Source of the DNA: Candidatus Binatia bacterium
GTDB lineage: Bacteria; Desulfobacterota; Binatia; HRBIN30
Length of the DNA: 64,000 bases
Assembly: GCA_937925685.1 (NCBI GenBank)
Contig: CALAMI010000011.1
Location: forward strand, 186,001 to 250,000
Direction of reading: 5' to 3'
Positions 1 through 64,000 of this stretch are shown in pieces. The notes under the pieces are model-generated. The model was not told where the DNA came from. It made no database searches and saw only the letters and a list, made by a program, of their open reading frames with translations. Made by a program: the position numbers and the translations under genes. Every line of letters starts with the position of its first letter. Position 1 is the first letter of the stretch.

Positions 1-7
1 GATTCAC

Positions 8-967
8 TCATGGTTGAGCCTTTGCCATTTCTAGTAGAACACTTTCGAGCAAAAGGGAGCGGTTCGGATAACCCTCGCGCAGGATGCGCCAGGCGCGGAG
101 CAACGCCTCCGCGCGGCGGAGCGCAACTCGCGCGGTATCCGGGCGGTGGGGCCAAGACTCGAGGGCCTGCTTCCGTAGCGTGATAAGCATCATTTCTAGC
201 CGAGCCTCCAGAGCACGATCCTCGCCACCGAGTTCCGCAACGAAGCGAGCCAGGGTGGCATAGCGTGCATGATCGATGGCACCAAGAACATCGGCGGCGG
301 CGCGGGCAAACTCGGGGGAGACCGTTTCCCGAAGCTTCATGGCTCGGCCCACGCTGCCTTGCGCGAGGGGCAGCAGCGTGTCGATTTCGGTTGGGGTGAG
401 CCCGTGGCGCGACAAGGCTTCCTGCATGAGGGTTGCGGGCAAGGGAGGTACGGTGACCCGCTGGCAACGCGAGCGGATCGTTGGCGCCAGGGCATCCGGA
501 GCGTTGGTCGTGAGCACGAGCCAACTGTGCGGCGGGGGTTCCTCCAACGTCTTGAGGAGCGCGTTTTGTGCCGCAGCAGTTAACCACTCTGCCATTTCCA
601 CCACGGCGATGCGGGCCCTACCCTCGAGCGGCGCCAGGGCGAGAAAGCGTTTGAGTTCTCTAGCCCGCTCGATGCCGACTTCGCGCTTGCCTGGCGGAGG
701 GGCGATCCAGAGAACGTCTGGATAGGTCCCCGCGGCCAGTTGGATGCACGTTTTACAGTCGCCACAGGCGTCTGAAGCTTGACGCCCTTCTGGGCAGCAA
801 AGCCATGCCACCCAAGCGCGGGCAAGGCTGCGCTTGCCTACTCCCTCGGGGCCCACCAGCAGCAGGCTCTGTGCGGCGCGCCCGCTGCGGACACGATCGC
901 GCAGTCTCGACTGCACGGCGTTCAGTCCCACTAGGTCGGCAAAGCGAGTCAATCGAGTCCGAGGCAT
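8..967 (-). CDS. holB: DNA polymerase III delta' subunit
   Basis: Clamp-loader subunit that helps load the beta sliding clamp during replication. The 319-residue protein has a P-loop (GPEGVGKR, about residues 39-46), a cysteine cluster typical of the delta'/gamma zinc module (CGDC..C near residues 68-74), the ALLKTLEEPP motif of the AAA+ sensor region and an SRC motif (RSRCQ). Length and architecture fit the family. I chose the ATG at 967: the frame runs further upstream, but that part reads as the antisense of tmk and is not protein-like. The start overlaps the end of tmk by 19 bases, so the two are translationally coupled, a common tmk-holB arrangement. The stop lies 8 bases from the window edge, so the downstream neighbour is not visible. 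Confidence 0.93.
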   Translation of the reverse strand: MPRTRLTRFADLVGLNAVQSRLRDRVRSGRAAQSLLLVGPEGVGKRSLARAWVAWLCCPEGRQASDACGDCKTCIQLAAGTYPDVLWIAPPPGKREVGIERARELKRFLALAPLEGRARIAVVEMAEWLTAAAQNALLKTLEEPPPHSWLVLTTNAPDALAPTIRSRCQRVTVPPLPATLMQEALSRHGLTPTEIDTLLPLAQGSVGRAMKLRETVSPEFARAAADVLGAIDHARYATLARFVAELGGEDRALEARLEMMLITLRKQALESWPHRPDTARVALRRAEALLRAWRILREGYPNRSLLLESVLLEMAKAQP

Positions 968-1572
968 CGGCTGACAGCGGCAAGAATTTGGTCGTGCACC
1001 CCTTCCAGCGGGGCACACGTATCGATAACGACGAATCGGTTTGGCGCTTCCCGTGCGAGGGCGAGGAACCCTGCGCGCACTTTCTCGTGGAACGCGACCG
1101 ACTCGCGATGAAACCGATCGTCGCGTCCGGCCCGCTCGAGACCAACCTCGACCGGGCAGTCCAGCAGAATGACCAAATCCGGCTGTACGCCTTGTCGTGC
1201 GATCTCGTCGAGTTGACGCACGAGGCGCAAGTCGAGCCCGCGGCCGTAGCCTTGGTAAGCTAAGGTCGACGGGGAAAACCGGTCGCACAGCACCAGCTCC
1301 CCACGAGCTAGGGCCGGACCGACGCAGGTGGCTACATGTTCCGCGCGATCGGCAAGGTAGAGGAACAGCTCAGTCCACGGCGCGGGCGCTACACTCGTAT
1401 TGTCCATCAGAAGAGCGCGAATGCGCTGCCCCACTGCAGTGCCACCTGGTTCTGCCGTTTCCACGACAGCCCACCCCCGAGCCCGCAACGCGGCGGCCGT
1501 GCGCTGCAAGTGCGTGGATTTGCCGGCGCCTTCTACCCCTTCGAAAACGATGAGCCGCCCACGGTCAGTCAC
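949..1572 (-). CDS. tmk: Thymidylate kinase
   Basis: Phosphorylates dTMP to dTDP for DNA synthesis. The protein (about 207 residues) starts with the P-loop FEGVEGAGKST, has the substrate motif CDRFSPSTLAYQG and a lid with GRDDRF. The GTG at 1572 is preferred because it overlaps the TGA of the upstream receiver gene (1565-1567). A second in-frame GTG at 1584 would add four residues (VSKR) and cannot be excluded. No strong ribosome site is visible, so coupled translation from the receiver gene is likely. The 3' end overlaps holB. Confidence 0.93.
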   Translation of the reverse strand: MTDRGRLIVFEGVEGAGKSTHLQRTAAALRARGWAVVETAEPGGTAVGQRIRALLMDNTSVAPAPWTELFLYLADRAEHVATCVGPALARGELVLCDRFSPSTLAYQGYGRGLDLRLVRQLDEIARQGVQPDLVILLDCPVEVGLERAGRDDRFHRESVAFHEKVRAGFLALAREAPNRFVVIDTCAPLEGVHDQILAAVSRCLGLD

Positions 1573-1948
1573 ACGCTTGCTCACGCCCAAGGACCAACTC
1601 GATCCCGTACAGGAGTTGTGTCCCCGTAAAAGGCTTGGTGATGTAGTAGTCAGCGCCGTATTGATAACCCAACACCACGTCTTCGTCTGCGGTTTTCGCA
1701 GTGACGAGGATGACCGGGATGCGAGCGGTTTCGTAGTGCTCTTTGAGTTGTTGCAGCACTTCCAAGCCACTCATTCCGGGCATCATGATGTCGAGCAACA
1801 CCACGTCCGGGGGGAACTGCTTCACGACTTCGAGCGCTTGCGGGCCGCTGGTGGCCTCGACGACCTCGTAGCCTTTGGGCTCGAGTATGCCCCTGGTGAT
1901 GATGAGACTGTCCGGGTTATCGTCGACTACCAAAACTCGAATGGGCAT
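1565..1948 (-). CDS. Single-domain response regulator (CheY-like receiver)
   Basis: A 127-residue stand-alone receiver domain. It has the acidic pair D9-D10 (VVDDN), the phospho-acceptor D53 (VLLDIMMPG), the switch Thr/Ala region (VTAKT) and the conserved Lys near 103 (ITKPF). It has no output domain, so it must act by protein contact, as in CheY or pilus/motility control. The ATG at 1948 gives a normal receiver N terminus; the frame continues upstream but is not receiver-like. The stop overlaps the tmk start, so the receiver is the first gene of a receiver-tmk-holB unit. Minor-pilin genes lie upstream on the same strand, which would suit a motility role, but no kinase is adjacent. Confidence 0.9.
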   Translation of the reverse strand: MPIRVLVVDDNPDSLIITRGILEPKGYEVVEATSGPQALEVVKQFPPDVVLLDIMMPGMSGLEVLQQLKEHYETARIPVILVTAKTADEDVVLGYQYGADYYITKPFTGTQLLYGIELVLGREQACD

Positions 1949-2479
1949 GGACAATGCCTTACCATTTTGAGGGTAAGGTTCACAAACTCTCTTTTCGCCA
2001 GCGCGAAAATTGACTCGCCTCCCTATACCGCGAGGCATCGGCGTTTGAAAGACGCGAACCTGCTTTCAATTGCTTCTGGCAAAATAGACACAGCGGAGTG
2101 CAATGGACCGTAAAGCCGACCGCGGTGAGGTGGCTACCGGGGAAGCAACTCGCGCGGCTTGGTTGCGCAAAGTTTTCGCTTCCACTCTACGCGAACGGCC
2201 TTGTGGATGCGCCTTAAGGGGCACACCCCGCGCGCGCCGCCAGTCAGCCAGCCAGGCGAACCGGGAAAACGTTGCATGCAAGATGCGGGTGCAGGATCGT
2301 ATCCACCGCACCGCCGGGCACGTGGTGGCGGGGATGACTCGATGTGCGCACCCCGTGCTCTTAATTGGAGGTGTGGGGAGGGTACCGAACTGGCGCAAGC
2401 GCCGCTGCAGTTCCCTAGGGTGGGCAGCGCCGGCCACGGTCCTCGTTACCGACGCCAAGGAACCCGCGCAGGCAGCGGC
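1949..2479. other. Intergenic region, receiver gene to pilin operon
   Basis: About 530 bases without a convincing gene. Several frames are open because of the high GC, but none has a recognisable domain or a ribosome site. Apart from the inverted repeat next to the receiver gene, it presumably holds the promoter of the receiver-tmk-holB unit and the end of the pilin transcript. I see no clear terminator or -35/-10 pair. Confidence 0.5.
1957..1978. promoter_or_regulatory. Inverted repeat in the leader of the receiver gene
   Basis: A perfect 7-base inverted repeat (CCTTACC, 8-base gap, GGTAAGG) sits 8 bases upstream of the receiver start codon. In RNA it would form a short hairpin over the ribosome-binding region; in DNA it could be an operator. 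No poly-U tract follows it, so it is not a simple terminator. Confidence 0.4.
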
Positions 2480-2962
2480 TCAAGGTTCCAGCAGCTGGTT
2501 CCAGAAAACCTGTTTCGTGCCGTCGGGCTGCCAACGCACGAGTGCTTCCACCTCGCTTGTGCCTCCGCCCCAACCAGTTCCGCTCGAGCGAATGCGCACG
2601 GTGGCGCTGTCTGCCTCGGTCACCCGTACCCGGAACCCTCGACCTTGGTCGCCAAACGGTGCCCAGTCGCTCGGGCCCGGTAGCACCAGGCCGTCATCGG
2701 CTGTCCCGAGAACGCCGTCAGGGCCCCGCAGCGCGCAGGCGGGCGAGTCGCAAGCGGACGTTGCTGCCAAAGCGAAATTGAGCCCTGCTTCGGCAGTGTA
2801 AAAGGCATCGAGTTCCTTGCGTAAGTTTTGCGCGAGGATTTGGTCGGTGTGGGCTTGAAGATAGAGCCAGCCAACGAGGGGAAGGAGCAAGCTGCTCCAT
2901 CCTAGCACCAGAATCAGCGCTGCCCCCTTTTCCTCTCCAAAGACGGCGGTAGGTAACGTCAT
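2480..2962 (-). CDS. PilX-like minor pilin / pilus assembly protein
   Basis: A 160-residue protein with an N-terminal hydrophobic helix (about residues 14-36) directly after a short Lys/Gly leader (EEKGAALILV), followed by an AEAG motif (residues 57-60). That pattern is typical of PilX_N/GspK-type minor pseudopilins. As in many of that group, Glu+5 is absent. The soluble part has a paired cysteine (CDSPAC) and a Gly-rich C-terminal domain. It is the last gene of a four-gene minor-pilin operon and its ATG overlaps the upstream stop (2959-2962). It probably acts at the tip or priming complex of a type IV pilus or related secretion pseudopilus. Confidence 0.75.
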   Translation of the reverse strand: MTLPTAVFGEEKGAALILVLGWSSLLLPLVGWLYLQAHTDQILAQNLRKELDAFYTAEAGLNFALAATSACDSPACALRGPDGVLGTADDGLVLPGPSDWAPFGDQGRGFRVRVTEADSATVRIRSSGTGWGGGTSEVEALVRWQPDGTKQVFWNQLLEP

Positions 2963-3519
2963 CGATTGCGCCGCCCGACAACGAGCGTGGCATGGAAACG
3001 GCTGCTTGCCGCTGGTTCCAGCAACGCCTCTTCCCAGGATGTGTGGATGCTAAGCTGCACGCCAGCGATGAGCTCCGGGGCAACGTGCGGTGGAGCAAGC
3101 GGTTGGCCGCTAGGATCCAAGTACGTGAGGGTAAAACCACCCTCAGGCACCCGCCCAAGCCACGGCTGCGGGCTCGAGTCTTGCGTGGAGCGCATGACCG
3201 CCTGGCGCGTAGCGTCCCAGCGGTAGGCAATGCGCTCGTGGGTGCCCACAGTGCTGCCGTCGCCATCGAAATCGGCACAGAGTTCCACCGCTTGCGCAGT
3301 GGCCGCCACGATACCCTGGGTGCTCTGGGCCACTGCACTATACCCCGCAACCCGCCATTCCCGCGCGAACATCTCCAGGGCAAGAACGTTCGTTTGCATC
3401 GCTTCCCGCCTTGCCTCGTAGAGGCGCAGCAGCGCAAGCGCTGAGCGGCTGAAAGTCACGACGCCCACGGCAAGCAACTGAACTAAAAGCAAGGAAACTA
3501 GGACTTCACTCAACCACAT
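2959..3519 (-). CDS. PilW-like minor pilin lacking a leader peptide
   Basis: A 186-residue protein with an N-terminal pilin-type helix (MWLSEVLVSLLLVQ) and a C-terminal beta-rich domain, in the PilW position of a minor-pilin operon. The Glu that is +5 in mature pilins is residue 5 counted from the initiator Met, so there is no leader and no Gly cleavage site. Extension upstream is impossible: two codons before the ATG lies the in-frame TAA of the preceding gene. The family call rests on operon position and on the helix. It could be a genuinely leaderless pseudopilin, or the leader may have been lost with a disturbed start. Confidence 0.65.
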   Translation of the reverse strand: MWLSEVLVSLLLVQLLAVGVVTFSRSALALLRLYEARREAMQTNVLALEMFAREWRVAGYSAVAQSTQGIVAATAQAVELCADFDGDGSTVGTHERIAYRWDATRQAVMRSTQDSSPQPWLGRVPEGGFTLTYLDPSGQPLAPPHVAPELIAGVQLSIHTSWEEALLEPAASSRFHATLVVGRRNR

Positions 3520-3522
3520 CAG

Positions 3523-3885
3523 TTAGGAACTCTCCTGTTGCGATGGAAACACGAGCGTGCGCAGGGTCAGGCGCTGTCGCTCGGCGCGGCCCCACGTCAC
3601 TTCGATCACCGCTTCCCGAAGATGCAGTGAGCCCGGGAAGGGTTGAACGCGAAGCTGTTGCTCGTACCCTTGCAATACAGGGACCGGACCAGAGCGGCCG
3701 GTGATCTTTACTTGCTCGAGGGCGTTTGCTGCCAGGAGGGCCGCCCGCGAAAGCTTCTCTGCTTCGTCTCCCAGCGCCCGTGCCTGCAGCAGCGCCGAAG
3801 CCACGAGTGCAGAGACCATCCCGAACAGCGCTGCCGCGAAAATCGCTTCGACAAGCGAAGCCCCCGTTTGCCCTCGGCATTTCAT
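3523..3885 (-). CDS. PilV-like minor pilin
   Basis: A 120-residue pseudopilin with a classical class III prepilin signal: a short basic leader (MKCRGQTG), cleavage after G8, then A-S-L-V-E with Glu at +5, and a hydrophobic helix to about residue 31. The small globular part has few features. The start ATG overlaps the stop of the upstream GspH-like gene by 4 bases (ATGA). The next gene begins 3 bases after its TAA in the same reading frame. It should be processed by a PilD/GspO prepilin peptidase, which is not encoded in this window. Confidence 0.78.
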   Translation of the reverse strand: MKCRGQTGASLVEAIFAAALFGMVSALVASALLQARALGDEAEKLSRAALLAANALEQVKITGRSGPVPVLQGYEQQLRVQPFPGSLHLREAVIEVTWGRAERQRLTLRTLVFPSQQESS

Positions 3886-4331
3886 TCTTGCAGACGCACC
3901 CTTCCAGCAATGTCGACCACGACTTGCCGTTGCGCGCCACGGCGGTTCCGTAAGACGATCGTGCCAAACGTGGCTGCGTTTCCCCGCGGCCGGAAGGTGA
4001 TCGCCTGCCCCGCCGCGTTACAACTTGCCACAGTGACCCCTGCAGGAAGAGACACCGGGGGACCCACGTTCGTGTACGTCGACCCAATGCGCCACTGCCG
4101 TTGGTAACTTGCGGCTGCGGCGGGAAAGACGAGCCGGTGGCTTCGGTTCGTTGCTGCCGCGCGAAGCCTGATTCCAAGTAAGTCGAGCATGACCTGTCGC
4201 GCGGCAGTCCGCAAAGCCATCCCCTCACGAGCGTGCTGCCACTGGAACACAAACATGGTGGTAACCGTGGCGACGAGAAAAAGACCCGTGGTCACCTCGA
4301 CAAAGCTCCATCCCTTGCAATGACCGCCCAT
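3882..4331 (-). CDS. GspH/FimT-type minor pilin
   Basis: First gene of the minor-pilin operon; 149 residues from the ATG at 4331. The prepilin motif is clear: G7, then W-S-F-V-E with Glu at +5, followed by a hydrophobic helix. The C-terminal half has the beta-rich GspH pattern (TFRPRGNAATFG, IVLRNRRGA, then VVVDIAGRVR). This type primes pilus or pseudopilus assembly together with the PilV, PilW and PilX homologues that follow. The frame continues upstream, but that stretch has no signal-peptide character. Confidence 0.8.
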   Translation of the reverse strand: MGGHCKGWSFVEVTTGLFLVATVTTMFVFQWQHAREGMALRTAARQVMLDLLGIRLRAAATNRSHRLVFPAAAASYQRQWRIGSTYTNVGPPVSLPAGVTVASCNAAGQAITFRPRGNAATFGTIVLRNRRGAQRQVVVDIAGRVRLQE

Positions 4332-4956
4332 TGCCACGGAAAAGTTCACGACGCGAAAACCGTGCCACAAAACCCTGCACCAACGATGGGATTCCAGCGT
4401 GCGAAAAAAGAGGGCCAAGTGTACTCTGTGCGATCCCGTTGGGGTCTCCCTGTGAGCTGCAGGGAGGGGATTCGAACCCGAGGATCTTTTGCCGCAAACT
4501 CGGTCACTGCCGCAACAACCACAACGTCCAGGCGCTCCAATCTCGTTTCGGGGAACCGGAAGCGCTTGTGCTGCCACCGGCAGGCACCTCCCCTGGGTGC
4601 GTTGGAACGTTCGTCCAGGGGGTGGCAGTGCCTGGGAATTATCCGCTGCAGCCCGCGAACGGCGCTAGCCGAGCGCCCGACGTTCGCCCCCGATTGGCGC
4701 CGCCGTGGGCCTGCTTCCCTGTGCTGAGTGGTGCCAGCAGGCAACGCGTGCCCCACCAGGTATGCCCCACGAGGTTGTCGCGCCCGTCCACGGCTTCTCT
4801 CGGAGAACGGCGTTGCCCAGAGGACAGGACGGCCCGAACGCCACCGCAGCGAAAAATCGCGGCAGCGAGGCCCCCTGAGCTTAGCGCCGCAAGGGTACCC
4901 CCTAACCGATTAGCAGCCGTTTCATGAATGCAAGCTCATTTTCATGTACCGATAGC
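4332..4956. other. Intergenic region upstream of the pilin operon
   Basis: About 625 bases between two divergent transcription units. No gene is recognisable. On the minus strand, bases 4461-4490 resemble the 3' third of a tRNA (a TTCGAAT loop next to CCC), but the T-stem is mismatched and no 5' acceptor partner is present. The pilin-operon promoter should lie here; I cannot place it. Confidence 0.5.
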
Positions 4957-4984
4957 TTTACTCGGCGTTCCAATAGGTTAGATT
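4957..4984 (+). promoter_or_regulatory. Candidate promoter of the small membrane gene
   Basis: TTTACT at 4957-4962 and TAGATT at 4979-4984 are separated by 16 bases, each matching four of six sigma-70 consensus positions. The region is AT-rich compared with its surroundings. A strong ribosome-binding site (AAGGAG, 4994-4999) and an ATG follow within 25 bases. Confidence 0.4.
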
Positions 4985-5006
4985 AAAGAGCACAAGGAGA
5001 CAGAAG

Positions 5007-5213
5007 ATGACTTGGACAGCCTGGTTGTGGACCGCAGTGATTCCCAGTGCACCGCTAGTCGTGCCGAGCTTGAATTGGGTCATGCTCGCTGCCGGCGTGC
5101 TTTGGCTGGTCTCGGCTGCCATGCTGCTCGCCGTGGCCGACCGGCAAGCGGGAGAGGCAGAGGTGCAAAGCCCGAGCGCATTGGCAGACGGTGCTTTCGG
5201 TTGTGCAGCTTGA
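5007..5213 (+). CDS. Small two-helix membrane protein, unknown function
   Basis: A 68-residue protein preceded by an optimal AAGGAG (4994-4999, 7 bases before the ATG) and followed 21 bases after the stop by a strong intrinsic terminator. It is therefore very likely a real monocistronic gene. Two hydrophobic stretches (about residues 5-20 and 24-44) could span the membrane, and the rest is a short polar tail rich in Ala, Glu and Ser. I recognise no family. It is transcribed convergently towards moaE. Confidence 0.7.
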   Translation: MTWTAWLWTAVIPSAPLVVPSLNWVMLAAGVLWLVSAAMLLAVADRQAGEAEVQSPSALADGAFGCAA

Positions 5214-5234
5214 GCCTCTCTACAGTAGGGGCAA

Positions 5235-5268
5235 GGGCGCTAGGGGCGGTTTCCCTAGCGCCCTTTTT
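5235..5268 (+). terminator. Intrinsic terminator after the small membrane gene
   Basis: A perfect 11-base-pair GC-rich stem (GGGCGCTAGGG / CCCTAGCGCCC) with a 7-base loop, followed by five T. The stop codon of the convergent moaE gene (5255-5257) lies inside the hairpin. On the minus strand no T-tract follows, so it should act only for plus-strand transcripts. Confidence 0.9.
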
Positions 5269-5713
5269 CGTTGGTGGTCGTCGAGGTGCCTTGAAGCCCG
5301 ATCCACACCTCACCGCCTTCGAAAACCTCTTTCTTCCAAATGGGCACGGTTTTCTTGAGTTGGTCGATGGCATAACGGGCTGCGGCAAAAGCGTCGCTGC
5401 GGTGCGGTGCGGAAACAGCCACCGCTACGCTCGCCTCCCCGAGGGGCACGTTGCCGAGGCGGTGCACCAGGGCAATCTTGCCAATCTGCCACTGTGCTTC
5501 GGCGGCGCTGCCGATGCGCTCCATTTCTTTGAGTGCCATCTCTTCGTAAGCCTCGTACTGGAGCTCGACGACCCGCCGGCCTTCGTTTTGGTCACGGGTG
5601 GAACCCACGAACAAAACCGTCGCCCCGCAGCTCACGTCGGCAACCGAGGCAAGAAGCTCTCCCAGGTCGATGGGGCTGGAGACGATTCGCGCTCGAGGCG
5701 TAGTCCGATCCAT
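5255..5713 (-). CDS. moaE: Molybdopterin synthase large subunit MoaE
   Basis: Catalytic subunit of molybdopterin synthase; with MoaD it inserts the dithiolene sulfurs into precursor Z (cPMP). The 152-residue protein has the MoaE signatures GATVLFVGSTRD, the YEAYEEMA helix, HRLGNVPLGE and a conserved Lys-rich active-site end (KKTVPIWKKE). The ATG at 5713 shares its A with the moaD stop and has GGGGAGG seven bases upstream. An earlier in-frame ATG at 5734 lies inside the moaD Gly-Gly codons and is less likely. The stop codon sits within the facing terminator hairpin. Confidence 0.93.
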   Translation of the reverse strand: MDRTTPRARIVSSPIDLGELLASVADVSCGATVLFVGSTRDQNEGRRVVELQYEAYEEMALKEMERIGSAAEAQWQIGKIALVHRLGNVPLGEASVAVAVSAPHRSDAFAAARYAIDQLKKTVPIWKKEVFEGGEVWIGLQGTSTTTNEKGR

Positions 5714-5976
5714 CAACAGTCCTCCCCGTCGCATCCGCCACTGACAGGGGGGATCAGGGCCAGCTCGTCTCCGTCATGCAGGGGGTGCCAGCTGTCGACG
5801 TACTGGCGGTTGACGGCAAACGTCACACACTCCCGGAACGGGCCGAGCGCAGGGTACTGCTGTTGCAAAAGCTCCCACGCTTCGTTGACGGACGGAGGGC
5901 GATCGAAAGCGAGTTCCGCCGATGTGACCCCGGCACGCTCGCGGAGCACGGCGAAAAAACGGACCTTCACTACCAT
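5713..5976 (-). CDS. moaD: Molybdopterin synthase sulfur carrier MoaD with C-terminal tail
   Basis: Ubiquitin-like sulfur carrier (87 residues; VKVRFFAVLRE at the N terminus, LIPPVSGG near the C terminus). In the family the Gly-Gly is the very end of the chain, is adenylated by MoeB and then carries the thiocarboxylate. Here six residues (CDGEDC) follow the Gly-Gly. The codon after GG is TGC, one base from TGA, so a lost stop is one explanation; the other is removal of the tail by a protease. The gene overlaps moaE and follows moaB by 17 bases. Confidence 0.9.
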   Translation of the reverse strand: MVVKVRFFAVLRERAGVTSAELAFDRPPSVNEAWELLQQQYPALGPFRECVTFAVNRQYVDSWHPLHDGDELALIPPVSGGCDGEDC

Positions 5977-5993
5977 CCGTGTTCTCCGTGTCG

Positions 5994-6506
5994 TTACTTC
6001 ATCCCCCGCACCAGGCCGATGATGTGTCCTAGTTCCGGAAGGATGAGTTTTTTCATGGCTAACTCCACTGCCTGGGGAGCACCCGGCATGGAAAACACGA
6101 CACGTCGGCCGATGACCCCCGCCGTTGCCCGGCTGAGCATCGCTGCCGCGCCGATCTCCTCGAAGCTCAAGATCCGGAACAGCTCCCCAAAACCACTGAT
6201 TTCTTTGTCGAACAAGCGAGTGACCGTTTCGTACGTCGTATCTCTGCGTGCGAGCCCCGTGCCCCCATTGATCAATACCGCTGCTACATTCTCTGGCAGC
6301 GTTTGCAGCGCCCCAAGAATCAGCGCCGGTTCGTCTTGCAAGATCCGGTACTGAACCACCCGATGGCCCCCTTCCTCCAGAAGCCGACAGATGAGCTGAC
6401 CGCTTACATCGTTGGCAGCGGTGCGGCTATCGCTTACAGTGATGACTGCGCACTCCACTACTTGGACATCAGCACCGCGGTGGTGGGAATGTTCTTGCTT
6501 TGCCAT
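5994..6506 (-). CDS. moaB: Molybdenum cofactor biosynthesis protein MoaB/Mog
   Basis: Molybdopterin-binding, MPT adenylyltransferase-type protein of the MoaB/Mog family. Signatures: AVITVSDSRT, the Gly-rich loop INGGTGLARRD, and a C-terminal FSMPGAPQAVELAMKKLILPE. With the ATG at 6506 it has 170 residues, the normal MoaB length; an in-frame ATG at 6530 would add eight. It is the first gene of a moaB-moaD-moaE unit. moaA, moaC and moeA are not in this window. It probably feeds molybdoenzymes supplied by the MOT1-type transporter at 31 kb. Confidence 0.9.
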   Translation of the reverse strand: MAKQEHSHHRGADVQVVECAVITVSDSRTAANDVSGQLICRLLEEGGHRVVQYRILQDEPALILGALQTLPENVAAVLINGGTGLARRDTTYETVTRLFDKEISGFGELFRILSFEEIGAAAMLSRATAGVIGRRVVFSMPGAPQAVELAMKKLILPELGHIIGLVRGMK

Positions 6507-6575
6507 GGCGACGCATTGTAGCAAGGCCAAGCCAATGCGGAAGAGAATGCCAAGAAAGGGTCGAGGCAGCGGAAA

Positions 6576-7208
6576 ATGAAACAGCGAGATTGCCTTCGAA
6601 TCACCGCCCTGGTGGCGGGTTTGCTCCTGGCCGCGATGCTGAGTGGCTCAGGGAAGCAGGCGCAAGCGCAGCCCAAGCAACTCCCGACAATCCGCTTCGT
6701 CATTCCCAACGTGGAGCAAACCAGAGCTGCAGCCACGGGAACGCCCGCTCGACCGACTCCTGAGCCGCCGACAGCCGACTATTGGTGGAACCAGCCCGAC
6801 TACATCGAGGCATTCGGTTTGTCTACGGATCAGCGCAAGCGCATGGACGCCGCCATGGCTCAGACACAGGAGAAAGCCAACGAAGCCATCCGGCAGCAAA
6901 ACGAAGCCCGCGATCGGTTTCATGCGGCGGTGACCAAGCGCGATTGGGCTGCAGCGCGAAAAGCCATGGAAGATTGGGAACGCGCCTTTGCCGCTCAATG
7001 GGGTGTGGGAAATCAGGCGAAGATTGCCGTGCTGGAGGTGCTGACCCCAGCCCAACACGAAAAACTTCTGCGCGAACACGCGTACTTGCTCGATCGCCCG
7101 TGGACGTTAGGCCGCCGGATCCAGGTGCACCGGGGTACTCCCGCATCCGCTTCCGGATCTACGTCGCAAACGCCCTCGTCCCCGACGAGCGGAAGCAGCC
7201 AGCCATGA
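6576..7208 (+). CDS. Spy/CpxP-like periplasmic protein
   Basis: A 210-residue exported protein: an N-terminal signal peptide (basic start, hydrophobic core about residues 9-24, cleavage after AQA near 32), a Pro/Thr-rich linker (55-70), and a helical domain (72-175) with features of the LTXXQ/Spy chaperone group (a GLSTDQRKRM segment, a run of charged helices with many Gln and Glu, and LTPAQHEKLL). The C-terminal 25 residues are Ser/Thr/Pro-rich. Spy-type proteins protect periplasmic proteins or sense envelope stress; family membership is inferred from the helix pattern. It is divergent from the moaB unit. Confidence 0.6.
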   Translation: MKQRDCLRITALVAGLLLAAMLSGSGKQAQAQPKQLPTIRFVIPNVEQTRAAATGTPARPTPEPPTADYWWNQPDYIEAFGLSTDQRKRMDAAMAQTQEKANEAIRQQNEARDRFHAAVTKRDWAAARKAMEDWERAFAAQWGVGNQAKIAVLEVLTPAQHEKLLREHAYLLDRPWTLGRRIQVHRGTPASASGSTSQTPSSPTSGSSQP

Positions 7209-7264
7209 GGTGCGTGGAACCCTCGCTGCCGGCGCTGCCGCGTTTTGGCCGCCGCCTAGCTGCC

Positions 7265-7654
7265 TTAGCGCTGGGGCAAACGTTGAAGATCACGTCCGAC
7301 TGGAGGGGGACCTGGCGCCCCCATCGGTGGGGGCCCGGCCGCTTCACTAGGAGGCCGGCCGGCTGCACCCGCCGGCGGTGGGCCGACCGCACCCACGGGC
7401 GGAACCCCGGCTGGCCCGGCGGGCAGCGGCCGCGCAAGTTCCCGCCGACACGATTCGACTACCGCGAAAGGAAGCTGTGTCTGCTCCGCGATCTGTGCGT
7501 CGGAAAGGCCCTGCTGAAACAACGGCAGCAGCACCATGCAGTCGTTGGCCTTCGTGCTTCGGACCCCTAGGAAATTCCAGGTTGCCATAGCCACAACGAG
7601 CACACTTCCCCAAGACGCCAGCGCCCTGCCCCAAAAAGCCAGATGATTGTTCAT
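7265..7654 (-). CDS. Membrane-anchored protein with Pro/Gly repeats
   Basis: 129 residues from the ATG at 7654, which has AAGGAG a few bases upstream. An N-terminal hydrophobic helix (about 8-30) is followed by a small helical segment (FQQGLSDAQIAEQTQ) that resembles a winged-helix or sigma-type recognition stretch, then a low-complexity tail of repeating PPxGAxG units. I recognise no family. It is divergent from the symporter gene with only 77 bases between the starts, so the two may share a control region. Confidence 0.55.
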   Translation of the reverse strand: MNNHLAFWGRALASWGSVLVVAMATWNFLGVRSTKANDCMVLLPLFQQGLSDAQIAEQTQLPFAVVESCRRELARPLPAGPAGVPPVGAVGPPPAGAAGRPPSEAAGPPPMGAPGPPPVGRDLQRLPQR

Positions 7655-7731
7655 GGGTTTTCTCCTTCGGGCAATCTTGCTGATGGCGAGATCTTCATCT
7701 CCCGCATAGATCAACGCACCGGAGGACACTA

Positions 7732-9072
7732 GTGGAAAACCAGCGAGAGACAAAGCAGCCGGCTATCCGCATCTCCCATCGCGCAATCCTGTCGGGGTTG
7801 CTGGTCGGTACCGTCGCAGGGGTGGCTGCCCACGCCGCCTGGCCTCAACATCCGTGGCTCAATGTTGTCGTGGATGGCTTGACGGAGCCGACCGGCCGCC
7901 TGTTTTTACGGCTGATTTTCCTCATCGTGCTCCCCCTTGTCTTTTCCGCCCTCACCTTGGGCGTCAGCGGCTTTGGCGATCTCGCCAGCGTGGGCCGCGT
8001 CGGACTCAAAACGCTTACCGTCACGCTGGTGATTTCCAGCCTTTCCGTGGCCATTGGTATCGTGCTGGTGAACGTGTTCCAACCTGGCGCTGCACTTTCC
8101 GAGGAAGCGCGCGCAGCCTTGCTGGCGAGTGCACAACGAGTAGACCCAGCACTCGGTGGTGCTCGAGCCCCAGTCGGACTCGAAGTCCTCACCCACCTGG
8201 TCCCCGATAACCCCGTCAGGGCGGCAGCCCAAGGCGACATGCTGGCCGTCATGGTCTTCGCGCTCGTCTTCGGCCTTGGTTTGGCACGCAGCGACAGGAA
8301 GGCCATAAGCGTGCTTACCGCGTGGCTCGAGGGCGTTTATGAGGTGTCGATGCAGGTGGTCGGCCTGGCCATGCGCTTGGCGCCGGTCGGCGTCGGCTGT
8401 CTTATGTTTACCCTGACCGCCCGCTTCGGCTACGAAGTGTTGCAACCTCTGGCCGCGTACGTCGGCGTGGTGATCCTCGGGCTTGCGTTGCACTTGCTGG
8501 TCACGTACTCGCTCTTGCTGCGGGTGTTCGCCCAGCGTTCGGTGTGCCCCTTCTTCGCCGCGGTACAACCGGTCGTTCTCACGGCCTTCTCTACGAGTTC
8601 CTCGAATGCCACCCTGCCGACAACGCTGGCGGTAGCGCGTGAACGCCTGGGCATTCCGCGGGAAATTGCTGGGTTCGTCTTGACCCTCGGGTCCACCGCC
8701 AACCAAAACGGCACGGCCCTCTTCGAAGGAGTCACCGTGTTGTTCTTGGCTCAGTTCTTTGGCGTGGAGTTGACCCTCGGGCAGCAGCTCCTAGTGGTCG
8801 GGATGTCGGTACTCGCAGGTATCGGTACAGCCGGAGTACCCGGCGGGTCGCTGCCATTGATCGTTCCGGTGTTGGTGGCCGTCGGCGTGCCTGCCGAGGG
8901 GATCGGCATTATCCTCGGCGTCGATCGGTTTCTGGACATGTGCCGCACCGTACTGAATGTCGTGGGCGACCTTGTCGTCGCTGTCGTCGTCGCCGCGTGG
9001 GAGAAGCCGCCCGCCGCACTCGAGGACCAGAGCAAAGAATACTTCGGCCAGAAGGCCGAGCAGGGTCGCTAG
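7732..9072 (+). CDS. Dicarboxylate/amino acid:cation symporter (DAACS)
   Basis: A 446-residue integral membrane transporter of the glutamate/C4-dicarboxylate family (GltP/DctA type). It has about eight hydrophobic spans, the serine-rich hairpin STSSSNATLPTT, the substrate/cation motif TANQNGTALFE (usually NMDGT) and the second hairpin GTAGVPGGSLPL. It imports acidic amino acids or dicarboxylates with Na+ or H+. The start is a GTG at 7732 with GGAGG at 7721-7725; no earlier ATG fits. The coding end is followed after 65 bases by the DUF1329 gene on the same strand. Confidence 0.92.
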   Translation: MENQRETKQPAIRISHRAILSGLLVGTVAGVAAHAAWPQHPWLNVVVDGLTEPTGRLFLRLIFLIVLPLVFSALTLGVSGFGDLASVGRVGLKTLTVTLVISSLSVAIGIVLVNVFQPGAALSEEARAALLASAQRVDPALGGARAPVGLEVLTHLVPDNPVRAAAQGDMLAVMVFALVFGLGLARSDRKAISVLTAWLEGVYEVSMQVVGLAMRLAPVGVGCLMFTLTARFGYEVLQPLAAYVGVVILGLALHLLVTYSLLLRVFAQRSVCPFFAAVQPVVLTAFSTSSSNATLPTTLAVARERLGIPREIAGFVLTLGSTANQNGTALFEGVTVLFLAQFFGVELTLGQQLLVVGMSVLAGIGTAGVPGGSLPLIVPVLVAVGVPAEGIGIILGVDRFLDMCRTVLNVVGDLVVAVVVAAWEKPPAALEDQSKEYFGQKAEQGR

Positions 9073-9137
9073 TGCGGTTGACTTTTCCTCCCGCCTGCAG
9101 GACAAGCTTCTGTCGATCCCGCCCGCGGAGGATTTGT

Positions 9138-10427
9138 ATGTCGGCGCTGCAAACCGTTGCCGCAGTCGTGGCTTTGGCGTTCCTCGGAGCAGCCAGGGTA
9201 GTGACGGCCGAGGAAGCAAAAACGTGGCTCCTCACTGCCAATAACTGGCAGCAAGGCGAAGGCTTGTTGCCAGAGCCCGTGCTCAAGCGCGTGCGCAATG
9301 GGGAGTACTACTTCAAGGTCGTCGAGGTCGACCCCGAGCGGCTTCGCCAAAATTATTCGGCGAAGTTCTGGCAGGCGAGCGAGGCGAACGCAGGCAAATA
9401 CGACGTCGATCCCAAGACCTGCGGGCTGAAAGACCTGGCCACTGGCAAGATGCCGCAATTTTATTTTGGCTTCCCGTTCCCCCGTATCGATGCCACGAAC
9501 GATCCGTTTGCCGCGTGCAAAATGGCGTGGAACTTCGAAGCTGCAAACGCCGTAGCCGGCGGAGGCGGGGCCACGTTTACGCTGAACGGCATTGACGCTG
9601 GCGGCGAATACAAGCGCATCAAACTTTGGCTCCACGGCCACGGTTTTCTTGGCCGTCACTTCGGTCCGATCGACAATCCGGAAAATTTGCGGGGCGCAAG
9701 CCTCACTGGGGTCATGGAACCGCAAGACGTGGACGGGGTGGCCGGGCTGGGCAAGCGCTTTAACGATTGGGAGTCCCAAGACCAAGCTTGGTTTTACGTG
9801 CCGGCCACACGGCGGGTGCGTCGCGTCAACACCGCCACGCGCTCCGACCCCGTCGCTGGTCTCGACATCTATGCCGACGATATCAATTGCTACGCCGGGA
9901 AAGTGGAGTACTACAAGTGGCAACTGCTGGGAGAGGGCAAGATCCTCGCCCCTGTGCTCTCCCCCGAACCAGTGAAGCAACGGTGGATTTCGCCGACCCG
10001 TGCCGAAGTGGCCATTCCGTACTTTACCGCCTCCTACGAAACACCCGGCGCCAAGGGCGCTCCTTGGCTGGTGGTAGAAAACTTGGTCATGATCCCTCGG
10101 CCGGTGTGGATCATCCAAGGGCAATCGGAAGACCCTTTCTACAACTTCGGGAAGGTCATCATGTACATGGACAAGGAGCTGTACCGCATTTGGTGGAAGC
10201 TGGTTCATAATCGTGCCGGAGAGTACTTCTACAATGCGATGTGTGCATTTCACTGGTCGAGCAACGACGACGGAAGCTTCAAGACCGTCACGCCCAATAT
10301 GGTCGTGGGCGTGAACGACAAGACCAATCGCGCCGCCATCGGGGGCCGTTACAGTACACAGTTCATCGAACTGGCATTTCCCGAAGGCCATTTCAGCTTG
10401 CAGACACTCACCCACATGGCAGACTGA
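9138..10427 (+). CDS. DUF1329 family exported protein
   Basis: A 429-residue exported protein: signal peptide (about residues 1-24, cleavage after VTA), then a domain typical of DUF1329 (outer-membrane lipoprotein-sorting-like fold), with WESQDQAWFYVPATRRVRR, DDINCYAGKVE, and a C-terminal YYNAMCAFHW region. Members are frequent in hydrocarbon- or steroid-degrading and marine Proteobacteria, often beside RND/MMPL lipid transporters; the exact role is unknown. The ATG at 9138 gives a proper signal peptide, whereas upstream extension runs into the symporter frame. No transporter partner is adjacent. Confidence 0.85.
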   Translation: MSALQTVAAVVALAFLGAARVVTAEEAKTWLLTANNWQQGEGLLPEPVLKRVRNGEYYFKVVEVDPERLRQNYSAKFWQASEANAGKYDVDPKTCGLKDLATGKMPQFYFGFPFPRIDATNDPFAACKMAWNFEAANAVAGGGGATFTLNGIDAGGEYKRIKLWLHGHGFLGRHFGPIDNPENLRGASLTGVMEPQDVDGVAGLGKRFNDWESQDQAWFYVPATRRVRRVNTATRSDPVAGLDIYADDINCYAGKVEYYKWQLLGEGKILAPVLSPEPVKQRWISPTRAEVAIPYFTASYETPGAKGAPWLVVENLVMIPRPVWIIQGQSEDPFYNFGKVIMYMDKELYRIWWKLVHNRAGEYFYNAMCAFHWSSNDDGSFKTVTPNMVVGVNDKTNRAAIGGRYSTQFIELAFPEGHFSLQTLTHMAD

Positions 10428-10477
10428 TTGTACTTTGCCTCGTGGCGTGCGACTCTGGCGGCAAGGAGGACGCTGAA

Positions 10478-10831
10478 ATGGCCGAGTGCTTTTACCACCC
10501 GCAAGACAGCCGCCGTCTGCGGCGACTACGCGAACTGAAACCCGAAATGTTCCGTGGCTTTGTCGACTTCGAGCGCGCGGTATTTCAAGACGGGGAACTA
10601 TCGCTCAAGACTAAGGAGCTCATTGCCATCGCCACGGCGCATATCACCCAGTGTCCGTACTGTATCGACGTGCACGTGAAGCGGGCCAAGAAGGCTGGCG
10701 CCTCGGATGGCGAGATTGCCGAAGCGATCTTCGTGGCGATGACGCTTCGTGCCGGAGCAGCGTTCGCTCACGCCGCAATTGCCTTGCGAGCTGCCGAAGA
10801 AGCGCAGTCGAAGGCGGGCACTGCGCCGTAG
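10478..10831 (+). CDS. Carboxymuconolactone decarboxylase/AhpD-like protein
   Basis: A 117-residue protein of the CMD/AhpD family. The CPYC motif followed by the DVHVKRAKKAG helix with His is the AhpD-type redox centre (CxxC...H), so a peroxidase or disulfide-reductase role is more likely than a decarboxylase one. SLKTKELIAIA and EIAEAIFVAMTLRAG are also typical. The ATG at 10478 has AAGGAGGA at 10463-10470. It lies 50 bases after the DUF1329 gene and may be cotranscribed with it. Confidence 0.87.
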   Translation: MAECFYHPQDSRRLRRLRELKPEMFRGFVDFERAVFQDGELSLKTKELIAIATAHITQCPYCIDVHVKRAKKAGASDGEIAEAIFVAMTLRAGAAFAHAAIALRAAEEAQSKAGTAP

Positions 10832-10878
10832 CTCGGCGGGCCCGAGGAGAGAGCCCACAGGGATACGGATCGCCGAAG

Positions 10879-11808
10879 GTGAACGCTGCTGACGCCCCGT
10901 ACCGAATTGCTCCCCCTGCGATTTCCCCGGGTGCTTGCGTGGGGATCGTAGCCCCCGCTGGTGCGGTGCGTCGCGACGAGGTCGAAGCCGGCATTGCCCG
11001 CCTCGAAGCCGCGGGGTTTCGCGTGCGAGTCGGTGCGGCCTTGTGGAGACGACTCGGTTACCTCGCCGGGAGCGATGCCGAGCGCGTGCGCGACCTCACC
11101 GAAATGTTTCTCGACCCGGCCGTCGATGCCGTGTTTGCCGCCCGCGGAGGCTACGGGTGCACGCGCTTGCTGCCCCTGTTGGATCCGCAGTTGCTGCGCT
11201 CCCATGCCAAGATTTTCGTCGGCAGCAGTGACTGTACGGCGTTGCTGCAGTTTTTGGTGGACCACTGTGGCATCGTCGCGTTTCATGGCCCGGTGGTGGC
11301 AACCCTAGCCGGGCGCGAAGAAGCCTTGACGGGTTTGCTGAAAGTGCTCGCTGGCTCGCACGATACGACAGTGAGGTTGCCGCGCATCTTGCGGGGAGGA
11401 CACGCCGAGGGTGTGCTGCGCGGCGGCTGCTTGAGCATCCTGACGAGTCTGCTCGGTACCCCATTTGCGCCGAAGGAGCAGCGCACCGTGTGGTTTTTCG
11501 AGGACGTCAACGAGCCGCCCTACCGGATCGACCGAATGCTGACGCAGTGGTCGCAGGCGGGCTGCTGGCGCGGCACCACGGGAGTGTTGTGGGGCGAGAT
11601 GATGGGATGCACGGGCCCCGAAGGGAGTTGGGACGTGTGGGAGGTCATTGCCCAACACACCGAGCCTTTGGGCGTACCGGTGGCCGTGGGGCTGCCGAGC
11701 GGCCACGGTGCGAACACGTTGACCCTGCCGCTTGGCGTACACGTACGGCTTGCCGAGGAAAGCTTGCAGTTTTTAGAGCCTTGCGTGGTGCCCAACGGCA
11801 TTGCGTAG
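10879..11808 (+). CDS. ldcA: Muramoyltetrapeptide LD-carboxypeptidase (S66 family)
   Basis: Cytoplasmic serine peptidase that removes the terminal D-Ala from murein tetrapeptides during cell-wall recycling. The 309-residue protein has the nucleophile in GSSD (Ser117), the Glu of FFEDVNEPPYRIDRML and the His of SGHGANTLTLPLG, i.e. the complete S66 Ser-Glu-His triad, plus the ARGGYGCTRLLP substrate loop. No signal peptide is present. The GTG at 10879 is the best start; the frame upstream is the antisense-rich overlap with the AhpD gene. It heads a recycling operon with the serine hydrolase and mpl. MccF-type antibiotic self-immunity enzymes share this family, but the context favours LdcA. Confidence 0.88.
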   Translation: MNAADAPYRIAPPAISPGACVGIVAPAGAVRRDEVEAGIARLEAAGFRVRVGAALWRRLGYLAGSDAERVRDLTEMFLDPAVDAVFAARGGYGCTRLLPLLDPQLLRSHAKIFVGSSDCTALLQFLVDHCGIVAFHGPVVATLAGREEALTGLLKVLAGSHDTTVRLPRILRGGHAEGVLRGGCLSILTSLLGTPFAPKEQRTVWFFEDVNEPPYRIDRMLTQWSQAGCWRGTTGVLWGEMMGCTGPEGSWDVWEVIAQHTEPLGVPVAVGLPSGHGANTLTLPLGVHVRLAEESLQFLEPCVVPNGIA

Positions 11809-11818
11809 GGAGGCAGCC

Positions 11819-12946
11819 GTGGGATTCGAACTTGTCGAACAAGCCATGCAAGAGGCCGCGGCCGAGGGGGTGTTCCCTGGAGCTGTCCTCTTGGTGCGAC
11901 AAGGGGAGGCTTTTTTTTATTTGCGTGCCTTCGGAAACCGATCGCTCCTCCCGCAAGTGGCGCCCATGCGCGAGGACACGATTTTCGACGTCGCTTCGTT
12001 GACCAAACCCTTGGCAACCTCGGTGGCCCTCATGCTGTTGGTCAAAGAGGGCAAGATCCGCCTCGACGATCGGGTAGCTCGCTTGATCCCTAACTTCAGT
12101 GTCCACGGCAAAGCCCAGGTGACGTTTCGCCACCTCTTGGCCCACTGTTCGGGTCTGCCCGCTTGGAAGCCGTACTACAAGGAAGTGGTTGCCGAGGAAC
12201 GACGCGGGGGGCGAGTGAACTTTCTCGGCACCAGCGCGGCCAAGACATTTGTTTACCAGTCGATCGAGCGAGAGCGCGTCGAAGCTGAGCCAGGCACGCG
12301 GACGGCTTACAGCGATGTCGGTTTCATTTTGCTCGGCGCAGTGGTCGAGCAGTTGAGTGGCATGAATTTGGACCGCTTTTGCCAGGAGCGCATTTTTCGC
12401 CCCCTGGGGTTGCGCTCGACCGGTTTCATTGATCTCGCCATGCTGCGGGCACGCCGCCTCGAGCCCGTCACGGAAATGATCGCACCCACCGAGCAGTGCC
12501 CGTGGCGGGGCAAACTGCTGTGCGGCGAGGTGCACGATGATAACGCCTACGCGATGGGCGGTGTTGCCGGGCACGCAGGCTTGTTTTCTTCGGCGCGCGA
12601 CATCGACACCTTACTTTGTTGCTTGGAAAACTGTTACTACAGCGTGGGCGGAATGATTCCTCAGCGGCTGATTCGCGAGTTCTGGAGCAAGGACCCTACG
12701 GTGCCGAACTCGACTTGGTGCTTGGGGTGGGACACTCCGTCTCCCCAAGACTCCAGCGCGGGCCGCTACTTTTCCCCTGAATCGGTGGGGCACCTCGGTT
12801 TTACCGGCTGTTCGGTGTGGATCGACTTGGCCGCCCACTGCCACGTGGTGCTGTTGTCCAACCGCGTTCACCCGCGACGTGACAATGACAAGATCAAGGA
12901 ATTCCGCCCTCGCTTGCACGATTTGATCCGGGAGGCATTGTCGTGA
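11819..12946 (+). CDS. Beta-lactamase-family serine hydrolase, cytoplasmic
   Basis: A 375-residue class C beta-lactamase/DD-peptidase fold protein. The catalytic SxxK is SLTK (in FDVASLTKPLAT), the second motif is YSD (TAYSDVGF), and the third, KTG-like, box is represented by HLGFTG. It starts at the GTG at 11819 with AGGGAGG upstream, and there is no signal peptide, unlike periplasmic beta-lactamases. It sits between an LD-carboxypeptidase and mpl with a 4-base overlap to mpl, so a role in trimming cytoplasmic muropeptides is a reasonable inference. Esterase activity is the alternative. Confidence 0.85.
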   Translation: MGFELVEQAMQEAAAEGVFPGAVLLVRQGEAFFYLRAFGNRSLLPQVAPMREDTIFDVASLTKPLATSVALMLLVKEGKIRLDDRVARLIPNFSVHGKAQVTFRHLLAHCSGLPAWKPYYKEVVAEERRGGRVNFLGTSAAKTFVYQSIERERVEAEPGTRTAYSDVGFILLGAVVEQLSGMNLDRFCQERIFRPLGLRSTGFIDLAMLRARRLEPVTEMIAPTEQCPWRGKLLCGEVHDDNAYAMGGVAGHAGLFSSARDIDTLLCCLENCYYSVGGMIPQRLIREFWSKDPTVPNSTWCLGWDTPSPQDSSAGRYFSPESVGHLGFTGCSVWIDLAAHCHVVLLSNRVHPRRDNDKIKEFRPRLHDLIREALS

Positions 12947-14454
12947 ACACCACCGAGGGAGTGACGTGGCAGGTGACCGACGATCCGAAAAATTCCATTC
13001 CCCCGTGGCTGCTGCCAGAGCATGCCAGCCACGTTCACCTAATTGCCGTGGGTGGGGTGGCCATGTCAGGCTTGGCGGTGCTGCTGCGTGCTCGAGGCTA
13101 CCGCGTAACCGGTTCGGAGGATCAACTCTATCCGCCCATCAGCACCTTGCTGGAGCGGCTCGAAATTCCTGTCCGACGTGGGTTTTCCCCGGCAAATTTG
13201 GAACCTCCGCCAGACCTCGTGGTCATTGGCAACAAGATCACCCGGCAAAATCCTGAGGCCCAGGCGGTGTTCGAGCGCGGCCTTGCTTACGTTTCGCTGC
13301 CGCAGGCGCTTTACCAGTTCTTTCTTCGTCAGCGCATCCCCGTCGTGGTTGCCGGAACCCATGGAAAAACCACCACGACTGCAATGTTGGCGTGGATCTT
13401 CACGCTGGCCGGCCGGGAGCCGAGCTTCCTGGTTGGCGGTCAGGTGAAGGAATGGAACGGTAACGCCCGCCTAGGCGATGGTCCCCACTTCATCCTCGAG
13501 GGCGACGAGTACGACAGTGCCTTTTTCGATAAACGGCCAAAGTTTTTCCATTACCGCCCGCAGGCTTTGCTTTTGAACGCTGTGGAGTTCGATCACGCCG
13601 ATATCTACCGCGACCTCGATCACGTGAAAGAGGCGTTCCGTTGGTTGGTCCATTCTTTACCGCCGGAGGCGCCGCTGGTCGTGTGTCGAGACTTTCCGCA
13701 CGCTTGGGATGTGGCTCAGCGCCACGCGCGCAGCGTCGATTTCGGCTTCGGTCCCGATGCCACCTGGCGGGCAACCGACTTGCGCGACCACGAGCGACTT
13801 TCGTTCACCCTGAGCTACAAAGGGCGCGCGGTGGCAACCGCCAATTTCCCCGGCATGGGCGCCATGAATGCACGTAATGCCCTAGGTGCAGTCTTGATGG
13901 CGGAACAACTCGGGGTCCCGCTGGCCGAAGCCCTGCAAGCGCTGGAGACGTTTCCCGGGGTGGCCCGTCGCCAGGAAGTCGTGGGCGAGTTTGGCCGCGT
14001 GCTCGTCATCGATGATTTTGCCCACCATCCCACGGCTGTGGCGGCAACACTCGATGCCGTGCAGCAGCGTTATCCCAATCGGCGCATCTGGGCCTTGTTC
14101 GAGCCGCGCTCGAATACCAGCCGCCGTAAAGTGTTTCAGCAGGAGTATGTTCGCGCTTTGGCTCGTGCGGAGCGGGTGATCGTGGGGGGCGTTTTACGAA
14201 AGACTTCGGACGCTGTACCCGAAGCGGAACTGTTTTCCCCAGCGCAACTGGTGGCGGACTTGGAACGTCGAGGGGTTGCCGCGCGGCACTTCGACGACCC
14301 CGATGTCATTGCCGTGGCGGTAAAGCGCAACGTGCGTGCGGGCGACGTGGTGGTGATCCTATCGAACGGCGACTTTGGCGGCCTGCGCGAGAAACTGCTT
14401 GCGGCACTGGCGGAGCGCCAACAGGAAAGGGCACAGCGCGGGGTCGTGCCGTAG
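12943..14454 (+). CDS. mpl: UDP-N-acetylmuramate:L-Ala-gamma-D-Glu-meso-DAP ligase
   Basis: Recycling ligase that joins the salvaged tripeptide to UDP-MurNAc, bypassing MurC-MurE. The 503-residue protein has the Mur-ligase N-terminal nucleotide fold (HLIAVGGVAMSGLAVLLRARG), the ATP loop AGTHGKTTTTAML, the LEGDEYDSAFFDKRPKF segment characteristic of Mpl as opposed to MurC, and the C-terminal motif DDFAHHPTAV followed by FEPRSNTSRR. The GTG at 12943 overlaps the preceding stop. The gene implies meso-DAP peptidoglycan and a Gram-negative envelope. Confidence 0.94.
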   Translation: MNTTEGVTWQVTDDPKNSIPPWLLPEHASHVHLIAVGGVAMSGLAVLLRARGYRVTGSEDQLYPPISTLLERLEIPVRRGFSPANLEPPPDLVVIGNKITRQNPEAQAVFERGLAYVSLPQALYQFFLRQRIPVVVAGTHGKTTTTAMLAWIFTLAGREPSFLVGGQVKEWNGNARLGDGPHFILEGDEYDSAFFDKRPKFFHYRPQALLLNAVEFDHADIYRDLDHVKEAFRWLVHSLPPEAPLVVCRDFPHAWDVAQRHARSVDFGFGPDATWRATDLRDHERLSFTLSYKGRAVATANFPGMGAMNARNALGAVLMAEQLGVPLAEALQALETFPGVARRQEVVGEFGRVLVIDDFAHHPTAVAATLDAVQQRYPNRRIWALFEPRSNTSRRKVFQQEYVRALARAERVIVGGVLRKTSDAVPEAELFSPAQLVADLERRGVAARHFDDPDVIAVAVKRNVRAGDVVVILSNGDFGGLREKLLAALAERQQERAQRGVVP

Positions 14455-14501
14455 CCGAGAGGCGCTGGACAGGCCCGAGCCGAAGTTGATAGCAACAATG
14501 C

Positions 14502-14924
14502 ATGCGCTCGTATCGGAAAGAACTCGTCATGCATGTGCCGTCGCGGATGGGCTTCGTCAACATTACGCAAGAGGTCGAAGCTGCGGTGCGCGAGAGCGGT
14601 GTGCAAGAGGGGTTGTGCTTGGTGAACTCGATGCACATTACCTCGAGCGTTTTCATCAACGACGATGAGCCCGGGTTGCTCGAGGACTACGCTCGCTGGC
14701 TCGAACAACTCGCCCCTTACGATCCAAGCCCGGAACGCTACCACCACAACCGTACCGGCGAGGACAACGGTGATGCCCACCACAAACGCCAGGTGATGGG
14801 CCGCGAAGTGGTGGTGGCGATTACCCGCGGCAAGTTGGATTTTGGCCCCTGGGAGCAGATTTTCTACGGCGAGTTCGATGGCCGCCGGCGCAAGCGCGTG
14901 CTGATCAAAATCATCGGCGAGTGA
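14502..14924 (+). CDS. YjbQ family (UPF0047) protein
   Basis: A 140-residue protein of the UPF0047/YjbQ family, with the [13 protein letters not shown] motif, the [20 protein letters not shown] metal-site region and the C-terminal [13 protein letters not shown]. Members have been reported to complement thiamine-phosphate synthase deficiency weakly; the physiological role is uncertain. It follows mpl by 47 bases on the same strand and may be the last gene of that unit. Confidence 0.88.
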
Positions 14925-15060
14925 CGGAATCGCCGAACCCGTGCCTAGGGAACGGCGCGGCATTGGCAACGCCTTGGCCCTCGCCTGCGCGGTCGCGGCC
15001 GACACGGCACGTTACCGCTTGCTACCTTGGGGCAGCCCGTGGCCGCAACAAGCCCCACCG

Positions 15061-15825
15061 TCAGCGCAAGTTGCCAAACGACACGCTTTTCTCCTCGACA
15101 TCAATGATGGCGTAATCGCCATTTGCGAGGTGCCCCGGCGATACCACCAACGTGCTGCCCACCACGACCTTGCCTTTTTCCCCTCCAGGACGAGAGCACA
15201 CGGCGAGATACGGATTGTAGGTCTTGATGATGTGACGAATCGCTTCGTGACCGTTCGCTTGGTGCTCCCCCTCGAACGGAGTTGCTGGCGCGGTGTGTGC
15301 CACGAAGAGTTTCACTTGCTCGAGGTGGCGCAGAAAGTCTAGGGAAAACTGCGCTTCCCAGCCGGGATAGCGGAGGAAGAATTCGTGATCGCGGTCGGTC
15401 GCAGTGACCTCTCCGCCGAAGCCGGCCACGACGAATCCACGGCCCAATGGCGCAAAACTTCGGTGCACCAGGTGAATGTGTTTTTCCACGATTTCCGAGT
15501 TGAACGCTGCCTGCAGGAAGAAGCGCTCAGGAGCATCGTTCCGCCCGGGTACGATGAAGACAGGCACGCCTAGCCGATCCAGGCTTTGGAAAAAGCGCGT
15601 GATCGACTCGGCATCGTCCCGCCGCTCCCGCACCACCTCGGGCTGATCCAAGCGCGGCAATCGGTTTTCCGCCTTGGCACGCTCCCACTCCGCCTGTCGG
15701 GCTTCGGCTCGCAGCACATTGCCACTGAACAGCACTGCCTGCACCCGCGCATTGTTGACGACCTCGCTCAATCGATCCAAATAGGCAAACTCCTCCCGCA
15801 AATCCGCAATGGCCAGCACGTTCAT
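15061..15825 (-). CDS. Calcineurin-like metallophosphoesterase
   Basis: A 254-residue phosphoesterase-fold protein: an N-terminal ADLREEF in place of the usual DxH, LFSGNVLRAE in place of GD.., VPGRNDAPE for GNHD, VAHTAP and a C-terminal VGSTLVVSPGHLANGDY. Several canonical metal ligands are substituted (no GDxxD, GNHD becomes GRND), so activity on typical substrates is doubtful. It resembles the archaeal/bacterial Icc-type single-domain phosphoesterases. The ATG at 15825 has AGGAGG upstream. It is divergent from the mgtC-like gene. Confidence 0.75.
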   Translation of the reverse strand: MNVLAIADLREEFAYLDRLSEVVNNARVQAVLFSGNVLRAEARQAEWERAKAENRLPRLDQPEVVRERRDDAESITRFFQSLDRLGVPVFIVPGRNDAPERFFLQAAFNSEIVEKHIHLVHRSFAPLGRGFVVAGFGGEVTATDRDHEFFLRYPGWEAQFSLDFLRHLEQVKLFVAHTAPATPFEGEHQANGHEAIRHIIKTYNPYLAVCSRPGGEKGKVVVGSTLVVSPGHLANGDYAIIDVEEKSVSFGNLR

Positions 15826-16082
15826 CGCTTCGGCCCTCCTTTGGGTGGATCTCTTCGCTCTTCGCCGCAAAAGCCGTTGGCTTGCGGTGAAGCGCTCGGC
15901 AATATGTGTCGCTGCTTTCCAGTTGTAAACTCCGCCCGTGCAAAGTTCGTGGCGTGCCAGCGGATGCTCGGAAAAAGAAAGGAATCCACACCGCATTTCT
16001 CGGTAATGGGAACGCCTTCGCCCTCTCGGTCGTAGTCGCCGGCAGGTGTGTCTTTGTTCGGTCTTGCTTTTGACTTTCAAGG

Positions 16083-16799
16083 GTGAGCATCTGTGAGAAT
16101 GTGAACCTGCACCAAGACGTTGTGCAAATTGCCCTTCATGCTGGGTCGGCCTGGCTTGCAGGCAGCCTCATCGGTTTGGAGCGCACGTTCCACGGCCGCC
16201 CCGCCGGCTTTCGCACCCACGCATTGGTTTGCTTGGCTTCGGCGTTGCTCATGTTCGTGACCACGTATCAGTGGCAGTGGGCCACGGGTCTTCCGGTGGA
16301 AGCGATCCGCATCGACCCCACACGCATGGCAGCGGGCATCATGACCGGTATTGGATTTTTGGGCGCCGGGGTCATTTTCAAGGAAAGCTTGGCCGTGCGA
16401 GGGCTCACGACCGCGGCATCGATTTGGATTACCGCGGCGTTGGGAATCTTGTACGGTGTTGGGCTGTTCCTTGCGGCAGCGCTGGGAACGGCTGCGGTGC
16501 TGGGTACACTGGCGGTTTTCCGCTGGCTGGAGGATCGCATGCCCACACAACTGTACGCGCACTGTTCGGTGCGGTTTAGCCGAGAACACGTGCCCGACGA
16601 AGATACGTTGCGGACGATGGTCGACGAGCACAAAGCCGAGGTGGCCAGTCTCTCCTATCACTTGGTCGATCACGGTCGGGCCTTCGAGTACGCGATGGTC
16701 ATTCGTTCGTTTCGGCGCGCCAGCTTCGAAGGCCTGGCCGAACGCTGGCGCAAAGAGCCCGCGGTTCTGCAGTTCGACATCGTGCCCACGGGAGAGTGA
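16083..16799 (+). CDS. MgtC/SapB family membrane protein
   Basis: A 238-residue protein with four N-terminal hydrophobic segments and the MgtC signatures GSLIGLERTFHGRPAGFRTH, GIMTGIGFLGAGVIF and LTTAASIWITAALG. A soluble C-terminal domain of about 85 residues follows, as in full-length MgtC. The family modulates Mg2+ homeostasis, virulence or F-type ATPase activity in known cases. The start is a GTG at 16083 near the divergent phosphoesterase gene. No Mg2+ riboswitch or transporter is visible nearby. Confidence 0.9.
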   Translation: MSICENVNLHQDVVQIALHAGSAWLAGSLIGLERTFHGRPAGFRTHALVCLASALLMFVTTYQWQWATGLPVEAIRIDPTRMAAGIMTGIGFLGAGVIFKESLAVRGLTTAASIWITAALGILYGVGLFLAAALGTAAVLGTLAVFRWLEDRMPTQLYAHCSVRFSREHVPDEDTLRTMVDEHKAEVASLSYHLVDHGRAFEYAMVIRSFRRASFEGLAERWRKEPAVLQFDIVPTGE

Positions 16800-17018
16800 G
16801 TCCGCTTACCACTTTGCTGCGCCTGCCAGGGCATGCCAAACCGGAACAGTGCGGCTGGCCTTTCGAGACACACCGACAGCCGACAGTGGCACTGTAGTGG
16901 CGAGGAGGCGACGCCTACGGCAGACTTCCGCCCCCGTGGTGCCTGGGCCTCGACTCGCAGGGTCGCTCGAAGGAGCACGGTTGCCGCCACCACCTGGGGT
17001 CGCGCCACCCGCGCTTGC

Positions 17019-17303
17019 CTAGAGCAACAGCAAAATCGGAAGCGCCGCGCTCCCCAAGAGTACGATCACGAACAGCACAGCGGTTGCCGCCCCTTCCCAA
17101 CGCTCACGATTCGAAGACCCGTCGCGCTCGGTGCTCGAGGGCTCGTCCACTGTTGCGAAATGCGGGCTTTCCCGTGCGCTCAGCGAACGCCCTCGTTGTT
17201 CGGAAGTCACAGGCCCGCACCCGAGTAACGCAACAGTTGCCCAGAGAAGGAACAAGCGCACGGCTTTCCCAACCCCTCGAGGGCAAGTTTCTTTTGGCCA
17301 CAT
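17019..17303 (-). CDS. Small predicted lipoprotein with C-terminal membrane helix
   Basis: 94 residues from the ATG at 17303. The N terminus is basic then hydrophobic and ends in a lipobox (ALLGC, Cys29). The middle is polar and disordered-looking, rich in Ser, Arg and Glu. The last 24 residues form a hydrophobic helix reaching the C terminus. I recognise no family. A purine-rich stretch (AAGGGTGAG) precedes the start. The combination of lipid anchor and tail helix is unusual, which tempers confidence. Confidence 0.5.
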   Translation of the reverse strand: MWPKETCPRGVGKAVRLFLLWATVALLGCGPVTSEQRGRSLSARESPHFATVDEPSSTERDGSSNRERWEGAATAVLFVIVLLGSAALPILLLL

Positions 17304-18285
17304 GGAACGCTCACCCTTACCACGAACTTGCAAGCAACTCGACCAAAAAAACATCGTTGGGTCGGTGGGCCCGCTCAGTGCGCGCGGCAATGGCCAAAGA
17401 GCTGGATGCGGGGCAATTTCGATGAGTCCGCTCTAGGCGCAACCGGCAAAGTGAATACGCCGAGCCGCACGAACACTGCAAAGGTGGCGGTGCCTTTTGG
17501 TAGGCTCGTGCGCTTGCCGGCGCGGCATGGCAGCTCGTTCCATTGGGCAGGGGCCGACTTTCTAAACAGGCCCAGGAGACAGCCCGGAAGTACCGAGGGG
17601 CGAAGCGCATGTTGCGGGAAAGATGCGTCCTGTCGGGCGGGAACGGCCGCGTACGCGGACGGGGATGCACCTTGGCGCTCCCAAGGAAGCCATGCCGGCA
17701 ATGTTGCCGAGCGCACTGTTCGTTCTGCCTTCGTCAGCTCGCCGCCATAAGCGTTTTCTAGAGTCTGGGGGAACAGTTGAAGTCGAAAACAGGCACGACG
17801 CCACGTCCATGCAGCTCACTCGCAAAGCGACCCGTACAGGCAAAGGGAAAGTTGGGTCGACGGTGCAGGGAACGAACTTGGGCCCCTCGGTGCATTGCCC
17901 CGGCTTCCGAAGGAACATCGCCGCCCACGCCATTGTCACTGTTCCAGCGTGCACCCGGGCGTATTTTTTCCCCGTCGGTACTTTGTGTCACCCCCTGCGA
18001 ACGGAGGTAGTACCCCGAGGACCTCATCTGCCGCCAACGGCCAAAGAGCGTTTTCCGTGCCGAAAGCCGAAAGACAGCGCGGTGGACCTCTTCTGTGATG
18101 GATTTTTCTTTCCCGCCCTGCTCCGTGCCGAGAACCTGCGATTCACCAACTGGTCGGGGTTCGTCTCAGCCGTTTCGTTCGTGGTTGAAATCGCTGGCAA
18201 CGGTGGAGCCAAGGCTGTAGCCCGCGGTGATCGTGCTCGGGTCACCACCCGTTTCGTATAAGGGTCGAAGAAAGGGGAAAGGATC
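17304..18285. other. Gene-poor interval
   Basis: Nearly 1 kb of GC-rich sequence with open frames on both strands but no recognisable protein, RNA gene or terminator. The frames interrupt each other and have no ribosome sites. The last 15 bases hold the purine-rich leader of the zinc-finger gene at 18286. Confidence 0.5.
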
Positions 18286-18793
18286 ATGGGATGTTTTCAT
18301 TGTGGGGGCCGAGGCCGCATTGCCTGCACGGCATGCCAGAGCGTGGGCTTGATGCGCTGTGGTGAATGCCGCAGAGCCGCGGAAGATTGCTGCCCGGTAT
18401 GCTCGAACGTGGGATACGGCGTTTCTCAATGTGTCACGGCACCGGCTGCGGTTTCAGCGGGGAAGAATGTTTCCACTGCAACGGAGGGGACAAAGATGGT
18501 GTCGCAGATGTTACTTGCCTCGCGTGGAGGAGCCTTGCCCGGAGTGCGGGGGCTCGGAGTACGTTTGGTGGCGGCACTGTGGAGCGCGAGGGTAGGAGTG
18601 GTGCGCCTACTGCCTGGCTTGGTGGACGGGCGTGGCCTTAGGCTGGTCGGGGCAGGAAAAGCAGGAAGACGACTTCGACGACTTGTGGGACGAGTACGAC
18701 GGTGAGGAAGGGAAGCCGTGGGAGGAAGACGACGCTGACGACCACGAAGAACGGATCGACGACGACGAGGATTGGGACGATGAGGATGGTTAA
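18286..18793 (+). pseudogene. Broken zinc-finger protein with acidic tail
   Basis: A DnaJ-type cysteine-rich protein is spread over three frames. Frame A (from the ATG at 18286) gives CFHCGGRGRIACTAC, then CGEC and CPVC. About 18425 the reading moves one frame to give CHGTGCGFSGEECFHCNGG. About 18500 it moves again to give EEPCPECGG, then WWRHC. A TAG at 18593-18595 interrupts this last frame, which then continues with EWCAYCLAWW and a strongly acidic Asp/Glu tail to the TAA at 18791. Both shifts are -1, so each could be mended by one inserted base. Either the gene is decayed or the assembly has base errors here. A zinc-binding, chaperone-adaptor-like function is inferred from the CxxC spacing only. 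Confidence 0.65.
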
Positions 18794-19038
18794 AGCGAGC
18801 GGAGCAAAAAGGGCGTCAAGAGGAACGGGATCGGGCCGTTGACGGAACGGATGAATCCTCCGAATCCCCGGAAGACGACCGCGAGTCAGACGCGGGAATA
18901 TTGCTGTCGAGCCTCCTGAAAAGAGTGCTGTGCGCCGAAGCCGCGCTTCCGAAGGCCACACAGAGGAATTGAACGGCCCCGGCCGTTACAAGGCCTGCCA
19001 CGGATCAGAGCTTGCGGTGCACGCCGGTTAAAGAGTAG

Positions 19039-19111
19039 TGGAGCTGAGCGGAGTCGAACCGCCGACCTCCTGAATGCCATTCAGGCGCTCTCCCAACTGA
19101 GCTACAGCCCC
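19039..19111 (-). tRNA. tRNA-Ala (GGC)
   Basis: A complete cloverleaf on the minus strand: acceptor GGGGCTG/CAGCTCC (one G-U pair), D-arm with AGCTCAGTTGGGAGAGC, anticodon stem CCTGA/TCAGG with loop ATGGCAT (anticodon GGC), and T-arm GGCGG-TTCGACT-CCGCT. The discriminator base is A. CCA is not encoded (CTA follows). Confidence 0.96.
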
Positions 19112-19779
19112 ACGCGATGCGCGCTGTCGAACAAAGCGTGGGCAGTCGCTTAGCTCAACCCGGGCGAGAGAGCAACTGCGGGCGAGTTCGTCCGAAGACT
19201 CGACCGGAGGTCACCTGTGGTCGAGCCCTGGTGTCGCTCTCCAATGGGAACAGCTCCAGTGAGGACAGCTCGAGGTTGAGAGCAGCGCGAGGCTACCCCT
19301 GAAAGGCCACGTTCGTGCATCTGGGCCTGCCGCTGTTCGTTGAACGAGGGCGGGCTCTGGGCAGCGTTCGGTGGAGAGCCTCCTGCACACGGCGTGCAAG
19401 CGAGTGGCGCTGACGGTGGAAGGGTGTCGTGGGTCTATCGCATGAGTGAACCGCGAGCAGTCGCGCCCCCAGCCAGACCTGGCACTCACGGAGCGCCGCA
19501 CGTTACGAACAGCGAGTCCGCGGGCGGCTGCCTGGTGGACAGCGACTGCCAACGGTCGCTACCGTCGCCGGGGAACCGGGCGACTCCACGGAGCCATGGC
19601 GCCGAGCCGAGCACAGCCTGCACGATGAATCGCGATTTGCCTGGCCGGGCGGTCGTCCGGAGGGTGGCTAGCTAGGATCGCGGGCGATCCGCCGGGGTGC
19701 TTGACGATGTGAATAATGTTCAGTATCTGTGTGCCGCTCAGAACGACGTCGTGCTGGGCGGCGCAAAACGGAAGGGAGC
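19112..19779. other. Intergenic region before the CoA-thioester cluster
   Basis: About 670 bases with no convincing gene. Open frames exist but are not protein-like. It should contain the tRNA-Ala promoter on one side and that of the amidohydrolase-thiolase unit on the other. An AT-rich patch near 19705-19730 is the best promoter candidate, without a clear -35/-10 pair. Confidence 0.45.
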
Positions 19780-20652
19780 ATGGAACAGTTGGAAAAGATC
19801 GGGGCGGTCGACGCCTGGGCGTCGCTCATTACGCCGGAGGCAGCGCGGCTGTGGCCGGAAGAATTTCGGCACATCTTCCGGCGTTACAAGGTAGAAGAGC
19901 GCATGACCCGCGGCATGACCGTCGAGGACATGATTGCCGAGATGGACGCTGCCGACGTGGAGATGGCCGTCTTCTCAGCGTTCCACTACGGCGATCTGAA
20001 GATCATGCCGAATGAACAAGTGGCGGAGTACGTTCGCCGCTTCCCCGAGCGCTTCGTCGGCGCCGGCACAGTGGATCCTCGCCGACGCCCTATGGAGGTG
20101 CTTCGAGAACTGGAGCACATGGTCCACGACCTGGGGCTGCGTATTTTGCGGCTCGAGCCTTACGCATACGGGGACGGTATGACCGGGGCGCCACCGAATC
20201 ACAAGATGTATTGGCCGATCTACGTGAAATGCGCCGAGCTCGGTGTGCCCGTGGCTATTCAAGTCGGTCACACCGGGCCGCGGCTGCCATCGGAACCGGG
20301 CCGCCCAATATACTTGGACGAGGTGGCGCTTGCCTTTCCGGAATTGACCATCATTGGCTGTCACCTGGGTCAACCTTGGCACGAGGAGATGATGATTCTG
20401 GCATGGAAGAATCCCCACGTCTACGTCGAGACCTCGGCGCGCCCGGCGAAGTTTTGGCCGGAATCCTTCAAAGAGTTCGTGCGGGGCTACGGGCAGGACA
20501 AGGTCATCTGGGCAACCGACTACCCGCTGGTATCGTTCGAGCGGGCTCGACGCGATGTCGAAGATCTCGGACTACCCCACGAAGTGAAACGCAAGCTTTT
20601 GCGTGATAACGCCATGCGCGCGTTGAAGATCCGAATCGGAACGGATCTATGA
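19780..20652 (+). CDS. Amidohydrolase-2 family protein lacking the HxH motif
   Basis: A 290-residue TIM-barrel protein of the amidohydrolase_2/ACMSD superfamily: AVFSAFHYGD, VGAGTVDPRR, VAIQVGHTG, IIGCHLGQPW, VYVETSA and WATDYP are the barrel-strand motifs. The usual N-terminal metal motif (D-x-H-x-H) reads VDAWAS, so both strand-1 histidines are missing while the later His and Asp are kept. Such enzymes decarboxylate or hydrolyse carboxylates. The start is the ATG at 19780, just after GAAGGGAG. The stop overlaps the thiolase start by 4 bases, so it is the first gene of the CoA cluster. Confidence 0.82.
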   Translation: MEQLEKIGAVDAWASLITPEAARLWPEEFRHIFRRYKVEERMTRGMTVEDMIAEMDAADVEMAVFSAFHYGDLKIMPNEQVAEYVRRFPERFVGAGTVDPRRRPMEVLRELEHMVHDLGLRILRLEPYAYGDGMTGAPPNHKMYWPIYVKCAELGVPVAIQVGHTGPRLPSEPGRPIYLDEVALAFPELTIIGCHLGQPWHEEMMILAWKNPHVYVETSARPAKFWPESFKEFVRGYGQDKVIWATDYPLVSFERARRDVEDLGLPHEVKRKLLRDNAMRALKIRIGTDL

Positions 20653-21794
20653 GAACGCAAACGAGCGCTGCTTGTATTGCGGGAGTGGGCCACACGGCGG
20701 TTGCAGCGCGGCTCGGGCGTTCGGCCTGGGAACTCCAGGCCGATGCCGTGGTCCAGGCGGTTGCCGATGCCGGTCTTCGCCCTTGCGACGTAGACGGCTT
20801 GCTCACGGAGCCCGGCTACTCTCAGGGTGTGATCGAGGGCGTCACGCCTCACTTTCTTCGCCTCGGGGCGATGCTGGGGCTGGATCCTCGCTTCACGGGC
20901 TCCGAGGTTCTCGGTGGCGCCAGCGCGGTGGCCATGGTGCAACGCGCAGCAATGGCCGTCGCGAACGGCCTGTGCGAGGTGTGCGTCTGCGTGTACGGGG
21001 ACGCCCCTTCGCAGGCACCGGGTGTCTGGGGTTACAGTCGTGGTGACGGCGCGGCATTTGGTTTTTTTGGGGCACCCGGCATCCACGCGTTGGCTGCTGC
21101 GCGCCACATGGCATTGTACGGGACGCGGCCCGAGCAGCTCGGGGAGATTGCCGTGACTTTTCGGCACCACGCCCGCCTGACCCCCCATGCACAACAACGT
21201 GCACCCATGACGCTCGAGGATTATCTCGCCTCCCCGTACGTGGTCGAGCCCCTGCGCGTGCTGGATTGCTGCCAGATATCCGACGCCGGTGCCGCTGTCG
21301 TGATCACTTCCCGCGAGCGCGCACGAGATCTGAAGCACCCCCCGGTAGCGATTGCAGGGTTCAGCCAAGCCCACTGTTTAACGAGCTTGGTCAACGACGA
21401 TTACCTTACCACGTTGCCCGCTCGCCGCGCAGCCCCCGAGGCATTCGCCATGGCGGGCGTCACACCCGGCGATGTAGACTTGGCCGAACTTTACGACTGC
21501 TTCACCATTGTCGTGCTCTTGCAGCTGGAAGACTACGGGTTTTGCAAGAAAGGCGAGGGCGGTGGGTTTGTCGACAACGGCGGCCTGGCACTGACGGGGC
21601 GTCTGCCCACGAACACCGCTGGCGGGCTGCTGTCGGAAGGTTTCGGCGGCGGGATGCTGCACATCGTCGAAGCGGTGCGCCAGTTGCGTGGCGAGTGTGG
21701 GCTGCGGCAAGTGCGCGAGGCCGAGGTGGCACTGGTCAGCGGGTACGGGCTTGGCATGAACACGCACGCGACAGTGATTCTCACCAGAGGTTGA
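20649..21794 (+). CDS. SCP2-thiolase-like protein (thiolase or acyl-CoA aldolase)
   Basis: A 381-residue thiolase-fold protein of the SCP2-thiolase / lipid-transfer type. It has GGASAVAMVQRAAMAVANG where classical thiolases hold the nucleophilic Cys, ELYDCFTIVVLLQLE, and NTAGGLLSEGFGGGMLHI plus a final SGYGLGMNTHATVIL. Lack of the first Cys argues against a simple degradative thiolase. Members paired with a DUF35 partner (Ltp2 with ChsH2 in steroid breakdown) are retro-aldolases. The DUF35 gene follows immediately here, so an aldolase or carbon-carbon lyase complex on an acyl-CoA is the best inference. Confidence 0.87.
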   Translation: MRTQTSAACIAGVGHTAVAARLGRSAWELQADAVVQAVADAGLRPCDVDGLLTEPGYSQGVIEGVTPHFLRLGAMLGLDPRFTGSEVLGGASAVAMVQRAAMAVANGLCEVCVCVYGDAPSQAPGVWGYSRGDGAAFGFFGAPGIHALAAARHMALYGTRPEQLGEIAVTFRHHARLTPHAQQRAPMTLEDYLASPYVVEPLRVLDCCQISDAGAAVVITSRERARDLKHPPVAIAGFSQAHCLTSLVNDDYLTTLPARRAAPEAFAMAGVTPGDVDLAELYDCFTIVVLLQLEDYGFCKKGEGGGFVDNGGLALTGRLPTNTAGGLLSEGFGGGMLHIVEAVRQLRGECGLRQVREAEVALVSGYGLGMNTHATVILTRG

Positions 21795-21795
21795 A

Positions 21796-22209
21796 ATGAA
21801 CGAAGCTCGCCCGCTGCCAGCGCCCGACGAGGTCACCCGGCCGTTTTGGTCTGCTTGCGCGGAACATCGGCTGTGCTTCCAGCAGTGTCGGGCTTGTGGT
21901 TACCGCTGGCTTCCGGCGTCGGTCGTGTGCCCCCGCTGCTGGGCAGGGGAGTGCGACTGGGTTCCCAGCGAGGGCGAGGGCACTGTTTTCAGTTTGGCGG
22001 TGTATCATCGTGCCTACCATCCCGCCTTCCAGGCACTCCTGCCTTACGTGGTGGCAGTGATCGAGCTTGCGGAGGGTCCCCGCCTGGTGAGCAACTTGGT
22101 GGGCGTGCAGCCGCAAGACGTTTCCGTGGGCATGGCGGTCAGGCTGGAGTTTCTCGATCTGGACGACAGGGCACTGCCGTTGTTCCGGCCGCGCACGCGA
22201 GGCGGGTGA
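21796..22209 (+). CDS. DUF35 Zn-ribbon/OB-fold protein
   Basis: A 137-residue protein: an N-terminal helix (TRPFWSACAEHRL), a four-Cys zinc ribbon (CRACG, then VCPRC), and a C-terminal OB-fold (GTVFSLAVYHRAYHPAF, LVSNLVG). DUF35 proteins associate with thiolase-like enzymes and organise the CoA substrate site. The gene starts one base after the thiolase stop, consistent with a stoichiometric complex. It is followed by enoyl-CoA hydratase after 3 bases. Confidence 0.88.
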   Translation: MNEARPLPAPDEVTRPFWSACAEHRLCFQQCRACGYRWLPASVVCPRCWAGECDWVPSEGEGTVFSLAVYHRAYHPAFQALLPYVVAVIELAEGPRLVSNLVGVQPQDVSVGMAVRLEFLDLDDRALPLFRPRTRGG

Positions 22210-22212
22210 CCC

Positions 22213-23004
22213 GTGGCGGTGAGAGTGGAAGAACACGGTCAGGTATGGGTGATCGTCATCGATCGGCCCGAGGCACACAACGCCATCGATCGCGACACCG
22301 ACCAGGCGCTTGTCGCAGCGTGGGAACGATTCCGGGACACGGAGCAGTGCCGAGTGGCCGTACTCACGGGAGCTGGCGACCGCGCGTTTTGCGCCGGTGC
22401 GGATCTGCGGGGCGTCGGGGAGTTCTACCGCGCGCTCACCTCTGCGCAACGTCTCGCCCTAGCCGAAAGCCGACCGGGCCTCGGTGGAATCACCCGGAAT
22501 CTGCAAATCTGGAAGCCCATCATTGCTGCAATCCACGGGTACTGTCTGGGCGGAGGCTTCGAGCTGGCCCTGGCCTGCGATCTCCGCATTGCCTCGGTCC
22601 AGGCAAGCTTCGGACTGCCCGAGGTTACCTGGGGCATCTTGCCCGGAGCCGGCGGCACGCAACGGCTGGTGCGGATCGCTCCTCTGGGCGCTGCGCTCGA
22701 ACTCATCTTGACCGGCGACACCATCACGGCGGCCGACGCATACCGGCTTGGCGTGGTCAACCGAGTGGTGCCGCCCGCCGAACTCCTGCCAACGGCTCTA
22801 GCGCTTGCCGATCGCATCGCCCGTAACGGGCCGCTGGCCGTTCGCGCAGCAAAGGAGGCGGTTTACCGCGGGCTGCACCTGCCACTGAACGAAGCGCTGC
22901 TTCTCGAGCAGTTGCTCGCCGAACCAGTGCGGCAGAGCGACGACGCCCAAGAAGGTCCTCGGGCGTTTGCCGAGAAGCGCCAGCCGATCTTTCGCGGGCG
23001 CTAA
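22213..23004 (+). CDS. Enoyl-CoA hydratase/isomerase (crotonase family)
   Basis: A 263-residue crotonase-fold enzyme. It has the oxyanion-hole loops RAFCAGADLRG and GYCLGGGFELALACDLRIA, and the catalytic-Glu region FGLPEVTWGILPGAGGTQRL, close to true hydratases. It hydrates an unsaturated acyl-CoA and would produce the beta-hydroxy substrate for the neighbouring thiolase/DUF35 complex. The start is a GTG at 22213, 3 bases after the DUF35 stop. Confidence 0.92.
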   Translation: MAVRVEEHGQVWVIVIDRPEAHNAIDRDTDQALVAAWERFRDTEQCRVAVLTGAGDRAFCAGADLRGVGEFYRALTSAQRLALAESRPGLGGITRNLQIWKPIIAAIHGYCLGGGFELALACDLRIASVQASFGLPEVTWGILPGAGGTQRLVRIAPLGAALELILTGDTITAADAYRLGVVNRVVPPAELLPTALALADRIARNGPLAVRAAKEAVYRGLHLPLNEALLLEQLLAEPVRQSDDAQEGPRAFAEKRQPIFRGR

Positions 23005-23037
23005 CGAATTTGGAAGTTTCGTACTGCGAGGTGTACG

Positions 23038-24021
23038 ATGAGCAAGAAGAGGCCGAACCCCGCTCGGACCGCCAGCTCGCCCCTCCGAGGGGGGCAGCGG
23101 AGGAAGTCCGTCGGTGATTTCGTGCGCCGCGGCGACTTTTCGGGATACTGGGAGACTCGGATCAGCCAGGCCTCGGCAGGTGCAATTCTCGTGCGTGGGT
23201 ATCCGGTGGAGGATCTGATCGAACACCTTTCCTACATCGAAAGTCTGTGGCTCATCGTTCGCGGCGAGCTTCCGAACGAGGATCAGGCTGCGCTTCTCGA
23301 CCTGGTGCTCCGTAGCGGCATGGATCAGCAGTTTGTCAACTCGGCCGTGTGCGCGGCGCGCTTTACCGCTTCGGCGTTTCCCGAGTCGCCAATTCCTGGC
23401 ATCGCCAGCGGCATGCTCGCCACCGGCTCCGTCACCGGTTCTCCTCAAGAATGCGCCGAGATGCTCGTCGAGGCATTGCACCGCAAGCGTCGAGAACACC
23501 GATCCGCATCGGTCGCCGCGCGGGCTGTGGTTGCCAGCCGACTCCGGACCAAGGGTTATGTGCCCGGATTCGGACACCCGCTTCACCACGTCCGTGAGCC
23601 GCGCGCCGAGACCCTGCGCCGCCTGGTGCAAGAGCGAGGCGGCTGGGGTCCGGTGGGCAACCTGCTCGATGCCATTGGTGTGGCGTTGGCCACGGCGAAA
23701 AAACACCCGCTGCCCATGAACTTGGCCGGTGCCATGGCTGCTTGCATGGTCGATCTTGGCTGGCATCCCCTGGAGATCGGTGCCCTCGGTGCCATCGGAT
23801 ACGCGCCCGCCTTGCTCGCGCACGTGGTCGAGGAAATCCGCCAGGGGGTGCCGTTGCGCATCATCCCCGACGGGCTCGGAGCCCGTTACTCTGGTCGCGC
23901 TAGACGCCCCCTTCCGGTCGACGTTCTAGCCCGAGGAGGCGCGGGCCTGCAGCCGACGAAAACCCATCGCCGAGGAAATCGCAAGCTCGCGGACGATGGG
24001 CACGAGAGGTCGCCGGCATGA
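23038..24021 (+). CDS. Citrate synthase/citryl-CoA lyase-like protein
   Basis: A 327-residue protein with the citrate-synthase fold: ILVRGYPVEDLIEHLSYIESLWLIVRGELP, then GMLATGSVTGSPQ and GFGHPLHHVREPRA (the second catalytic His). The first active-site His motif (HGGAN) is absent and the C-terminal catalytic Asp region is not recognisable; the last 50 residues are basic and atypical. It resembles the citryl-CoA-lyase side of the family more than citrate synthase. The ATG at 23038 follows GAGGTGTACG, and the stop overlaps the ligase start by 4 bases. It probably cleaves or forms a C-C bond on a CoA thioester in this pathway. Confidence 0.78.
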   Translation: MSKKRPNPARTASSPLRGGQRRKSVGDFVRRGDFSGYWETRISQASAGAILVRGYPVEDLIEHLSYIESLWLIVRGELPNEDQAALLDLVLRSGMDQQFVNSAVCAARFTASAFPESPIPGIASGMLATGSVTGSPQECAEMLVEALHRKRREHRSASVAARAVVASRLRTKGYVPGFGHPLHHVREPRAETLRRLVQERGGWGPVGNLLDAIGVALATAKKHPLPMNLAGAMAACMVDLGWHPLEIGALGAIGYAPALLAHVVEEIRQGVPLRIIPDGLGARYSGRARRPLPVDVLARGGAGLQPTKTHRRGNRKLADDGHERSPA

Positions 24022-25568
24022 TCCACCCCTATTCTTACTATTTGGCGCGCGCCGCAGCTCTCTGGCCAACGAAGACCGCGGTCATCGACGGCGACACCTC
24101 CCTGTCGTATGCCCGACTCGACGAACGGGCGAGCCGGTTGGCGGCCTCGTTAATCGCTCTTGGCGTCGAGCGGGGCGATCGCGTGGCCATCGTGCAGCAA
24201 AACAACCACCGCTACCTCGAGGCCGTCTGCGGGGTGGCACGCGCCGGCGCGGTGTTCGTGCCCATGCTGGGGGTGCTCACGGAGCGGGAACACGCCAGTA
24301 TCGTGGCCGACGCCGGCGCGCGGCTGTTGATCACCTTGGGAGAGGAAGGAACCGAGCGGGCCCGACGCTTGCGCGCCCAGGGTTGCGACATCACGACCGT
24401 CGGTCCCGACGCGGGCGAAAGCGACTACGAGCACTTGCTCGCGAGCCATCAGCCACACGACCCACGGTTCGATCGCGAGCCAGAGGAGCTGGCACAAATT
24501 CTGTACACGTCGGGTACCACCGGCAGACCCAAGGGGGTGATGCACTCGCTCGCGAGCACTGCAGCCGCAATCGGGGCCTGGGTGCATGGCTTAGGCATCC
24601 GCCACGACGACCGCTTGCTCGGTCATTTCGCCCTGAGCCATTTTGGAGGGCGGGTGATGGACTCTGCGTTTTGCACCGGCGCCACGCTGGTGATCCTGCC
24701 GCGTCCCGATCCGGCCCGGATCCTTGCCGCCATTGCCGAGCAGCGGATTACCGTCGTGCTCATGGTTCCTACCCTGATGCAGATGCTCCTCGATCACCCG
24801 GACGCACCCCATGCGGATTTTTCGAGCTTGCGCATCGTCCTCTATGCGGCTGCCCCGGCGTCGCCCACTCTCGTGCAGCGTGCCCTGAAGGCCTTTGGTC
24901 CGATCCTCGTCACTGGATTCGGGCAGACCGAAGCTTACGGCTTGAGCACCATCTTGTCCGCCACGGAACATTGCGTCGCCCTGGAAAGCGACAGTAACCG
25001 GCTTGCCTCGATTGGGCGCGAAGCCGATGGGTGGGTGCAGGTTCGCTTGCTCGACCCGGACGGCCGGGAGACCTCGCCCGGCGAAGTCGGCGAGATCTGC
25101 ATCTGCGCACCGTGGGTGATGAAGGGCTATTGGAATCGACCAGACCTGACCGCAGAGACCTTGAAGGGCGGCTGGTTGCATACGCGCGACCTCGGTCGCC
25201 AGGACGAGAATGGTTACTTCTACCTCGTCGACCGCAAAGACGACATGATCATCAGCGGCGGCTACAACGTCTACCCGCGCGAAGTCGAAGACGTGATTGC
25301 CGCGCTCCCCGGTGTGCGGGAGTGCTGTGTGGTCGGTGTACCCGATGAGAAATGGGGCGAAGCGGTGCATGCGATCGTCGTGGCCGAAGGGCTGACCGAG
25401 GTTGAAGTGATCGAGCACTGCAAGGCTCATCTTGCCGCCTTCAAGGTGCCCAAAGGTGTCAGCTTCGTTGCCGAGCTGCCGAAAAGCACCGTGGGCAAAA
25501 TCCTGCGCCGGGCCGTGCGGGAACCGTTCTGGAAGGGTCGCACCCGCCGGGTTCACGGTGCACGGTAG
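24018..25568 (+). CDS. Acyl-CoA synthetase (AMP-forming)
   Basis: A 516-residue ANL-superfamily ligase. It has the P-loop-like LYTSGTTGRPKG, the aromatic/Gln motif TGFGQTEAYGL, the hinge region YFYLVDRKDDMIISGGYNVYPREVE and the C-terminal Lys in LPKSTVGKILRR. It activates a carboxylic acid to its CoA thioester, the expected entry step of the cluster. The substrate cannot be deduced. It overlaps the upstream gene by 4 bases. Confidence 0.93.
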   Translation: MIHPYSYYLARAAALWPTKTAVIDGDTSLSYARLDERASRLAASLIALGVERGDRVAIVQQNNHRYLEAVCGVARAGAVFVPMLGVLTEREHASIVADAGARLLITLGEEGTERARRLRAQGCDITTVGPDAGESDYEHLLASHQPHDPRFDREPEELAQILYTSGTTGRPKGVMHSLASTAAAIGAWVHGLGIRHDDRLLGHFALSHFGGRVMDSAFCTGATLVILPRPDPARILAAIAEQRITVVLMVPTLMQMLLDHPDAPHADFSSLRIVLYAAAPASPTLVQRALKAFGPILVTGFGQTEAYGLSTILSATEHCVALESDSNRLASIGREADGWVQVRLLDPDGRETSPGEVGEICICAPWVMKGYWNRPDLTAETLKGGWLHTRDLGRQDENGYFYLVDRKDDMIISGGYNVYPREVEDVIAALPGVRECCVVGVPDEKWGEAVHAIVVAEGLTEVEVIEHCKAHLAAFKVPKGVSFVAELPKSTVGKILRRAVREPFWKGRTRRVHGAR

Positions 25569-25633
25569 GGAACGGCGCTGCAGTCGTGAACACAGCTCAT
25601 GAGTGACGAGGCACGAGTTCTGGGAGGTAACCC

Positions 25634-26782
25634 ATGGCATTCCCCCCGTTTACGGAAGAGCACCAGATGTTCCGCGAGGCCGTACGCACGTTTGCCGAGA
25701 AGGAAATCGCGCCGCATGCGGAAGCGTGGGATCGCGAACAAAGCTTCCCGCGCGAGCTGTTTCGCAAGGCTGGCGCCCAGGGCTTTCTCGGTGTGCGGTT
25801 CGACCCGGCATATGGAGGCAGCGGCCTCGACTACTGGTTCACTGGCATCCTCATCGAAGAACTCATGCGTGGCCGCAACGTGGGCGTGGTCGTTGGCCTC
25901 ATGGTGCAGTGTGAAATTGCCACCAGTGTCATCCACGCCTACGGGTCGGAGGATCTGAAGCGGGAGTGGCTCGTTCCAGCCATCCGCGGTGAACGCATCG
26001 CAGCGCTCGGGATCACCGAGCCGGCAGCCGGATCGAACGTTGCCGGGCTTCGCACCACGGCTCGCCGCGAGGGCGACGTCTATGTCATCAACGGTTCGAA
26101 GATCTTCATCACCAACGGTACCATCGCCGACTTTGTCACTCTCGCGGTGCGCACCGGCGGACCCGGACCGGGCGGCATCAGCGTGCTCGTAGTTCCCACC
26201 GCCACCCCCGGCTGCAGCGTTGGGCGCAAGCTACGCAAAGTCATGGCGCACGCCTCCGACACTGCGGAGCTGTTTTTCGACAACTGCCGCGTGCCCGCAA
26301 CGAACCTGGTTGGCGAAGAGGGCCGGGGTTTCTCCTACATCATGCGCCTTTTCCAGGGCGAGCGCTTGGTGCTCGCCTACATTGCCAACAGTTGGATGCG
26401 GGAAATCCTGGACGAGACCCTGCGGTACGCGCGCGACCGGGAGGTCTTCGGAAGCAAGATTGCCGATATGCCCGTGTGGCGCCACCGCCTTGCCGATCTC
26501 ATGGCACAGCTCGAGGCGTCTCGTACCTTGACCTGGTACGCCACCGAACTCTTGTGTGCCGGCGATTCCCAGGCGGAGGTGTATGTCTCGATGGCCAAGC
26601 TCGTCGCTGGCGAACTCTTCAAGCGCTTTGCGGCCGAGTGCGATCAAGTGTTTGGTGGCTATGGCTGCATGGAAGAGTACTTGGTTGCGCGCGCCTCGGG
26701 GGGAATCAGCGGTTTCGCAATTGGCGCCGGGACGAGCGAGATCATGCGCGAGATCATTGCCCGGCGGTGGATCGGAAAATGA
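25634..26782 (+). CDS. Acyl-CoA dehydrogenase
   Basis: A 382-residue flavoprotein of the acyl-CoA dehydrogenase family: FTEEHQMFREAVRTFAEKEIAP at the start, the FAD-binding ALGITEPAAGSNVAGLRT, and the catalytic Glu in FGGYGCMEEYLVAR. It desaturates an acyl-CoA, making the substrate for the hydratases of the cluster. GGGAGG precedes the ATG at 25634. The stop overlaps the thioesterase start. Confidence 0.93.
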   Translation: MAFPPFTEEHQMFREAVRTFAEKEIAPHAEAWDREQSFPRELFRKAGAQGFLGVRFDPAYGGSGLDYWFTGILIEELMRGRNVGVVVGLMVQCEIATSVIHAYGSEDLKREWLVPAIRGERIAALGITEPAAGSNVAGLRTTARREGDVYVINGSKIFITNGTIADFVTLAVRTGGPGPGGISVLVVPTATPGCSVGRKLRKVMAHASDTAELFFDNCRVPATNLVGEEGRGFSYIMRLFQGERLVLAYIANSWMREILDETLRYARDREVFGSKIADMPVWRHRLADLMAQLEASRTLTWYATELLCAGDSQAEVYVSMAKLVAGELFKRFAAECDQVFGGYGCMEEYLVARASGGISGFAIGAGTSEIMREIIARRWIGK

Positions 26783-27264
26783 CGAGTACGAGGCTGAACG
26801 ACCGAAGAGCGGAGGAACTCCGGGCCGCCGTGGAACAGGGCATTCCCTTCTTGACCAAGGTCCGGGTGGTCGTCGAGGAAATCACGCCCGGGCGCGTTCG
26901 CTTGCGCTTTCCCCACGATCCCACCAACGCCAATTACCTCGGCACCACACACGCGGCAGCTATCTTCGCGTTCGGCGAAACGTGCGCCGGCCTGGCCGCA
27001 GGTGCGTCGTTCGACTTGGCACGGTTGCACATGGTCGCGCGCCACGCCGCCATCGAATTTCGGGAGCCGGTGACCGGTGAACTGGTAAGCGTGGTGGAGA
27101 TTCCCGCCGATACCATAACGAGAGTCATGGAGAGTCTTGAACGCGCCGGCCGGGCCTCGCTCCCTGTGAAGGTCACGATGCACAACACGGCGGGGGAAAT
27201 GGCGGCGGAAATGACGGTGGAATACGCCTTCCGTAAGCTGCCAAGAACGCGGCACGTCGCCTGA
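26779..27264 (+). CDS. Hotdog-fold thioesterase (DUF4442/PaaI-like)
   Basis: A 161-residue single-hotdog protein. It has FLTKVRVVVEEITPGRVRLRFP, then the GTTHAAAIFAFGETCAG helix and AAIEFREPVTGELVS, typical of DUF4442/PaaI thioesterases that release CoA from dead-end or aromatic acyl-CoAs. The ATG at 26779 overlaps the acyl-CoA dehydrogenase stop (ATGA). It is the last gene before a 1 kb gap. Confidence 0.85.
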   Translation: MTSTRLNDRRAEELRAAVEQGIPFLTKVRVVVEEITPGRVRLRFPHDPTNANYLGTTHAAAIFAFGETCAGLAAGASFDLARLHMVARHAAIEFREPVTGELVSVVEIPADTITRVMESLERAGRASLPVKVTMHNTAGEMAAEMTVEYAFRKLPRTRHVA

Positions 27265-28258
27265 AAGGACGGCGGAACAGCATGCGAGAGGGAACGGCCA
27301 GCCAGGCTCCCCGCGCGGGCGAGACCTTGGCCGCAGGGGAGGTAGCCCGCTGGTGCGGCACGGAGTTCCATCCGGCGGATGGATGCGGTTGCGCCGTGGG
27401 GATCCGTGCGCTCGCCACCAGTTGCCGGGGTCCGACAATGGTGGCGGAACTGCAATTCAGGGCGTCCGCCCATCAGACGAGCGGCGGAAGTACCTTCGAT
27501 CAAACCCTGTCTCCTATGCGCTGCCACCTTGGGCCTCGAGGACGGTTGGCCTCCGACCTGGATGCCCGCGTCTTCCGCACCGACCATGGTCGTGCGTTGC
27601 CCCTTTCGAGTGCCTATCGGCTTCTCGTCGACTGGCGCTCCCACAGCGAGTCTCCGGGGTTGCAAGCGCGATTTTGCCTGACGCCTCCGGCACCGTCGTC
27701 TACCCGAAGGGCAGCCAGGCCGAGCGACGAGTGCCCGAGATTGCCGCTGTTCTCGCCTGCGCTGCCACGGCAGACGAGGGGGGTGCGCTTCGCAAACCAC
27801 GCCCGCCGTGGACGCGTCTCTCATGCACGCGGGCCCATAGAAGACGGCGAAGTTATTCGCGTCCGAGCCGCTGCAAAGGGCCGCGATGGGCTGCCGACTT
27901 CGGCCGGGAGCCGCGTGGCCTCGACGGAGCTGCTGCGCGGGATGGCGCATCCAGGGTGCGCGGTTGTTGTGGCAGCAAGCCTTCGTTTGGTCGAGCGTTT
28001 TCCAAAAGGCTTCCCTCCGCGAGGATCTCGCGGTGGTTCGCGCGAGGGGCTCCGGCCGCGAACACTTTCCCGTGGAATTGCGATCGCTCGTCGAGCAAGG
28101 GCTGTTCGCTTTCCGCGAGTCAGTCGCCCACTGCTTCCCCTCGCACCAGGGAAACACTGCTTTCGACACCTCCGCGGTCGAAATCGGGACGCGTGTACCA
28201 GCGATCGCGCTGCCGCACGCATCACGATCACAGCATAGAGAAGAGAAAGGAGAAGAGC
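27265..28258. other. 1 kb gap inside the CoA cluster
   Basis: No recognisable gene lies between the thioesterase and the second crotonase. Very long frames are open on both strands, but the translations are Arg/Ala/Pro-rich and without domains. A decayed gene is possible. The last 20 bases carry the AAAGGAG ribosome site of the next gene. Confidence 0.5.
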
Positions 28259-29011
28259 ATGCGTTACGAATGTTTGACGGTGGAAACGAAAGATCACGTG
28301 CGCACGATCCGCTTGAACCGTGAAGAGAAACGCAATGCCCTGTCGATGAAAATGCGCGACGAGATCGAAGCGTGCTTTTGCGACGCGGATCAAGATCGCC
28401 ACGTAGCCGTTGTCGTCCTCACCGGCGACGAGCGCGTCTTCAGTGCCGGGTTCGATCTGCAAGAGGTCGTCCAGACGCAGTTTCGAACGTTTCGTCACCG
28501 GGCCGAAGAGTTCGCCCAGGCGGTATTCGGGTTTTCGAAACCAGTGATCACGGCTGTCAGTGGCCCGGCTCTGGCAGGCGGCTTCGATCTTGCGCTCGCT
28601 GGTGACTTCATCATTGCCTCGGAAACAGCGGTCTTCGGTCATCCTGAGGTCGACTTTGGCGCTCCGCCCGCAGTGGCCGTGCTGTGGACGCGTGTGGGCC
28701 TAGCTAAAGCCAAGGAGCTAGCGATGCTGGGCTCCCGACTGACCGCCGAAGAAGCCCTGCGCATCGGTCTGGTCAGCCGCGTCGTGCCAGTGGAGCGTTT
28801 GCTCCTCGAGAGTTTGGAACTGGCACGGAAACTCGCTGCGAAACCGCCGGCGGCTTTGCGGGCCACGAAGGTTGCATTTCGGCGCATCGCTGCCCTCGAT
28901 CTGTTCGCGGCAATGCAACTCGAGGCCCAGTTGGGCGAGCAAGCACTGAGCGATCCGGACAATCTGGCACGCGCTGCGGCGCATTTTGCCAGGGTGAAAG
29001 ACAAGCCGTGA
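28259..29011 (+). CDS. Enoyl-CoA hydratase/isomerase, second copy
   Basis: A 250-residue crotonase-fold protein with RVFSAGFDLQEV and GPALAGGFDLALAGDFIIA as oxyanion-hole loops and FGHPEVDFGAPPAVA in the active-site region. The GAGGT segment of true hydratases is replaced, so isomerase or another crotonase activity is possible. The ATG at 28259 (AAAGGAG upstream) is much better supported than the long upstream frame. It is only distantly similar to the crotonase at 22213. Confidence 0.88.
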   Translation: MRYECLTVETKDHVRTIRLNREEKRNALSMKMRDEIEACFCDADQDRHVAVVVLTGDERVFSAGFDLQEVVQTQFRTFRHRAEEFAQAVFGFSKPVITAVSGPALAGGFDLALAGDFIIASETAVFGHPEVDFGAPPAVAVLWTRVGLAKAKELAMLGSRLTAEEALRIGLVSRVVPVERLLLESLELARKLAAKPPAALRATKVAFRRIAALDLFAAMQLEAQLGEQALSDPDNLARAAAHFARVKDKP

Positions 29012-29403
29012 GTGCTCGCGCGAAGTGCGCTTCGAGCCGAGCGCAGCGCAACCCGCTGGGCCAGAGACGATCGCATTGCCCTGCGAGCGGCAGTCGCCAG
29101 GCAAAGGCCACGAAGACTAAGGAGGACCTCCGGCAGAAACCTGGTTCGAAGCTGCCACGTCCGAGCCCTCGATCGTGCGAGACGAACGCATGTTCGAATT
29201 TTCTCCACGACGCGCTGTGCCCTGGGCTGCCCTGCGTCTCGGATGCGAGAGGATGGGAACGAGCCCGGTCGGTGGCCCGCTCGGCGAGCGCTGGAAACCA
29301 AACCCTATGTCCGCGTACTGCGCAACCGTTCGTCCCCCGCCAGTCGGCGGGGGCGCACGTTGCGTACGCTACCTTCGCGACTAGAGTACAAAGCAGGAGA
29401 AAA
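29012..29403. other. Intergenic region before the TetR gene
   Basis: About 390 bases with no gene. TTGCGT and TAGAGT spaced by 16 bases, ending near 29387, form a weak promoter candidate for the TetR gene, followed by AGGAG. No palindromic operator stands out. Confidence 0.4.
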
Positions 29404-30069
29404 ATGAGGGCATCGGCAGAACGCGTCAAGGCAGCAGCTCGGGAACGGCGAGACGAGGAACGGGCAGCGCGGCGGCAGGCGATCCTGGCAGCGGCAAAAA
29501 AAGTGTACGCTGACAAGGGGTTTCTCGGGGCGACGATCGAGGACATCGCCGCCGAGGCGCGTGTCAGTGTCGGAGCGATCTACCTCTACTTCAAGAGCAA
29601 AGAAGACCTTTATGTGTCCCTGCTCGACGAGGCGATGGAGCTGTTTCGCCGCGCGCTGACAACGATCTTGCGTTCCCGGCGCCGCCCCGATCAGAAGCTC
29701 CGTGCTGCATGGGACTTTTTTTTGCGCTTCCAGAAGGACTACCCGGAGCTGTACCGGGTGTTCTTTTTGTTTCACGATCAGCGCTTCCCTGCAACGATCC
29801 CACCTGCCACACTCGCCGCGCTCAATCGGGCGGCGGGCCGCAACTTTGCACTGGCCGCACAGATCGTGCGCGAAGGCATGGAAGCGGGGATTTACCGGAA
29901 AGGCAACCCACGCGAAGTGGTCGACGTATTGTGGAGCGTGTTCCTGGGGCTCGTCCACCTGGCCGAGACGCGGGCGAATCTGCACCTGAGCCTCACCAGT
30001 CTCGACGATCTCCACCGCCGCGCTTTCGAGTGGTTCGAGGAGGGCTTGCGTCGCCCTCCCGCAAGCTGA
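29404..30069 (+). CDS. TetR/AcrR family transcriptional regulator
   Basis: 221 residues from the ATG at 29404 (AGGAG upstream). The N-terminal helix-turn-helix is typical: AILAAAKKVYADKGFLGATIEDIAAEARVS-type spacing, with GAIYLYFKSKEDLY as the recognition end. The C-terminal ligand domain (FFLFHDQRFPA) is variable. It follows the CoA cluster on the same strand and probably represses it in response to an acyl-CoA, as FadR/KstR-type TetR proteins do. The regulator-target link is inference. Confidence 0.9.
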   Translation: MRASAERVKAAARERRDEERAARRQAILAAAKKVYADKGFLGATIEDIAAEARVSVGAIYLYFKSKEDLYVSLLDEAMELFRRALTTILRSRRRPDQKLRAAWDFFLRFQKDYPELYRVFFLFHDQRFPATIPPATLAALNRAAGRNFALAAQIVREGMEAGIYRKGNPREVVDVLWSVFLGLVHLAETRANLHLSLTSLDDLHRRAFEWFEEGLRRPPAS

Positions 30070-31000
30070 GCGAACGGCGACAGCGTTGGCCGCGAAAACG
30101 ATCGTTGCTTCGAGCCCAGGGTGGGCCGGGTGATCGCGGCCGAAAGAGGGTGTTCGGGCCTTTTTTCGCGGCATGGAGGCAGCGGGGAAAGCTCGCCTTC
30201 GAGGCGCGGGGGATCACTCGGACCTCGATGCGAACGGCAGACGGTGTGTCGGAAACCCGGGAGCACGTGGGCGCGCGCCGCCGCTCTACCTTGGGCGAAG
30301 GTGCCCTGCCGTTTGGGTCCCTTGCGTGGTGTTCGACCTCATGATGCGCCCCCGAGTTGTGCCGCTGTTGCCTCGGGCCGGAATAGAGGGTCGCCATCGT
30401 GAGCTTTGCCCTGGGGTCGGTCGCGACACGAAGATGTAGCCCGGGCGCACCCCCTGGGTTGCTGTGGGCTGGCGTGTGCCCGCTCGTGCGCTCGGCGACG
30501 TTCTTTCCGCGTGTCGAGGAAGGCCGCCCGGTGGGCCGCCGAATCTCCCCGAAGAACCGGGGCAGGGGTGTTGCAAATGCCGAAGGGGTTCTGGGTTGGA
30601 TTCGCGGTGGCAACTCCGCCGCGCGGGTTCAGCAGTGGCTGCACCTGCCCTTGCTCTACTTGGGCTTACCCTCTCCATGGTTGGGGAAGAAGCGCTCGTC
30701 CACGGCCGCTCTTTTCACGGACTTCGGCCGGCCCAGCGGACTCGAGGAATGGATTTCTTCGCACGATGGATCTCGGCACCTCTCGGAACACTTCGCCGTG
30801 GGTATCAGGGTCGTCAGTACCCAAGGGGGCGAGTGGCCGCCGCCGCTCCGACAAGAGCCACAGGGTGTCTCCTCACCAGGGAGCGAAGGTTCGGTTCCTC
30901 GACGTTGCGCCTGGGGAGCGGAATTCTGGGTGAGCGGACGAACCAAGCAGGAAGAACGGATGGGAGCGCCTCGGGCTTCCGGGCACTTCGATTCTCGCAT
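30070..31000. other. Gene-poor interval before the molybdate transporter
   Basis: About 930 bases of GC-rich sequence. Frames are open on both strands but none encodes a recognisable protein; the long plus-strand frame that continues into the transporter is not protein-like before 31001. I see no terminator or RNA gene. Confidence 0.5.
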
Positions 31001-32224
31001 ATGATACCGCCGATGCTCGCCAGGTTTCGACCCACCGTCACCCCAACCTCCAGAGCGCCCAGGCTGCGCTTCGATCGCCACGAACTGGCGGGGGCGTTCG
31101 GTGACATTGGCACGGATCTGCCGCTGCTGGTTGCCCTGGTGGTGACCTGCGGGCTCGACGCCGCCAGCGTTTGCATCGTGTTCGGGGCACTGCAGGTGGT
31201 CACGGGTCTGGTGTACGGCATTCCCATGCCGGTTCAGCCGCTGAAGGTGATGGCGGCGATCATGCTCACCGAGCGGCTTTCACCCGGCACCCTGGCAGGG
31301 GGTGGCCTCGTGATCGGCGCAACCATGCTGCTGCTGGCAGCCACCGGTGTGCTCGGGTGGATGGCCCGCCTCGTGCCGAAGGAGGTGATTCGCGGCATCC
31401 AGCTCGGACTCGGAATGTCGCTAGCAACGTTGGCGTTGCGCCAGTATGCCGGTGCCGATGGCGGGTCGGGTTACATCCTTGCCCTGGTGGCGGTGGCGCT
31501 GTTGCTGGCACTTCGCCAGCAGCAACGCATCCCGGGTCCCCTCGTGGTGATGGGGCTCGGGCTCGTGTACGCGCTGGTCGTCAAACTCCCGGGCGCTTCG
31601 GTGCTGGAGTGGGTCGGGTTCGAGCTTCCGACGTTTCGTGTTCCGACCCGCGACGAGCTCGTCCAAGGGGCGCTGCTCCTCGCTTTGCCGCAGATTCCTT
31701 TGTCAGTGACGAACTCGATCATCGCCACCAGCCAAACCACGCGCGACTTGTTCCCCGGGCGCTCTGTTTCGGTGCGCAAACTTGGCCTCACCTATGGTGT
31801 CATGAACCTCATTGGACCATGGTTCGGTGGCGTCCCGGTGTGTCATGGCTGCGGTGGCTTGGCTGGCTTCCACGGCTTTGGGGCGCGGACCGGTGGCGCC
31901 CCGATCCTTTACGGCGCGATGTACTTGATCCTCGGGTTGGTTTTCGCCCCGGGCTTTGCTGAGCTGGTCCACGTCTTCCCCATGCCGGTCTTAGGGGTGG
32001 TTCTGCTCTTCGAGGGCGTGGCGCTGATGATGCTGGTGCGCGATATCGCGGCGGACCGGAGCGCACTGTGGGTGGCATTTGCGGTTGCCGCGGCCGCGGT
32101 GGGGTTGCCCTACGGTTACGCCGTCGGTTTCGTTGTCGGCACGCTCCTTTCTCTCGCCCTGCGGCAAGGATGGATTCAGACTCCGGGTGTGGAGAGGAGC
32201 GACGCTCCAGTTGTGGTGGACTAG
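31001..32224 (+). CDS. MOT1-type sulfate/molybdate transporter
   Basis: A polytopic membrane protein of about 407 residues. FDRHELAGAFGDIGTDLPLLV, YGIPMPVQPLKVMAAI, TRDLFPGR and CHGCGGLAGFHGFGARTGG are signatures of the MFS_MOT1 family (plant MOT1 and bacterial homologues), which lack a STAS domain and import molybdate. Two in-frame ATGs, 31001 and 31013, are possible and neither has a strong ribosome site. The nearby molybdopterin genes at 5-6.5 kb fit a molybdate role. About ten hydrophobic spans are visible. Confidence 0.85.
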   Translation: MIPPMLARFRPTVTPTSRAPRLRFDRHELAGAFGDIGTDLPLLVALVVTCGLDAASVCIVFGALQVVTGLVYGIPMPVQPLKVMAAIMLTERLSPGTLAGGGLVIGATMLLLAATGVLGWMARLVPKEVIRGIQLGLGMSLATLALRQYAGADGGSGYILALVAVALLLALRQQQRIPGPLVVMGLGLVYALVVKLPGASVLEWVGFELPTFRVPTRDELVQGALLLALPQIPLSVTNSIIATSQTTRDLFPGRSVSVRKLGLTYGVMNLIGPWFGGVPVCHGCGGLAGFHGFGARTGGAPILYGAMYLILGLVFAPGFAELVHVFPMPVLGVVLLFEGVALMMLVRDIAADRSALWVAFAVAAAAVGLPYGYAVGFVVGTLLSLALRQGWIQTPGVERSDAPVVVD

Positions 32225-32395
32225 CGGCCCCCGGGTTCGTCTAGCCCGTGTTCAGTGTTGTCCTCTGGTTTTCTGCGGTCGTTGGCGTGGGCACGACCGT
32301 TAGGTACTCGGCGTCACTCTCGCCCACCGGCTTCCTACGCGGCTCGTAACCTCTCTCCCCCGCACCAACGGCGTGGGCGGCAATGCGGTCAGGAA

Positions 32396-33301
32396 TTACG
32401 GCAGATCGCTCTCAGACGTCGCCAGCACCAGATCGTCCATGTAGGACTTCGAATCGCGAGGCCCATCGACCGTGGTTGGCATCCTCAACATTCGAAACCC
32501 GACGCGTTCCTCCGGTGGGACGGGCCAAAAGAAATTCGGCGTCACGCCCCCGATCCATTCTGCCACTTTCTGCCATGGCTGATCGGGCTCGCGTAACCAT
32601 GCCTCGTAAATTCCCTGTTCTTGCGACACGTCGATGTGAATCCTGACCTGATACCACCGGCCTGCCAGCATAGGGGTTCGCACCAAGTTCTGGTTGAGCT
32701 TCTGCCTGTTGGTTGGATACTCGAAATCGCCGCGGTTGTCGCCATTCCACGCGTGCAATCCGAGAAAACGGCCACCTTTTGGAGCCGCAACTGTTTCGTA
32801 GCCACCAGACCCCCAGTACACGAGCCACTCGTAATCCGTTCTTCCGTCGCGCCGCGAGCAGGGATAAGGTCCGCGGCACGGATACAACACTTTCTGCCGC
32901 CAGGGAAAGCGGCTGCCGCGTGTCCCGTAGGTCCAAAACTGAATCCACACGTTCGCCGGAATCGTTGTCAGAGGACTGTCCTCCAGCCCGTAACCGACCC
33001 AATAATCCGTTTGGTTGATGGGCGATCGCGAAGGACGAGACTCCATGACCAACACTCGCGACCTCAACTTGTTGTTGTACTTCGTGAAGAGGTAACCGGA
33101 TCCTCTGCCCCAGCTCGAATTGTTTGCCTTTGCACCAGCGTTCCAGCCGTGTGCCATGAAGATCTCGTCGGCATTGTGCGCGCTTCGGGCCACGACGTAT
33201 TCGAAGTTGTCTTGGAAAACCACCTCGGCGACGGCGCCTGAGAAGCTGTGAAGGAGAAGGGCCAGAACAAAGAAAATCCGCAAACACGCGCTCGCTCTCA
33301 T
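32396..33301 (-). CDS. Secreted protein, polysaccharide-lyase-like beta-sandwich
   Basis: A 301-residue exported protein with a signal peptide (about 1-25, cleavage after AVA). The mature part starts EVVFQDNFEY and contains YWVGYGLEDS, VWIQFWTYGTR, WYQVRIHIDVS and KSYMDDLVLA. This pattern resembles concanavalin-like/heparin-lyase-like sandwich proteins (the terminal D-D-L-V strand is typical). Enzymatic activity is not certain. A two-Cys segment (YPCRGPYPC) could form a disulfide. It has a perfect TTGACA box upstream on its own strand. Confidence 0.6.
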   Translation of the reverse strand: MRASACLRIFFVLALLLHSFSGAVAEVVFQDNFEYVVARSAHNADEIFMAHGWNAGAKANNSSWGRGSGYLFTKYNNKLRSRVLVMESRPSRSPINQTDYWVGYGLEDSPLTTIPANVWIQFWTYGTRGSRFPWRQKVLYPCRGPYPCSRRDGRTDYEWLVYWGSGGYETVAAPKGGRFLGLHAWNGDNRGDFEYPTNRQKLNQNLVRTPMLAGRWYQVRIHIDVSQEQGIYEAWLREPDQPWQKVAEWIGGVTPNFFWPVPPEERVGFRMLRMPTTVDGPRDSKSYMDDLVLATSESDLP

Positions 33302-33780
33302 GCTGTTGTCGCCTTTCCTTCGATGCGGCCCTCCGCTTGACTCAAGCTTTACGTGAACATCTCGAGGCAGACTGTGTCAAGCTTTTTTTTCAAGCCGCTG
33401 CCGGCTACGCGCCTGTTACGCAAACACTCTGCAAAACCTTTCCCAGCGATTCTTTTGCCCTCAGCGTGGCCACTGCTTTTTCAAGGGTACGGAACTTCGA
33501 GGTTTGCCGTGGCCGGCCTCTTGGCACGCACGCAGTTCCACGGGTCTCGCAAAACCGGCGCTGCGTCGCCGAACCTGCGAGCCCTCCCGTTTGCGCACGG
33601 CTGTTGCCAAAGTTCCGAGAAGTAGCCGAGGGCGGCACTCGTGGCGGGCGACGGGCGCCAGCAGCTCCAACGGTCTGTGGCCGACAAAAGGCGGAGCGAA
33701 GCCGCCGTGAGCGAGCGGTCGCACGGTCGTGTGCAGTGGAGGGCACCCTCGCTTTTCGTCGAGTGGCGAGGTGACGCCGC
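33302..33780. other. Intergenic region with candidate promoter on the minus strand
   Basis: No gene. On the minus strand a perfect TTGACA lies at 33375-33380, about 75 bases before the secreted-protein start, but the -10 is weak. The same site is flanked by a GCTTGAC / GTCAAGC inverted repeat with a 30-base loop, ending in eight T on the plus strand. Confidence 0.4.
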
Positions 33781-34527
33781 TTAGCTCGACGAATCAGCGG
33801 CGCGGAATTGTTCCAGAGCGACCAGCAGGCGAAGCAGCAAAGCGATCGCCAACGAGCTCACCGGGGGGAGTAAGAGGAGTGCCATGCCCCAACTCAAGCG
33901 CCAGGTGCCTGTCTCTTTATCGAAGTCGAAGCAGCGTAGAGCGACGTCCGTGGCCGGAAGCGGATACGAAAACACAAAATTCCCACGCGCTTCTCGAACC
34001 AAGTCCTTCAACAGGGCTGGGTCTTGAAAGCCTTCCATCCGGCGCAAAATGTTGCCCTGGCGGTCGACAACGAACACGACAATCGAGTGATCGTAGTCGT
34101 TGCGAGTGGGGTCGTAGCGGAGCGCATAGCCCAAGCCGGCCAGCAAACGCGGAATCTGCTCCGGATCCATAACTCCCCACTGCCACGACGGGTGTTCCGC
34201 CAGAGCGAGGCGCTGCGTCAGCACGCGCACGTCTGCAAGCGTATCTCGCGGGTCGAAACTCAATACCACCACGCGGAAACCCGTTGGTGTGCTGCCGAGC
34301 GCTTGCCTGAGATACAGGAGGTAGGCGGAGCAGAGTCCACCACAGTGCGCCGAAAACAGCGTGAGGATGACGGACTGCGACTGGAAAAGGCGGTGTAGCG
34401 TTGTTTTGCTGCCGTCCACGAGCACGATCGGAACGTCAGGCAAGGTACGCAGATAGTACTGCCCTTCGTTCAGTTGTGCCCGTGCAGTGCCGGCAGCGAT
34501 CAAGATGCCGCCAATATACGCCAGCAT
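33781..34527 (-). CDS. SCO1/SenC-type copper protein
   Basis: A 248-residue thioredoxin-fold protein of the SCO/SenC family. Copper ligands: C62 and C66 (HCGGLC, a CxxxC motif) and H147 (DYDHSIV). An N-terminal export helix and a hydrophobic helix near the C terminus (about 215-240) would anchor it at the membrane. SCO proteins deliver copper to the CuA or CuB centre of heme-copper enzymes, here the neighbours just upstream. The ATG at 34527 overlaps the end of subunit I by 28 bases, so the two are coupled. Confidence 0.9.
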   Translation of the reverse strand: MLAYIGGILIAAGTARAQLNEGQYYLRTLPDVPIVLVDGSKTTLHRLFQSQSVILTLFSAHCGGLCSAYLLYLRQALGSTPTGFRVVVLSFDPRDTLADVRVLTQRLALAEHPSWQWGVMDPEQIPRLLAGLGYALRYDPTRNDYDHSIVVFVVDRQGNILRRMEGFQDPALLKDLVREARGNFVFSYPLPATDVALRCFDFDKETGTWRLSWGMALLLLPPVSSLAIALLLRLLVALEQFRAADSSS

Positions 34528-35921
34528 CGCTGAATTGCGTGGGCGACGTACAGGAGAGTTGCCGCAAACACGAGTATGGCGAACAAGCCGCCAATGAGTG
34601 CCCATAGGCTTCCGCTGCTGACCAGCTCCGGGTACTTGTCCACACGGCGCATCACCGAAGCACTGCCGGCAATGTAGAATGCGAACACGAACCCGGTGCC
34701 ACCGAGGAGGTACAGTGTCGCCACCGGGCGATAGAGTCGACCACTGTCGTCTCCGCTCTTTTCCCGCACAAACCAAGTAATAAAGCCCAAGCTGAAGAGC
34801 ACGTTTCCCAAGAGGTTGTAGGTATGAAAGTGTGCCGGTACCCACAGGGTGTTGTGCAGTACGAAATTGTTCGCCACGATGGCGTCCAATATCGCGGCGA
34901 AGCCGCCAATAATCCAGAACATGACGCCGGTGAAGAAGAACGTTGGCGCCAGCCACCACTTCATTCCCGAACCGTACACCGTTGCCAGCACGGAGAAGGT
35001 CGTCACCGCCACGGCGGGAATCGGAGCGATCCACGAGGCTAACTGGCCAATGTACTGGAGAACGACCGGCTGCACGAAGTCCATGTAAAGGTGGTGGAAA
35101 TAGGCAGTCCAGACCACGACGAGCACCAGGTTCCACGCCAGCGCGACAAACGGCTTGGTTTTGTACGGTGGTTTACCGGCGAGCCCGGGAAACAGTTCGT
35201 AGAGGGTGGCAATGCCGAAATACAGCATCTCGTTGACCAGCGTGTGGCCGAAGATGAAGGTCAAATTCTTCATGAGAAGTGCGTCTTGCTTGAGGCCACC
35301 CCAGTACTCCAGCGCGAAGAGCACGATCACCACGACGGCAGCGACGAATGCAGGCAGCACTCCCAAAAGCGTCGTCGTGGTGATGAGGATGAAGGGTGGG
35401 GTCTCGGGTTCGGTCTTGCCCGTCAGATGCTGCCAAGCCAGCGCTTGCCCGAGCGAGTATCGGCGTAGAATTGCCATCAAAAGCCCCAGTGCCCAAACGA
35501 GCCAGGCGACCCCTAGGCTAGCCAAGGCGAGCAAGAACACGGGCGGCGCCCATGAGGTCGTGCGGGCGTAGAACGGCAGTGGGTAAAGGAAATACCAACC
35601 CGTGTGCAAGCCCCCGACGAAAATCGCCGCCAACAAGAGGACAACTCCCACGAGCGTGAGAACGTATCCGAAGGTAATCGGCCAGGTCCGTACCTCCACA
35701 TAGCGCTGGAGCAAGTAACTGACCCCAGCCATGGCCATGGAAAACCAAATGCCGACCATCAGCAGTCCGTGGGCCGTCATCAAAGCGTAAAACGTCAACG
35801 AGGACAGGGACAACGCATTCCCTTGGTTCAAGCGCATCAGGATGCCGAACAGAATGGCGATGGGGAAGACCAGTAACACGGTGACGATCCATGCCGCCGT
35901 GATCCGATTTAGTGCTGTCAT
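34500..35921 (-). CDS. norS: Heme-copper subunit I, probable sNOR-type NO reductase
   Basis: A 473-residue, about 12-helix heme-copper catalytic subunit. Ligands: H51 (low-spin heme; TAHGLLM), H226 (GHTLVN), H276-H277 (YFHHLY) as the Cu/Fe-B site, and H364/H366 (AHFHTYN). In oxygen reductases the helix VI motif is HxxxY, with Tyr cross-linked to His. Here it is HxxxN (N230). The cluster order (CuA subunit, this gene, SenC) and the missing Tyr match the norSY-senC (sNOR) type described in ammonia oxidisers. Start: ATG at 35921 with AGGA eight bases upstream (an ATG at 35927 is also in frame). It reduces NO to N2O if the sNOR call is right; otherwise it is a divergent B-type oxidase. Confidence 0.85.
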   Translation of the reverse strand: MTALNRITAAWIVTVLLVFPIAILFGILMRLNQGNALSLSSLTFYALMTAHGLLMVGIWFSMAMAGVSYLLQRYVEVRTWPITFGYVLTLVGVVLLLAAIFVGGLHTGWYFLYPLPFYARTTSWAPPVFLLALASLGVAWLVWALGLLMAILRRYSLGQALAWQHLTGKTEPETPPFILITTTTLLGVLPAFVAAVVVIVLFALEYWGGLKQDALLMKNLTFIFGHTLVNEMLYFGIATLYELFPGLAGKPPYKTKPFVALAWNLVLVVVWTAYFHHLYMDFVQPVVLQYIGQLASWIAPIPAVAVTTFSVLATVYGSGMKWWLAPTFFFTGVMFWIIGGFAAILDAIVANNFVLHNTLWVPAHFHTYNLLGNVLFSLGFITWFVREKSGDDSGRLYRPVATLYLLGGTGFVFAFYIAGSASVMRRVDKYPELVSSGSLWALIGGLFAILVFAATLLYVAHAIQRCWRILAAS

Positions 35922-35932
35922 GGGCATCTTCC

Positions 35933-36487
35933 TCACGATCCTTTGACCACGAACCGCGCTTGCATCCGAGCATGCGCCAGGCCGCAGTACTCGAGGCATT
36001 GCACCACGTATTCCCCGGGTTCGTCGAAGCGCCATCGCAGGCGGTTCATGTATCCGGGCATCGCCTGAACTTGCGCAACGATGCGCCCGTTTGGCGCGTA
36101 CAGGGCAAAGCCGTGGTTGACATCGAACGAGGTGACCCGAAACTCCACGACCTGGCCGACCGGTATTTGCACTTTTTCAGCGAATGCCGCTGCATAATCG
36201 GCATCGCTTTCGATGGGACGTTCGGAAATCGCGAAAGCGAATTGGCGAGTGGCCACATGGAGGACTCGTGCGGGAATCTCGTCCGCGTACAGGAAGTACG
36301 GCATCCGGAAAAGCGTGAGCGCCGTGAAGATACCAGCGAACACGACAAGCCCCAGGAATACCCAACGGCGTAACGGCTCGGCCGATGACGGAGCGGCCTC
36401 GTGGGAGCTGCGCCAAACCAGCCAGAATACCGCGGCGATGATGAACGCCCCGATGAGGAACAGGGCAAGAACCGTGTTCTGCGACAT
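35933..36487 (-). CDS. norY: Heme-copper subunit II with CuA site
   Basis: A 184-residue membrane protein: two N-terminal helices (about 6-25 and 42-60) and a periplasmic cupredoxin domain. CuA ligands are complete: H125, C164, C168, H172 and M175 (CLEYCGLAHARM). A CuA site means the electron donor is a soluble cytochrome c or similar. It is the first gene of the cluster, 11 bases from subunit I. GGGAGG precedes the ATG at 36487. In the sNOR model this is NorY; gene-symbol use is by analogy. Confidence 0.88.
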   Translation of the reverse strand: MSQNTVLALFLIGAFIIAAVFWLVWRSSHEAAPSSAEPLRRWVFLGLVVFAGIFTALTLFRMPYFLYADEIPARVLHVATRQFAFAISERPIESDADYAAAFAEKVQIPVGQVVEFRVTSFDVNHGFALYAPNGRIVAQVQAMPGYMNRLRWRFDEPGEYVVQCLEYCGLAHARMQARFVVKGS

Positions 36488-37132
36488 GGCCCGAATCCTC
36501 CCGTGTGCGGCACCTAATCGAGGAGAAAGCTCCTAAGCGAGCGACTGGATTCCTCTCACACTTTAGTTTTTTTTGCAAGTCTCTTTAGGCCGCTTTGTTC
36601 GTGCGCTCGCCCTGCTGCGAACGGGCTCCAACGGTGGCGAGGTGTTCCGGCAATGGACCATCCCGACGAAGAACCGCTTAGGGCGCTGCGTTTGCTTTGG
36701 TTGGCGACTCCGGTTCGACCGGCTCGCTCGTTGTCCGTGCCTTCCGAACGAGGAGCGACGGCAGAGCAGCAGCGCGGGGAGCTCGTCGATCGCCGCTTTT
36801 CCTGAGCCGTTGCACCTGCGGTCGATTCGGGTCGGTCTTTTTGCAGCGGCTTGCCCGTTATGATGATCGGTGCGTTGGCCGGAGACAGTTTCGCCTTGTC
36901 ATGCTTGTTCTCCCGTGGCTCGGCAGAGTCGGCTCGGGTGATGCTCTGCCTGTTCCGACGCCTGCCGCTAACGTGGCACCCGATGAGTTGGCTCGGGTAG
37001 CCATCTGGCCCGATGATGACGATGAGCAGGGGTCGCCGTCAGGGCCGGCGGCTCTGACCCTGGAAAAACGCGCAATGGCGACGCCTGGTCGGCGAACTGG
37101 CTGCCGGAGACCTGGTCGCCCACGTGCGGCCG
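36488..37132. other. Intergenic region upstream of the heme-copper cluster
   Basis: About 645 bases without a recognisable gene. A short AT-rich patch around 36560-36580 (an A/T run) is the likeliest promoter area for the minus-strand cluster. No FNR, NNR or NsrR-like palindrome is apparent. Confidence 0.4.
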
Positions 37133-38281
37133 TCAGCGGGATGTCGATGACAGGCGAACGCGGCGGAGCTTGCGGATCAACAACGCCAGGCGGAGCATGT
37201 CGCCAACACCTGCTCCGGTAGCGAGCGGGCCGATATTCCAAATCACCACGTGGCGCAAACCAGCATCGACCAGGGGGCGGACTTCCGCAACGATGTCGTC
37301 TACCGAACCGGCAAAAATTCCATCTCCCAGCAGTTCGGGGGTGACCTGCCGGCAAGCGGCATCGATTTGCGCATCGGTGATTTCCTGCGGGACGAAGTCC
37401 GGGAAGCCTTCGAAGCCAGCGCCGAGCGGGTGTTCGAGACCGTGCTTGGCCCACAGTGCTCCTGGAAGAAGCATTGCCATCGCTGCCGCAGCACGATTCC
37501 TGGCCAAGCTTTCCAATACGTCCTTCCGATTGGCGCCAATGGCCGTCTGGATTTGCATGGCTGGTTCGAAGTTCGCCATCGTGTGGCCAGCGGCCACTGC
37601 ACTGGCACGGATGCGCTCCAGGCAGGAGCGGTATTCCTCGGGTGCGAGCTTCTTGGTCGGGTACCAGCCGTCGCCGTAGCGTCCGGTCAGTGCCAGCATT
37701 TTCGGTGCGTGCGCCGCCACCCAAATCGCTGGAGCTTTGTTGTTGTAGAGAGGTGTGGCGAAGATCGCTTGGCGCAAGCGCCAGAAGGAGCCGTCGAAGT
37801 CGACCGGTTCTCCGCCGCTTTCCCACAAGCGGCGGATGATCGCCAACGCTTCCTCCAGTCGCGCCACACGTTTCGTAAATGGAATACCGTAGGGTTCGGT
37901 GTTTTCGCGCTCGCCATTGCCGATGCCCAGGATGGCGCGGCCACGAGAAAGATGGTCGAGGGTGACGAAGGCTTGGGCTAGGGTGGCTGGATGGCGGCGC
38001 AGCGGCTCGGTGACTCCGGTGCCGATGCGGGGCCGGCGGTAGGCTAATGCCATCATGCCCATCATCACGAAGGGGTCGAAGTACGCGTCGGGCGAGGGGA
38101 TGACCTTGGCAGCAAGGGTGAACTGCGGGCTCCATACCGTCCGAGGTACAAAACTCAGATAGTGATCGGGCAGGAAAAGCGAGTCGACACCCATCAGCGT
38201 GAACAGCCGCATACTCAGCCGTTCCAGCCGCATCGGTGCGATGCAGTTCGTTTCCATGCCCACAGAGAGGTATCGCGCCAT
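37133..38281 (-). CDS. LLM-family F420-type oxidoreductase
   Basis: A 382-residue luciferase-like TIM-barrel protein. Features: MRLFTLMGVDSLFLPDHYLSF near the start, RIGTGVTEPLRRHPATLAQAF, LSRGRAILGIGNGE, LTGRYGDGWYPTK. These fit F420-dependent alkane/ketone oxidoreductases (for example the phthiodiolone reductase group) more than FMN enzymes. Cofactor choice is inference; F420 genes are not in this window. The start ATG is at 38281. Confidence 0.87.
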   Translation of the reverse strand: MARYLSVGMETNCIAPMRLERLSMRLFTLMGVDSLFLPDHYLSFVPRTVWSPQFTLAAKVIPSPDAYFDPFVMMGMMALAYRRPRIGTGVTEPLRRHPATLAQAFVTLDHLSRGRAILGIGNGERENTEPYGIPFTKRVARLEEALAIIRRLWESGGEPVDFDGSFWRLRQAIFATPLYNNKAPAIWVAAHAPKMLALTGRYGDGWYPTKKLAPEEYRSCLERIRASAVAAGHTMANFEPAMQIQTAIGANRKDVLESLARNRAAAAMAMLLPGALWAKHGLEHPLGAGFEGFPDFVPQEITDAQIDAACRQVTPELLGDGIFAGSVDDIVAEVRPLVDAGLRHVVIWNIGPLATGAGVGDMLRLALLIRKLRRVRLSSTSR

Positions 38282-39251
38282 CGTCTCCTCGCTTGCCCCT
38301 TACCCCTCGTCCGCTAGCAGCGCACAGTCAAGCTAGAGGAACAAGTTTGGTGTCCCGCGTCTCGCCTTCGTCTGCCCCCCGAACGTCATTCCTTGCTAGC
38401 GAAACGCAAGAACAAGAGCGCGCCGCGCCGGCCACGTGCCGTTGGCGGACGGTCAATCCGCTGGCGGCGTGTGCCTCCACGCAAGGCCCTGGCAAAACAG
38501 TCGGAGAAAAATGTGCAGGCCCGCCGACGCGACGACTCGCCTTGCAAAAGCCCACGGGGCGGTCAAACTGTTGCCGCACCGCAAGCCAGATAGGGCTTGG
38601 GGGAGGAGCCTGAGGCGGATCGCGTTGCCTGCAACCAGGGCAAGTTGCAAGGTGGGGCTCTTCTGACCACTCCACGGCGACCCATTGCCGGGTGTAAACG
38701 CCTGCAGCGGCTGTCGTGGTGCCGTGAACTGCAGCGGTAAAGGAGCGACCAACCCGGGTCATGGGTCAGGTTCGAAGGCGTGAGCTAGCTGTTTGCCCCT
38801 AAAACACGCGGGTTTTTGTGCAGCTTGTGGTATCCCGCGAACCGGTGACCCCCACGACAATACGCCCTGCGAATCACGGCAATTAGCTCTGCGAGCCGCG
38901 GGCGACGGCCTGGGGGCTTGCAAGTTCTCGGGATGAATTCCGACCGCGAAGCGTGCGAGTTGTTCCGTGGGCGGATAAGAGAAGCTCGTGAAACAAGCGG
39001 GGTTCTCGCTAGGTGGGGGAATCACGGGGCAATACAAAGGTAGGTTAGCGTAGGGAGAAGACCTGGGTCGTGGGACCTCGCCTTTCGAGGTGGATCGCCG
39101 ATCGGTGCAGCTGGAGGAGGCGCGGCGCTCTCTGCGAGGGCTTCGGTCGATGTCGGCCCGGGAAGCGTGGTACCAGGCTGACATCATTGGGAGTTTACTA
39201 GCGTGGCTTCGCCCGGCAGCCTGCAGCGGTTGACTTGAATGCCGTCAGCGT
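38282..39251. other. Gene-poor interval
   Basis: About 970 bases with no recognisable gene, RNA or terminator. Minus-strand frames near 38760-39187 are open but show no domain. Confidence 0.5.
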
Positions 39252-40292
39252 TCATCGTGGCTGGGCCTGCGGCCGTGGGCCCGAACGCTTCGCGGCGGCT
39301 TCTCCGATGCGAAAGGCTCGGCGCGTTTCCTCCTCCCAACGGGTGAGCGGCAAGCTTGCCTGAATCTCGCGGGCTTTTTTGATGAATTCGAGCTTTTCTT
39401 CGCGGTTTGTCGACCACTCATGGGCAAATGCACCGGAGCGAATTTCTTCGAGCGATTCTCTCATCTTCTCCTTCAAGATCGGATCCAGGTCGAAATACCG
39501 AAGACTGCGAGAGATGGTTCCGTACTGGCTCGTGTGCGAGTGCAACGCGTGCTGCCGTAGCGCTCCTAGTTCGCGCAGTTGCAGGAAGCTGTAAGCGAGT
39601 TCTCCGGAAAGATACAGCTCCAGAAGAACGGCTTCGGGTGGATAGCCAGCTTCCACGAGGGTGTCGATGGCCGTCATCAAGACACGCCCGAATGCGGGGC
39701 CAAACGCCTGCTCGGTAAAAAGGTCGAGGGTGGCTTCGTCCTTCATGCTCAATTCTAAACAGCCAGCGCGGGTCGATCCCAATGCTTTGGCCAGTGCCAG
39801 CATACGCTGCCGGGCTCGGCCGGTAGCATCGTGATGAACCGCAACGAAACTGGCAAAGCCCTCGCCCGAGAGGTACGACTGCCGCACCCCGGCACCGATC
39901 ATGCGCGGCGCGATCAGGACCACGTCGATGAACTCGGGTGGATCGATGAAGCCGAAAGCAATGTTGTACCCGTGGGCGAAACAAAGGAGCTTGCCCGGCG
40001 CAAGGTAAGGGGCGACCTGGCGCGTGTACACTTCGGGCATGACCTCGTCGGGGACGAGAAGAAACAAGAGGCTGCCGCGCGCCGCAGCTTCCGGGATCGA
40101 CACCACTTCGAAACCGTCGCGCTGAGCCTCGTCGCGGTAAGAGTCGTCGATGTTGCCGACGACGACCGCCAATCCCGAGTCGCGCAAGTTTTTCGCCTGA
40201 GCACTGCCTTGATTGCCATATCCGAGGATCGCTACGGTCTCTCCGCGAACGGCATCGAGATTCGCATCTTCATCGTGATAGATCGTTGTCAC
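39252..40292 (-). CDS. ilvC: Divergent ketol-acid reductoisomerase
   Basis: A 346-residue class I KARI-like enzyme. The NAD(P)-binding loop is GYGNQGSAQAKNLRDSG (usually GYGxQGHA). Metal sites are present: DLFTEQAFGP (D, E) and the second pair in EAGYPPEAVLLELYLSGEL. The substrate Ser is in SHTSQYG (SNTAEYG in typical enzymes). It differs from housekeeping KARI at these positions and stands alone without ilvB, ilvN or ilvD. A GTG at 40292 with AAGGAG upstream is the start. It may make branched-chain amino acids or act in a specialised pathway. Confidence 0.82.
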   Translation of the reverse strand: MTTIYHDEDANLDAVRGETVAILGYGNQGSAQAKNLRDSGLAVVVGNIDDSYRDEAQRDGFEVVSIPEAAARGSLLFLLVPDEVMPEVYTRQVAPYLAPGKLLCFAHGYNIAFGFIDPPEFIDVVLIAPRMIGAGVRQSYLSGEGFASFVAVHHDATGRARQRMLALAKALGSTRAGCLELSMKDEATLDLFTEQAFGPAFGRVLMTAIDTLVEAGYPPEAVLLELYLSGELAYSFLQLRELGALRQHALHSHTSQYGTISRSLRYFDLDPILKEKMRESLEEIRSGAFAHEWSTNREEKLEFIKKAREIQASLPLTRWEEETRRAFRIGEAAAKRSGPRPQAQPR

Positions 40293-42272
40293 ATCCCTCT
40301 CCTTTCGTGCTCGTGCCGGCAGGGGCAGGCCGGAACTCGGCCCACATCGCCCCATCCTGTGCACCGCTACTGCAGCGGTTCAGCAGCGTAGAGCTTTGGG
40401 CGAAGCCCGAAAAGGCACGTGGCCGTGCCCGAGAGTCGAAGTCTTTCCCATTGCTGCGGAGCGAGAGAAGAAGCGATGGGCTGCGTTGCCACCCCGCACT
40501 GGATTCCTCATCCTGCTCAGTGCCCAATCGCACTCTGGCACGCAAGATGGCTCGCGTTGCTGCCCTGCCTGCGCGAGCGGGAATTTACACAGGGAAGATA
40601 GCCTATCTCCCCGAGCAGCAGCGCACGGTTGTGGTCCGGTGCTTCGTCGCGCGCACTCGCGCGGACCTCGTCTCCATGTGGGACAGGGACGTCCCTTTGC
40701 CCAAGCGCGAGCCGGTTCATGACAGCTATTGACTGTCCGACCGCTACCGCAGTCTGCTCGAGCGCACGTATGGTTTTTGCTCGGAGACGGTCGAGACAGC
40801 CGAACAGCTCGAGGAGGCCAAAGGCCGCGTGCGTGACTGGAGAGCAGCGAGTAGCGAGAACCGAATGGTGAGTAGCGACGGTTGAGCCAATCCTTCCGAA
40901 TGCTCGCGGCCCTTGCCAGCATCGGGAAGGCCTCCGCCGCATACGTCGCCGGCCGCTGGCGCCAACGGTGGCCCGCGGAACCTGAGCTCGTGTGTCTCAG
41001 CGGCCTCATGAGCGACGATGCGTAGAGGCTTGGTCATGCGCCAGTGCCCTCGAGGCTGGAGGCCGGGGCCGAGACTCGTTCCGCTTCCCCGCTAGGGGAG
41101 GGAAAGTTGCCGCTGGACCCGGAGAGGCAAACATACCAAGCCGCAGTGCTACTCGGCATGCTGCGAGTGCCTGTCGATATGCCCAAACGAGCGCGAAGCG
41201 TGAGCGATCTCTCGTAAGAGAGCGAGTTGGGCACTTCTGGCTCTGGTTCAAGGCCCCACCGCGCCTCGCGTGCGGGGCCGACCGCGCGAGGAGCACCGAG
41301 CATGGCGGCGCTTCCTAACGGACTCGCATTCCGACCGAGAGCACTGCGATTCTTGGACGCTCTCGCGCGAGGCGGCTACCCGCTGTCGCACCAGCCGCGA
41401 ACACCTACGGCCGAACCCCGCCGCCGTCCCGATTTCTTTTACGAGCCCAACGTAGGCACCTTTTGCAACAGCGCTGTGCACGCCGAGGCCGCGCAAGCAG
41501 CGCGCCACCGCCAGCTGCGCGCTGAGCCAGTGCGGCGCCGGCACGGAGCAATTGCCGCGCGATGCGCTCACGATCGGCTGTTAGAGGTTGCCCACCACGG
41601 GGAAATTTCGGGAAGACGCCGGCGGTGGCACCGCGCACTTCTCCTTCGAGACCCGTCGCGGCTCTGACCGCTGGAGCGCCATTTGCCCAGACTGCCCAAT
41701 GGGTAGAGTGGATGAGCTTGGTCGGGCGCCGGTGCCGACGACAGCGATGGGTCGGATGGACGTGAAAGACCTTGCCCGCGGCAGCTGCAGCCGGCACGCC
41801 ATTTTTGCGGAAGTCCGGGAAAACCCGTTCGAGTGGAAAGACCGCGGGTCGCGTTACCCCGGGCGACCTGCTCGTGGTGTAGCTTGTGAGGTACTTCGTC
41901 CAGTGGTGGATTCTCGCGCGATGCTCACTGAGGGTAAGAAGCAATTCGGTGGGCAGTTGCAGAGTGGCGCCGCAACGATGCCTGAGGGGATGGGGTTCGG
42001 TGGCGAAGTTCAGTTCCGAACCGTACCGAGGTGCGCCGTGGTTTCCACGTTGGATGATAGCCTTGGCACGACAATAGGACTGGAAATCTACCGCCAACAT
42101 ACGCCGTGGCCCCGGCCAAACGATTCTTGGGGAATGCCTTGTGGTGGCTCGACCGCCGGTGGTGTAGCGCCGCATTTGCTGTGCGTCGGGTGCCTCCTCG
42201 GTATTCCGTCGACCTGGAGGTCCATCACGCGTTAAGGAAGTTAGGCTAGGCCGTTACTCGAACTCCTTGCTT
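40293..42272. other. 2 kb gene-poor stretch
   Basis: The longest stretch without a recognised gene. Frames are open on both strands but are short and contradictory. Around 40560-40890 one plus frame looks partly protein-like, but a TGA (40730-40732) interrupts it and no family is recognisable; it may be a decayed gene. Confidence 0.5.
40841..40881. repeat. Degenerate GCGAGTA minirepeat
   Basis: Imperfect tandem copies of a roughly 9-base unit (AGCGAGTAGCGAGA.., then GGTGAGTAGCGACGG). This type of patch occurs in intergenic DNA of some high-GC bacteria. Here it closes the possible decayed frame. Confidence 0.4.
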
Positions 42273-42929
42273 TCAGGAAGGGGAAGGGGTGGTGGCGGAG
42301 ACACTGGCAGGCCGCCACAGCCTCCAGATCGGCACGCCTATGGTGGAGAAGGTACCGATACAACGAAAGCCGTGGCGGGCGTAAAACTGCAGGTTTGCTC
42401 GCACGGCCGTTTCCAGATAGGCGGGGCGGAGAGAGCCGGGGGCGTTCAGGGCGTGGGCGAGGAGGTAGCTTCCCAAACCACGACGCTGCACCGCCGGGTC
42501 GATTCCCAGGGTGCGAACATAAAGAAACGGCGGTGCAGGCAAGTGCCGAGCAATGGCACGTGCGGCTTCCATTGCCCGTTCCGCAGCCGCCCAGCCAATG
42601 TGCCACAGACTTCTGATTGCAAAGAACGTGTCGGACTTGGCAGGGAGCGGACCTCCATAGCGGGAGACCAAAACGAGGCCGACAATTCCATGGTGACCAT
42701 CACGCACGACCCACGCCGGCTCGGGCGACAAGCAGTGGGCCCGAATGGCCAGGCGAAAACTCCACCACATCTTCTCGCTGCGCCGTCGCTCCGGCGTGCC
42801 GCAAATGGCCTTGACCAGAGGATCCTTGGCAAACGCTCGCACGAGCATGGCTGCCGCGGTCCTCTCGTCGCGCCAGGCGAGTGGCTCGATCGCCCAAGCG
42901 GGTTCTATGATCGGCGTGCCGGGCTGCAT
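42273..42929 (-). CDS. GNAT family N-acetyltransferase
   Basis: A 218-residue acetyltransferase-fold protein. The acetyl-CoA pyrophosphate loop is PAVQRRGLGSYLL (R/Q-x-x-G-x-G/A), preceded by YVRTLGID and followed by a C-terminal YARHGFRCIGTF. The N-terminal half contains a DERTAAAMLVRAFAKDP segment seen in ArsN/aminoglycoside-acetyltransferase-like GNATs. The substrate is unknown. It stands alone on the minus strand. Confidence 0.88.
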   Translation of the reverse strand: MQPGTPIIEPAWAIEPLAWRDERTAAAMLVRAFAKDPLVKAICGTPERRRSEKMWWSFRLAIRAHCLSPEPAWVVRDGHHGIVGLVLVSRYGGPLPAKSDTFFAIRSLWHIGWAAAERAMEAARAIARHLPAPPFLYVRTLGIDPAVQRRGLGSYLLAHALNAPGSLRPAYLETAVRANLQFYARHGFRCIGTFSTIGVPIWRLWRPASVSATTPSPS

Positions 42930-43198
42930 CGCGGTAGCGAAAAAAGTCCTCGAAAGCGAAGCCTCTCCACCAGGCTAGCGGGTCGACGTCCTTGGCGCCA
43001 TAAGGGGCTCATCTCCTCGTCTTGCTATGTTTGCCAGCCGTGGTTGCCATTGACGAACTTCCGGCAAGAGCTTGCCGAGATGCGAACCGGGTGTCGCTGG
43101 CGTTTCCGCGTCGTTGCGTTGTCCGGACGAAGGCATAAGGGATAGGGTTTCGGTATGGTCTGTGCTCGGAGTCGAGCCTCGAAGACGCGAAAAAATGC

Positions 43199-44464
43199 AT
43201 GGCGACGACGACCGGTACGCGCGTAGCGCTTTTGCGCTGGGTTTTAGTTCTGGCCACGGTTTACTTGGTGTGGTTTAGCCAACAACCTGGCCAAAGCTCG
43301 TGGCTGGTGTCGTTGTACGTGGTCGCTTACGTGCTGTCTGCACCGCTGGTCCACGGGGTCGTACGCCGCCACGCTTGCGGTCCGCGGGTGCTCACCGCCA
43401 TCGTGATCTTGGACATTTCGTTTGTCAGCATGGGGTTGATTCTCGCTCACCGCACTCAAGTGGATTTTTATCCCGTCGTATTCCTCTCGTTGTTCATTGC
43501 CGCCGTCGCCCTCGATCTTCGGGCCGCTGTTGCCGCGGCCACGTTGTTGGGCGTGGTCCACTTGGCAGCCACAGCTGCGGTTTTGCCGCGGCCGGTGTGG
43601 ACCTACCCGGGGGAACTGTTGCGGCTGCCCTTTCTCCTGGCTGCCGCTGCGTTTTTCGGCTTCCTTTGCCAACAGCAACGTCGCCGCGCACGACGGCACG
43701 CTTGGCTGCAGCGCCAGCGCGACCGTTTGCAAGCGTTGGCGACTGCGGCGCACGACATCCGTAACCCGCTGGCGAACGTGGTCAGCCTCGTCGAACTGCT
43801 CTTGGAGGGCGATGCGGGTGCGCTCAACGACGACCAACGCGACCTCTTGGAGCGGGCGCATGCCGACATGTGGCGTATCGTGCGCCGCGCCACGAACCTG
43901 ATGGATGCCGCTCGGCTCGACACCAAGCGCTTGCCGCTAGAACTCGAGCCAACGGACTTGAGCAGGGTTTGTGGAGAGGTCGTTCAAGCGATGGCGACCG
44001 CCGCGCGCATTCGTCGGATACAGCTGGTTTTCGAAAACCAGGCGGGAGCCACCCGCGTAGTTGCCGACCGCGCCCAAATCGAACGGGCGTTGAGTAACTT
44101 GGTGGACAACGCCCTTAAATATTCCGCAGTGGACAGCACGGTGCGCTTACGCCTGATCGATGCATCTCCAGGGTTCGTGGCGGTGGAGGTTTGCGACCAA
44201 GGCCCCGGTATCCCGCCGGAACTGGAGTCTGAATTGTTTCAGCCCTATGCACGGCTACACGGCGGGCCACCGCTTTCTGGAAGCGGACTCGGTTTGTTCA
44301 TCGTCCGCAAAATCGTCGAAGGGCATGGGGGAAGGGTGACGCTCGTGAACGGCCCGCAGGGTGGTGTGTGCGCCCGTGTCGTGCTCCCCTCGATCGCAGA
44401 CGAGGCGGCGAGCCTCTCTCCACGCGCACCCGGTGGAACGCCCAGCGTTGGGTCTAAAGCCTAA
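43199..44464 (+). CDS. Membrane sensor histidine kinase
   Basis: A 421-residue kinase: five or six N-terminal hydrophobic spans (about 5-160) with no periplasmic sensor domain, a HisKA dimerisation helix with the phospho-acceptor in TAAHDIRNPLANV, and an HATPase domain with N-box NLVDNALKYS, G1 DQGPGIP and G2 GSGLGLFIV. No response regulator is adjacent, so the partner is unknown; the single-domain receiver at 1.6 kb is one candidate. The stop faces the PLP enzyme stop 5 bases away. Confidence 0.92.
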   Translation: MATTTGTRVALLRWVLVLATVYLVWFSQQPGQSSWLVSLYVVAYVLSAPLVHGVVRRHACGPRVLTAIVILDISFVSMGLILAHRTQVDFYPVVFLSLFIAAVALDLRAAVAAATLLGVVHLAATAAVLPRPVWTYPGELLRLPFLLAAAAFFGFLCQQQRRRARRHAWLQRQRDRLQALATAAHDIRNPLANVVSLVELLLEGDAGALNDDQRDLLERAHADMWRIVRRATNLMDAARLDTKRLPLELEPTDLSRVCGEVVQAMATAARIRRIQLVFENQAGATRVVADRAQIERALSNLVDNALKYSAVDSTVRLRLIDASPGFVAVEVCDQGPGIPPELESELFQPYARLHGGPPLSGSGLGLFIVRKIVEGHGGRVTLVNGPQGGVCARVVLPSIADEAASLSPRAPGGTPSVGSKA

Positions 44465-44468
44465 CCGC

Positions 44469-45629
44469 TCACTGGCGAAAACCACCAGGAGCGTTTCCCG
44501 CACTGACCATTGCGCGCAAGGCGGCCAGCAAGCGGTCGATGTCCTCCGTGTTGTTGTAGAAGTGAGGGGCCACGCGAATCCCTCCGTCGCGCACGCGCAC
44601 GATGAAGCCCTGGGCAATCAAGTCTTGTGCGAGCTGAGCGGGCGATGTTCCGAGGCGAAAAACGACGATTCCCGAGCGTTGCTGGTCGCCCCAGGGGCTC
44701 ATGACCTCCGCGCCCAAAGCGTGCAAGCCTTGTGCGAGGTAATCGGTCAAGAAGCGAATTCGGTTCCAAATTTCACCGATGCCGACTTCCAGCAAGAGCT
44801 GAACCGCTGCGCCGAGGGCGTGGATTGCCAAATGCGGTGGGCTCCCGGGCTCGAATTTTAATGCGTCCCGTCGCGGCTCGAAGCGATACGGCAAGAAGGT
44901 TTCCGGGTCGTCCACGCTCTTCCATCCCAGGAGCACGGGTTCGATGCGATCCACGACACGCTTTGACACGTAGAGAAAGCCGCAACCTTCCGGGGCGAGG
45001 AGCCACTTGTGACCGCCCACGGAAAGGCAGTCGATGCCGAGTTCCTCCACATGCAAGGGCACGGACCCCACCCCTTGGATGCCGTCGACGCAAAAGAGCC
45101 AGCCGCGTTCTCGGCAGAGAGCGCTCAACGTCGCGAGGTCGTTGCGCCCGCCGGTCAGCCAGTCGACAAAGCTCACGGCTAAAACCCGCGTACGCCGATC
45201 GCCAATGGCGGCCACCTCGTCCGCGGAAACCAGGCCGTTGCGTCGGGGAACCAAGCGAGTCTCCACGCCGTAGCGGCGCAGGGCGAACCACGGGTAGATG
45301 TTGGAAGGATATTCCTTGTCGACGGCGATGACGTTGTCGCCGGCCTTCCAGGGCAAACCGAAAGCGACCAAGGACAAACCTTCAGAGGTGTTTTTCACGA
45401 ATGCAATTTCCTCCGGGCGGGCGCCGATCAACCGAGCACACCGTGCTCGGACCTCCTCGCTATGCTGCTCCCACCGCTGATTCCGGGTGTCGTCGACCCG
45501 GAGCGCGTCTTCGAGGAAGGCAACGACGGCATCGCGCACTCGAAGGGAGATCGGGGAGACGCCCGCGTGATTGAGATGGATTTGCCGCTCCGTTACCGGA
45601 AAGAGTGCGCGCCACCGGTTTTCGTCCAT
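44469..45629 (-). CDS. Aminotransferase class V (PLP-dependent)
   Basis: A 386-residue fold-type I PLP enzyme of the class V/cysteine-desulfurase group. NHAGVSPI at the start, FVKNTSEGLS for cofactor phosphate, CVDGIQGVGS with the Asp, and SVGGHKWLLAPEG with the Schiff-base Lys are visible. The desulfurase Cys loop is not evident, so isopenicillin-epimerase/aminotransferase-like activity is more likely than sulfur transfer. It is divergent from the RluA gene with 42 bases between starts. Confidence 0.9.
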   Translation of the reverse strand: MDENRWRALFPVTERQIHLNHAGVSPISLRVRDAVVAFLEDALRVDDTRNQRWEQHSEEVRARCARLIGARPEEIAFVKNTSEGLSLVAFGLPWKAGDNVIAVDKEYPSNIYPWFALRRYGVETRLVPRRNGLVSADEVAAIGDRRTRVLAVSFVDWLTGGRNDLATLSALCRERGWLFCVDGIQGVGSVPLHVEELGIDCLSVGGHKWLLAPEGCGFLYVSKRVVDRIEPVLLGWKSVDDPETFLPYRFEPRRDALKFEPGSPPHLAIHALGAAVQLLLEVGIGEIWNRIRFLTDYLAQGLHALGAEVMSPWGDQQRSGIVVFRLGTSPAQLAQDLIAQGFIVRVRDGGIRVAPHFYNNTEDIDRLLAALRAMVSAGNAPGGFRQ

Positions 45630-45671
45630 GCGCTATTACGTAGAGAGGGATTCGAGTTCAACCAAGTGCCC

Positions 45672-46616
45672 ATGAGTAGCCGATCGTCGTGCGACGAAGC
45701 TTTTGAGTTGGTGCCTGTGCCGACAGAACATGAGGGCCGACGGCTCGAATCTTTCCTCCGCGCCGTTTTGCCGGTGCTGTCACGCCGGGCAGTACGGCAA
45801 GCGATCGAGCAGGGGCGGGTGTTGCTCGATGGGCGTCGGGCGCGGAAAGGAGATCGCTTGCAAGCCGGTGCCGTGGTGGCCGTTGCCAGGGAGGTTGTTT
45901 GCGCGAAAGAACTCCCACCGAACCCGCAACTCCCCGTTCGGGTGGTATTCCAGGACCCGTGGTTGGTCGCAGTCGACAAGCCGGCGGGAATTCCAAGCCA
46001 CGCTCTTCGACCGTACGAGCAGGCTACGGTGGCGAACTTTTTGTTGGCCGTTTACCCGGAAATGCGGTCGCTTTCGCCTGCGGGGCTGGAAGCTGGGTTG
46101 GTGCACCGGCTCGACCGTGACACATCCGGGGTGTTGGTGGCGGCGCGGACCGCAGCGACGCGACAGGCGCTTCGCCAGCAATTCGCGAGGCGGCAAGTGC
46201 GCAAGGAGTACGTGGCCTTGGTGCACGGCGCAGTGGGGGAGGCCGGAGTCGTGCGCGACCGCCTGGAGCACGACCCGCACCAGCCAGCTAAAGTGCGGGT
46301 GGCGCACTCGACACGTGGCCGCGAGGCGCTGACGCGTTATCGTCCGGTCGAACGTTACGCGGACTACACGTTATTGCACGTCATCATTGACACCGGCGTC
46401 ATGCACCAGGTGCGGGCGCATCTTGCCTTTGTGGGGCATCCGATCGTGGGGGATATCCTTTACGGGGCTACTCCGTGCAACCTCGGCCTGCAGCGGCAGT
46501 TCTTGCACGCGACCCGAATCACACTACGACACCCGCACACGGCCGAGGTTTTGATGCTCGAGGCACCTTTACCGGAGGATTTAAAGCGTACGCTGGAAGA
46601 ACTCCGCTTCCGCTAG
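45672..46616 (+). CDS. RluA family pseudouridine synthase
   Basis: A 314-residue RNA modification enzyme: an S4-like N-terminal domain (RRLESFLRAVLPVLSRRAVRQ) and a catalytic core with VHRLDRDTSGVLV (catalytic Asp), then GVMHQVRAHLAFVGHPIVGD. It isomerises uridines in rRNA (RluC/RluD) or tRNA; the exact site cannot be told. The ATG at 45672 gives the S4 domain; the frame upstream overlaps the divergent PLP gene. Confidence 0.9.
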   Translation: MSSRSSCDEAFELVPVPTEHEGRRLESFLRAVLPVLSRRAVRQAIEQGRVLLDGRRARKGDRLQAGAVVAVAREVVCAKELPPNPQLPVRVVFQDPWLVAVDKPAGIPSHALRPYEQATVANFLLAVYPEMRSLSPAGLEAGLVHRLDRDTSGVLVAARTAATRQALRQQFARRQVRKEYVALVHGAVGEAGVVRDRLEHDPHQPAKVRVAHSTRGREALTRYRPVERYADYTLLHVIIDTGVMHQVRAHLAFVGHPIVGDILYGATPCNLGLQRQFLHATRITLRHPHTAEVLMLEAPLPEDLKRTLEELRFR

Positions 46617-46698
46617 CCCACCGGGTTGCTAGCAGTGCACCCGCTGACCAGGGATGCACCCTTGGGCTGGGCGCAAAACTGTGGCGGAACCAAGCTGG

Positions 46699-47064
46699 TT
46701 ACGCTGCCACCTGCTTGCCTTTGCCCCGAGCCTTTGCGCACGCCAGACAAAGATTGCGCTGGTTGTTGGGATCTTCCACCAAGCCCTCGTCCCGGCTGTG
46801 GCAAATCTTCTTGCACTCGAAGCAAATGAAGTAAATGCCTTCTTCGGTTTTGTTCAGCCGCTCGCGATTCAGGATGCGGCCTTTGAGCTTTTCGATGCGG
46901 ATTCCCAGAAGTTCTTCGTACTGGCGCTTGATTTTGAGGCGGCCAGCTTCGTCTTTGGGTAAACCTTCGTCCTCCTGCTCCGCGTTTGCCTCCGCCTCCA
47001 GCAAACGCAAGTTCTTCTTGCTTTTGTTTTTCTTGGTTTTGCCCTTCTTCGAGGTACGTGTCAT
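46699..47064 (-). CDS. Small zinc-ribbon, Lys-rich protein
   Basis: A 121-residue basic protein: a Lys-rich tail (first 20 residues), an acidic/charged middle, then four or five Cys (FECKKIC, later LCLAC) suggesting a zinc ribbon. I recognise no family. It follows the smaller zinc-ribbon gene at 47262 on the same strand by 30 bases and probably shares its transcript. The Lys tail suggests RNA or DNA binding. Confidence 0.6.
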   Translation of the reverse strand: MTRTSKKGKTKKNKSKKNLRLLEAEANAEQEDEGLPKDEAGRLKIKRQYEELLGIRIEKLKGRILNRERLNKTEEGIYFICFECKKICHSRDEGLVEDPNNQRNLCLACAKARGKGKQVAA

Positions 47065-47094
47065 GACGCCTCCGTTTGCTTGCCGCCGCGTAAG

Positions 47095-47262
47095 CTAACG
47101 CGTCCGGCGCATGTAACCACAGTTCTTGTCGCAGACCCAGAAAAAACCGTGAGGCCCGAAGCCGGTAAATTTGACCACCTTGACGTCGGCACCACACTGA
47201 GGACACACCGGCTTTGCTTGGACGGCTCCCTTTTCGGCGGTCTTGGCTTTCTTTTCTGCCAT
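47095..47262 (-). CDS. Short zinc-ribbon protein
   Basis: 55 residues from the ATG at 47262, which has GGGGAGGTG upstream. A Lys/Ala-rich N terminus is followed by CPQC and WVCDKNCGYMRR, a four-Cys ribbon like the topoisomerase C-terminal Zn ribbon. No function can be assigned. It forms a small operon with the next zinc-ribbon gene. Confidence 0.65.
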   Translation of the reverse strand: MAEKKAKTAEKGAVQAKPVCPQCGADVKVVKFTGFGPHGFFWVCDKNCGYMRRTR

Positions 47263-47491
47263 ATTGTCACCTCCCCAAGCTGGTTGAAGCAATTAACGAG
47301 CACAGCCGACAATCGAGGCGGTCGTCAGCGGTTCGCCACTTGGAGCTCCATGCCCAGCACGCTGACACACGCGCTCCCGATAGCCAAGGGTACATCACGT
47401 GTCAACGAGGATTTCCGCATCGGCAAGGATGTGCGCCTCACCGCACGACGCTCGGTGTGAGGGGGGTCGGGGAAGCAAAACCTCGCCTGCA

Positions 47492-49957
47492 TCACGGTGC
47501 AGGGCGACACTCAGCGCGCAGCGAATCGAAATCGATTGCCCCATTTGCGCCCGCGACCAGGATGCGGAGGCGGCGTGTGCCGGGTGCGTGTTGCCCACCA
47601 ACGGCTCTCACAGGCACGAAGAAGTGCATGGCGCCGCTGCAGCGGTTCGCTGCCAACACGGGTTGTCCCAACTGGCTGAGCACTCCACTTTGGTACAAGG
47701 TGAGCCCAAAACCGTTCGCCCCTGGCCCCAGCAGGGCCGCAAGGGCCTGGAGGTTGGCGGTGTCCCAGGAATCCCAGGTCCGTCCACCGGGTTGACGAAT
47801 ATCCACCAAGGAGACGCCGGAAGCGAAGCATTTGGGTAGACGGGGGTCGAGATTATTGAGGCAGAGTTGCAAAGGAATCGCGCAAACGCCGTTGGTCGAA
47901 TCGCCATCGGCATCGCAGTGGGGGTCCCCGTCGGTGCACACGATGCGGTTTCGCGGCACCCCTTGACGATTGCGCGATGCTGGCTCCGGGAGGTGAAACT
48001 CAAGGAGGCAGTCTTTGGAACGCGATCCACCACCAGGCGCACAGGAGTTCTCAGGTGCGGCTTGTGTGCACAACGGAGGTGGCCAGGTCGCGGTCGGTGT
48101 TGCAGAGGTGGTGGGGGTGGGCGAATGCGACGGGGGTGGAGTGGGCGTTGCGGTACGGGTCGGGCTGGGCGTGTGAGTGGCGGTGGGCGACGATGTGGGA
48201 GTTGCAGTTGTGGAGTTGGTTGCTGTTGGCGTCAGTGTCGCAGTGGAGGACGAAGTTGGCGTGTTGCTTGGTGGAAGCGTTGGCGTGGGGCTTGGTGTTG
48301 CCGACGGGGAAACGGTTGGTGAGGGGGAAGAAGAGGCCGTAAGCGTCGGCGTTGGGGTTGGTGTGGGCACTGACGTTGCGGTTGTTGTCGCCGACGGCGT
48401 GTGCGTGGGTGAACGCGTGGGGGATGTCGAGGGGGCGAGCGTTGCCGTCGATGTCGAAGTCGAGGTGGCGGTGTACGTTGCTGTAGTGGTGGGGGTCGCA
48501 CTGGGGGGAGGCGTAAAAGAAGGGCTCGGTGTGGGTGTGAGCGCGGGCGTGGAGGTGGACGTAGGAGTCGCGGTTCCGGTTGCCGTGGGATTCGGCTTCA
48601 CCACAACGAAATTGTCGAACACGACGTTGTTGCGGTCGACTGCTTCTACGGTCAACGTCTCGTCGCCGGTAATGCGCACCGCCATGTGCTGGTATCGGGC
48701 GAAGCTACAGTAATTCGATGGGCCTCCGGGGCAGCTTTGTGCCAGCCACGGGCAATAAGTTTTGCTGCCAAAGAGTGGCTGACGGTAAGGCCCGTTGGCG
48801 TCGACGAGAGCCGCGGAATCGAGAGTGGCTCCCCCGCCACCGGTCATGATGTAAACCGTGCCTTTGCCGTCTTGGCCAGGCGAACCATCCGGCAAAAATT
48901 CGTCCCAATATTGGCTTCGCTCGTAGATGTGGTCGTGACCGGTGAACACGACGTCGACCCCGTAGCTTTCGAACAACGGGCCCCACTGAGTGCGCACGGT
49001 GAGGTCGCTGCCAATCGAGGCAAGGCCGTTGGCACAGGAGTACGGAGTGTGGTGTAAGAACACGAATTTCCACTTCCGCGTTGTCGTTGCGAGCTGCTGT
49101 TCCAGCCAAGCTCGCTGGGTAGAGTTCAGCGCAGGCGAATTGCTGTCCAGCCCGAGAAAAAGAACATTGCCACTTTCGACGGCCCAATAGCGCTCTTCCT
49201 GACCCGTAGGTGCGTTGCGGGGAAGCGCCAGCATACGGATTTGTGCTGAAGATGCCCAGTTGCTCGCACCGACGCTGTTGAGGTCGTGGTTGCCCAGAAC
49301 CGGAAAGAACAGGGCACGGCGGAGCAACACGGAATATGCAGGGAGGGCGTTGTTGTCCCAGTCGGATTGCGTGCCATTTTGGTATGCATTGTCCCCAACG
49401 GTGAAGATCAACGGTGGGTCGGCAGCATTCTGGTTGTTGGCTACGTCATAATAAGCGGAAGCGCCGGAACCCCAGTCGCCCACGACGGTGAAAAATAGGT
49501 CACTGGAACTGCTCGCTGCCTGCAAGGTCGTGAAGTAGGTATCCAGGGAAACAGGCTGTAAAATCGTGCCATTGGTGGAGAGTTGGTAGTAATAGCGCGT
49601 TCCGGGTTGAAGACTGGTCAAGCGGACACTGTGGCAAGTTCCGGCGGAGCCAACCTCGCAAACAGTTGCTTGAGCTGCGGTTGTCGTTTGGCCGAGCGCG
49701 GTTGTCGTCCCGTATTCTACCGTACTGTCGCCAGCGACGTCGGTCCACCAGAGGATGGTAACGGACGTGGGATCGTTGTCGGGGTTTTGTAGGAGCGGTC
49801 CACGGGTGAGAACTGCAGCAAACGTTGCTGGGGTTGCCGTGATCGCCCACCCGGCCAACCACAACCACACGGCCCCTCTTCCAAGCAATGGCCACCGCCC
49901 AGCACTGCGCCCTCCGCGCATTGTTGGACCGTACGCCGTTTGCCGCCGTGCTGTCAA
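47492..49957 (-). CDS. Secreted purple-acid-phosphatase-like protein with Thr/Pro linker
   Basis: An 821-residue exported protein. A signal peptide is followed by a fibronectin-type domain (SVTILWWTD, LTSLQPGTRYYYQLST) and a metallophosphoesterase domain with full metal motifs: VVGDWGSG, TVGDNAYQNG, VLGNHDLN, FLHHTPYS and FTGHDHIYER. The catalytic part ends near residue 450. A low-complexity Thr/Pro/Ser/Ala linker (about 455-640) follows, then a cysteine-containing C-terminal domain of about 180 residues with no clear family. The linker suggests a cell-surface or extracellular enzyme. The start is the ATG at 49957 or a second in-frame ATG 12 codons on. Confidence 0.85.
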   Translation of the reverse strand: MTARRQTAYGPTMRGGRSAGRWPLLGRGAVWLWLAGWAITATPATFAAVLTRGPLLQNPDNDPTSVTILWWTDVAGDSTVEYGTTTALGQTTTAAQATVCEVGSAGTCHSVRLTSLQPGTRYYYQLSTNGTILQPVSLDTYFTTLQAASSSSDLFFTVVGDWGSGASAYYDVANNQNAADPPLIFTVGDNAYQNGTQSDWDNNALPAYSVLLRRALFFPVLGNHDLNSVGASNWASSAQIRMLALPRNAPTGQEERYWAVESGNVLFLGLDSNSPALNSTQRAWLEQQLATTTRKWKFVFLHHTPYSCANGLASIGSDLTVRTQWGPLFESYGVDVVFTGHDHIYERSQYWDEFLPDGSPGQDGKGTVYIMTGGGGATLDSAALVDANGPYRQPLFGSKTYCPWLAQSCPGGPSNYCSFARYQHMAVRITGDETLTVEAVDRNNVVFDNFVVVKPNPTATGTATPTSTSTPALTPTPSPSFTPPPSATPTTTATYTATSTSTSTATLAPSTSPTRSPTHTPSATTTATSVPTPTPTPTLTASSSPSPTVSPSATPSPTPTLPPSNTPTSSSTATLTPTATNSTTATPTSSPTATHTPSPTRTATPTPPPSHSPTPTTSATPTATWPPPLCTQAAPENSCAPGGGSRSKDCLLEFHLPEPASRNRQGVPRNRIVCTDGDPHCDADGDSTNGVCAIPLQLCLNNLDPRLPKCFASGVSLVDIRQPGGRTWDSWDTANLQALAALLGPGANGFGLTLYQSGVLSQLGQPVLAANRCSGAMHFFVPVRAVGGQHAPGTRRLRILVAGANGAIDFDSLRAECRPAP
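48085..48595 (-). repeat. Thr/Pro/Ser-rich coding repeat
   Basis: About 170 codons of degenerate TxTPTPSPT-type repeat inside the phosphatase gene, built from ACN/CCN/TCN codons. The plus strand reads as an open Val/Gly/Asp frame, which is a shadow. Confidence 0.85.
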
Positions 49958-50089
49958 GAGAAGTTGTGGGCTGTTCCCAGCTCAGCGGCGGAAGATGCTG
50001 CGAAGGGGTGTAGGATGCGCGGTTAGCCCTCCCCTTGCGACGGAGAAACTGCTTTTGTAGGGAACTGCGGCGTCGTCGATGGACCGCTC

Positions 50090-50162
<73 letters not shown>

Positions 50163-50207
50163 CCGTGCGGTGGCAGCACTGGTGGTGGGTTCGTGTTACC
50201 GGCACCC

Positions 50208-51194
50208 TCACTCGGGAATCTTCGGCACTGTTGTCGTGCGCTTTTCTGCTGCTGCCGTGTAGCATGCTTCGGCAATGGCAACGGCGCGCAATCCTTCCTC
50301 GAGTGGCACAGGCATAGGGGCGTTGCGGCAAAGGCAGGAGACAAAGTCGGCGAGCACTTCCCGTACTGTAGGCACGGGTGGAGGCACTTCGAGCTTTTCG
50401 ATCGTGGTACCGCGCACCAGCATCGCCCAGTTGAGCACGTGGTCGGCAATGAGTTGTCCGCGTTCTCCTGCAAGCTCGATCCCGCCGGAGCGACTTGCCG
50501 TCGCACGTGAGCCAGCCACGGTGGCCAGTGTCTTCCGATCTCGCAGAAACAAAACAGCGGCGAAGTTATCTTCCGTACGACGCACGTGGACCTGGCTCCA
50601 TTCGCAGGCCACACGTTCGACCTCGGTGTTCGTCAGGTAACGGACAAGATCGAAACAGTGCACGCCGGTGTGGAGCAACATTCCTCCACCGGCAATCTCC
50701 GGGTCGTCGATCCATCCAGGGCGTGATGGCTCGAACCGCTGGCCGAGCCGCAGCCCGTGCACGACGCCGATTTCCGGCAATGCCGCAAGCAGGCGTCGCA
50801 CTACCCCGTTGTAACGAAGAGTTTGGGCCACCATCACCGGAATGCCAGCTTGGCGTGCGACGGAGAGCATCGCGAGCCCGTCGGCAACACGAGGGGCCGC
50901 AGGCTTTTCCAGCAAGAGGGGTTTGCGCTCCAGTGCTGCGGTCTCCACAATTTGTTTGTGGAGAGTCGGGGGAACGACGGCAACGACAGCGTCGACGTCG
51001 GGCGCCGCGACGAGTTCGCGAAAATCGGTGTAGAACCGGCAGTTGTACTCCCTCGCCTGACGTTCAGCTTCGCTCCGCGTGCGACGAGCAATGGCCACGA
51101 GCCGAGCCGTGGAAACGTCGCGGGTGAGGTGATGGGCGTAACGCGCACCATGCCTCCCAGTACCGATCAGTCCGATGCCAAGCTTAGTGGACAC
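50208..51194 (-). CDS. Gfo/Idh/MocA family oxidoreductase
   Basis: A 328-residue NAD(P)-dependent dehydrogenase. It has the Rossmann motif IGLIGTGRHGARYAHHL, the EKPAAP motif with the conserved Lys, and GGGMLLHTGVHCFDLVRYL with the catalytic Asp/His region. It acts on sugars or cyclitols; the substrate is unknown. The start ATG is at 51194, divergent from the endonuclease III gene. Confidence 0.9.
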   Translation of the reverse strand: MSTKLGIGLIGTGRHGARYAHHLTRDVSTARLVAIARRTRSEAERQAREYNCRFYTDFRELVAAPDVDAVVAVVPPTLHKQIVETAALERKPLLLEKPAAPRVADGLAMLSVARQAGIPVMVAQTLRYNGVVRRLLAALPEIGVVHGLRLGQRFEPSRPGWIDDPEIAGGGMLLHTGVHCFDLVRYLTNTEVERVACEWSQVHVRRTEDNFAAVLFLRDRKTLATVAGSRATASRSGGIELAGERGQLIADHVLNWAMLVRGTTIEKLEVPPPVPTVREVLADFVSCLCRNAPMPVPLEEGLRAVAIAEACYTAAAEKRTTTVPKIPE

Positions 51195-51321
51195 GCACCC
51201 AGTCTATCGGGCTGCGGGCAGGGCGACAACCGCGGTTCGGGACCTTGTTCCGTGCCGCACGGGCAAGTTAAGGGTCGCACGTGCTTTTCCGTTTTCAGGA
51301 ATCGAGCTAGCGAGGAGGGGC

Positions 51322-52137
51322 ATGGGCGAAGGCTCGAAGGCTCACCGCCGCAGTGCGGAAGAGAAGCTGCCATCATCGTCTCATGGCGTGGCAAAGTCTG
51401 CATCTTCCGCTGTGGTGCCTGTGGCGGAACGAGGACGGCGCAGTCGGCCCAGGGAATCCGCAGGGCAAGCCGCCCCCGGTAATGCGGATTTCCCCATCGA
51501 CGAAGTGATGCGCCGCTTGCGGGCAAAAGCCGCTCATTGGAACGCGCCGGTGGTGACCCTGATGGCGGAGCAAAATCAAGGGCCATTCCGGGTCTTGATC
51601 GGTTGCTTGTTGAGCTTGCGAACGAAGGACGAAACCACTGCTGGTGCGGTGAAACGCCTCTTTGCTTTGGGGAAAACTCCACAAGAGTTGCTTGAAGTTC
51701 CAACGCGAAAAGTGGAGCAGGCCATTTATCCAGTTGGCTTCTATCGCACCAAGGCGAAGCGGATCCAAGAAATTTGCCGTATCCTGGTGGATCGTCACGG
51801 TGGACGCGTACCGAATTGCCTCGAGGCTTTGCTGGAGTTGCCCGGCGTCGGGCGGAAAACGGCCAATCTGGTACTGGTGAAAGGATTCGACCTCCCGGGC
51901 ATTTGTGTCGACACCCATGTGCATCGAATTACGAATCGGTGGGGCTACGTACGCACACACACCCCGCAGCAAACAGAATTCGTTTTGCGCTCGTTCTTAC
52001 CACGACGGCACTGGAAGACGATCAACGACTTGCTCGTCGCTTTTGGGCAGACGATTTGTAAACCGGTGTCGCCCATTTGCAGCCGTTGCCCCGTCGCAGA
52101 GTTTTGTGCCAGACGTGGCGTTTACCGTCACCGTTGA
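51322..52137 (+). CDS. nth: Endonuclease III
   Basis: A base-excision-repair DNA glycosylase/AP lyase of 271 residues. The helix-hairpin-helix LPGVGRKTANLVL carries the catalytic Lys, CVDTHVHRI the catalytic Asp, and the Fe-S cluster motif is C-x6-C-x2-C-x5-C at the C terminus (ICKPVSPICSRCPVAEFC). The first 60 residues are a low-complexity basic extension not found in most homologues. The ATG at 51322 follows GGAGGGG. Confidence 0.93.
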   Translation: MGEGSKAHRRSAEEKLPSSSHGVAKSASSAVVPVAERGRRSRPRESAGQAAPGNADFPIDEVMRRLRAKAAHWNAPVVTLMAEQNQGPFRVLIGCLLSLRTKDETTAGAVKRLFALGKTPQELLEVPTRKVEQAIYPVGFYRTKAKRIQEICRILVDRHGGRVPNCLEALLELPGVGRKTANLVLVKGFDLPGICVDTHVHRITNRWGYVRTHTPQQTEFVLRSFLPRRHWKTINDLLVAFGQTICKPVSPICSRCPVAEFCARRGVYRHR

Positions 52138-52279
52138 GTTCCTCGATGGGGCCGCAAAGGGGGGCCCCCGCGAACCGAAGGTGCTCCGCCCCGACGGATC
52201 TTCTGAATGCCCGTCGTTTTCTTGACTCCCCGGAACCTCGCGGTTAGAAGCCCGGCAATTTTGTCAGCAAGGAGCGTGC

Positions 52280-53155
52280 ATGCTGGTGCGGTCGTCGTGG
52301 AAGTTTGGGCTGGCTGTTTTCCTGTTGGGCATCGGGATTGTTGGCTGTGCCTCGCGAAAGCAGGAACCCAGGCAGGTTGTCGTGCCGGTTGTGGACACAC
52401 CGGTACCGACGGTCGCGCTAACCACCCCGACGCCGACGCCACCGCCGACACCTTTGCCCACGCGCCCGGTGGGACGCGAAGACGTGAGAGTGCCAAAGGG
52501 TCAACCCCTGGGCCCGGTGATCACGCACTTTGGCGTAGCCAGGGCGGACGGACGCCCGGTGACCCCGGTGGCGACAGAAAAGGGAATCCCTACGTATTTG
52601 TCTAGTGCTGGCGCGGGGTTCATGTTGGTCGTCGAAGCTAAGCCAGGGCTTGCTGGGCACGAGGTGGGCCGGCGCGTGTTCGCCCACGTGGCCAACGATC
52701 CGACAGTACGTCCGGACCTGGAAATCATCAGCAACCGGCCACTGGGCAATGGCGATCCGCGAGTTTGCGACAGTCGCCGCCCTAACATCGGAGGCATTCC
52801 AGCAGCGCAGAGTTTCGCTGAAACCCAAGCCATTACCGACGCAATCAACGACTTTGCCTGTAGGTTCGAGACTCACAACGACAATGAATCGGCCTGCACG
52901 GTCAACGAACAAGGCGATTTCGCTTTTGTCAGCCCCGAAACCACGCAGCAGTTCTGCATGGCCGTGGCTCGTGCCTGGGAGTTTCCGGTCGGCGAAACGA
53001 TCCTGACGGTGAGAGTGCGTGACGTGAAAGGGAACCCAGGCCCACCGAAGAAATTACGAATCCGCCGGCCGGTTCAGCCGCCGACATCGCGAGCGACAGC
53101 CATGCCATCGCCGACGCCGGTGGGGCCGAAACCACTCCCTACGCGGCCGCAGTGA
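52280..53155 (+). CDS. Predicted lipoprotein with Pro-rich linker
   Basis: A 291-residue exported lipoprotein: signal helix and lipobox ending in GC (IVGCAS), then a Thr/Pro linker (about 38-62) and a globular domain of about 200 residues without a known family (RPNIGGIPAAQSF, CRFETHNDNESACTV). The C terminus is again Pro-rich. It is probably anchored in the inner leaflet of the outer membrane. It is followed 60 bases later by another lipoprotein gene. Confidence 0.7.
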   Translation: MLVRSSWKFGLAVFLLGIGIVGCASRKQEPRQVVVPVVDTPVPTVALTTPTPTPPPTPLPTRPVGREDVRVPKGQPLGPVITHFGVARADGRPVTPVATEKGIPTYLSSAGAGFMLVVEAKPGLAGHEVGRRVFAHVANDPTVRPDLEIISNRPLGNGDPRVCDSRRPNIGGIPAAQSFAETQAITDAINDFACRFETHNDNESACTVNEQGDFAFVSPETTQQFCMAVARAWEFPVGETILTVRVRDVKGNPGPPKKLRIRRPVQPPTSRATAMPSPTPVGPKPLPTRPQ

Positions 53156-53215
53156 ACGGGACTTGTTCGAGTGCCATCGACTTTGGCAAGTGGAAGACCT
53201 CATAGGGAGGAACGT

Positions 53216-53656
53216 ATGAAAGCACTGCTGATTGGTTCGTTGGCGCTAACGGTGATTGCCTGGGGTTGTACGAAGGGCTGCGAGAAAAAACCGGAGGGTG
53301 CCACGGCTCCAGTCTTGGCCCCTGAGGCGGAGCAGAAGGCTCCAGCAGGACCAGAACAAGCCACTACCGAGGAAGAAGACTGCGTCGTGTTGATCGACGC
53401 CGACCCGGACTTTGGTGCACCGCCACTGTCGGTCTCGTTCACCTCGGAAGTGGAGTGCACGGGTGGCGAACCTCAGTACAAGTGGGACTTTGGTGATGGG
53501 AACACATCGACTGAGCCAAATCCCGTGCACACTTACACGAAGGTCGGGGAATATACTGCGACATTGACGGTCACCGCGGGCAAGGTATCCGCCTCGGACG
53601 AGATCGACATTACCGTGGAGGAAGAAGAACCGGCGGAGCCCCAGGGCGCTGACTGA
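53216..53656 (+). CDS. PKD-domain lipoprotein
   Basis: 146 residues with lipobox IAWGC (Cys18), an acidic/Ala-Pro stretch, then one PKD domain ([20 protein letters not shown] with the WDFGDG hallmark) and an acidic tail. PKD domains mediate protein or carbohydrate contacts on the cell surface. The ATG at 53216 has GGGAGG upstream. It is probably cotranscribed with the preceding lipoprotein. Confidence 0.85.
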
Positions 53657-53832
53657 AGGTCAAGAGGGCAGCGCACGGCGGAGTCGATGGCAGTGGCAAG
53701 GGCTCGTTGGTGGAGATTAATTCCGCTGCCATTTTGCCGTCCGGCGAAGTTGTGAAACAAGCTCACCTGCGGATTGGCTGGGGAGCGGAGCCTTAGGTGG
53801 TCTCCGGGAACGCGTTCTGGTTCGAAGCATTC

Positions 53833-54129
53833 ATGTCGCTCACGGGGAAACGTCGGCGCACCGTTCGCACGGTGGCGGGTGTACTCGTAGCGGTGGGGTT
53901 CGTTGGCTTGGTGGTTTACCGCAGCCTCCATACAGGAGGATATCGGTGCGAGGTCTGCGTCACCTTCAACGGCCGTCAGGCGTGCCGCGTGGTGGAAGGG
54001 GGTACGGAGGCGGAAGCAAGGGCAGGTGCAGTCAACAATGCCTGTGCGGTTCTTGCCGCTGGAGTCACAGAAACCCTGGCGTGCGAGCGCACCGTGCCAG
54101 ACTACCTCAAATGCCAGCCGACGGAATGA
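53833..54129 (+). CDS. Single-helix membrane protein, unknown
   Basis: 98 residues from the ATG at 53833. One hydrophobic helix (about 15-32) follows a basic start; the outside part has four Cys (YRCEVCVTF, QACR and further Cys at NAC and LACE) that could pair as disulfides. I recognise no family. The ribosome site is weak; a GTG at 53797 is an alternative start. A strong terminator lies about 250 bases downstream. Confidence 0.5.
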   Translation: MSLTGKRRRTVRTVAGVLVAVGFVGLVVYRSLHTGGYRCEVCVTFNGRQACRVVEGGTEAEARAGAVNNACAVLAAGVTETLACERTVPDYLKCQPTE

Positions 54130-54376
54130 CAAGGTTCGCGGCTGTCGACGAAGCCAGCCACGACGACGCAGGCTTTTGCTTGGGTTGACGTATCCGCCCC
54201 ACGCGGGCAACGCCTGAACGATCTCGACGACGAACCGGTACTTGTGCCGAAAAGCACGCAAGCTCGTGCGAGCTCCTGTCGCCCGTACCCGTGAACTGGC
54301 GGGCTGTCAGGTTGGCAGAGCGGGCACGCCCCTTTGATTGGCTGCTCGGATACCGGTGAATAGAGTAACTCACCCG

Positions 54377-54416
54377 AAAAAAGAAGGGCTCGCCTTTGGC
54401 GAGCCCTTCTTTTTTT
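54377..54416. terminator. Strong bidirectional intrinsic terminator
   Basis: GAAGGGCTCGCC, a TTT loop and GGCGAGCCCTTC form a perfect 12-base-pair stem, extended on both sides by an A-run and a T-run. It sits between convergent genes and can terminate either transcript. Confidence 0.93.
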
Positions 54417-54433
54417 GCGGCGCCAACAACCAG

Positions 54434-54772
54434 TTAAGCTCCGGGGCGTTTGAATAGGCTTTGCATCTTCATTGCCAAGCCCATATCCCCGGCAATTTTG
54501 AGCTTGCCACTCATAAAAGCCATTTGGCCGTTCAGTTTCCCGGTGATCATGTCGACGTAGTCTTGGGCGGCCATCGTCATGGTCATGTTGGGCGACTGAT
54601 GGGAGCCCTCGCTCACCGTGCAGGTGCCGTCCTTGATGGTGACATAATAGTTGCCTCCACCATCGCCGGTCAGGTTGAATTGAATGACCGCGTTCATCCC
54701 TTTTGCGGCGTCGGCATTGAGGTTGGCCGGCATTGCATTGAAGATTTCCTTCACCTGATCTGCAACTGACAT
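54434..54772 (-). CDS. SCP2 sterol-transfer-domain protein
   Basis: A 112-residue stand-alone SCP2 domain. It has MNAVIQFNLTGDGGGNYYVTI, a DYVDMITGKLNGQMAFMSGKLKIAGDMG segment and a Met-rich C-terminal helix, all typical. Such proteins bind lipids or acyl-CoAs in the cytoplasm. AAGGAGG and GAGGG precede the ATG at 54772. It ends next to the bidirectional terminator and is likely monocistronic. It may relate to the CoA metabolism in this genome. Confidence 0.9.
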   Translation of the reverse strand: MSVADQVKEIFNAMPANLNADAAKGMNAVIQFNLTGDGGGNYYVTIKDGTCTVSEGSHQSPNMTMTMAAQDYVDMITGKLNGQMAFMSGKLKIAGDMGLAMKMQSLFKRPGA

Positions 54773-54997
54773 GGTTCCCTCCTCCTTTTTGCTTCTGGGC
54801 TCTCCTACAAATCCACGTTGTTTCCGTTACTTGTGCGTTCCTTCCAAACGCAAGCCGCTTTTATGCGAGGCGCAAAGTTTTGTCAACACGGGTGGGGTAA
54901 GGGAACAGGGGTGGCACGTGCCGACTTCAGCGGAAGTCTAAAGTTTAACGCCTGCGTGCGCGCGAAACAGCAGTGCTCGGCTCGTCGGCGGTGGATC

Positions 54998-56035
54998 TTA
55001 CGCAGAAGATAAAGGCAGTGCCCAGGGTGGGGTGGCCTCGAGCAAGAGCGAGGGCAAGTTGAGCGTTCCGCCAATATTGGAGTACGGGTAGTGACGCGAG
55101 TTGACGTGTGCATGGAGCGGTACGCCGGGACCATCGTGTACCTCGTAGTCGAGGGGCAAGGGGCCGAGAATTTGCAACACGCGATGGAGCGCACGGGCGA
55201 ATTGCCGCCAGATGTCCTCTGGAACCCGCGCGAGGGGTTCCCAGTAGCGCAAGCAGACAACGTCGTAGCTGCGGGGGAAGGTTCCAAACGGGCAAAAGTA
55301 GGTGGCGCAAACGGAGTTCTCCTCGATGAGGAAACCGAACTCCCGGGCAAACTGGACCATCTCTTCCCAGACTTTGGGTTCCCGAGCCGTCACCGCTTCC
55401 TCCCGCTCGACCGCAGGGAAGTTGCGGTCGCTGCCGATGACCTGGTTGTGCACGTGAGGCTGCGAGGCTCCCGATTCGCGCCCTTGGTTTTTTCGAATCA
55501 AGACCTTGTGCACGCAGGGATTACGCAGGGCCAGCTCGGCTACCCTCCGGTTGACCACCAGCAAAGCCTCGAACTGTTCTGGCGGCAGGAGCGCGGAGTA
55601 CAACAGATCCTCGTGGCCTTGGGCGCCCTCGGCGAAATGCCGGGGGTCTTCGACCACCACATAAGATTCGTTTTGCCCTCCTGTACAGCACTCGGGAATC
55701 CGAGGGACGAGATTGCGAACGGCGCGAATGAGCCAGGGGTAGCTCGACCGTACGCCAAAGACGTCCTCGCTGGTGACCCGGTAAACTTCGTCGGCAGAGC
55801 GCTCTTCGTTCCCCGGGCAAAAGGGGCAAGCGCGCAACGACTGCTCGAGCTCTGCCCGCAATGCCGCTTGATAGCGTTCGCGATCGACATGAGCTTCGGC
55901 CAGCAGCCGTTGCTGTGCCTGCTGAAGAAAACCGCTTTTTTTGCGGTGCACGTGCGTGAAGTAGGTCACGTCTCCGGTGAACGGATTGCGTACCCACACA
56001 AGTCTGCCGTCGTCACAACGAAATTCGATTGCCAT
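54998..56035 (-). CDS. HIT-superfamily GalT-like nucleotidyltransferase
   Basis: A 345-residue protein of the galactose-1-phosphate uridylyltransferase group. It has a zinc CxxC (CPFCPGNE) near residue 70, the active-site triad HVHNQ (QPHVHNQVIG, His-x-His-x-Gln), and a second His region with HAHVNSRHYP. It transfers nucleotidyl or phosphate groups between sugar phosphates; the substrate is uncertain. The ATG at 56035 gives an MAIEF start. Confidence 0.85.
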   Translation of the reverse strand: MAIEFRCDDGRLVWVRNPFTGDVTYFTHVHRKKSGFLQQAQQRLLAEAHVDRERYQAALRAELEQSLRACPFCPGNEERSADEVYRVTSEDVFGVRSSYPWLIRAVRNLVPRIPECCTGGQNESYVVVEDPRHFAEGAQGHEDLLYSALLPPEQFEALLVVNRRVAELALRNPCVHKVLIRKNQGRESGASQPHVHNQVIGSDRNFPAVEREEAVTAREPKVWEEMVQFAREFGFLIEENSVCATYFCPFGTFPRSYDVVCLRYWEPLARVPEDIWRQFARALHRVLQILGPLPLDYEVHDGPGVPLHAHVNSRHYPYSNIGGTLNLPSLLLEATPPWALPLSSA

Positions 56036-56120
56036 GTTCACGATGGTCCACGCCGCGAGGCGCGTGGCTGCTACACGCGCCTGACGAGCGGGCAAGCGAT
56101 TGCGCTTTCAGGCGTTGGAC

Positions 56121-56642
56121 TTACTCCCAACTCACGGAGATTTCGATCGGTGGCTCGCCAAACAGGCAGGGATCCGCAATCTCGGCCTCGAACGTGGTCT
56201 TTCCGTTGGCCGAAAGCGCATCGTCCACCGGAGCGATTTGCCGCTCGAGGCACGGATTCCCTTGGCCCACGTCTTTCGCTTTGACCGTCACAGCAACGCC
56301 GTGGGCATCGCCACCGCCGGTGTTGTGAAGCTCGCCACGTATCCGCACCGCATTCGGGCCGACACGCTCGACCTCTTGTTTGGCCAGCACAACCTGCGGA
56401 GATGAGGCTTCTCCCCTCGAGTTCGCTGCCTCAGCGGGCTGCTGGGCAGGCTCTTGAGTGCTGGGCCGCGGGGCGAAAACGCGCTGTTCCGCTTTTGCTC
56501 GCTCAGGGGGAGGTTGGTCCGAGAGATGCACCGTTCCGTGCTCGTCGGTCCACTTGTAATAAGTTTGCGCCAAAGCCGCCCCGACGAGGACGAAGATCAG
56601 GGAGGTGCCGCCGCAAAAGCTGACCCGAGTTTGCCGTGCCAT
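56121..56642 (-). CDS. DUF4124-domain exported protein
   Basis: 173 residues: a signal peptide (hydrophobic about 8-24), then a DUF4124 unit (YYKWTDEHGTVHLSDQPP), a Pro/Ala/Gln-rich linker and a C-terminal FxLYD-type beta domain (VRIRGELHNTGGGDAHGVAV). Such proteins are periplasmic with unknown function. It is transcribed away from the methyltransferase gene. Confidence 0.82.
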   Translation of the reverse strand: MARQTRVSFCGGTSLIFVLVGAALAQTYYKWTDEHGTVHLSDQPPPERAKAEQRVFAPRPSTQEPAQQPAEAANSRGEASSPQVVLAKQEVERVGPNAVRIRGELHNTGGGDAHGVAVTVKAKDVGQGNPCLERQIAPVDDALSANGKTTFEAEIADPCLFGEPPIEISVSWE

Positions 56643-56809
56643 TGAACGAAAGTTTATGAATCAACCGAACGACAAGTCAACGTGGTTTTCCGAAACAGGA
56701 ACACTTGCCTTAGGGGACCAAGTCGAGCCTTGAGGCCTGCTTTCTCGCTGTCAGCTCCGAGCCGATGGAGCGTTGAAATCCGCTCGATGTGAGGGTAGCG
56801 TTCCTGCGC

Positions 56810-57556
56810 ATGAGTTCTTCTGTCGGCAAGGTCCGCTTGTATTTGCTGGGCCGCTTAGCCGCAGTGCCTTCCTCGCATCCTCTGAAAAGGATGGCGCGGG
56901 CGTTGCGTTTGAGTCGCTGGGTGCCCTGGATTTCCAACAAGTATTACTCGGAGCTCGGCTGGCAGAATCGTTGGGCTCCCGTATTTCAGGCGAACATCGA
57001 TAAAGTGCGGCAGTACTGGCATGAGTATCGGTACTTCGATGACATTTGGCGCATCGTCCAGCCCAGCGAGGAAACGCGAATTCTCGATGTGGGGTGTGGC
57101 ATCAGCACGGTCTTGCATTTCCTGCCCGGAAAGCGCTTTGGCATCGATCCCCTCGCGGAAGAGTACAAGAGGATTTATCGGTATCCGATGGGGATGGATA
57201 TCCGCCGGGGCTTTGGCGAAGCCATTCCCTTCCCCAATGGATCGTTCGATGTGGTGTTTTGCTCGAACGTTCTGGACCATACCACGGACCCCGTGCGTGT
57301 TGTGGAAGAAATCCACCGCGTGTTGCGCCCCGCAGGATACCTCGTCCTTGCCGTAGAAATTTTTCCGTCAGTGCGAGAGCGCGATCTTTCCCACCCGCAT
57401 GCCTTCACGCGCGAGCAAGTGAAGGCACTCCTGGGCGAGCGCTTCGAGACCGTGTTCGCCAGGGAATCGCCCTGGATCATGCTGCTGCATTATGTTGACG
57501 GGTCGATGAAGCGCGAGGGAGACCAGCTAGTACTGGTGGGCCGGAAAAAAAGCTAA
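56810..57556 (+). CDS. Class I SAM-dependent methyltransferase
   Basis: About 248 residues. The SAM site is ILDVGCGISTVLH (motif I), a YPMGMDIRRG segment, and FDVVFCSNVLDHTTDP (motif IV/post). A Methyltransf_11-type C-terminal half is visible. The substrate is unknown. An upstream GTG at 56789 would add seven residues. It is followed after 4 bases by the hydroxyacid dehydrogenase, so the two are probably one operon. Confidence 0.88.
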   Translation: MSSSVGKVRLYLLGRLAAVPSSHPLKRMARALRLSRWVPWISNKYYSELGWQNRWAPVFQANIDKVRQYWHEYRYFDDIWRIVQPSEETRILDVGCGISTVLHFLPGKRFGIDPLAEEYKRIYRYPMGMDIRRGFGEAIPFPNGSFDVVFCSNVLDHTTDPVRVVEEIHRVLRPAGYLVLAVEIFPSVRERDLSHPHAFTREQVKALLGERFETVFARESPWIMLLHYVDGSMKREGDQLVLVGRKKS

Positions 57557-57560
57557 CAGC

Positions 57561-58619
57561 ATGGTCAACGTCCTGGCGCTCAATTGCAACGAGCACGAGG
57601 GTTTGTTGAACGCGCTCGTAGCCCACTTGCCCGTGCGCGTGTCGTTTGCCCGTTTCGACTTACCTTGGGAGGAGATCGCTGCGCGACGCCGCGGGGTAAC
57701 CACGGGGTGCGTGACGCCGGTTTCTGCCGAACTCGCGCGAGCTCTCTCCGAGGCGGAAGTGATTTTTGGGTTCAGCTTGCCGGCGGAGACAAGCGTGTTG
57801 GCACCGTACTTGCGGTGGGTGGAGACCCCGGCAACGGGGTTCGACCAACTGCGCTTTACCGGGGTTCTCGAAAATCCTGCGATCGCCGTCACCACAGTCG
57901 GGGGACTGTTCGCGCCGGAGGTTGCGGAGCACGTATTTGCGCTGCTTTTGGCACTGAGCCGTCGCATTCCCTTCTTTGCCGAGGCGCAACGGAATTGCCA
58001 GTGGCTACCTGGCCCGGTGATGGAGCTACGCGGTCGCACGTTGGCGATCATTGGCTTGGGAAACATCGGCACAGCGGTCGCGCGCTTGGCACGAGCCTTT
58101 GGCATGGTTGTCACTGCCACGCGCCCGCGCCGGCGGGTGCTGCCGGCGGGATTGGTGGACAAGCTTTACGATCGCCACGACCTCGGGGAAATGCTGTCGG
58201 CGGCGGATGCGGTGGTGGTCAGTGTCAGCGGTGACGAGGCCAACCGCGGCTTGCTCGGTGCCCGCGAGTTCGAGCGCATGAAACCCTCGGCGTTTCTCGT
58301 CAATGTGTCTCGCGGGTTCGTGCTCGACGAAGAGGCGCTGGTTGCCGCGTTGCGGGAGGGTCAAATTGCAGGAGCTGGTCTCGACGTGTTCGTGGAGGAG
58401 CCTTTACCCGTGACCAGTCCGCTTTGGTCGTTGCCCAATGCCATCCTGACGCCGCACGTGGCCATCACGCTGGCATCGCGCTTGCCGCGATGCATGGAAC
58501 ATTTCGCCACGAACCTTGCACGCTATTGCCGTGGGGAGCCACTGCAAGACCTGGTGGAGCAGATGCCTCGGGATCGGAGCCTCAGCGAAGCGCCTCACGG
58601 AGGTCGGGCAACCGAGTGA
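57561..58619 (+). CDS. D-2-hydroxyacid dehydrogenase
   Basis: A 352-residue NAD-dependent dehydrogenase of the D-isomer-specific family. It has the Rossmann motif IGLGNIGTAVARLARAFGM, the substrate Arg near NRGLLG, and ILTPHVA with the catalytic His. The N-terminal part is divergent. It reduces or oxidises a 2-keto/2-hydroxy acid; given the neighbouring trio, 2-keto acids such as sulfopyruvate are possible but unproven. Its 3' end overlaps the convergent HAD gene by 38 bases. Confidence 0.9.
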   Translation: MVNVLALNCNEHEGLLNALVAHLPVRVSFARFDLPWEEIAARRRGVTTGCVTPVSAELARALSEAEVIFGFSLPAETSVLAPYLRWVETPATGFDQLRFTGVLENPAIAVTTVGGLFAPEVAEHVFALLLALSRRIPFFAEAQRNCQWLPGPVMELRGRTLAIIGLGNIGTAVARLARAFGMVVTATRPRRRVLPAGLVDKLYDRHDLGEMLSAADAVVVSVSGDEANRGLLGAREFERMKPSAFLVNVSRGFVLDEEALVAALREGQIAGAGLDVFVEEPLPVTSPLWSLPNAILTPHVAITLASRLPRCMEHFATNLARYCRGEPLQDLVEQMPRDRSLSEAPHGGRATE

Positions 58620-59340
58620 GGCAAAAGCTCGCGACCGCGCGTTGCTCTGCAGGGGCTTGCTGCGGCACCAGCCAAGCTGTTTCCATGCCGATGCGGTGGG
58701 GACCGTGAACATCCTCCTCGAAGCTATCGCCGACGAACAGAGCCTCTTCCGCAGCGACACCGATGGCCCCGAGAGCGCAACGGAAAATGGCCGGGTGCGG
58801 TTTGCGCCACCCGACGTCGGCCGAGACGACGACGACGTCGAGTTCGCGGTGGAGGTGAGCTCGTTCGAGAACGGCATGGACACTAGCGGCATCGTCGAAG
58901 TTGGAAACGACGCCGACGCGCATCCCAAGCGCATGGCAGTACTGAATGAGTTGCTTTGCCTCGGTGTCGACACTGCAGTGCTCGCAGAGGGCGGCGCGGT
59001 GGGTTTGCACGATCCGATCGAGCGCGGAGCGGATTGTTTCTTCGGGCCAAGCGAGACGGCGAAAGGTCAACTCGTATCGATAGGCGAGGGGAATCTCGCG
59101 ATGGAATTGGCGGCGGATGAGAGCTAGTTCGCGAGTGACGGCTTCGAAGGTGTCCAGCAAATGATCCGTTGCGGCCTGCGGATGCTCAACTGCGAATCTG
59201 GCAAACACTTCGCGCATGGCCGGACGCCAACTAGGCGCGTCGACGCGCATCATGGGTGCCCGTTCCCCCACAGTGACGAGGGTACGGAAGGCATCGAACA
59301 AGACCGCTCGATAGCGGGGATGGGACGAGCAGCGGTTCAC
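58582..59340 (-). CDS. HAD-family hydrolase
   Basis: About 252 residues from a GTG at 59340 that overlaps the ATP-grasp stop by 4 bases. Motif I is VLFDAFRTLV (DxFxT), motif II VVSNFDD, motif III is the Lys in VGWRKPHP, and motif IV VGDSFEEDV. The cap is of the C1 type between motifs I and II. It probably removes phosphate from a small metabolite. It is the third gene of the ComA-like/ATP-grasp/HAD unit. Confidence 0.88.
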   Translation of the reverse strand: MNRCSSHPRYRAVLFDAFRTLVTVGERAPMMRVDAPSWRPAMREVFARFAVEHPQAATDHLLDTFEAVTRELALIRRQFHREIPLAYRYELTFRRLAWPEETIRSALDRIVQTHRAALCEHCSVDTEAKQLIQYCHALGMRVGVVSNFDDAASVHAVLERAHLHRELDVVVVSADVGWRKPHPAIFRCALGAIGVAAEEALFVGDSFEEDVHGPHRIGMETAWLVPQQAPAEQRAVASFCLTRLPDLREALR

Positions 59341-60608
59341 TTGCACTTTGCTCTTTGGCCCTCTGCGGTTTGGAGTTCGTCTGTTTGGGGTGTCAGCAAT
59401 GAGCGCAGCCGCTTGCGCCATACCTTGGCGGTAGCGAGCAGGCGATGCGCGCTCCAAAGCTTCCACTCTCCTGGATACCACATAGCCTCGATGACCCGCT
59501 TCGATTGGCGCAAGGAACGCAGGAGTTCTTGCTCTTGGGGATTGCGGTTCAGTGCCACGTGGTAATCGAACACGAAAAAGCAGTCGTTCCGTTGCGAGGA
59601 AGCGAGCAGTTCTGGCAACGCCTCTGGCCAGGCGAAATCCGCATACTGGATAAGAGGTAGGTTGATACCCGAAGCCGTGGCCAATTTGATCCATGACCAG
59701 GTTCGACCGTTGATTTCGATGAGTTTGTAGGTACGGTCGCGCGAATCGAACTTGAACTCCACTTGGGTGATCCCGTGAATGCCCGCCGTCTCGAGTAACC
59801 TGCGGGCGTATGCGATCACCTCTTCGGGTAAGTTCGTGCTCTCCGCGATGCTGGCGCTGCCGTGGGTGAAGGGCCACTGAGTGAGCTTGCGTCCAGTGTA
59901 GCTGGCCAGCACCTTGCCCTCGCGGTTACTGTAGGAGCCTACGGTGACCAGTGTGGACGAGTCGCCGGGAATATTCTCGGCCAGTTGAAACAACCTGCCC
60001 GAATGGTGCCGGGCGATATCCCCGAGGCTACGCTTTAAGGCGTCGAGGTCCTTGACCACTCGTAACCGAAAGGCGGGAGCACCTTCCTGGACCACGCGAG
60101 CGACTGGCTTGAGAATGAGCGGAAAGCGCAGGCCGTTTAAGTCAGGCACCTCGCCGCCGCGGAAATGCACGTGAGATGGCGTCGGTACTCCGAGCTGCTT
60201 TGCCAGAGCGTACTGCCAACTCTTTTGAAACAGAGACCGGCCGAGGCGTGGGTTGGTGGGCACGAAATAGTATTGCGTGAGCGCTTCGTAGTGCTCGATC
60301 AACTGTTCGAGTTGTTCGTCCGTGCTGGGAAAAAGTACGCCTCGGTCGGGGAGTCGAGGGCCGAGAGCCAGTAAAACGTCGGCTAAGGCGCCCTGACCAT
60401 GCCGGGGGAGAAAGACGGTGTCTTGCACGAAGCGGGAGAAGCGCCCGAGCCGCGGGGGCCAGCGCCGCTCCACACAGACGATCGGCACTCCGGCTGGCCC
60501 GAGCGAGTGAATGAGCCCGATGCCGCCGGTTTCCGGATCCAGAATAACGGCTGGCTTCTGGTTCCTCTGGGGCAAGTGCGGGGTGGAGTTAAACCATCGT
60601 GTCTGCAC
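59337..60608 (-). CDS. ATP-grasp ligase, unknown substrate
   Basis: A 423-residue ATP-grasp protein. It starts with a carbohydrate/ribonucleotide-like Rossmann half (AVILDPETGGIGLIHSLG), then the ATP-grasp core (FPLILKPVAR, QVEFKFDSRDRTYKLIEINGR, the last with the metal Glu/Asn). Its family joins a carboxylate to an amine or similar nucleophile. The start overlaps the ComA-like gene by about 20 bases. Together they suggest a phosphorylated or sulfonated acid is ligated and then dephosphorylated. Confidence 0.85.
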   Translation of the reverse strand: MQTRWFNSTPHLPQRNQKPAVILDPETGGIGLIHSLGPAGVPIVCVERRWPPRLGRFSRFVQDTVFLPRHGQGALADVLLALGPRLPDRGVLFPSTDEQLEQLIEHYEALTQYYFVPTNPRLGRSLFQKSWQYALAKQLGVPTPSHVHFRGGEVPDLNGLRFPLILKPVARVVQEGAPAFRLRVVKDLDALKRSLGDIARHHSGRLFQLAENIPGDSSTLVTVGSYSNREGKVLASYTGRKLTQWPFTHGSASIAESTNLPEEVIAYARRLLETAGIHGITQVEFKFDSRDRTYKLIEINGRTWSWIKLATASGINLPLIQYADFAWPEALPELLASSQRNDCFFVFDYHVALNRNPQEQELLRSLRQSKRVIEAMWYPGEWKLWSAHRLLATAKVWRKRLRSLLTPQTDELQTAEGQRAKCK

Positions 60609-61341
60609 GCAAGCCCTGACGAATAGTTTCCAACGAGATGACCTCGCTCGGCGGGATGTTACCGAGGTTCACGTTCCGTCCGAAGCGCTTGACGAACCAA
60701 ACTTGTTGCGACTTTTGCGGGGCTTCGAAAATCACGCGCTGGATGTCAACGTTGGCTTCGATTTCTTCGACGAGCCCCATGCGGATCTCGCCGGAGTCCC
60801 GGTACAGCCCTACCGTGCCGCTTTCCCGTCCTTCGGTGACCACTTTCCAAGCTCCGGCCTCCAATTCAGCTTTGATTTGGTTCACCCAGCGGTATGGTGC
60901 GACGATCACCTCGCGGTCCTTGCTGCCGACTTCGGAGAGGACGCGGAAATCGCGAGCCAAGGTTTCGATCCAGTGCAACTTTTGGCTCATGGGGAGGGAG
61001 ATGACGCCGTCAGAAACTTCCACCAAAGATATCCCGCTCGCTTTGAGGAAACCAATGTAGTCGTCCACGCGGTTACGGATGACGGCCAACTCGAACAAAC
61101 TGCCGCCGCAACAAACCGGGATGCCGTAGGAGTGGTAGGCCTCGAGCTTTTTGTCGAGATTGCCCACGACTACAGCCGTGGCCCAACCGAGTTTCACGAT
61201 GTCGATAAATTCGGCGGCCACCTCCATTAAACTGTGGATTTCGGCAACGGACAACCCCTTGTCGAGGACGTGCGTCAATCCCTGTTCTCGTGGCTTTGCG
61301 GTCCGAGCACTGTCGCTGAAGAGTTGTTTGAGCGTCCTCAT
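60589..61341 (-). CDS. comA: Phosphosulfolactate synthase (ComA-like)
   Basis: A 250-residue TIM-barrel protein of the ComA/PSL-synthase family, which adds sulfite to phosphoenolpyruvate. Features: GLTHVLDKGLS, DIVKLGWATAVV, GIPVCCGGSLFELAV, LVEVSDGVISLP, REVIVAPYRWVNQIK and NVNLGNIPPSEVISLE. The ATG at 61341 is preferred; an ATG at 61374 would add 11 residues. In methanogens ComA leads to coenzyme M, in Bacillus spores to sulfolactate. No comB, comC, comD or comE is next to it; the neighbours are an ATP-grasp and a HAD gene. Confidence 0.85.
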   Translation of the reverse strand: MRTLKQLFSDSARTAKPREQGLTHVLDKGLSVAEIHSLMEVAAEFIDIVKLGWATAVVVGNLDKKLEAYHSYGIPVCCGGSLFELAVIRNRVDDYIGFLKASGISLVEVSDGVISLPMSQKLHWIETLARDFRVLSEVGSKDREVIVAPYRWVNQIKAELEAGAWKVVTEGRESGTVGLYRDSGEIRMGLVEEIEANVDIQRVIFEAPQKSQQVWFVKRFGRNVNLGNIPPSEVISLETIRQGLRADTMV

Positions 61342-61474
61342 TGGGAAAAGGATCCTCCACTCTGCGGTGAACAAGGGCCAAAAGTCGGTTGAACCTCGAC
61401 GCCTTACTTCCTACCTGGTCTTGTCGTCCTTTTCACCCTACGGCGAAAGAAAATCAACTATGCCTACAGGTCTT

Positions 61475-61493
61475 GCACTGGGGGGGCGAGTGC
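61475..61493. promoter_or_regulatory. Candidate operator between divergent genes
   Basis: The inverted repeat GCACT-N9-AGTGC lies between the comA-like gene and the divergent gene at 61515, next to a TTGCAC/TAGTTT pair with a 16-base spacer. It is a weak promoter/operator candidate only. Confidence 0.25.
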
Positions 61494-61514
61494 TTAGTTT
61501 ACGGACTCGCAATC

Positions 61515-61895
61515 ATGCAGAACCTGAAGCACAAGCATCATGAAGTCGTCTTGCGCGCTTTTGACCGGCTTTTCGACCGGGCGGCGGCGAAGCTCCGCGT
61601 CGAAGTTTCGGAAGAGGAGAAACGCGCGGCGCGCAAAGACTTTGCCGAACGAGCTGCGCAAGCCATCGATTTATTCGCTCAAATGGGGGTGTTGGAGATT
61701 CCGGAGGAAGTCATGCAGCATATGGAAGCTTCCCTGGACAAGCTTTCTCCCGCCCAATTGATTGGTTACCTTGCTGCTTTGCCCCTGGTCCATCAGGCGC
61801 AAGAAGTGATGCGGCAACTGGCGTATCAGGCGGCACAACAGAAGCTGCTAGAACGTGTCATCGAACAGGCCGACGACACTTACGGCGGCAACTAA
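61515..61895 (+). CDS. Helical protein of unknown function
   Basis: 126 residues from the ATG at 61515. Predicted as almost entirely helical with coiled-coil-like charge patterns (VSEEEKRAARKDFAERA, HQAQEVMRQLAYQAAQQ). I recognise no family. It is divergent from the ComA-like operon and convergent with the phosphatase-superfamily gene. A longer frame begins at 61389 but has no helical pattern there. Confidence 0.6.
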   Translation: MQNLKHKHHEVVLRAFDRLFDRAAAKLRVEVSEEEKRAARKDFAERAAQAIDLFAQMGVLEIPEEVMQHMEASLDKLSPAQLIGYLAALPLVHQAQEVMRQLAYQAAQQKLLERVIEQADDTYGGN

Positions 61896-61990
61896 ACGAT
61901 TGGCTCCTCGAGGAAAGCCAGAGGAGCGCTCTACAGTCGTGGATGTCCTTAATCGCGGGCGCTGCACGGCGCGGCCCATGTCGTGCCGGG

Positions 61991-63916
61991 TTAGCTGGCG
62001 ACGCCGAACAGTTGCTGGCGAGCCGAGGGGCCGAGAGATCGGCCGCTTAACAGGAGGTGCCGCGGATTGTACTCGGGATGCCGTACCACCAGGCCGATCT
62101 CGTCGGCTGTTCGGTCTGCGGGAATGGCAAACCCCACGAGGCCGGCGGCATTGGTTTGGAGGTGAGCGATCAGCCGGTCCACGCCGGCGGTTACCCGCAC
62201 CTCTGCTCCCTCGATAGGCCGCAGCTCTCCACTGGGTTCGGGGTCGTTGTCGAACACGAATACCCGCGCCGTGCGTCCGTCAGGTGCGCGCTCCACGCGC
62301 ACGGCGAGATCTTTGAGCCAAATCATCGGTTCGCCCGTGATCGTGCGCATCCCGATCCGTTCCGGGTGCCGCGCTGGGTTGGCACGCAGCTCGACCCGCT
62401 GGGATGCCATGCCGTGGTCGGAGGTGATGACGAACAGCGTCGAGTGGAAAAGTCCTTTCCGCTGCAACACGTCGAGTACGACCCCGAGGCGGCGGTCGGT
62501 TTCTGCCACGGCAGCGCGCAATCCGGCGCCGTGGGGGCCATATTCATGCCCGGCACCATCGGTAAGTGCGAACTCGTGTGCGATAAACGCCGGCGGGGGT
62601 AGGGCAGGGTCGTCGAGCAAGGCCACAAGTTGCGCTAAACCACGGGCATCGAGAATGGCCTCGCGGTGTACGCTCTCTTTGCCCTCGGCTCGGTAGCGAG
62701 GGTCGATGTGCTCGACGAACTCGGCGGTGTAAGCGCGTAAACGGTCCCGCGGGCCGAGAAGGCGTTGCTCGAGTGCGGCGTGGTGCGCCCCCCGACTTTG
62801 CGGCTCATGGATGCTGACAGTGAGGACGTTCGCCCCCAGTACGCGTCGAAAGGCCTCGTAGAGCGTCTCCACGTCGCTGCCGAGAAAGCCTTCCGTTAGC
62901 ATGCCTTGTGCTTGCGGAGCGAGCGGCTCGCGACGCGCTCGATCGTAGTACGTTGGGTTGACAATATCATGGTGGCCACACCATGCGCCGGTGAGGATCG
63001 TGGCGTGGCTTGGCCACGTAATGCTGGGGAAATTCACCATAGAGCCGAAGGAAAACCATGCGCTAGAGTCCAGTAGCTGTCGCAAATGTTTGACTGCAGG
63101 ATCGCCGCTGGCCCACAAGTGAACGAGTTCGGAATGACTCAGGCCGTCCAATACGATCAAGTACACTCGCTCCGGTTTACGTCCGCAAGGGGATTGGAGA
63201 ATTTCATGGAGCACCCGACCATCCTGCCGCTCCAGGTACACATCCGGCTTCACGCCGCGTTCCGAAGCTCGCAGCCCGCTCCAGTCGCGCCCGTCAATGA
63301 GGGGGAACTTCATGATGTGGCAAATCGTCGGAGCAATATCCACGTGTCGTGCGGGCACGGCGTAACGACCGGGCACGATGCTGGGACCGGCGAAAGCCAA
63401 CGGGGCGCGTGACTGCACGACGTCTAATGCGCCATGCTGACCGTGTTGGACGCCAAATGCGTAACACTTCGGGCTGAGGACCAAATCACCCGTGTACGGG
63501 CTGTCGAACAATTGTGCAATGCGTTCGAGAGCGAACGGATAGGAGAGTTCAGTCGGCTCGATAAAAGCACAGTTCGGATCCGCAGTCGGGTAACCCGAGC
63601 GTTCGGCAGCGCGGCACTCTTCGTCCAGGCTAGCCACGGCTTCGGGGGCGGTGCGCTCGATGGGGTTGTCGCCAAGTTGTTCGACGATGCGGAAGGTCTG
63701 GCGACCGTTGGAGCGCCAGCGTTGGAAGCGCAAAAGTCCGCGCCGCGACCACACCTCGTACGTATCTCCGCGGCAAGTCAGCACGAGATCTACTTGATCG
63801 CGAACCTCGGGATCGTCCAGCAATGCGAGCAACGCCCGGTTGCCCGACTCCTCCTGCTCCGGGTCGAGCCCCTGGCCACCGCTGCGTTGCGGCCCCCAAA
63901 TTTGCTCCTCGCTCAT
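61991..63916 (-). CDS. Alkaline-phosphatase-superfamily protein with reordered domains
   Basis: A 641-residue protein. The central part (about 248-510) is an NPP/AP-type catalytic core: VLIVLDG-type D257, nucleophile region FPSITWPSHATILTG (T300), TDGAGHEYGPHG (D453, H457) and ITSDHGM (D500, H501). The last metal His and following strand of this fold normally lie near the C terminus. Here a matching block lies at the N terminus instead: YAFGVQHGQHGALD (158-164), then APLAFAGPSI and VDIAPTICHIM (193-203). The C-terminal 130 residues have no such block. It likely hydrolyses phosphodiesters or releases phosphate. The ATG at 63916 follows AAAGAG. No signal peptide. Confidence 0.82.
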   Translation of the reverse strand: MSEEQIWGPQRSGGQGLDPEQEESGNRALLALLDDPEVRDQVDLVLTCRGDTYEVWSRRGLLRFQRWRSNGRQTFRIVEQLGDNPIERTAPEAVASLDEECRAAERSGYPTADPNCAFIEPTELSYPFALERIAQLFDSPYTGDLVLSPKCYAFGVQHGQHGALDVVQSRAPLAFAGPSIVPGRYAVPARHVDIAPTICHIMKFPLIDGRDWSGLRASERGVKPDVYLERQDGRVLHEILQSPCGRKPERVYLIVLDGLSHSELVHLWASGDPAVKHLRQLLDSSAWFSFGSMVNFPSITWPSHATILTGAWCGHHDIVNPTYYDRARREPLAPQAQGMLTEGFLGSDVETLYEAFRRVLGANVLTVSIHEPQSRGAHHAALEQRLLGPRDRLRAYTAEFVEHIDPRYRAEGKESVHREAILDARGLAQLVALLDDPALPPPAFIAHEFALTDGAGHEYGPHGAGLRAAVAETDRRLGVVLDVLQRKGLFHSTLFVITSDHGMASQRVELRANPARHPERIGMRTITGEPMIWLKDLAVRVERAPDGRTARVFVFDNDPEPSGELRPIEGAEVRVTAGVDRLIAHLQTNAAGLVGFAIPADRTADEIGLVVRHPEYNPRHLLLSGRSLGPSARQQLFGVAS

Positions 63917-64000
63917 CTCTTTCTTCTCCCCATGTTCGTCGCTAGGGGCAACGGGCGGCCCGCTACATAGAAGGGCCGGGTGGAATGTGCTACGCGTGAC

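What the first reader, a model, noticed from the sequence alone, without database searches (positions are those of the whole stretch)
58582..61341. ComA-like phosphosulfolactate synthase with an ATP-grasp ligase and HAD hydrolase: possible new sulfonate pathway
Three overlapping minus-strand genes: PEP-sulfite synthase (ComA family), ATP-grasp ligase and HAD phosphatase. A D-2-hydroxyacid dehydrogenase and a methyltransferase face them on the other strand. The known coenzyme M genes comB-comE are absent; the HAD could replace ComB and the dehydrogenase could supply or use sulfopyruvate/sulfolactate. An ATP-grasp enzyme would then couple the sulfonate to an amine. This combination is not one I know from described pathways.
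Basis: partly seen in the sequence, partly recalled or inferred. Interest (0 to 1): 0.7.

Follow-up and report, generated by a model that had tools for sequence, protein, structure and literature searches.

The report
Sulfonate-making gene trio with amide ligase
Next to an enzyme that should join sulfite to a common sugar-breakdown product, this uncultured bacterium keeps a ligase and a swappable second-step enzyme, which together look like an undescribed route to a sulfonated compound that is not coenzyme M.

Summary
Observation confirmed: three overlapping minus-strand genes encode a ComA-family phosphosulfolactate synthase, an ATP-grasp enzyme and a HAD hydrolase; a D-2-hydroxyacid dehydrogenase converges on them. 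The genome has one ComA, no ComB, no sulfopyruvate decarboxylase above cut-off and no XcbD at E<=1e-40, so coenzyme M is unlikely.

Of 98 genomes (own included) 24 hold this ComA clade, 23 the ATP-grasp, 22 both. The second enzyme varies: an XcbC-like lyase in 20, ComB next to or near ComA in five loci, the HAD in three. All three kinds occur within one supported eight-row ComA group, as if unrelated enzymes filled one step. In two distant genomes ComA-ComB-ATP-grasp lies among exopolysaccharide genes.

Best reading: PEP + sulfite -> phosphosulfolactate -> loss of phosphate -> the ATP-grasp joins the C3 sulfonate's carboxylate to an amine, perhaps for a surface glycan. Against: the HAD lacks the second aspartate of classical HAD phosphatases, the dehydrogenase's role is unclear, no substrate is shown. 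New variant of a known kind.

The parts
60589..61341 (-). ComA-family phosphosulfolactate synthase, 250 aa (ATG start)
   Evidence: PF02679 E 2.5e-88; TIGR03849 256 bits, below its 280 cut-off; solved relatives 1u83, 1qwg; only ComA in the genome
59337..60608 (-). ATP-grasp ligase, 423 aa (GTG start), overlaps comA by 20 nt
   Evidence: PF15632 29.2 bits; AF2 model and fold search: 2pn1 Z 23.4, PylC Z 22.6, L-amino acid ligase Foldseek E 8e-15; co-occurs with ComA
58582..59340 (-). HAD hydrolase, 252 aa (GTG start chosen here), 4-nt GTGA overlap with the ATP-grasp stop; motif I FDAFRTL
   Evidence: PF13419/PF00702; coordinates and start; alignment A3; AF2 pLDDT 93
57561..58619 (+). D-2-hydroxyacid dehydrogenase, 352 aa; close homologues stand beside ComA only in the HAD variant
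   Evidence: PF02826 E 4e-53; matches at E<=1e-60 (51% identity or more) in 4 of 98 genomes, three of them beside ComA
56789..57556 (+). SAM methyltransferase, 255 aa, 4 nt upstream of the dehydrogenase; membership in the pathway uncertain
   Evidence: PF08241 E 2.6e-17; syntenic in G002; not next to the dehydrogenase on the short G014 contig

Best explanation
The locus is the HAD variant of a recurring cassette, 'ComA + one second-step enzyme + ATP-grasp', that makes a conjugated C3 sulfonate other than coenzyme M. Step 1 (inferred from family and conserved motifs): ComA adds sulfite to phosphoenolpyruvate, giving (R)-phosphosulfolactate. Step 2 (inferred from gene swapping): the phosphate is removed; in the window by the HAD, giving sulfolactate, in most relatives by an XcbC-like lyase (recalled product: sulfoacrylate), in others by ComB. 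Step 3 (inferred from fold and gene linkage): the ATP-grasp enzyme phosphorylates the carboxylate with ATP and joins it to an amine, giving a sulfonated amide; in some lineages the acceptor is plausibly an amino sugar or amino acid of a surface polysaccharide. The dehydrogenase, seen only in the HAD variant, would adjust the C2 oxidation state.
For: Gene identities. ComA-clade genomes (E<1e-70) 24 of 98, ATP-grasp (E<1e-90) 23 of 98, both in 22; Fisher p 1.4e-18, not corrected for kinship. Second-step alternatives: XcbC-like lyase (E<1e-90) in 20 of 98 genomes, all of which have ComA and ATP-grasp; ComB next to or near ComA in L038, L158, L159, L181, L182; HAD subfamily in L031, L032, L035 among 30 cassette loci (27 distinct), besides one 40-bit hit about 3 kb from ComA in L041. 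One ComA group of 8 rows (SH-aLRT 99) holds HAD (3), XcbC-like (4) and ComB (1), HAD on two separate branches. The window's ATP-grasp groups (100) with four ATP-grasps of lyase-type loci. Cassette lyases and XcbC of known clusters form one group (99) apart from ArgH and XcbD rows. Exopolysaccharide genes around two ComB versions; glycosyltransferase or flippase-like genes beside some others.
Against: No substrate of any of the proteins is shown. The HAD and its subfamily have F or Y where HAD phosphatases have the second Asp (14 of 14 aligned); its nearest solved folds mix phosphatases and dehalogenases. The HADs of the window and of G014 are 31% identical and were not recovered as sisters (4% of bootstrap trees; AU test does not reject it, p 0.237). 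No ATP-grasp was detected in G014, whose contig ends 8 nt after comA. G001, of the same genus, has neither ComA nor ATP-grasp. No glycan genes were seen among the window proteins that I scanned. ComA without these partners is common outside the class. One of the two lyases scored reaches the argH cut-off and neither the XcbC cut-off. XcbC and HAD/ComB should give different products, so one conserved ligase substrate is not obvious.
Confidence: 0.55

Rival explanations
1. Free sulfolactate is the end product (osmolyte, storage or exported sulfonate, as recalled for Bacillus spores): ComA plus HAD suffice, and the ATP-grasp and dehydrogenase serve another pathway.
For: ComA without an ATP-grasp nearby is common: 55 of 80 named loci have none of the six tested partners within 4 kb (12 of these 55 are cut by a contig end within 4 kb); seven phylum-level loci have ComA with a ComB-like gene (66-83 bits) and no ATP-grasp in the stretch fetched.
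Against: In the window's class the ATP-grasp tracks this ComA clade in 22 of 24 genomes and its gene overlaps comA here.
Confidence: 0.2
2. Coenzyme M or a close analogue is made through a partly unknown route.
For: Most relatives with this ComA carry an XcbC-like lyase, in one group with the XcbC of the bacterial coenzyme M pathway.
Against: Own genome: no ComB, no XcbD at E<=1e-40, and no XcbD above the family cut-off in any of 98 genomes, sulfopyruvate decarboxylase far below cut-off. The four Xcb clusters that I fetched (L062, L063, L186, L187) give no match to the ATP-grasp profile. ComC and epoxyalkane:CoM transferase were not searched for.
Confidence: 0.06
3. HAD and dehydrogenase are chance neighbours; only ComA and ATP-grasp act together, with an unlinked phosphatase for step 2. 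(Not exclusive of the other readings.)
For: The HAD subfamily is widespread (E<=1e-20 in 56 of 98 genomes) and lacks the second Asp of motif I; the HADs of window and G014 are not recovered as sisters.
Against: HAD and a dehydrogenase of the same kind sit beside ComA in two families in different gene orders, in genomes without the lyase and at loci without ComB.
Confidence: 0.25
4. ComA here is a non-enzymatic or differently acting homologue, as recalled for plant HSA32, and no sulfonate is made.
For: The archaeal equivalog cut-off is not reached (256 of 280 bits).
Against: Most motifs shared by the two solved phosphosulfolactate synthases are kept and many positions are invariant in 20 clade members; enzymes known or likely to act on phosphosulfolactate stand near it in relatives.
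Confidence: 0.07

Closest known systems
Archaeal coenzyme M pathway, ComA-ComB-ComC-ComDE
   Same: ComA family; some versions of the cassette also have ComB
   Different: Window genome lacks ComB and has no sulfopyruvate decarboxylase above cut-off; an ATP-grasp is added
Bacterial coenzyme M pathway of Xanthobacter autotrophicus Py2 (XcbB1, C1, D1, E1)
   Same: ComA-family first enzyme; the lyase of most relatives groups with XcbC
   Different: No XcbD above cut-off in 98 genomes; an ATP-grasp is present, of which the four Xcb clusters fetched show none; window itself lacks the lyase
Bacillus subtilis YitD (1u83; organism and gene name recalled), sulfolactate synthesis
   Same: Best solved match of the window's ComA, E 7e-52
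   Different: Linkage to ATP-grasp and HAD; B. subtilis has a ComB-family protein (control)
ATP-grasp enzymes PylC, L-amino acid ligase, and 2pn1
   Same: Fold (2pn1 Z 23.4, rmsd 3.0, 286 aligned; PylC Z 22.6, rmsd 3.2, 291 aligned; 3vot Foldseek E 8e-15)
   Different: 14-18% identity in those alignments; substrate unknown; no meaningful solved relative by sequence
HAD proteins of the DREG-2/REG-2 and haloacid dehalogenase-like kind
   Same: Sequence and fold; best NCBIfam hit 86 bits, below its cut-off of 155
   Different: FRT after D-x in the three ComA-linked copies versus FGT or YDT in the eleven others aligned

Membership tests
Phosphosulfolactate synthase (ComA, PF02679) | Full-length match above the curated cut-off | tested here: met
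   296 bits against 25.2
Phosphosulfolactate synthase, archaeal equivalog TIGR03849 | Score above 280 bits | tested here: not met
   256.1 bits; so not filed as the archaeal equivalog
Phosphosulfolactate synthase (ComA, PF02679) | Motifs shared by the solved enzymes kept (which residues are catalytic was not tested) | tested here: met
   Alignments to 1u83 and 1qwg: most motif residues kept, with conservative changes such as VKFGWGT to VKLGWAT; invariants in A1
Phosphosulfolactate synthase (ComA, PF02679) | PEP + sulfite activity | not testable with these tools
   Needs protein
Archaeal coenzyme M pathway | ComB in the genome | tested here: not met
   0 matches to PF04029; 7 of 14 controls ring
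Archaeal coenzyme M pathway | Sulfopyruvate decarboxylase in the genome | tested here: not met
   Best 28.4 bits, cut-off 221.5; 2 of 14 controls over the cut-off
Archaeal coenzyme M pathway | ComC in the genome | not tested
Bacterial (Xcb) coenzyme M pathway | XcbC and XcbD in the genome | tested here: not met
   No XcbC-like match at E<=1e-60, no XcbD at E<=1e-40 in G000
ATP-grasp superfamily | ATP-grasp fold with the acidic metal ligands | tested here: met
   Fold Z 23.4; E284 and E298 invariant in 16, N300 in 6 of 16 and T in 10 (their role as ligands is recalled)
ATP-grasp carboxylate-amine ligase | Ligation of a carboxylate to an amine | not testable with these tools
   Inferred from fold neighbours only, which also include carboxylases and purine enzymes
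HAD superfamily | Motifs I-IV and Rossmann-like core | tested here: met
   D16, S146/N147, K180, G204-D205...D210 invariant in 14; fold
Classical HAD phosphatase | D-x-D in motif I (rule recalled) | tested here: not met
   D-A-F in window and G002, D-L-F in G014; so proposed to work at a phosphatase's step, not filed as a classical phosphatase
XcbC (lyases of the relatives, NF052535) | Grouping with XcbC of known coenzyme M clusters, apart from ArgH | tested here: met
   17 cassette lyases + 4 XcbC, SH-aLRT 99
XcbC (lyases of the relatives, NF052535) | Score above 575 bits | tested here: not met
   466 and 522 bits; the second also reaches the argH cut-off (287.7 of 279.5) (two proteins); called XcbC-like only

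The most novel reading that the evidence does not exclude
A family of bacterial cassettes turns PEP and sulfite into a C3 sulfonic acid and attaches it by an ATP-grasp ligase to an amine of a surface polysaccharide or its precursor, giving sulfonated (not sulfated) exopolymers; the phosphate-removing step has been filled by at least three unrelated enzymes (ComB, XcbC-like lyase, a D-x-F HAD).
Probability: 0.3. Interest if true: 0.82.

Novelty: new variant of a known kind. Interest (0 to 1): 0.6.

Why it matters
To my knowledge ComA-type sulfonate synthesis is discussed mainly for coenzyme M; one paper states that coenzyme M genes are so far known only from methanogens and aerobic alkene-using bacteria (PMC11507031, passages seen). 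A recurring ComA + ATP-grasp cassette in genomes without XcbD above cut-off would add a biosynthetic source of organosulfonates in uncultured bacteria and perhaps a new polymer decoration. The gene swapping makes it directly testable: three unrelated enzymes should act on phosphosulfolactate. I found no description in print in the searches (open-licence full texts only; listings seen).

Tried and rejected
Coenzyme M as product: judged unlikely (ComC and epoxyalkane:CoM transferase not searched). Plain ArgH identity of the relatives' lyase: judged unlikely by the tree although one of two scored lyases reaches the argH cut-off; the window's own ArgH is elsewhere (617 bits). One origin of the ComA-linked HADs: not recovered, not rejected. 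Polysaccharide context in the window: 20 further window proteins scanned (a selection of its ORFs) show no glycosyltransferase. Pfam for the ATP-grasp gave only borderline hits; PDB by sequence nothing meaningful. Literature searches gave no description (calls in Why it matters). The primary paper on the bacterial coenzyme M pathway (10.1073/pnas.2207190119) is not held; the sulfoacrylate product of XcbC1 is recalled, and only passages of two other papers were seen. Dehydrogenase stereochemistry rests on recall plus passages of PMC5695019.

Errors of mine: two home-made profiles (HAD and ComA) each held one mis-framed member (L032 and L064), and one search's HAD tree had the same mis-framed L032 row. 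The HAD tree and profile were redone, and the whole partner scan with both profiles mended; the partner sets of the cassette loci did not change, one named locus gained a HAD hit within 4 kb. In one search the labels of L163 and L165 were set by hand because their contigs are split (partners on other contigs); 27 of the 80 named loci (every third, plus L101) were used for that tree. The L038 ATP-grasp (76 bits) was's tree and left out's because of a very long branch. One search ended in a script error after its trees; one search repeated the last part.
Full report
OBSERVATION. ComA (60589-61341, minus) matches PF02679 at E 2.5e-88 and aligns over residues 12-249 with the solved phosphosulfolactate synthase 1u83 (E 7e-52) and over 19-249 with 1qwg (E 5e-48); it misses the archaeal equivalog cut-off (256 of 280 bits). 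The next gene (59337-60608) is an ATP-grasp protein: borderline by Pfam, clear by fold, with a model of pLDDT 82 and pTM 0.83 whose best solved matches are 2pn1 (Z 23.4, rmsd 3.0, 286 aligned), PylC (Z 22.6) and an L-amino acid ligase (Foldseek E 8e-15). The third (58582-59340, from the GTG that overlaps the ATP-grasp stop as GTGA) is a HAD protein, model pLDDT 93. ComA and ATP-grasp overlap by 20 nt. A D-2-hydroxyacid dehydrogenase (57561-58619, plus) converges on the HAD with a 38-nt overlap, and a methyltransferase (56789-57556) lies 4 nt before it. Against sister species G002 all are under purifying selection.

NOT COENZYME M, PROBABLY. The window's genome (3.70 Mb, 51 contigs, 95% complete) has one ComA, no ComB, a sulfopyruvate decarboxylase match of only 28 bits against 221.5, no XcbC-like protein at E<=1e-60 and no XcbD at E<=1e-40; none of 98 genomes has XcbD above the family cut-off. 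ComC and epoxyalkane:CoM transferase were not searched for.

WHAT GOES WITH COMA. Of 98 genomes searched (own included), 28 match ComA at E<=0.001, 24 with E<1e-70. The ATP-grasp profile matches 44 at E<=1e-10 and 23 with E<1e-90; 22 of the 23 are among the 24. The two ComA genomes without it are G014 (its contig ends 8 nt after comA) and G041 (a divergent ATP-grasp, 76 bits by my profile, lies 2 kb away); the one ATP-grasp without ComA, G059, ends near a contig edge. Fisher p 1.4e-18, not corrected for kinship. Of the 22, G065 and G090 have the genes on split contigs; the other 20 have them together. G001, of the window's genus, has neither.

THE SWAPPED SECOND STEP. In 20 of the 98 genomes (E<1e-90) a lyase of about 500 aa belongs to the cassette, in the order ATP-grasp, lyase, ComA (G065 and G090 on split contigs). 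Of two such lyases scored, NCBIfam gives 466 and 522 bits to XcbC (cut-off 575) and 269 and 288 to argH (cut-off 279.5, which the second one reaches). In a tree, 17 such lyases and four XcbC from known coenzyme M clusters form one group (SH-aLRT 99) without the ArgH and XcbD rows. In five other loci ComB is next to or near ComA: L038 (135 bits to PF04029), L158 (113), L159 (124.5), L182, and L181 with one gene between (192 and 202 bits to my own four-sequence ComB profile). The HAD subfamily is found in three of the 30 loci that hold ComA with an ATP-grasp or are L035 (27 distinct; L065, L066 and L086 repeat L034, L036 and L039): L031 (window), L032 (G002) and L035 (G014); besides these there is a 40-bit hit about 3 kb from ComA in L041. 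These three loci show neither ComB nor the lyase, and their genomes have no lyase at E<=1e-60; ComB was sought genome-wide only in G000. The dehydrogenase follows the HAD: at E<=1e-60 it occurs in 4 of 98 genomes, three of them these, the fourth (G007) without ComA. The orders differ (DH-HAD-ATP-grasp-ComA in the window; ComA pointing away from HAD-DH in G014), so this is not mere shared synteny.

On the ComA tree (78 rows; 27 of the 80 named loci used) the window lies in a group of 8 (SH-aLRT 99) that holds HAD (3), lyase (4) and ComB (1); G014 (HAD) pairs with G012 (lyase; 95), apart from the window pair. The window's ATP-grasp groups with four ATP-grasps of lyase-type loci (100). So HAD and lyase change places while ComA and ligase stay. 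I take this as replacement of one function, removal of phosphate from phosphosulfolactate, by unrelated enzymes. Outside the class ComA often stands without these partners: 55 of 80 named loci have none of six within 4 kb (12 of the 55 are cut short), and seven of 20 phylum-level stretches have ComA with a ComB-like gene but no ATP-grasp (28 of 395 phylum genomes match ComA at E<=1e-15, and stretches of 18 of them were fetched).

SURROUNDINGS. L181 and L182 carry ComA, ComB and ATP-grasp among exopolysaccharide-type genes: between them UDP-GlcNAc 2-epimerase, glycosyltransferases of two families, an aminotransferase, a capsule-synthesis PGA_cap protein, exosortase EpsH, a FemAB/GNAT-type protein, sub-threshold 'sugar-transfer' ATP-grasps and B12-radical SAM proteins. 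Glycosyltransferases stand next to the ATP-grasp in L039 and L046 and between ComB and ATP-grasp in L038; a flippase-like gene stands before the ATP-grasp in the f4 loci L036 and L065. Of the f9 loci only two neighbours were scanned (a phosphatase and a radical SAM protein), and the window proteins scanned include no such gene, so the glycan link is a lead for part of the group only. Four f4 loci (L033, L034, L036, L037) also carry a short fumarate-reductase/aspartate-oxidase-like flavoprotein between ATP-grasp and lyase; sulfoacrylate is a close mimic of fumarate (recalled chemistry), so reduction to sulfopropanoate is conceivable. The same flavoprotein family is within 4 kb of ComA in 24 of 80 named loci, mostly MAGs labelled Actinobacteria.

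MECHANISM AND WEAK POINTS. Shown here: gene identities, overlaps, co-occurrence, swapping. Inferred: PEP + sulfite -> phosphosulfolactate (family); loss of phosphate by HAD (swapping); ATP-dependent joining of the carboxylate to an amine (fold). The weakest step is the HAD: the second Asp of motif I is Phe, and F or Y in all 14 subfamily members aligned, a pattern recalled from 2-haloacid dehalogenases; the three ComA-linked copies have Arg after it (FRT), the other eleven FGT or YDT. Its nearest solved folds include phosphatases and dehalogenases alike. The window and G014 HADs are not recovered as sisters. The dehydrogenase is of the D-type; by recall the known D-type sulfolactate dehydrogenase acts on (S)-sulfolactate, while ComA and ComB give the (R) form (PMC5695019 passages), so it may not act directly on the HAD product. 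If the lyase yields sulfoacrylate and HAD/ComB yield sulfolactate, the ligase must accept either or the products must converge; I cannot say which.

ORGANISM. Loci of order-level relatives G011 and G009 match contigs titled 'uncultured bacterium isolate Bacteria sp. RBC016' and 'Deltaproteobacteria bacterium isolate OFTM157', and that of class-level relative G060 one titled 'Deltaproteobacteria bacterium isolate DP_23'.

VERDICT. Observation confirmed; interpretation partly supported and extended. New variant of a known kind: known first step, known superfamilies, an undescribed combination as far as the searches went.

Noticed in passing
L162 2993-10249 and other contigs of G015: One class-level relative carries 14 ComA-like matches, the best at about 30% identity, some in tandem; no ATP-grasp match at E<=1e-10 in that genome.
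   Followed up: partly
L067-L132, for example L073:7745-9756: In 24 of 80 named ComA loci a short fumarate-reductase/aspartate-oxidase-like flavoprotein lies within 4 kb of ComA, in L073 overlapping it; polysaccharide genes are nearby in some.
   Followed up: partly
L089-L144, for example L118:5652-11565: In about 20 Bacteroidota loci ComA sits in a gene row with CpsB/CapC, an epimerase, a TPR protein, an undecaprenyl-phosphate translocase-like protein and a shikimate dehydrogenase domain protein.
   Followed up: no
L064:5589-10460 (Legionella lytica plasmid): ComA is fused behind an AMP-ligase and a carrier domain (970 aa), next to ComB and an aminotransferase.
   Followed up: no
L181 and L182: ComA-ComB-ATP-grasp with a B12-binding radical SAM protein inside exopolysaccharide-type loci, one with exosortase EpsH.
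   Followed up: partly
L158:6948-9038: The ATP-grasp of G087 is fused to a methyltransferase domain; the window has a separate methyltransferase near its cassette.
   Followed up: no
L159:2886-4040: An enolase-superfamily (mandelate racemase-like) gene follows ComA-ComB-ATP-grasp in G095.
   Followed up: no
window 19729-29011: Amidohydrolase, thiolase-like, citrate-synthase-like, AMP-ligase, acyl-CoA dehydrogenase and enoyl-CoA hydratase genes in a row.
   Followed up: no
window 10651-14454: S66 LD-carboxypeptidase, beta-lactamase-fold protein and a Mur-ligase-like gene in a row, possibly muropeptide recycling.
   Followed up: no
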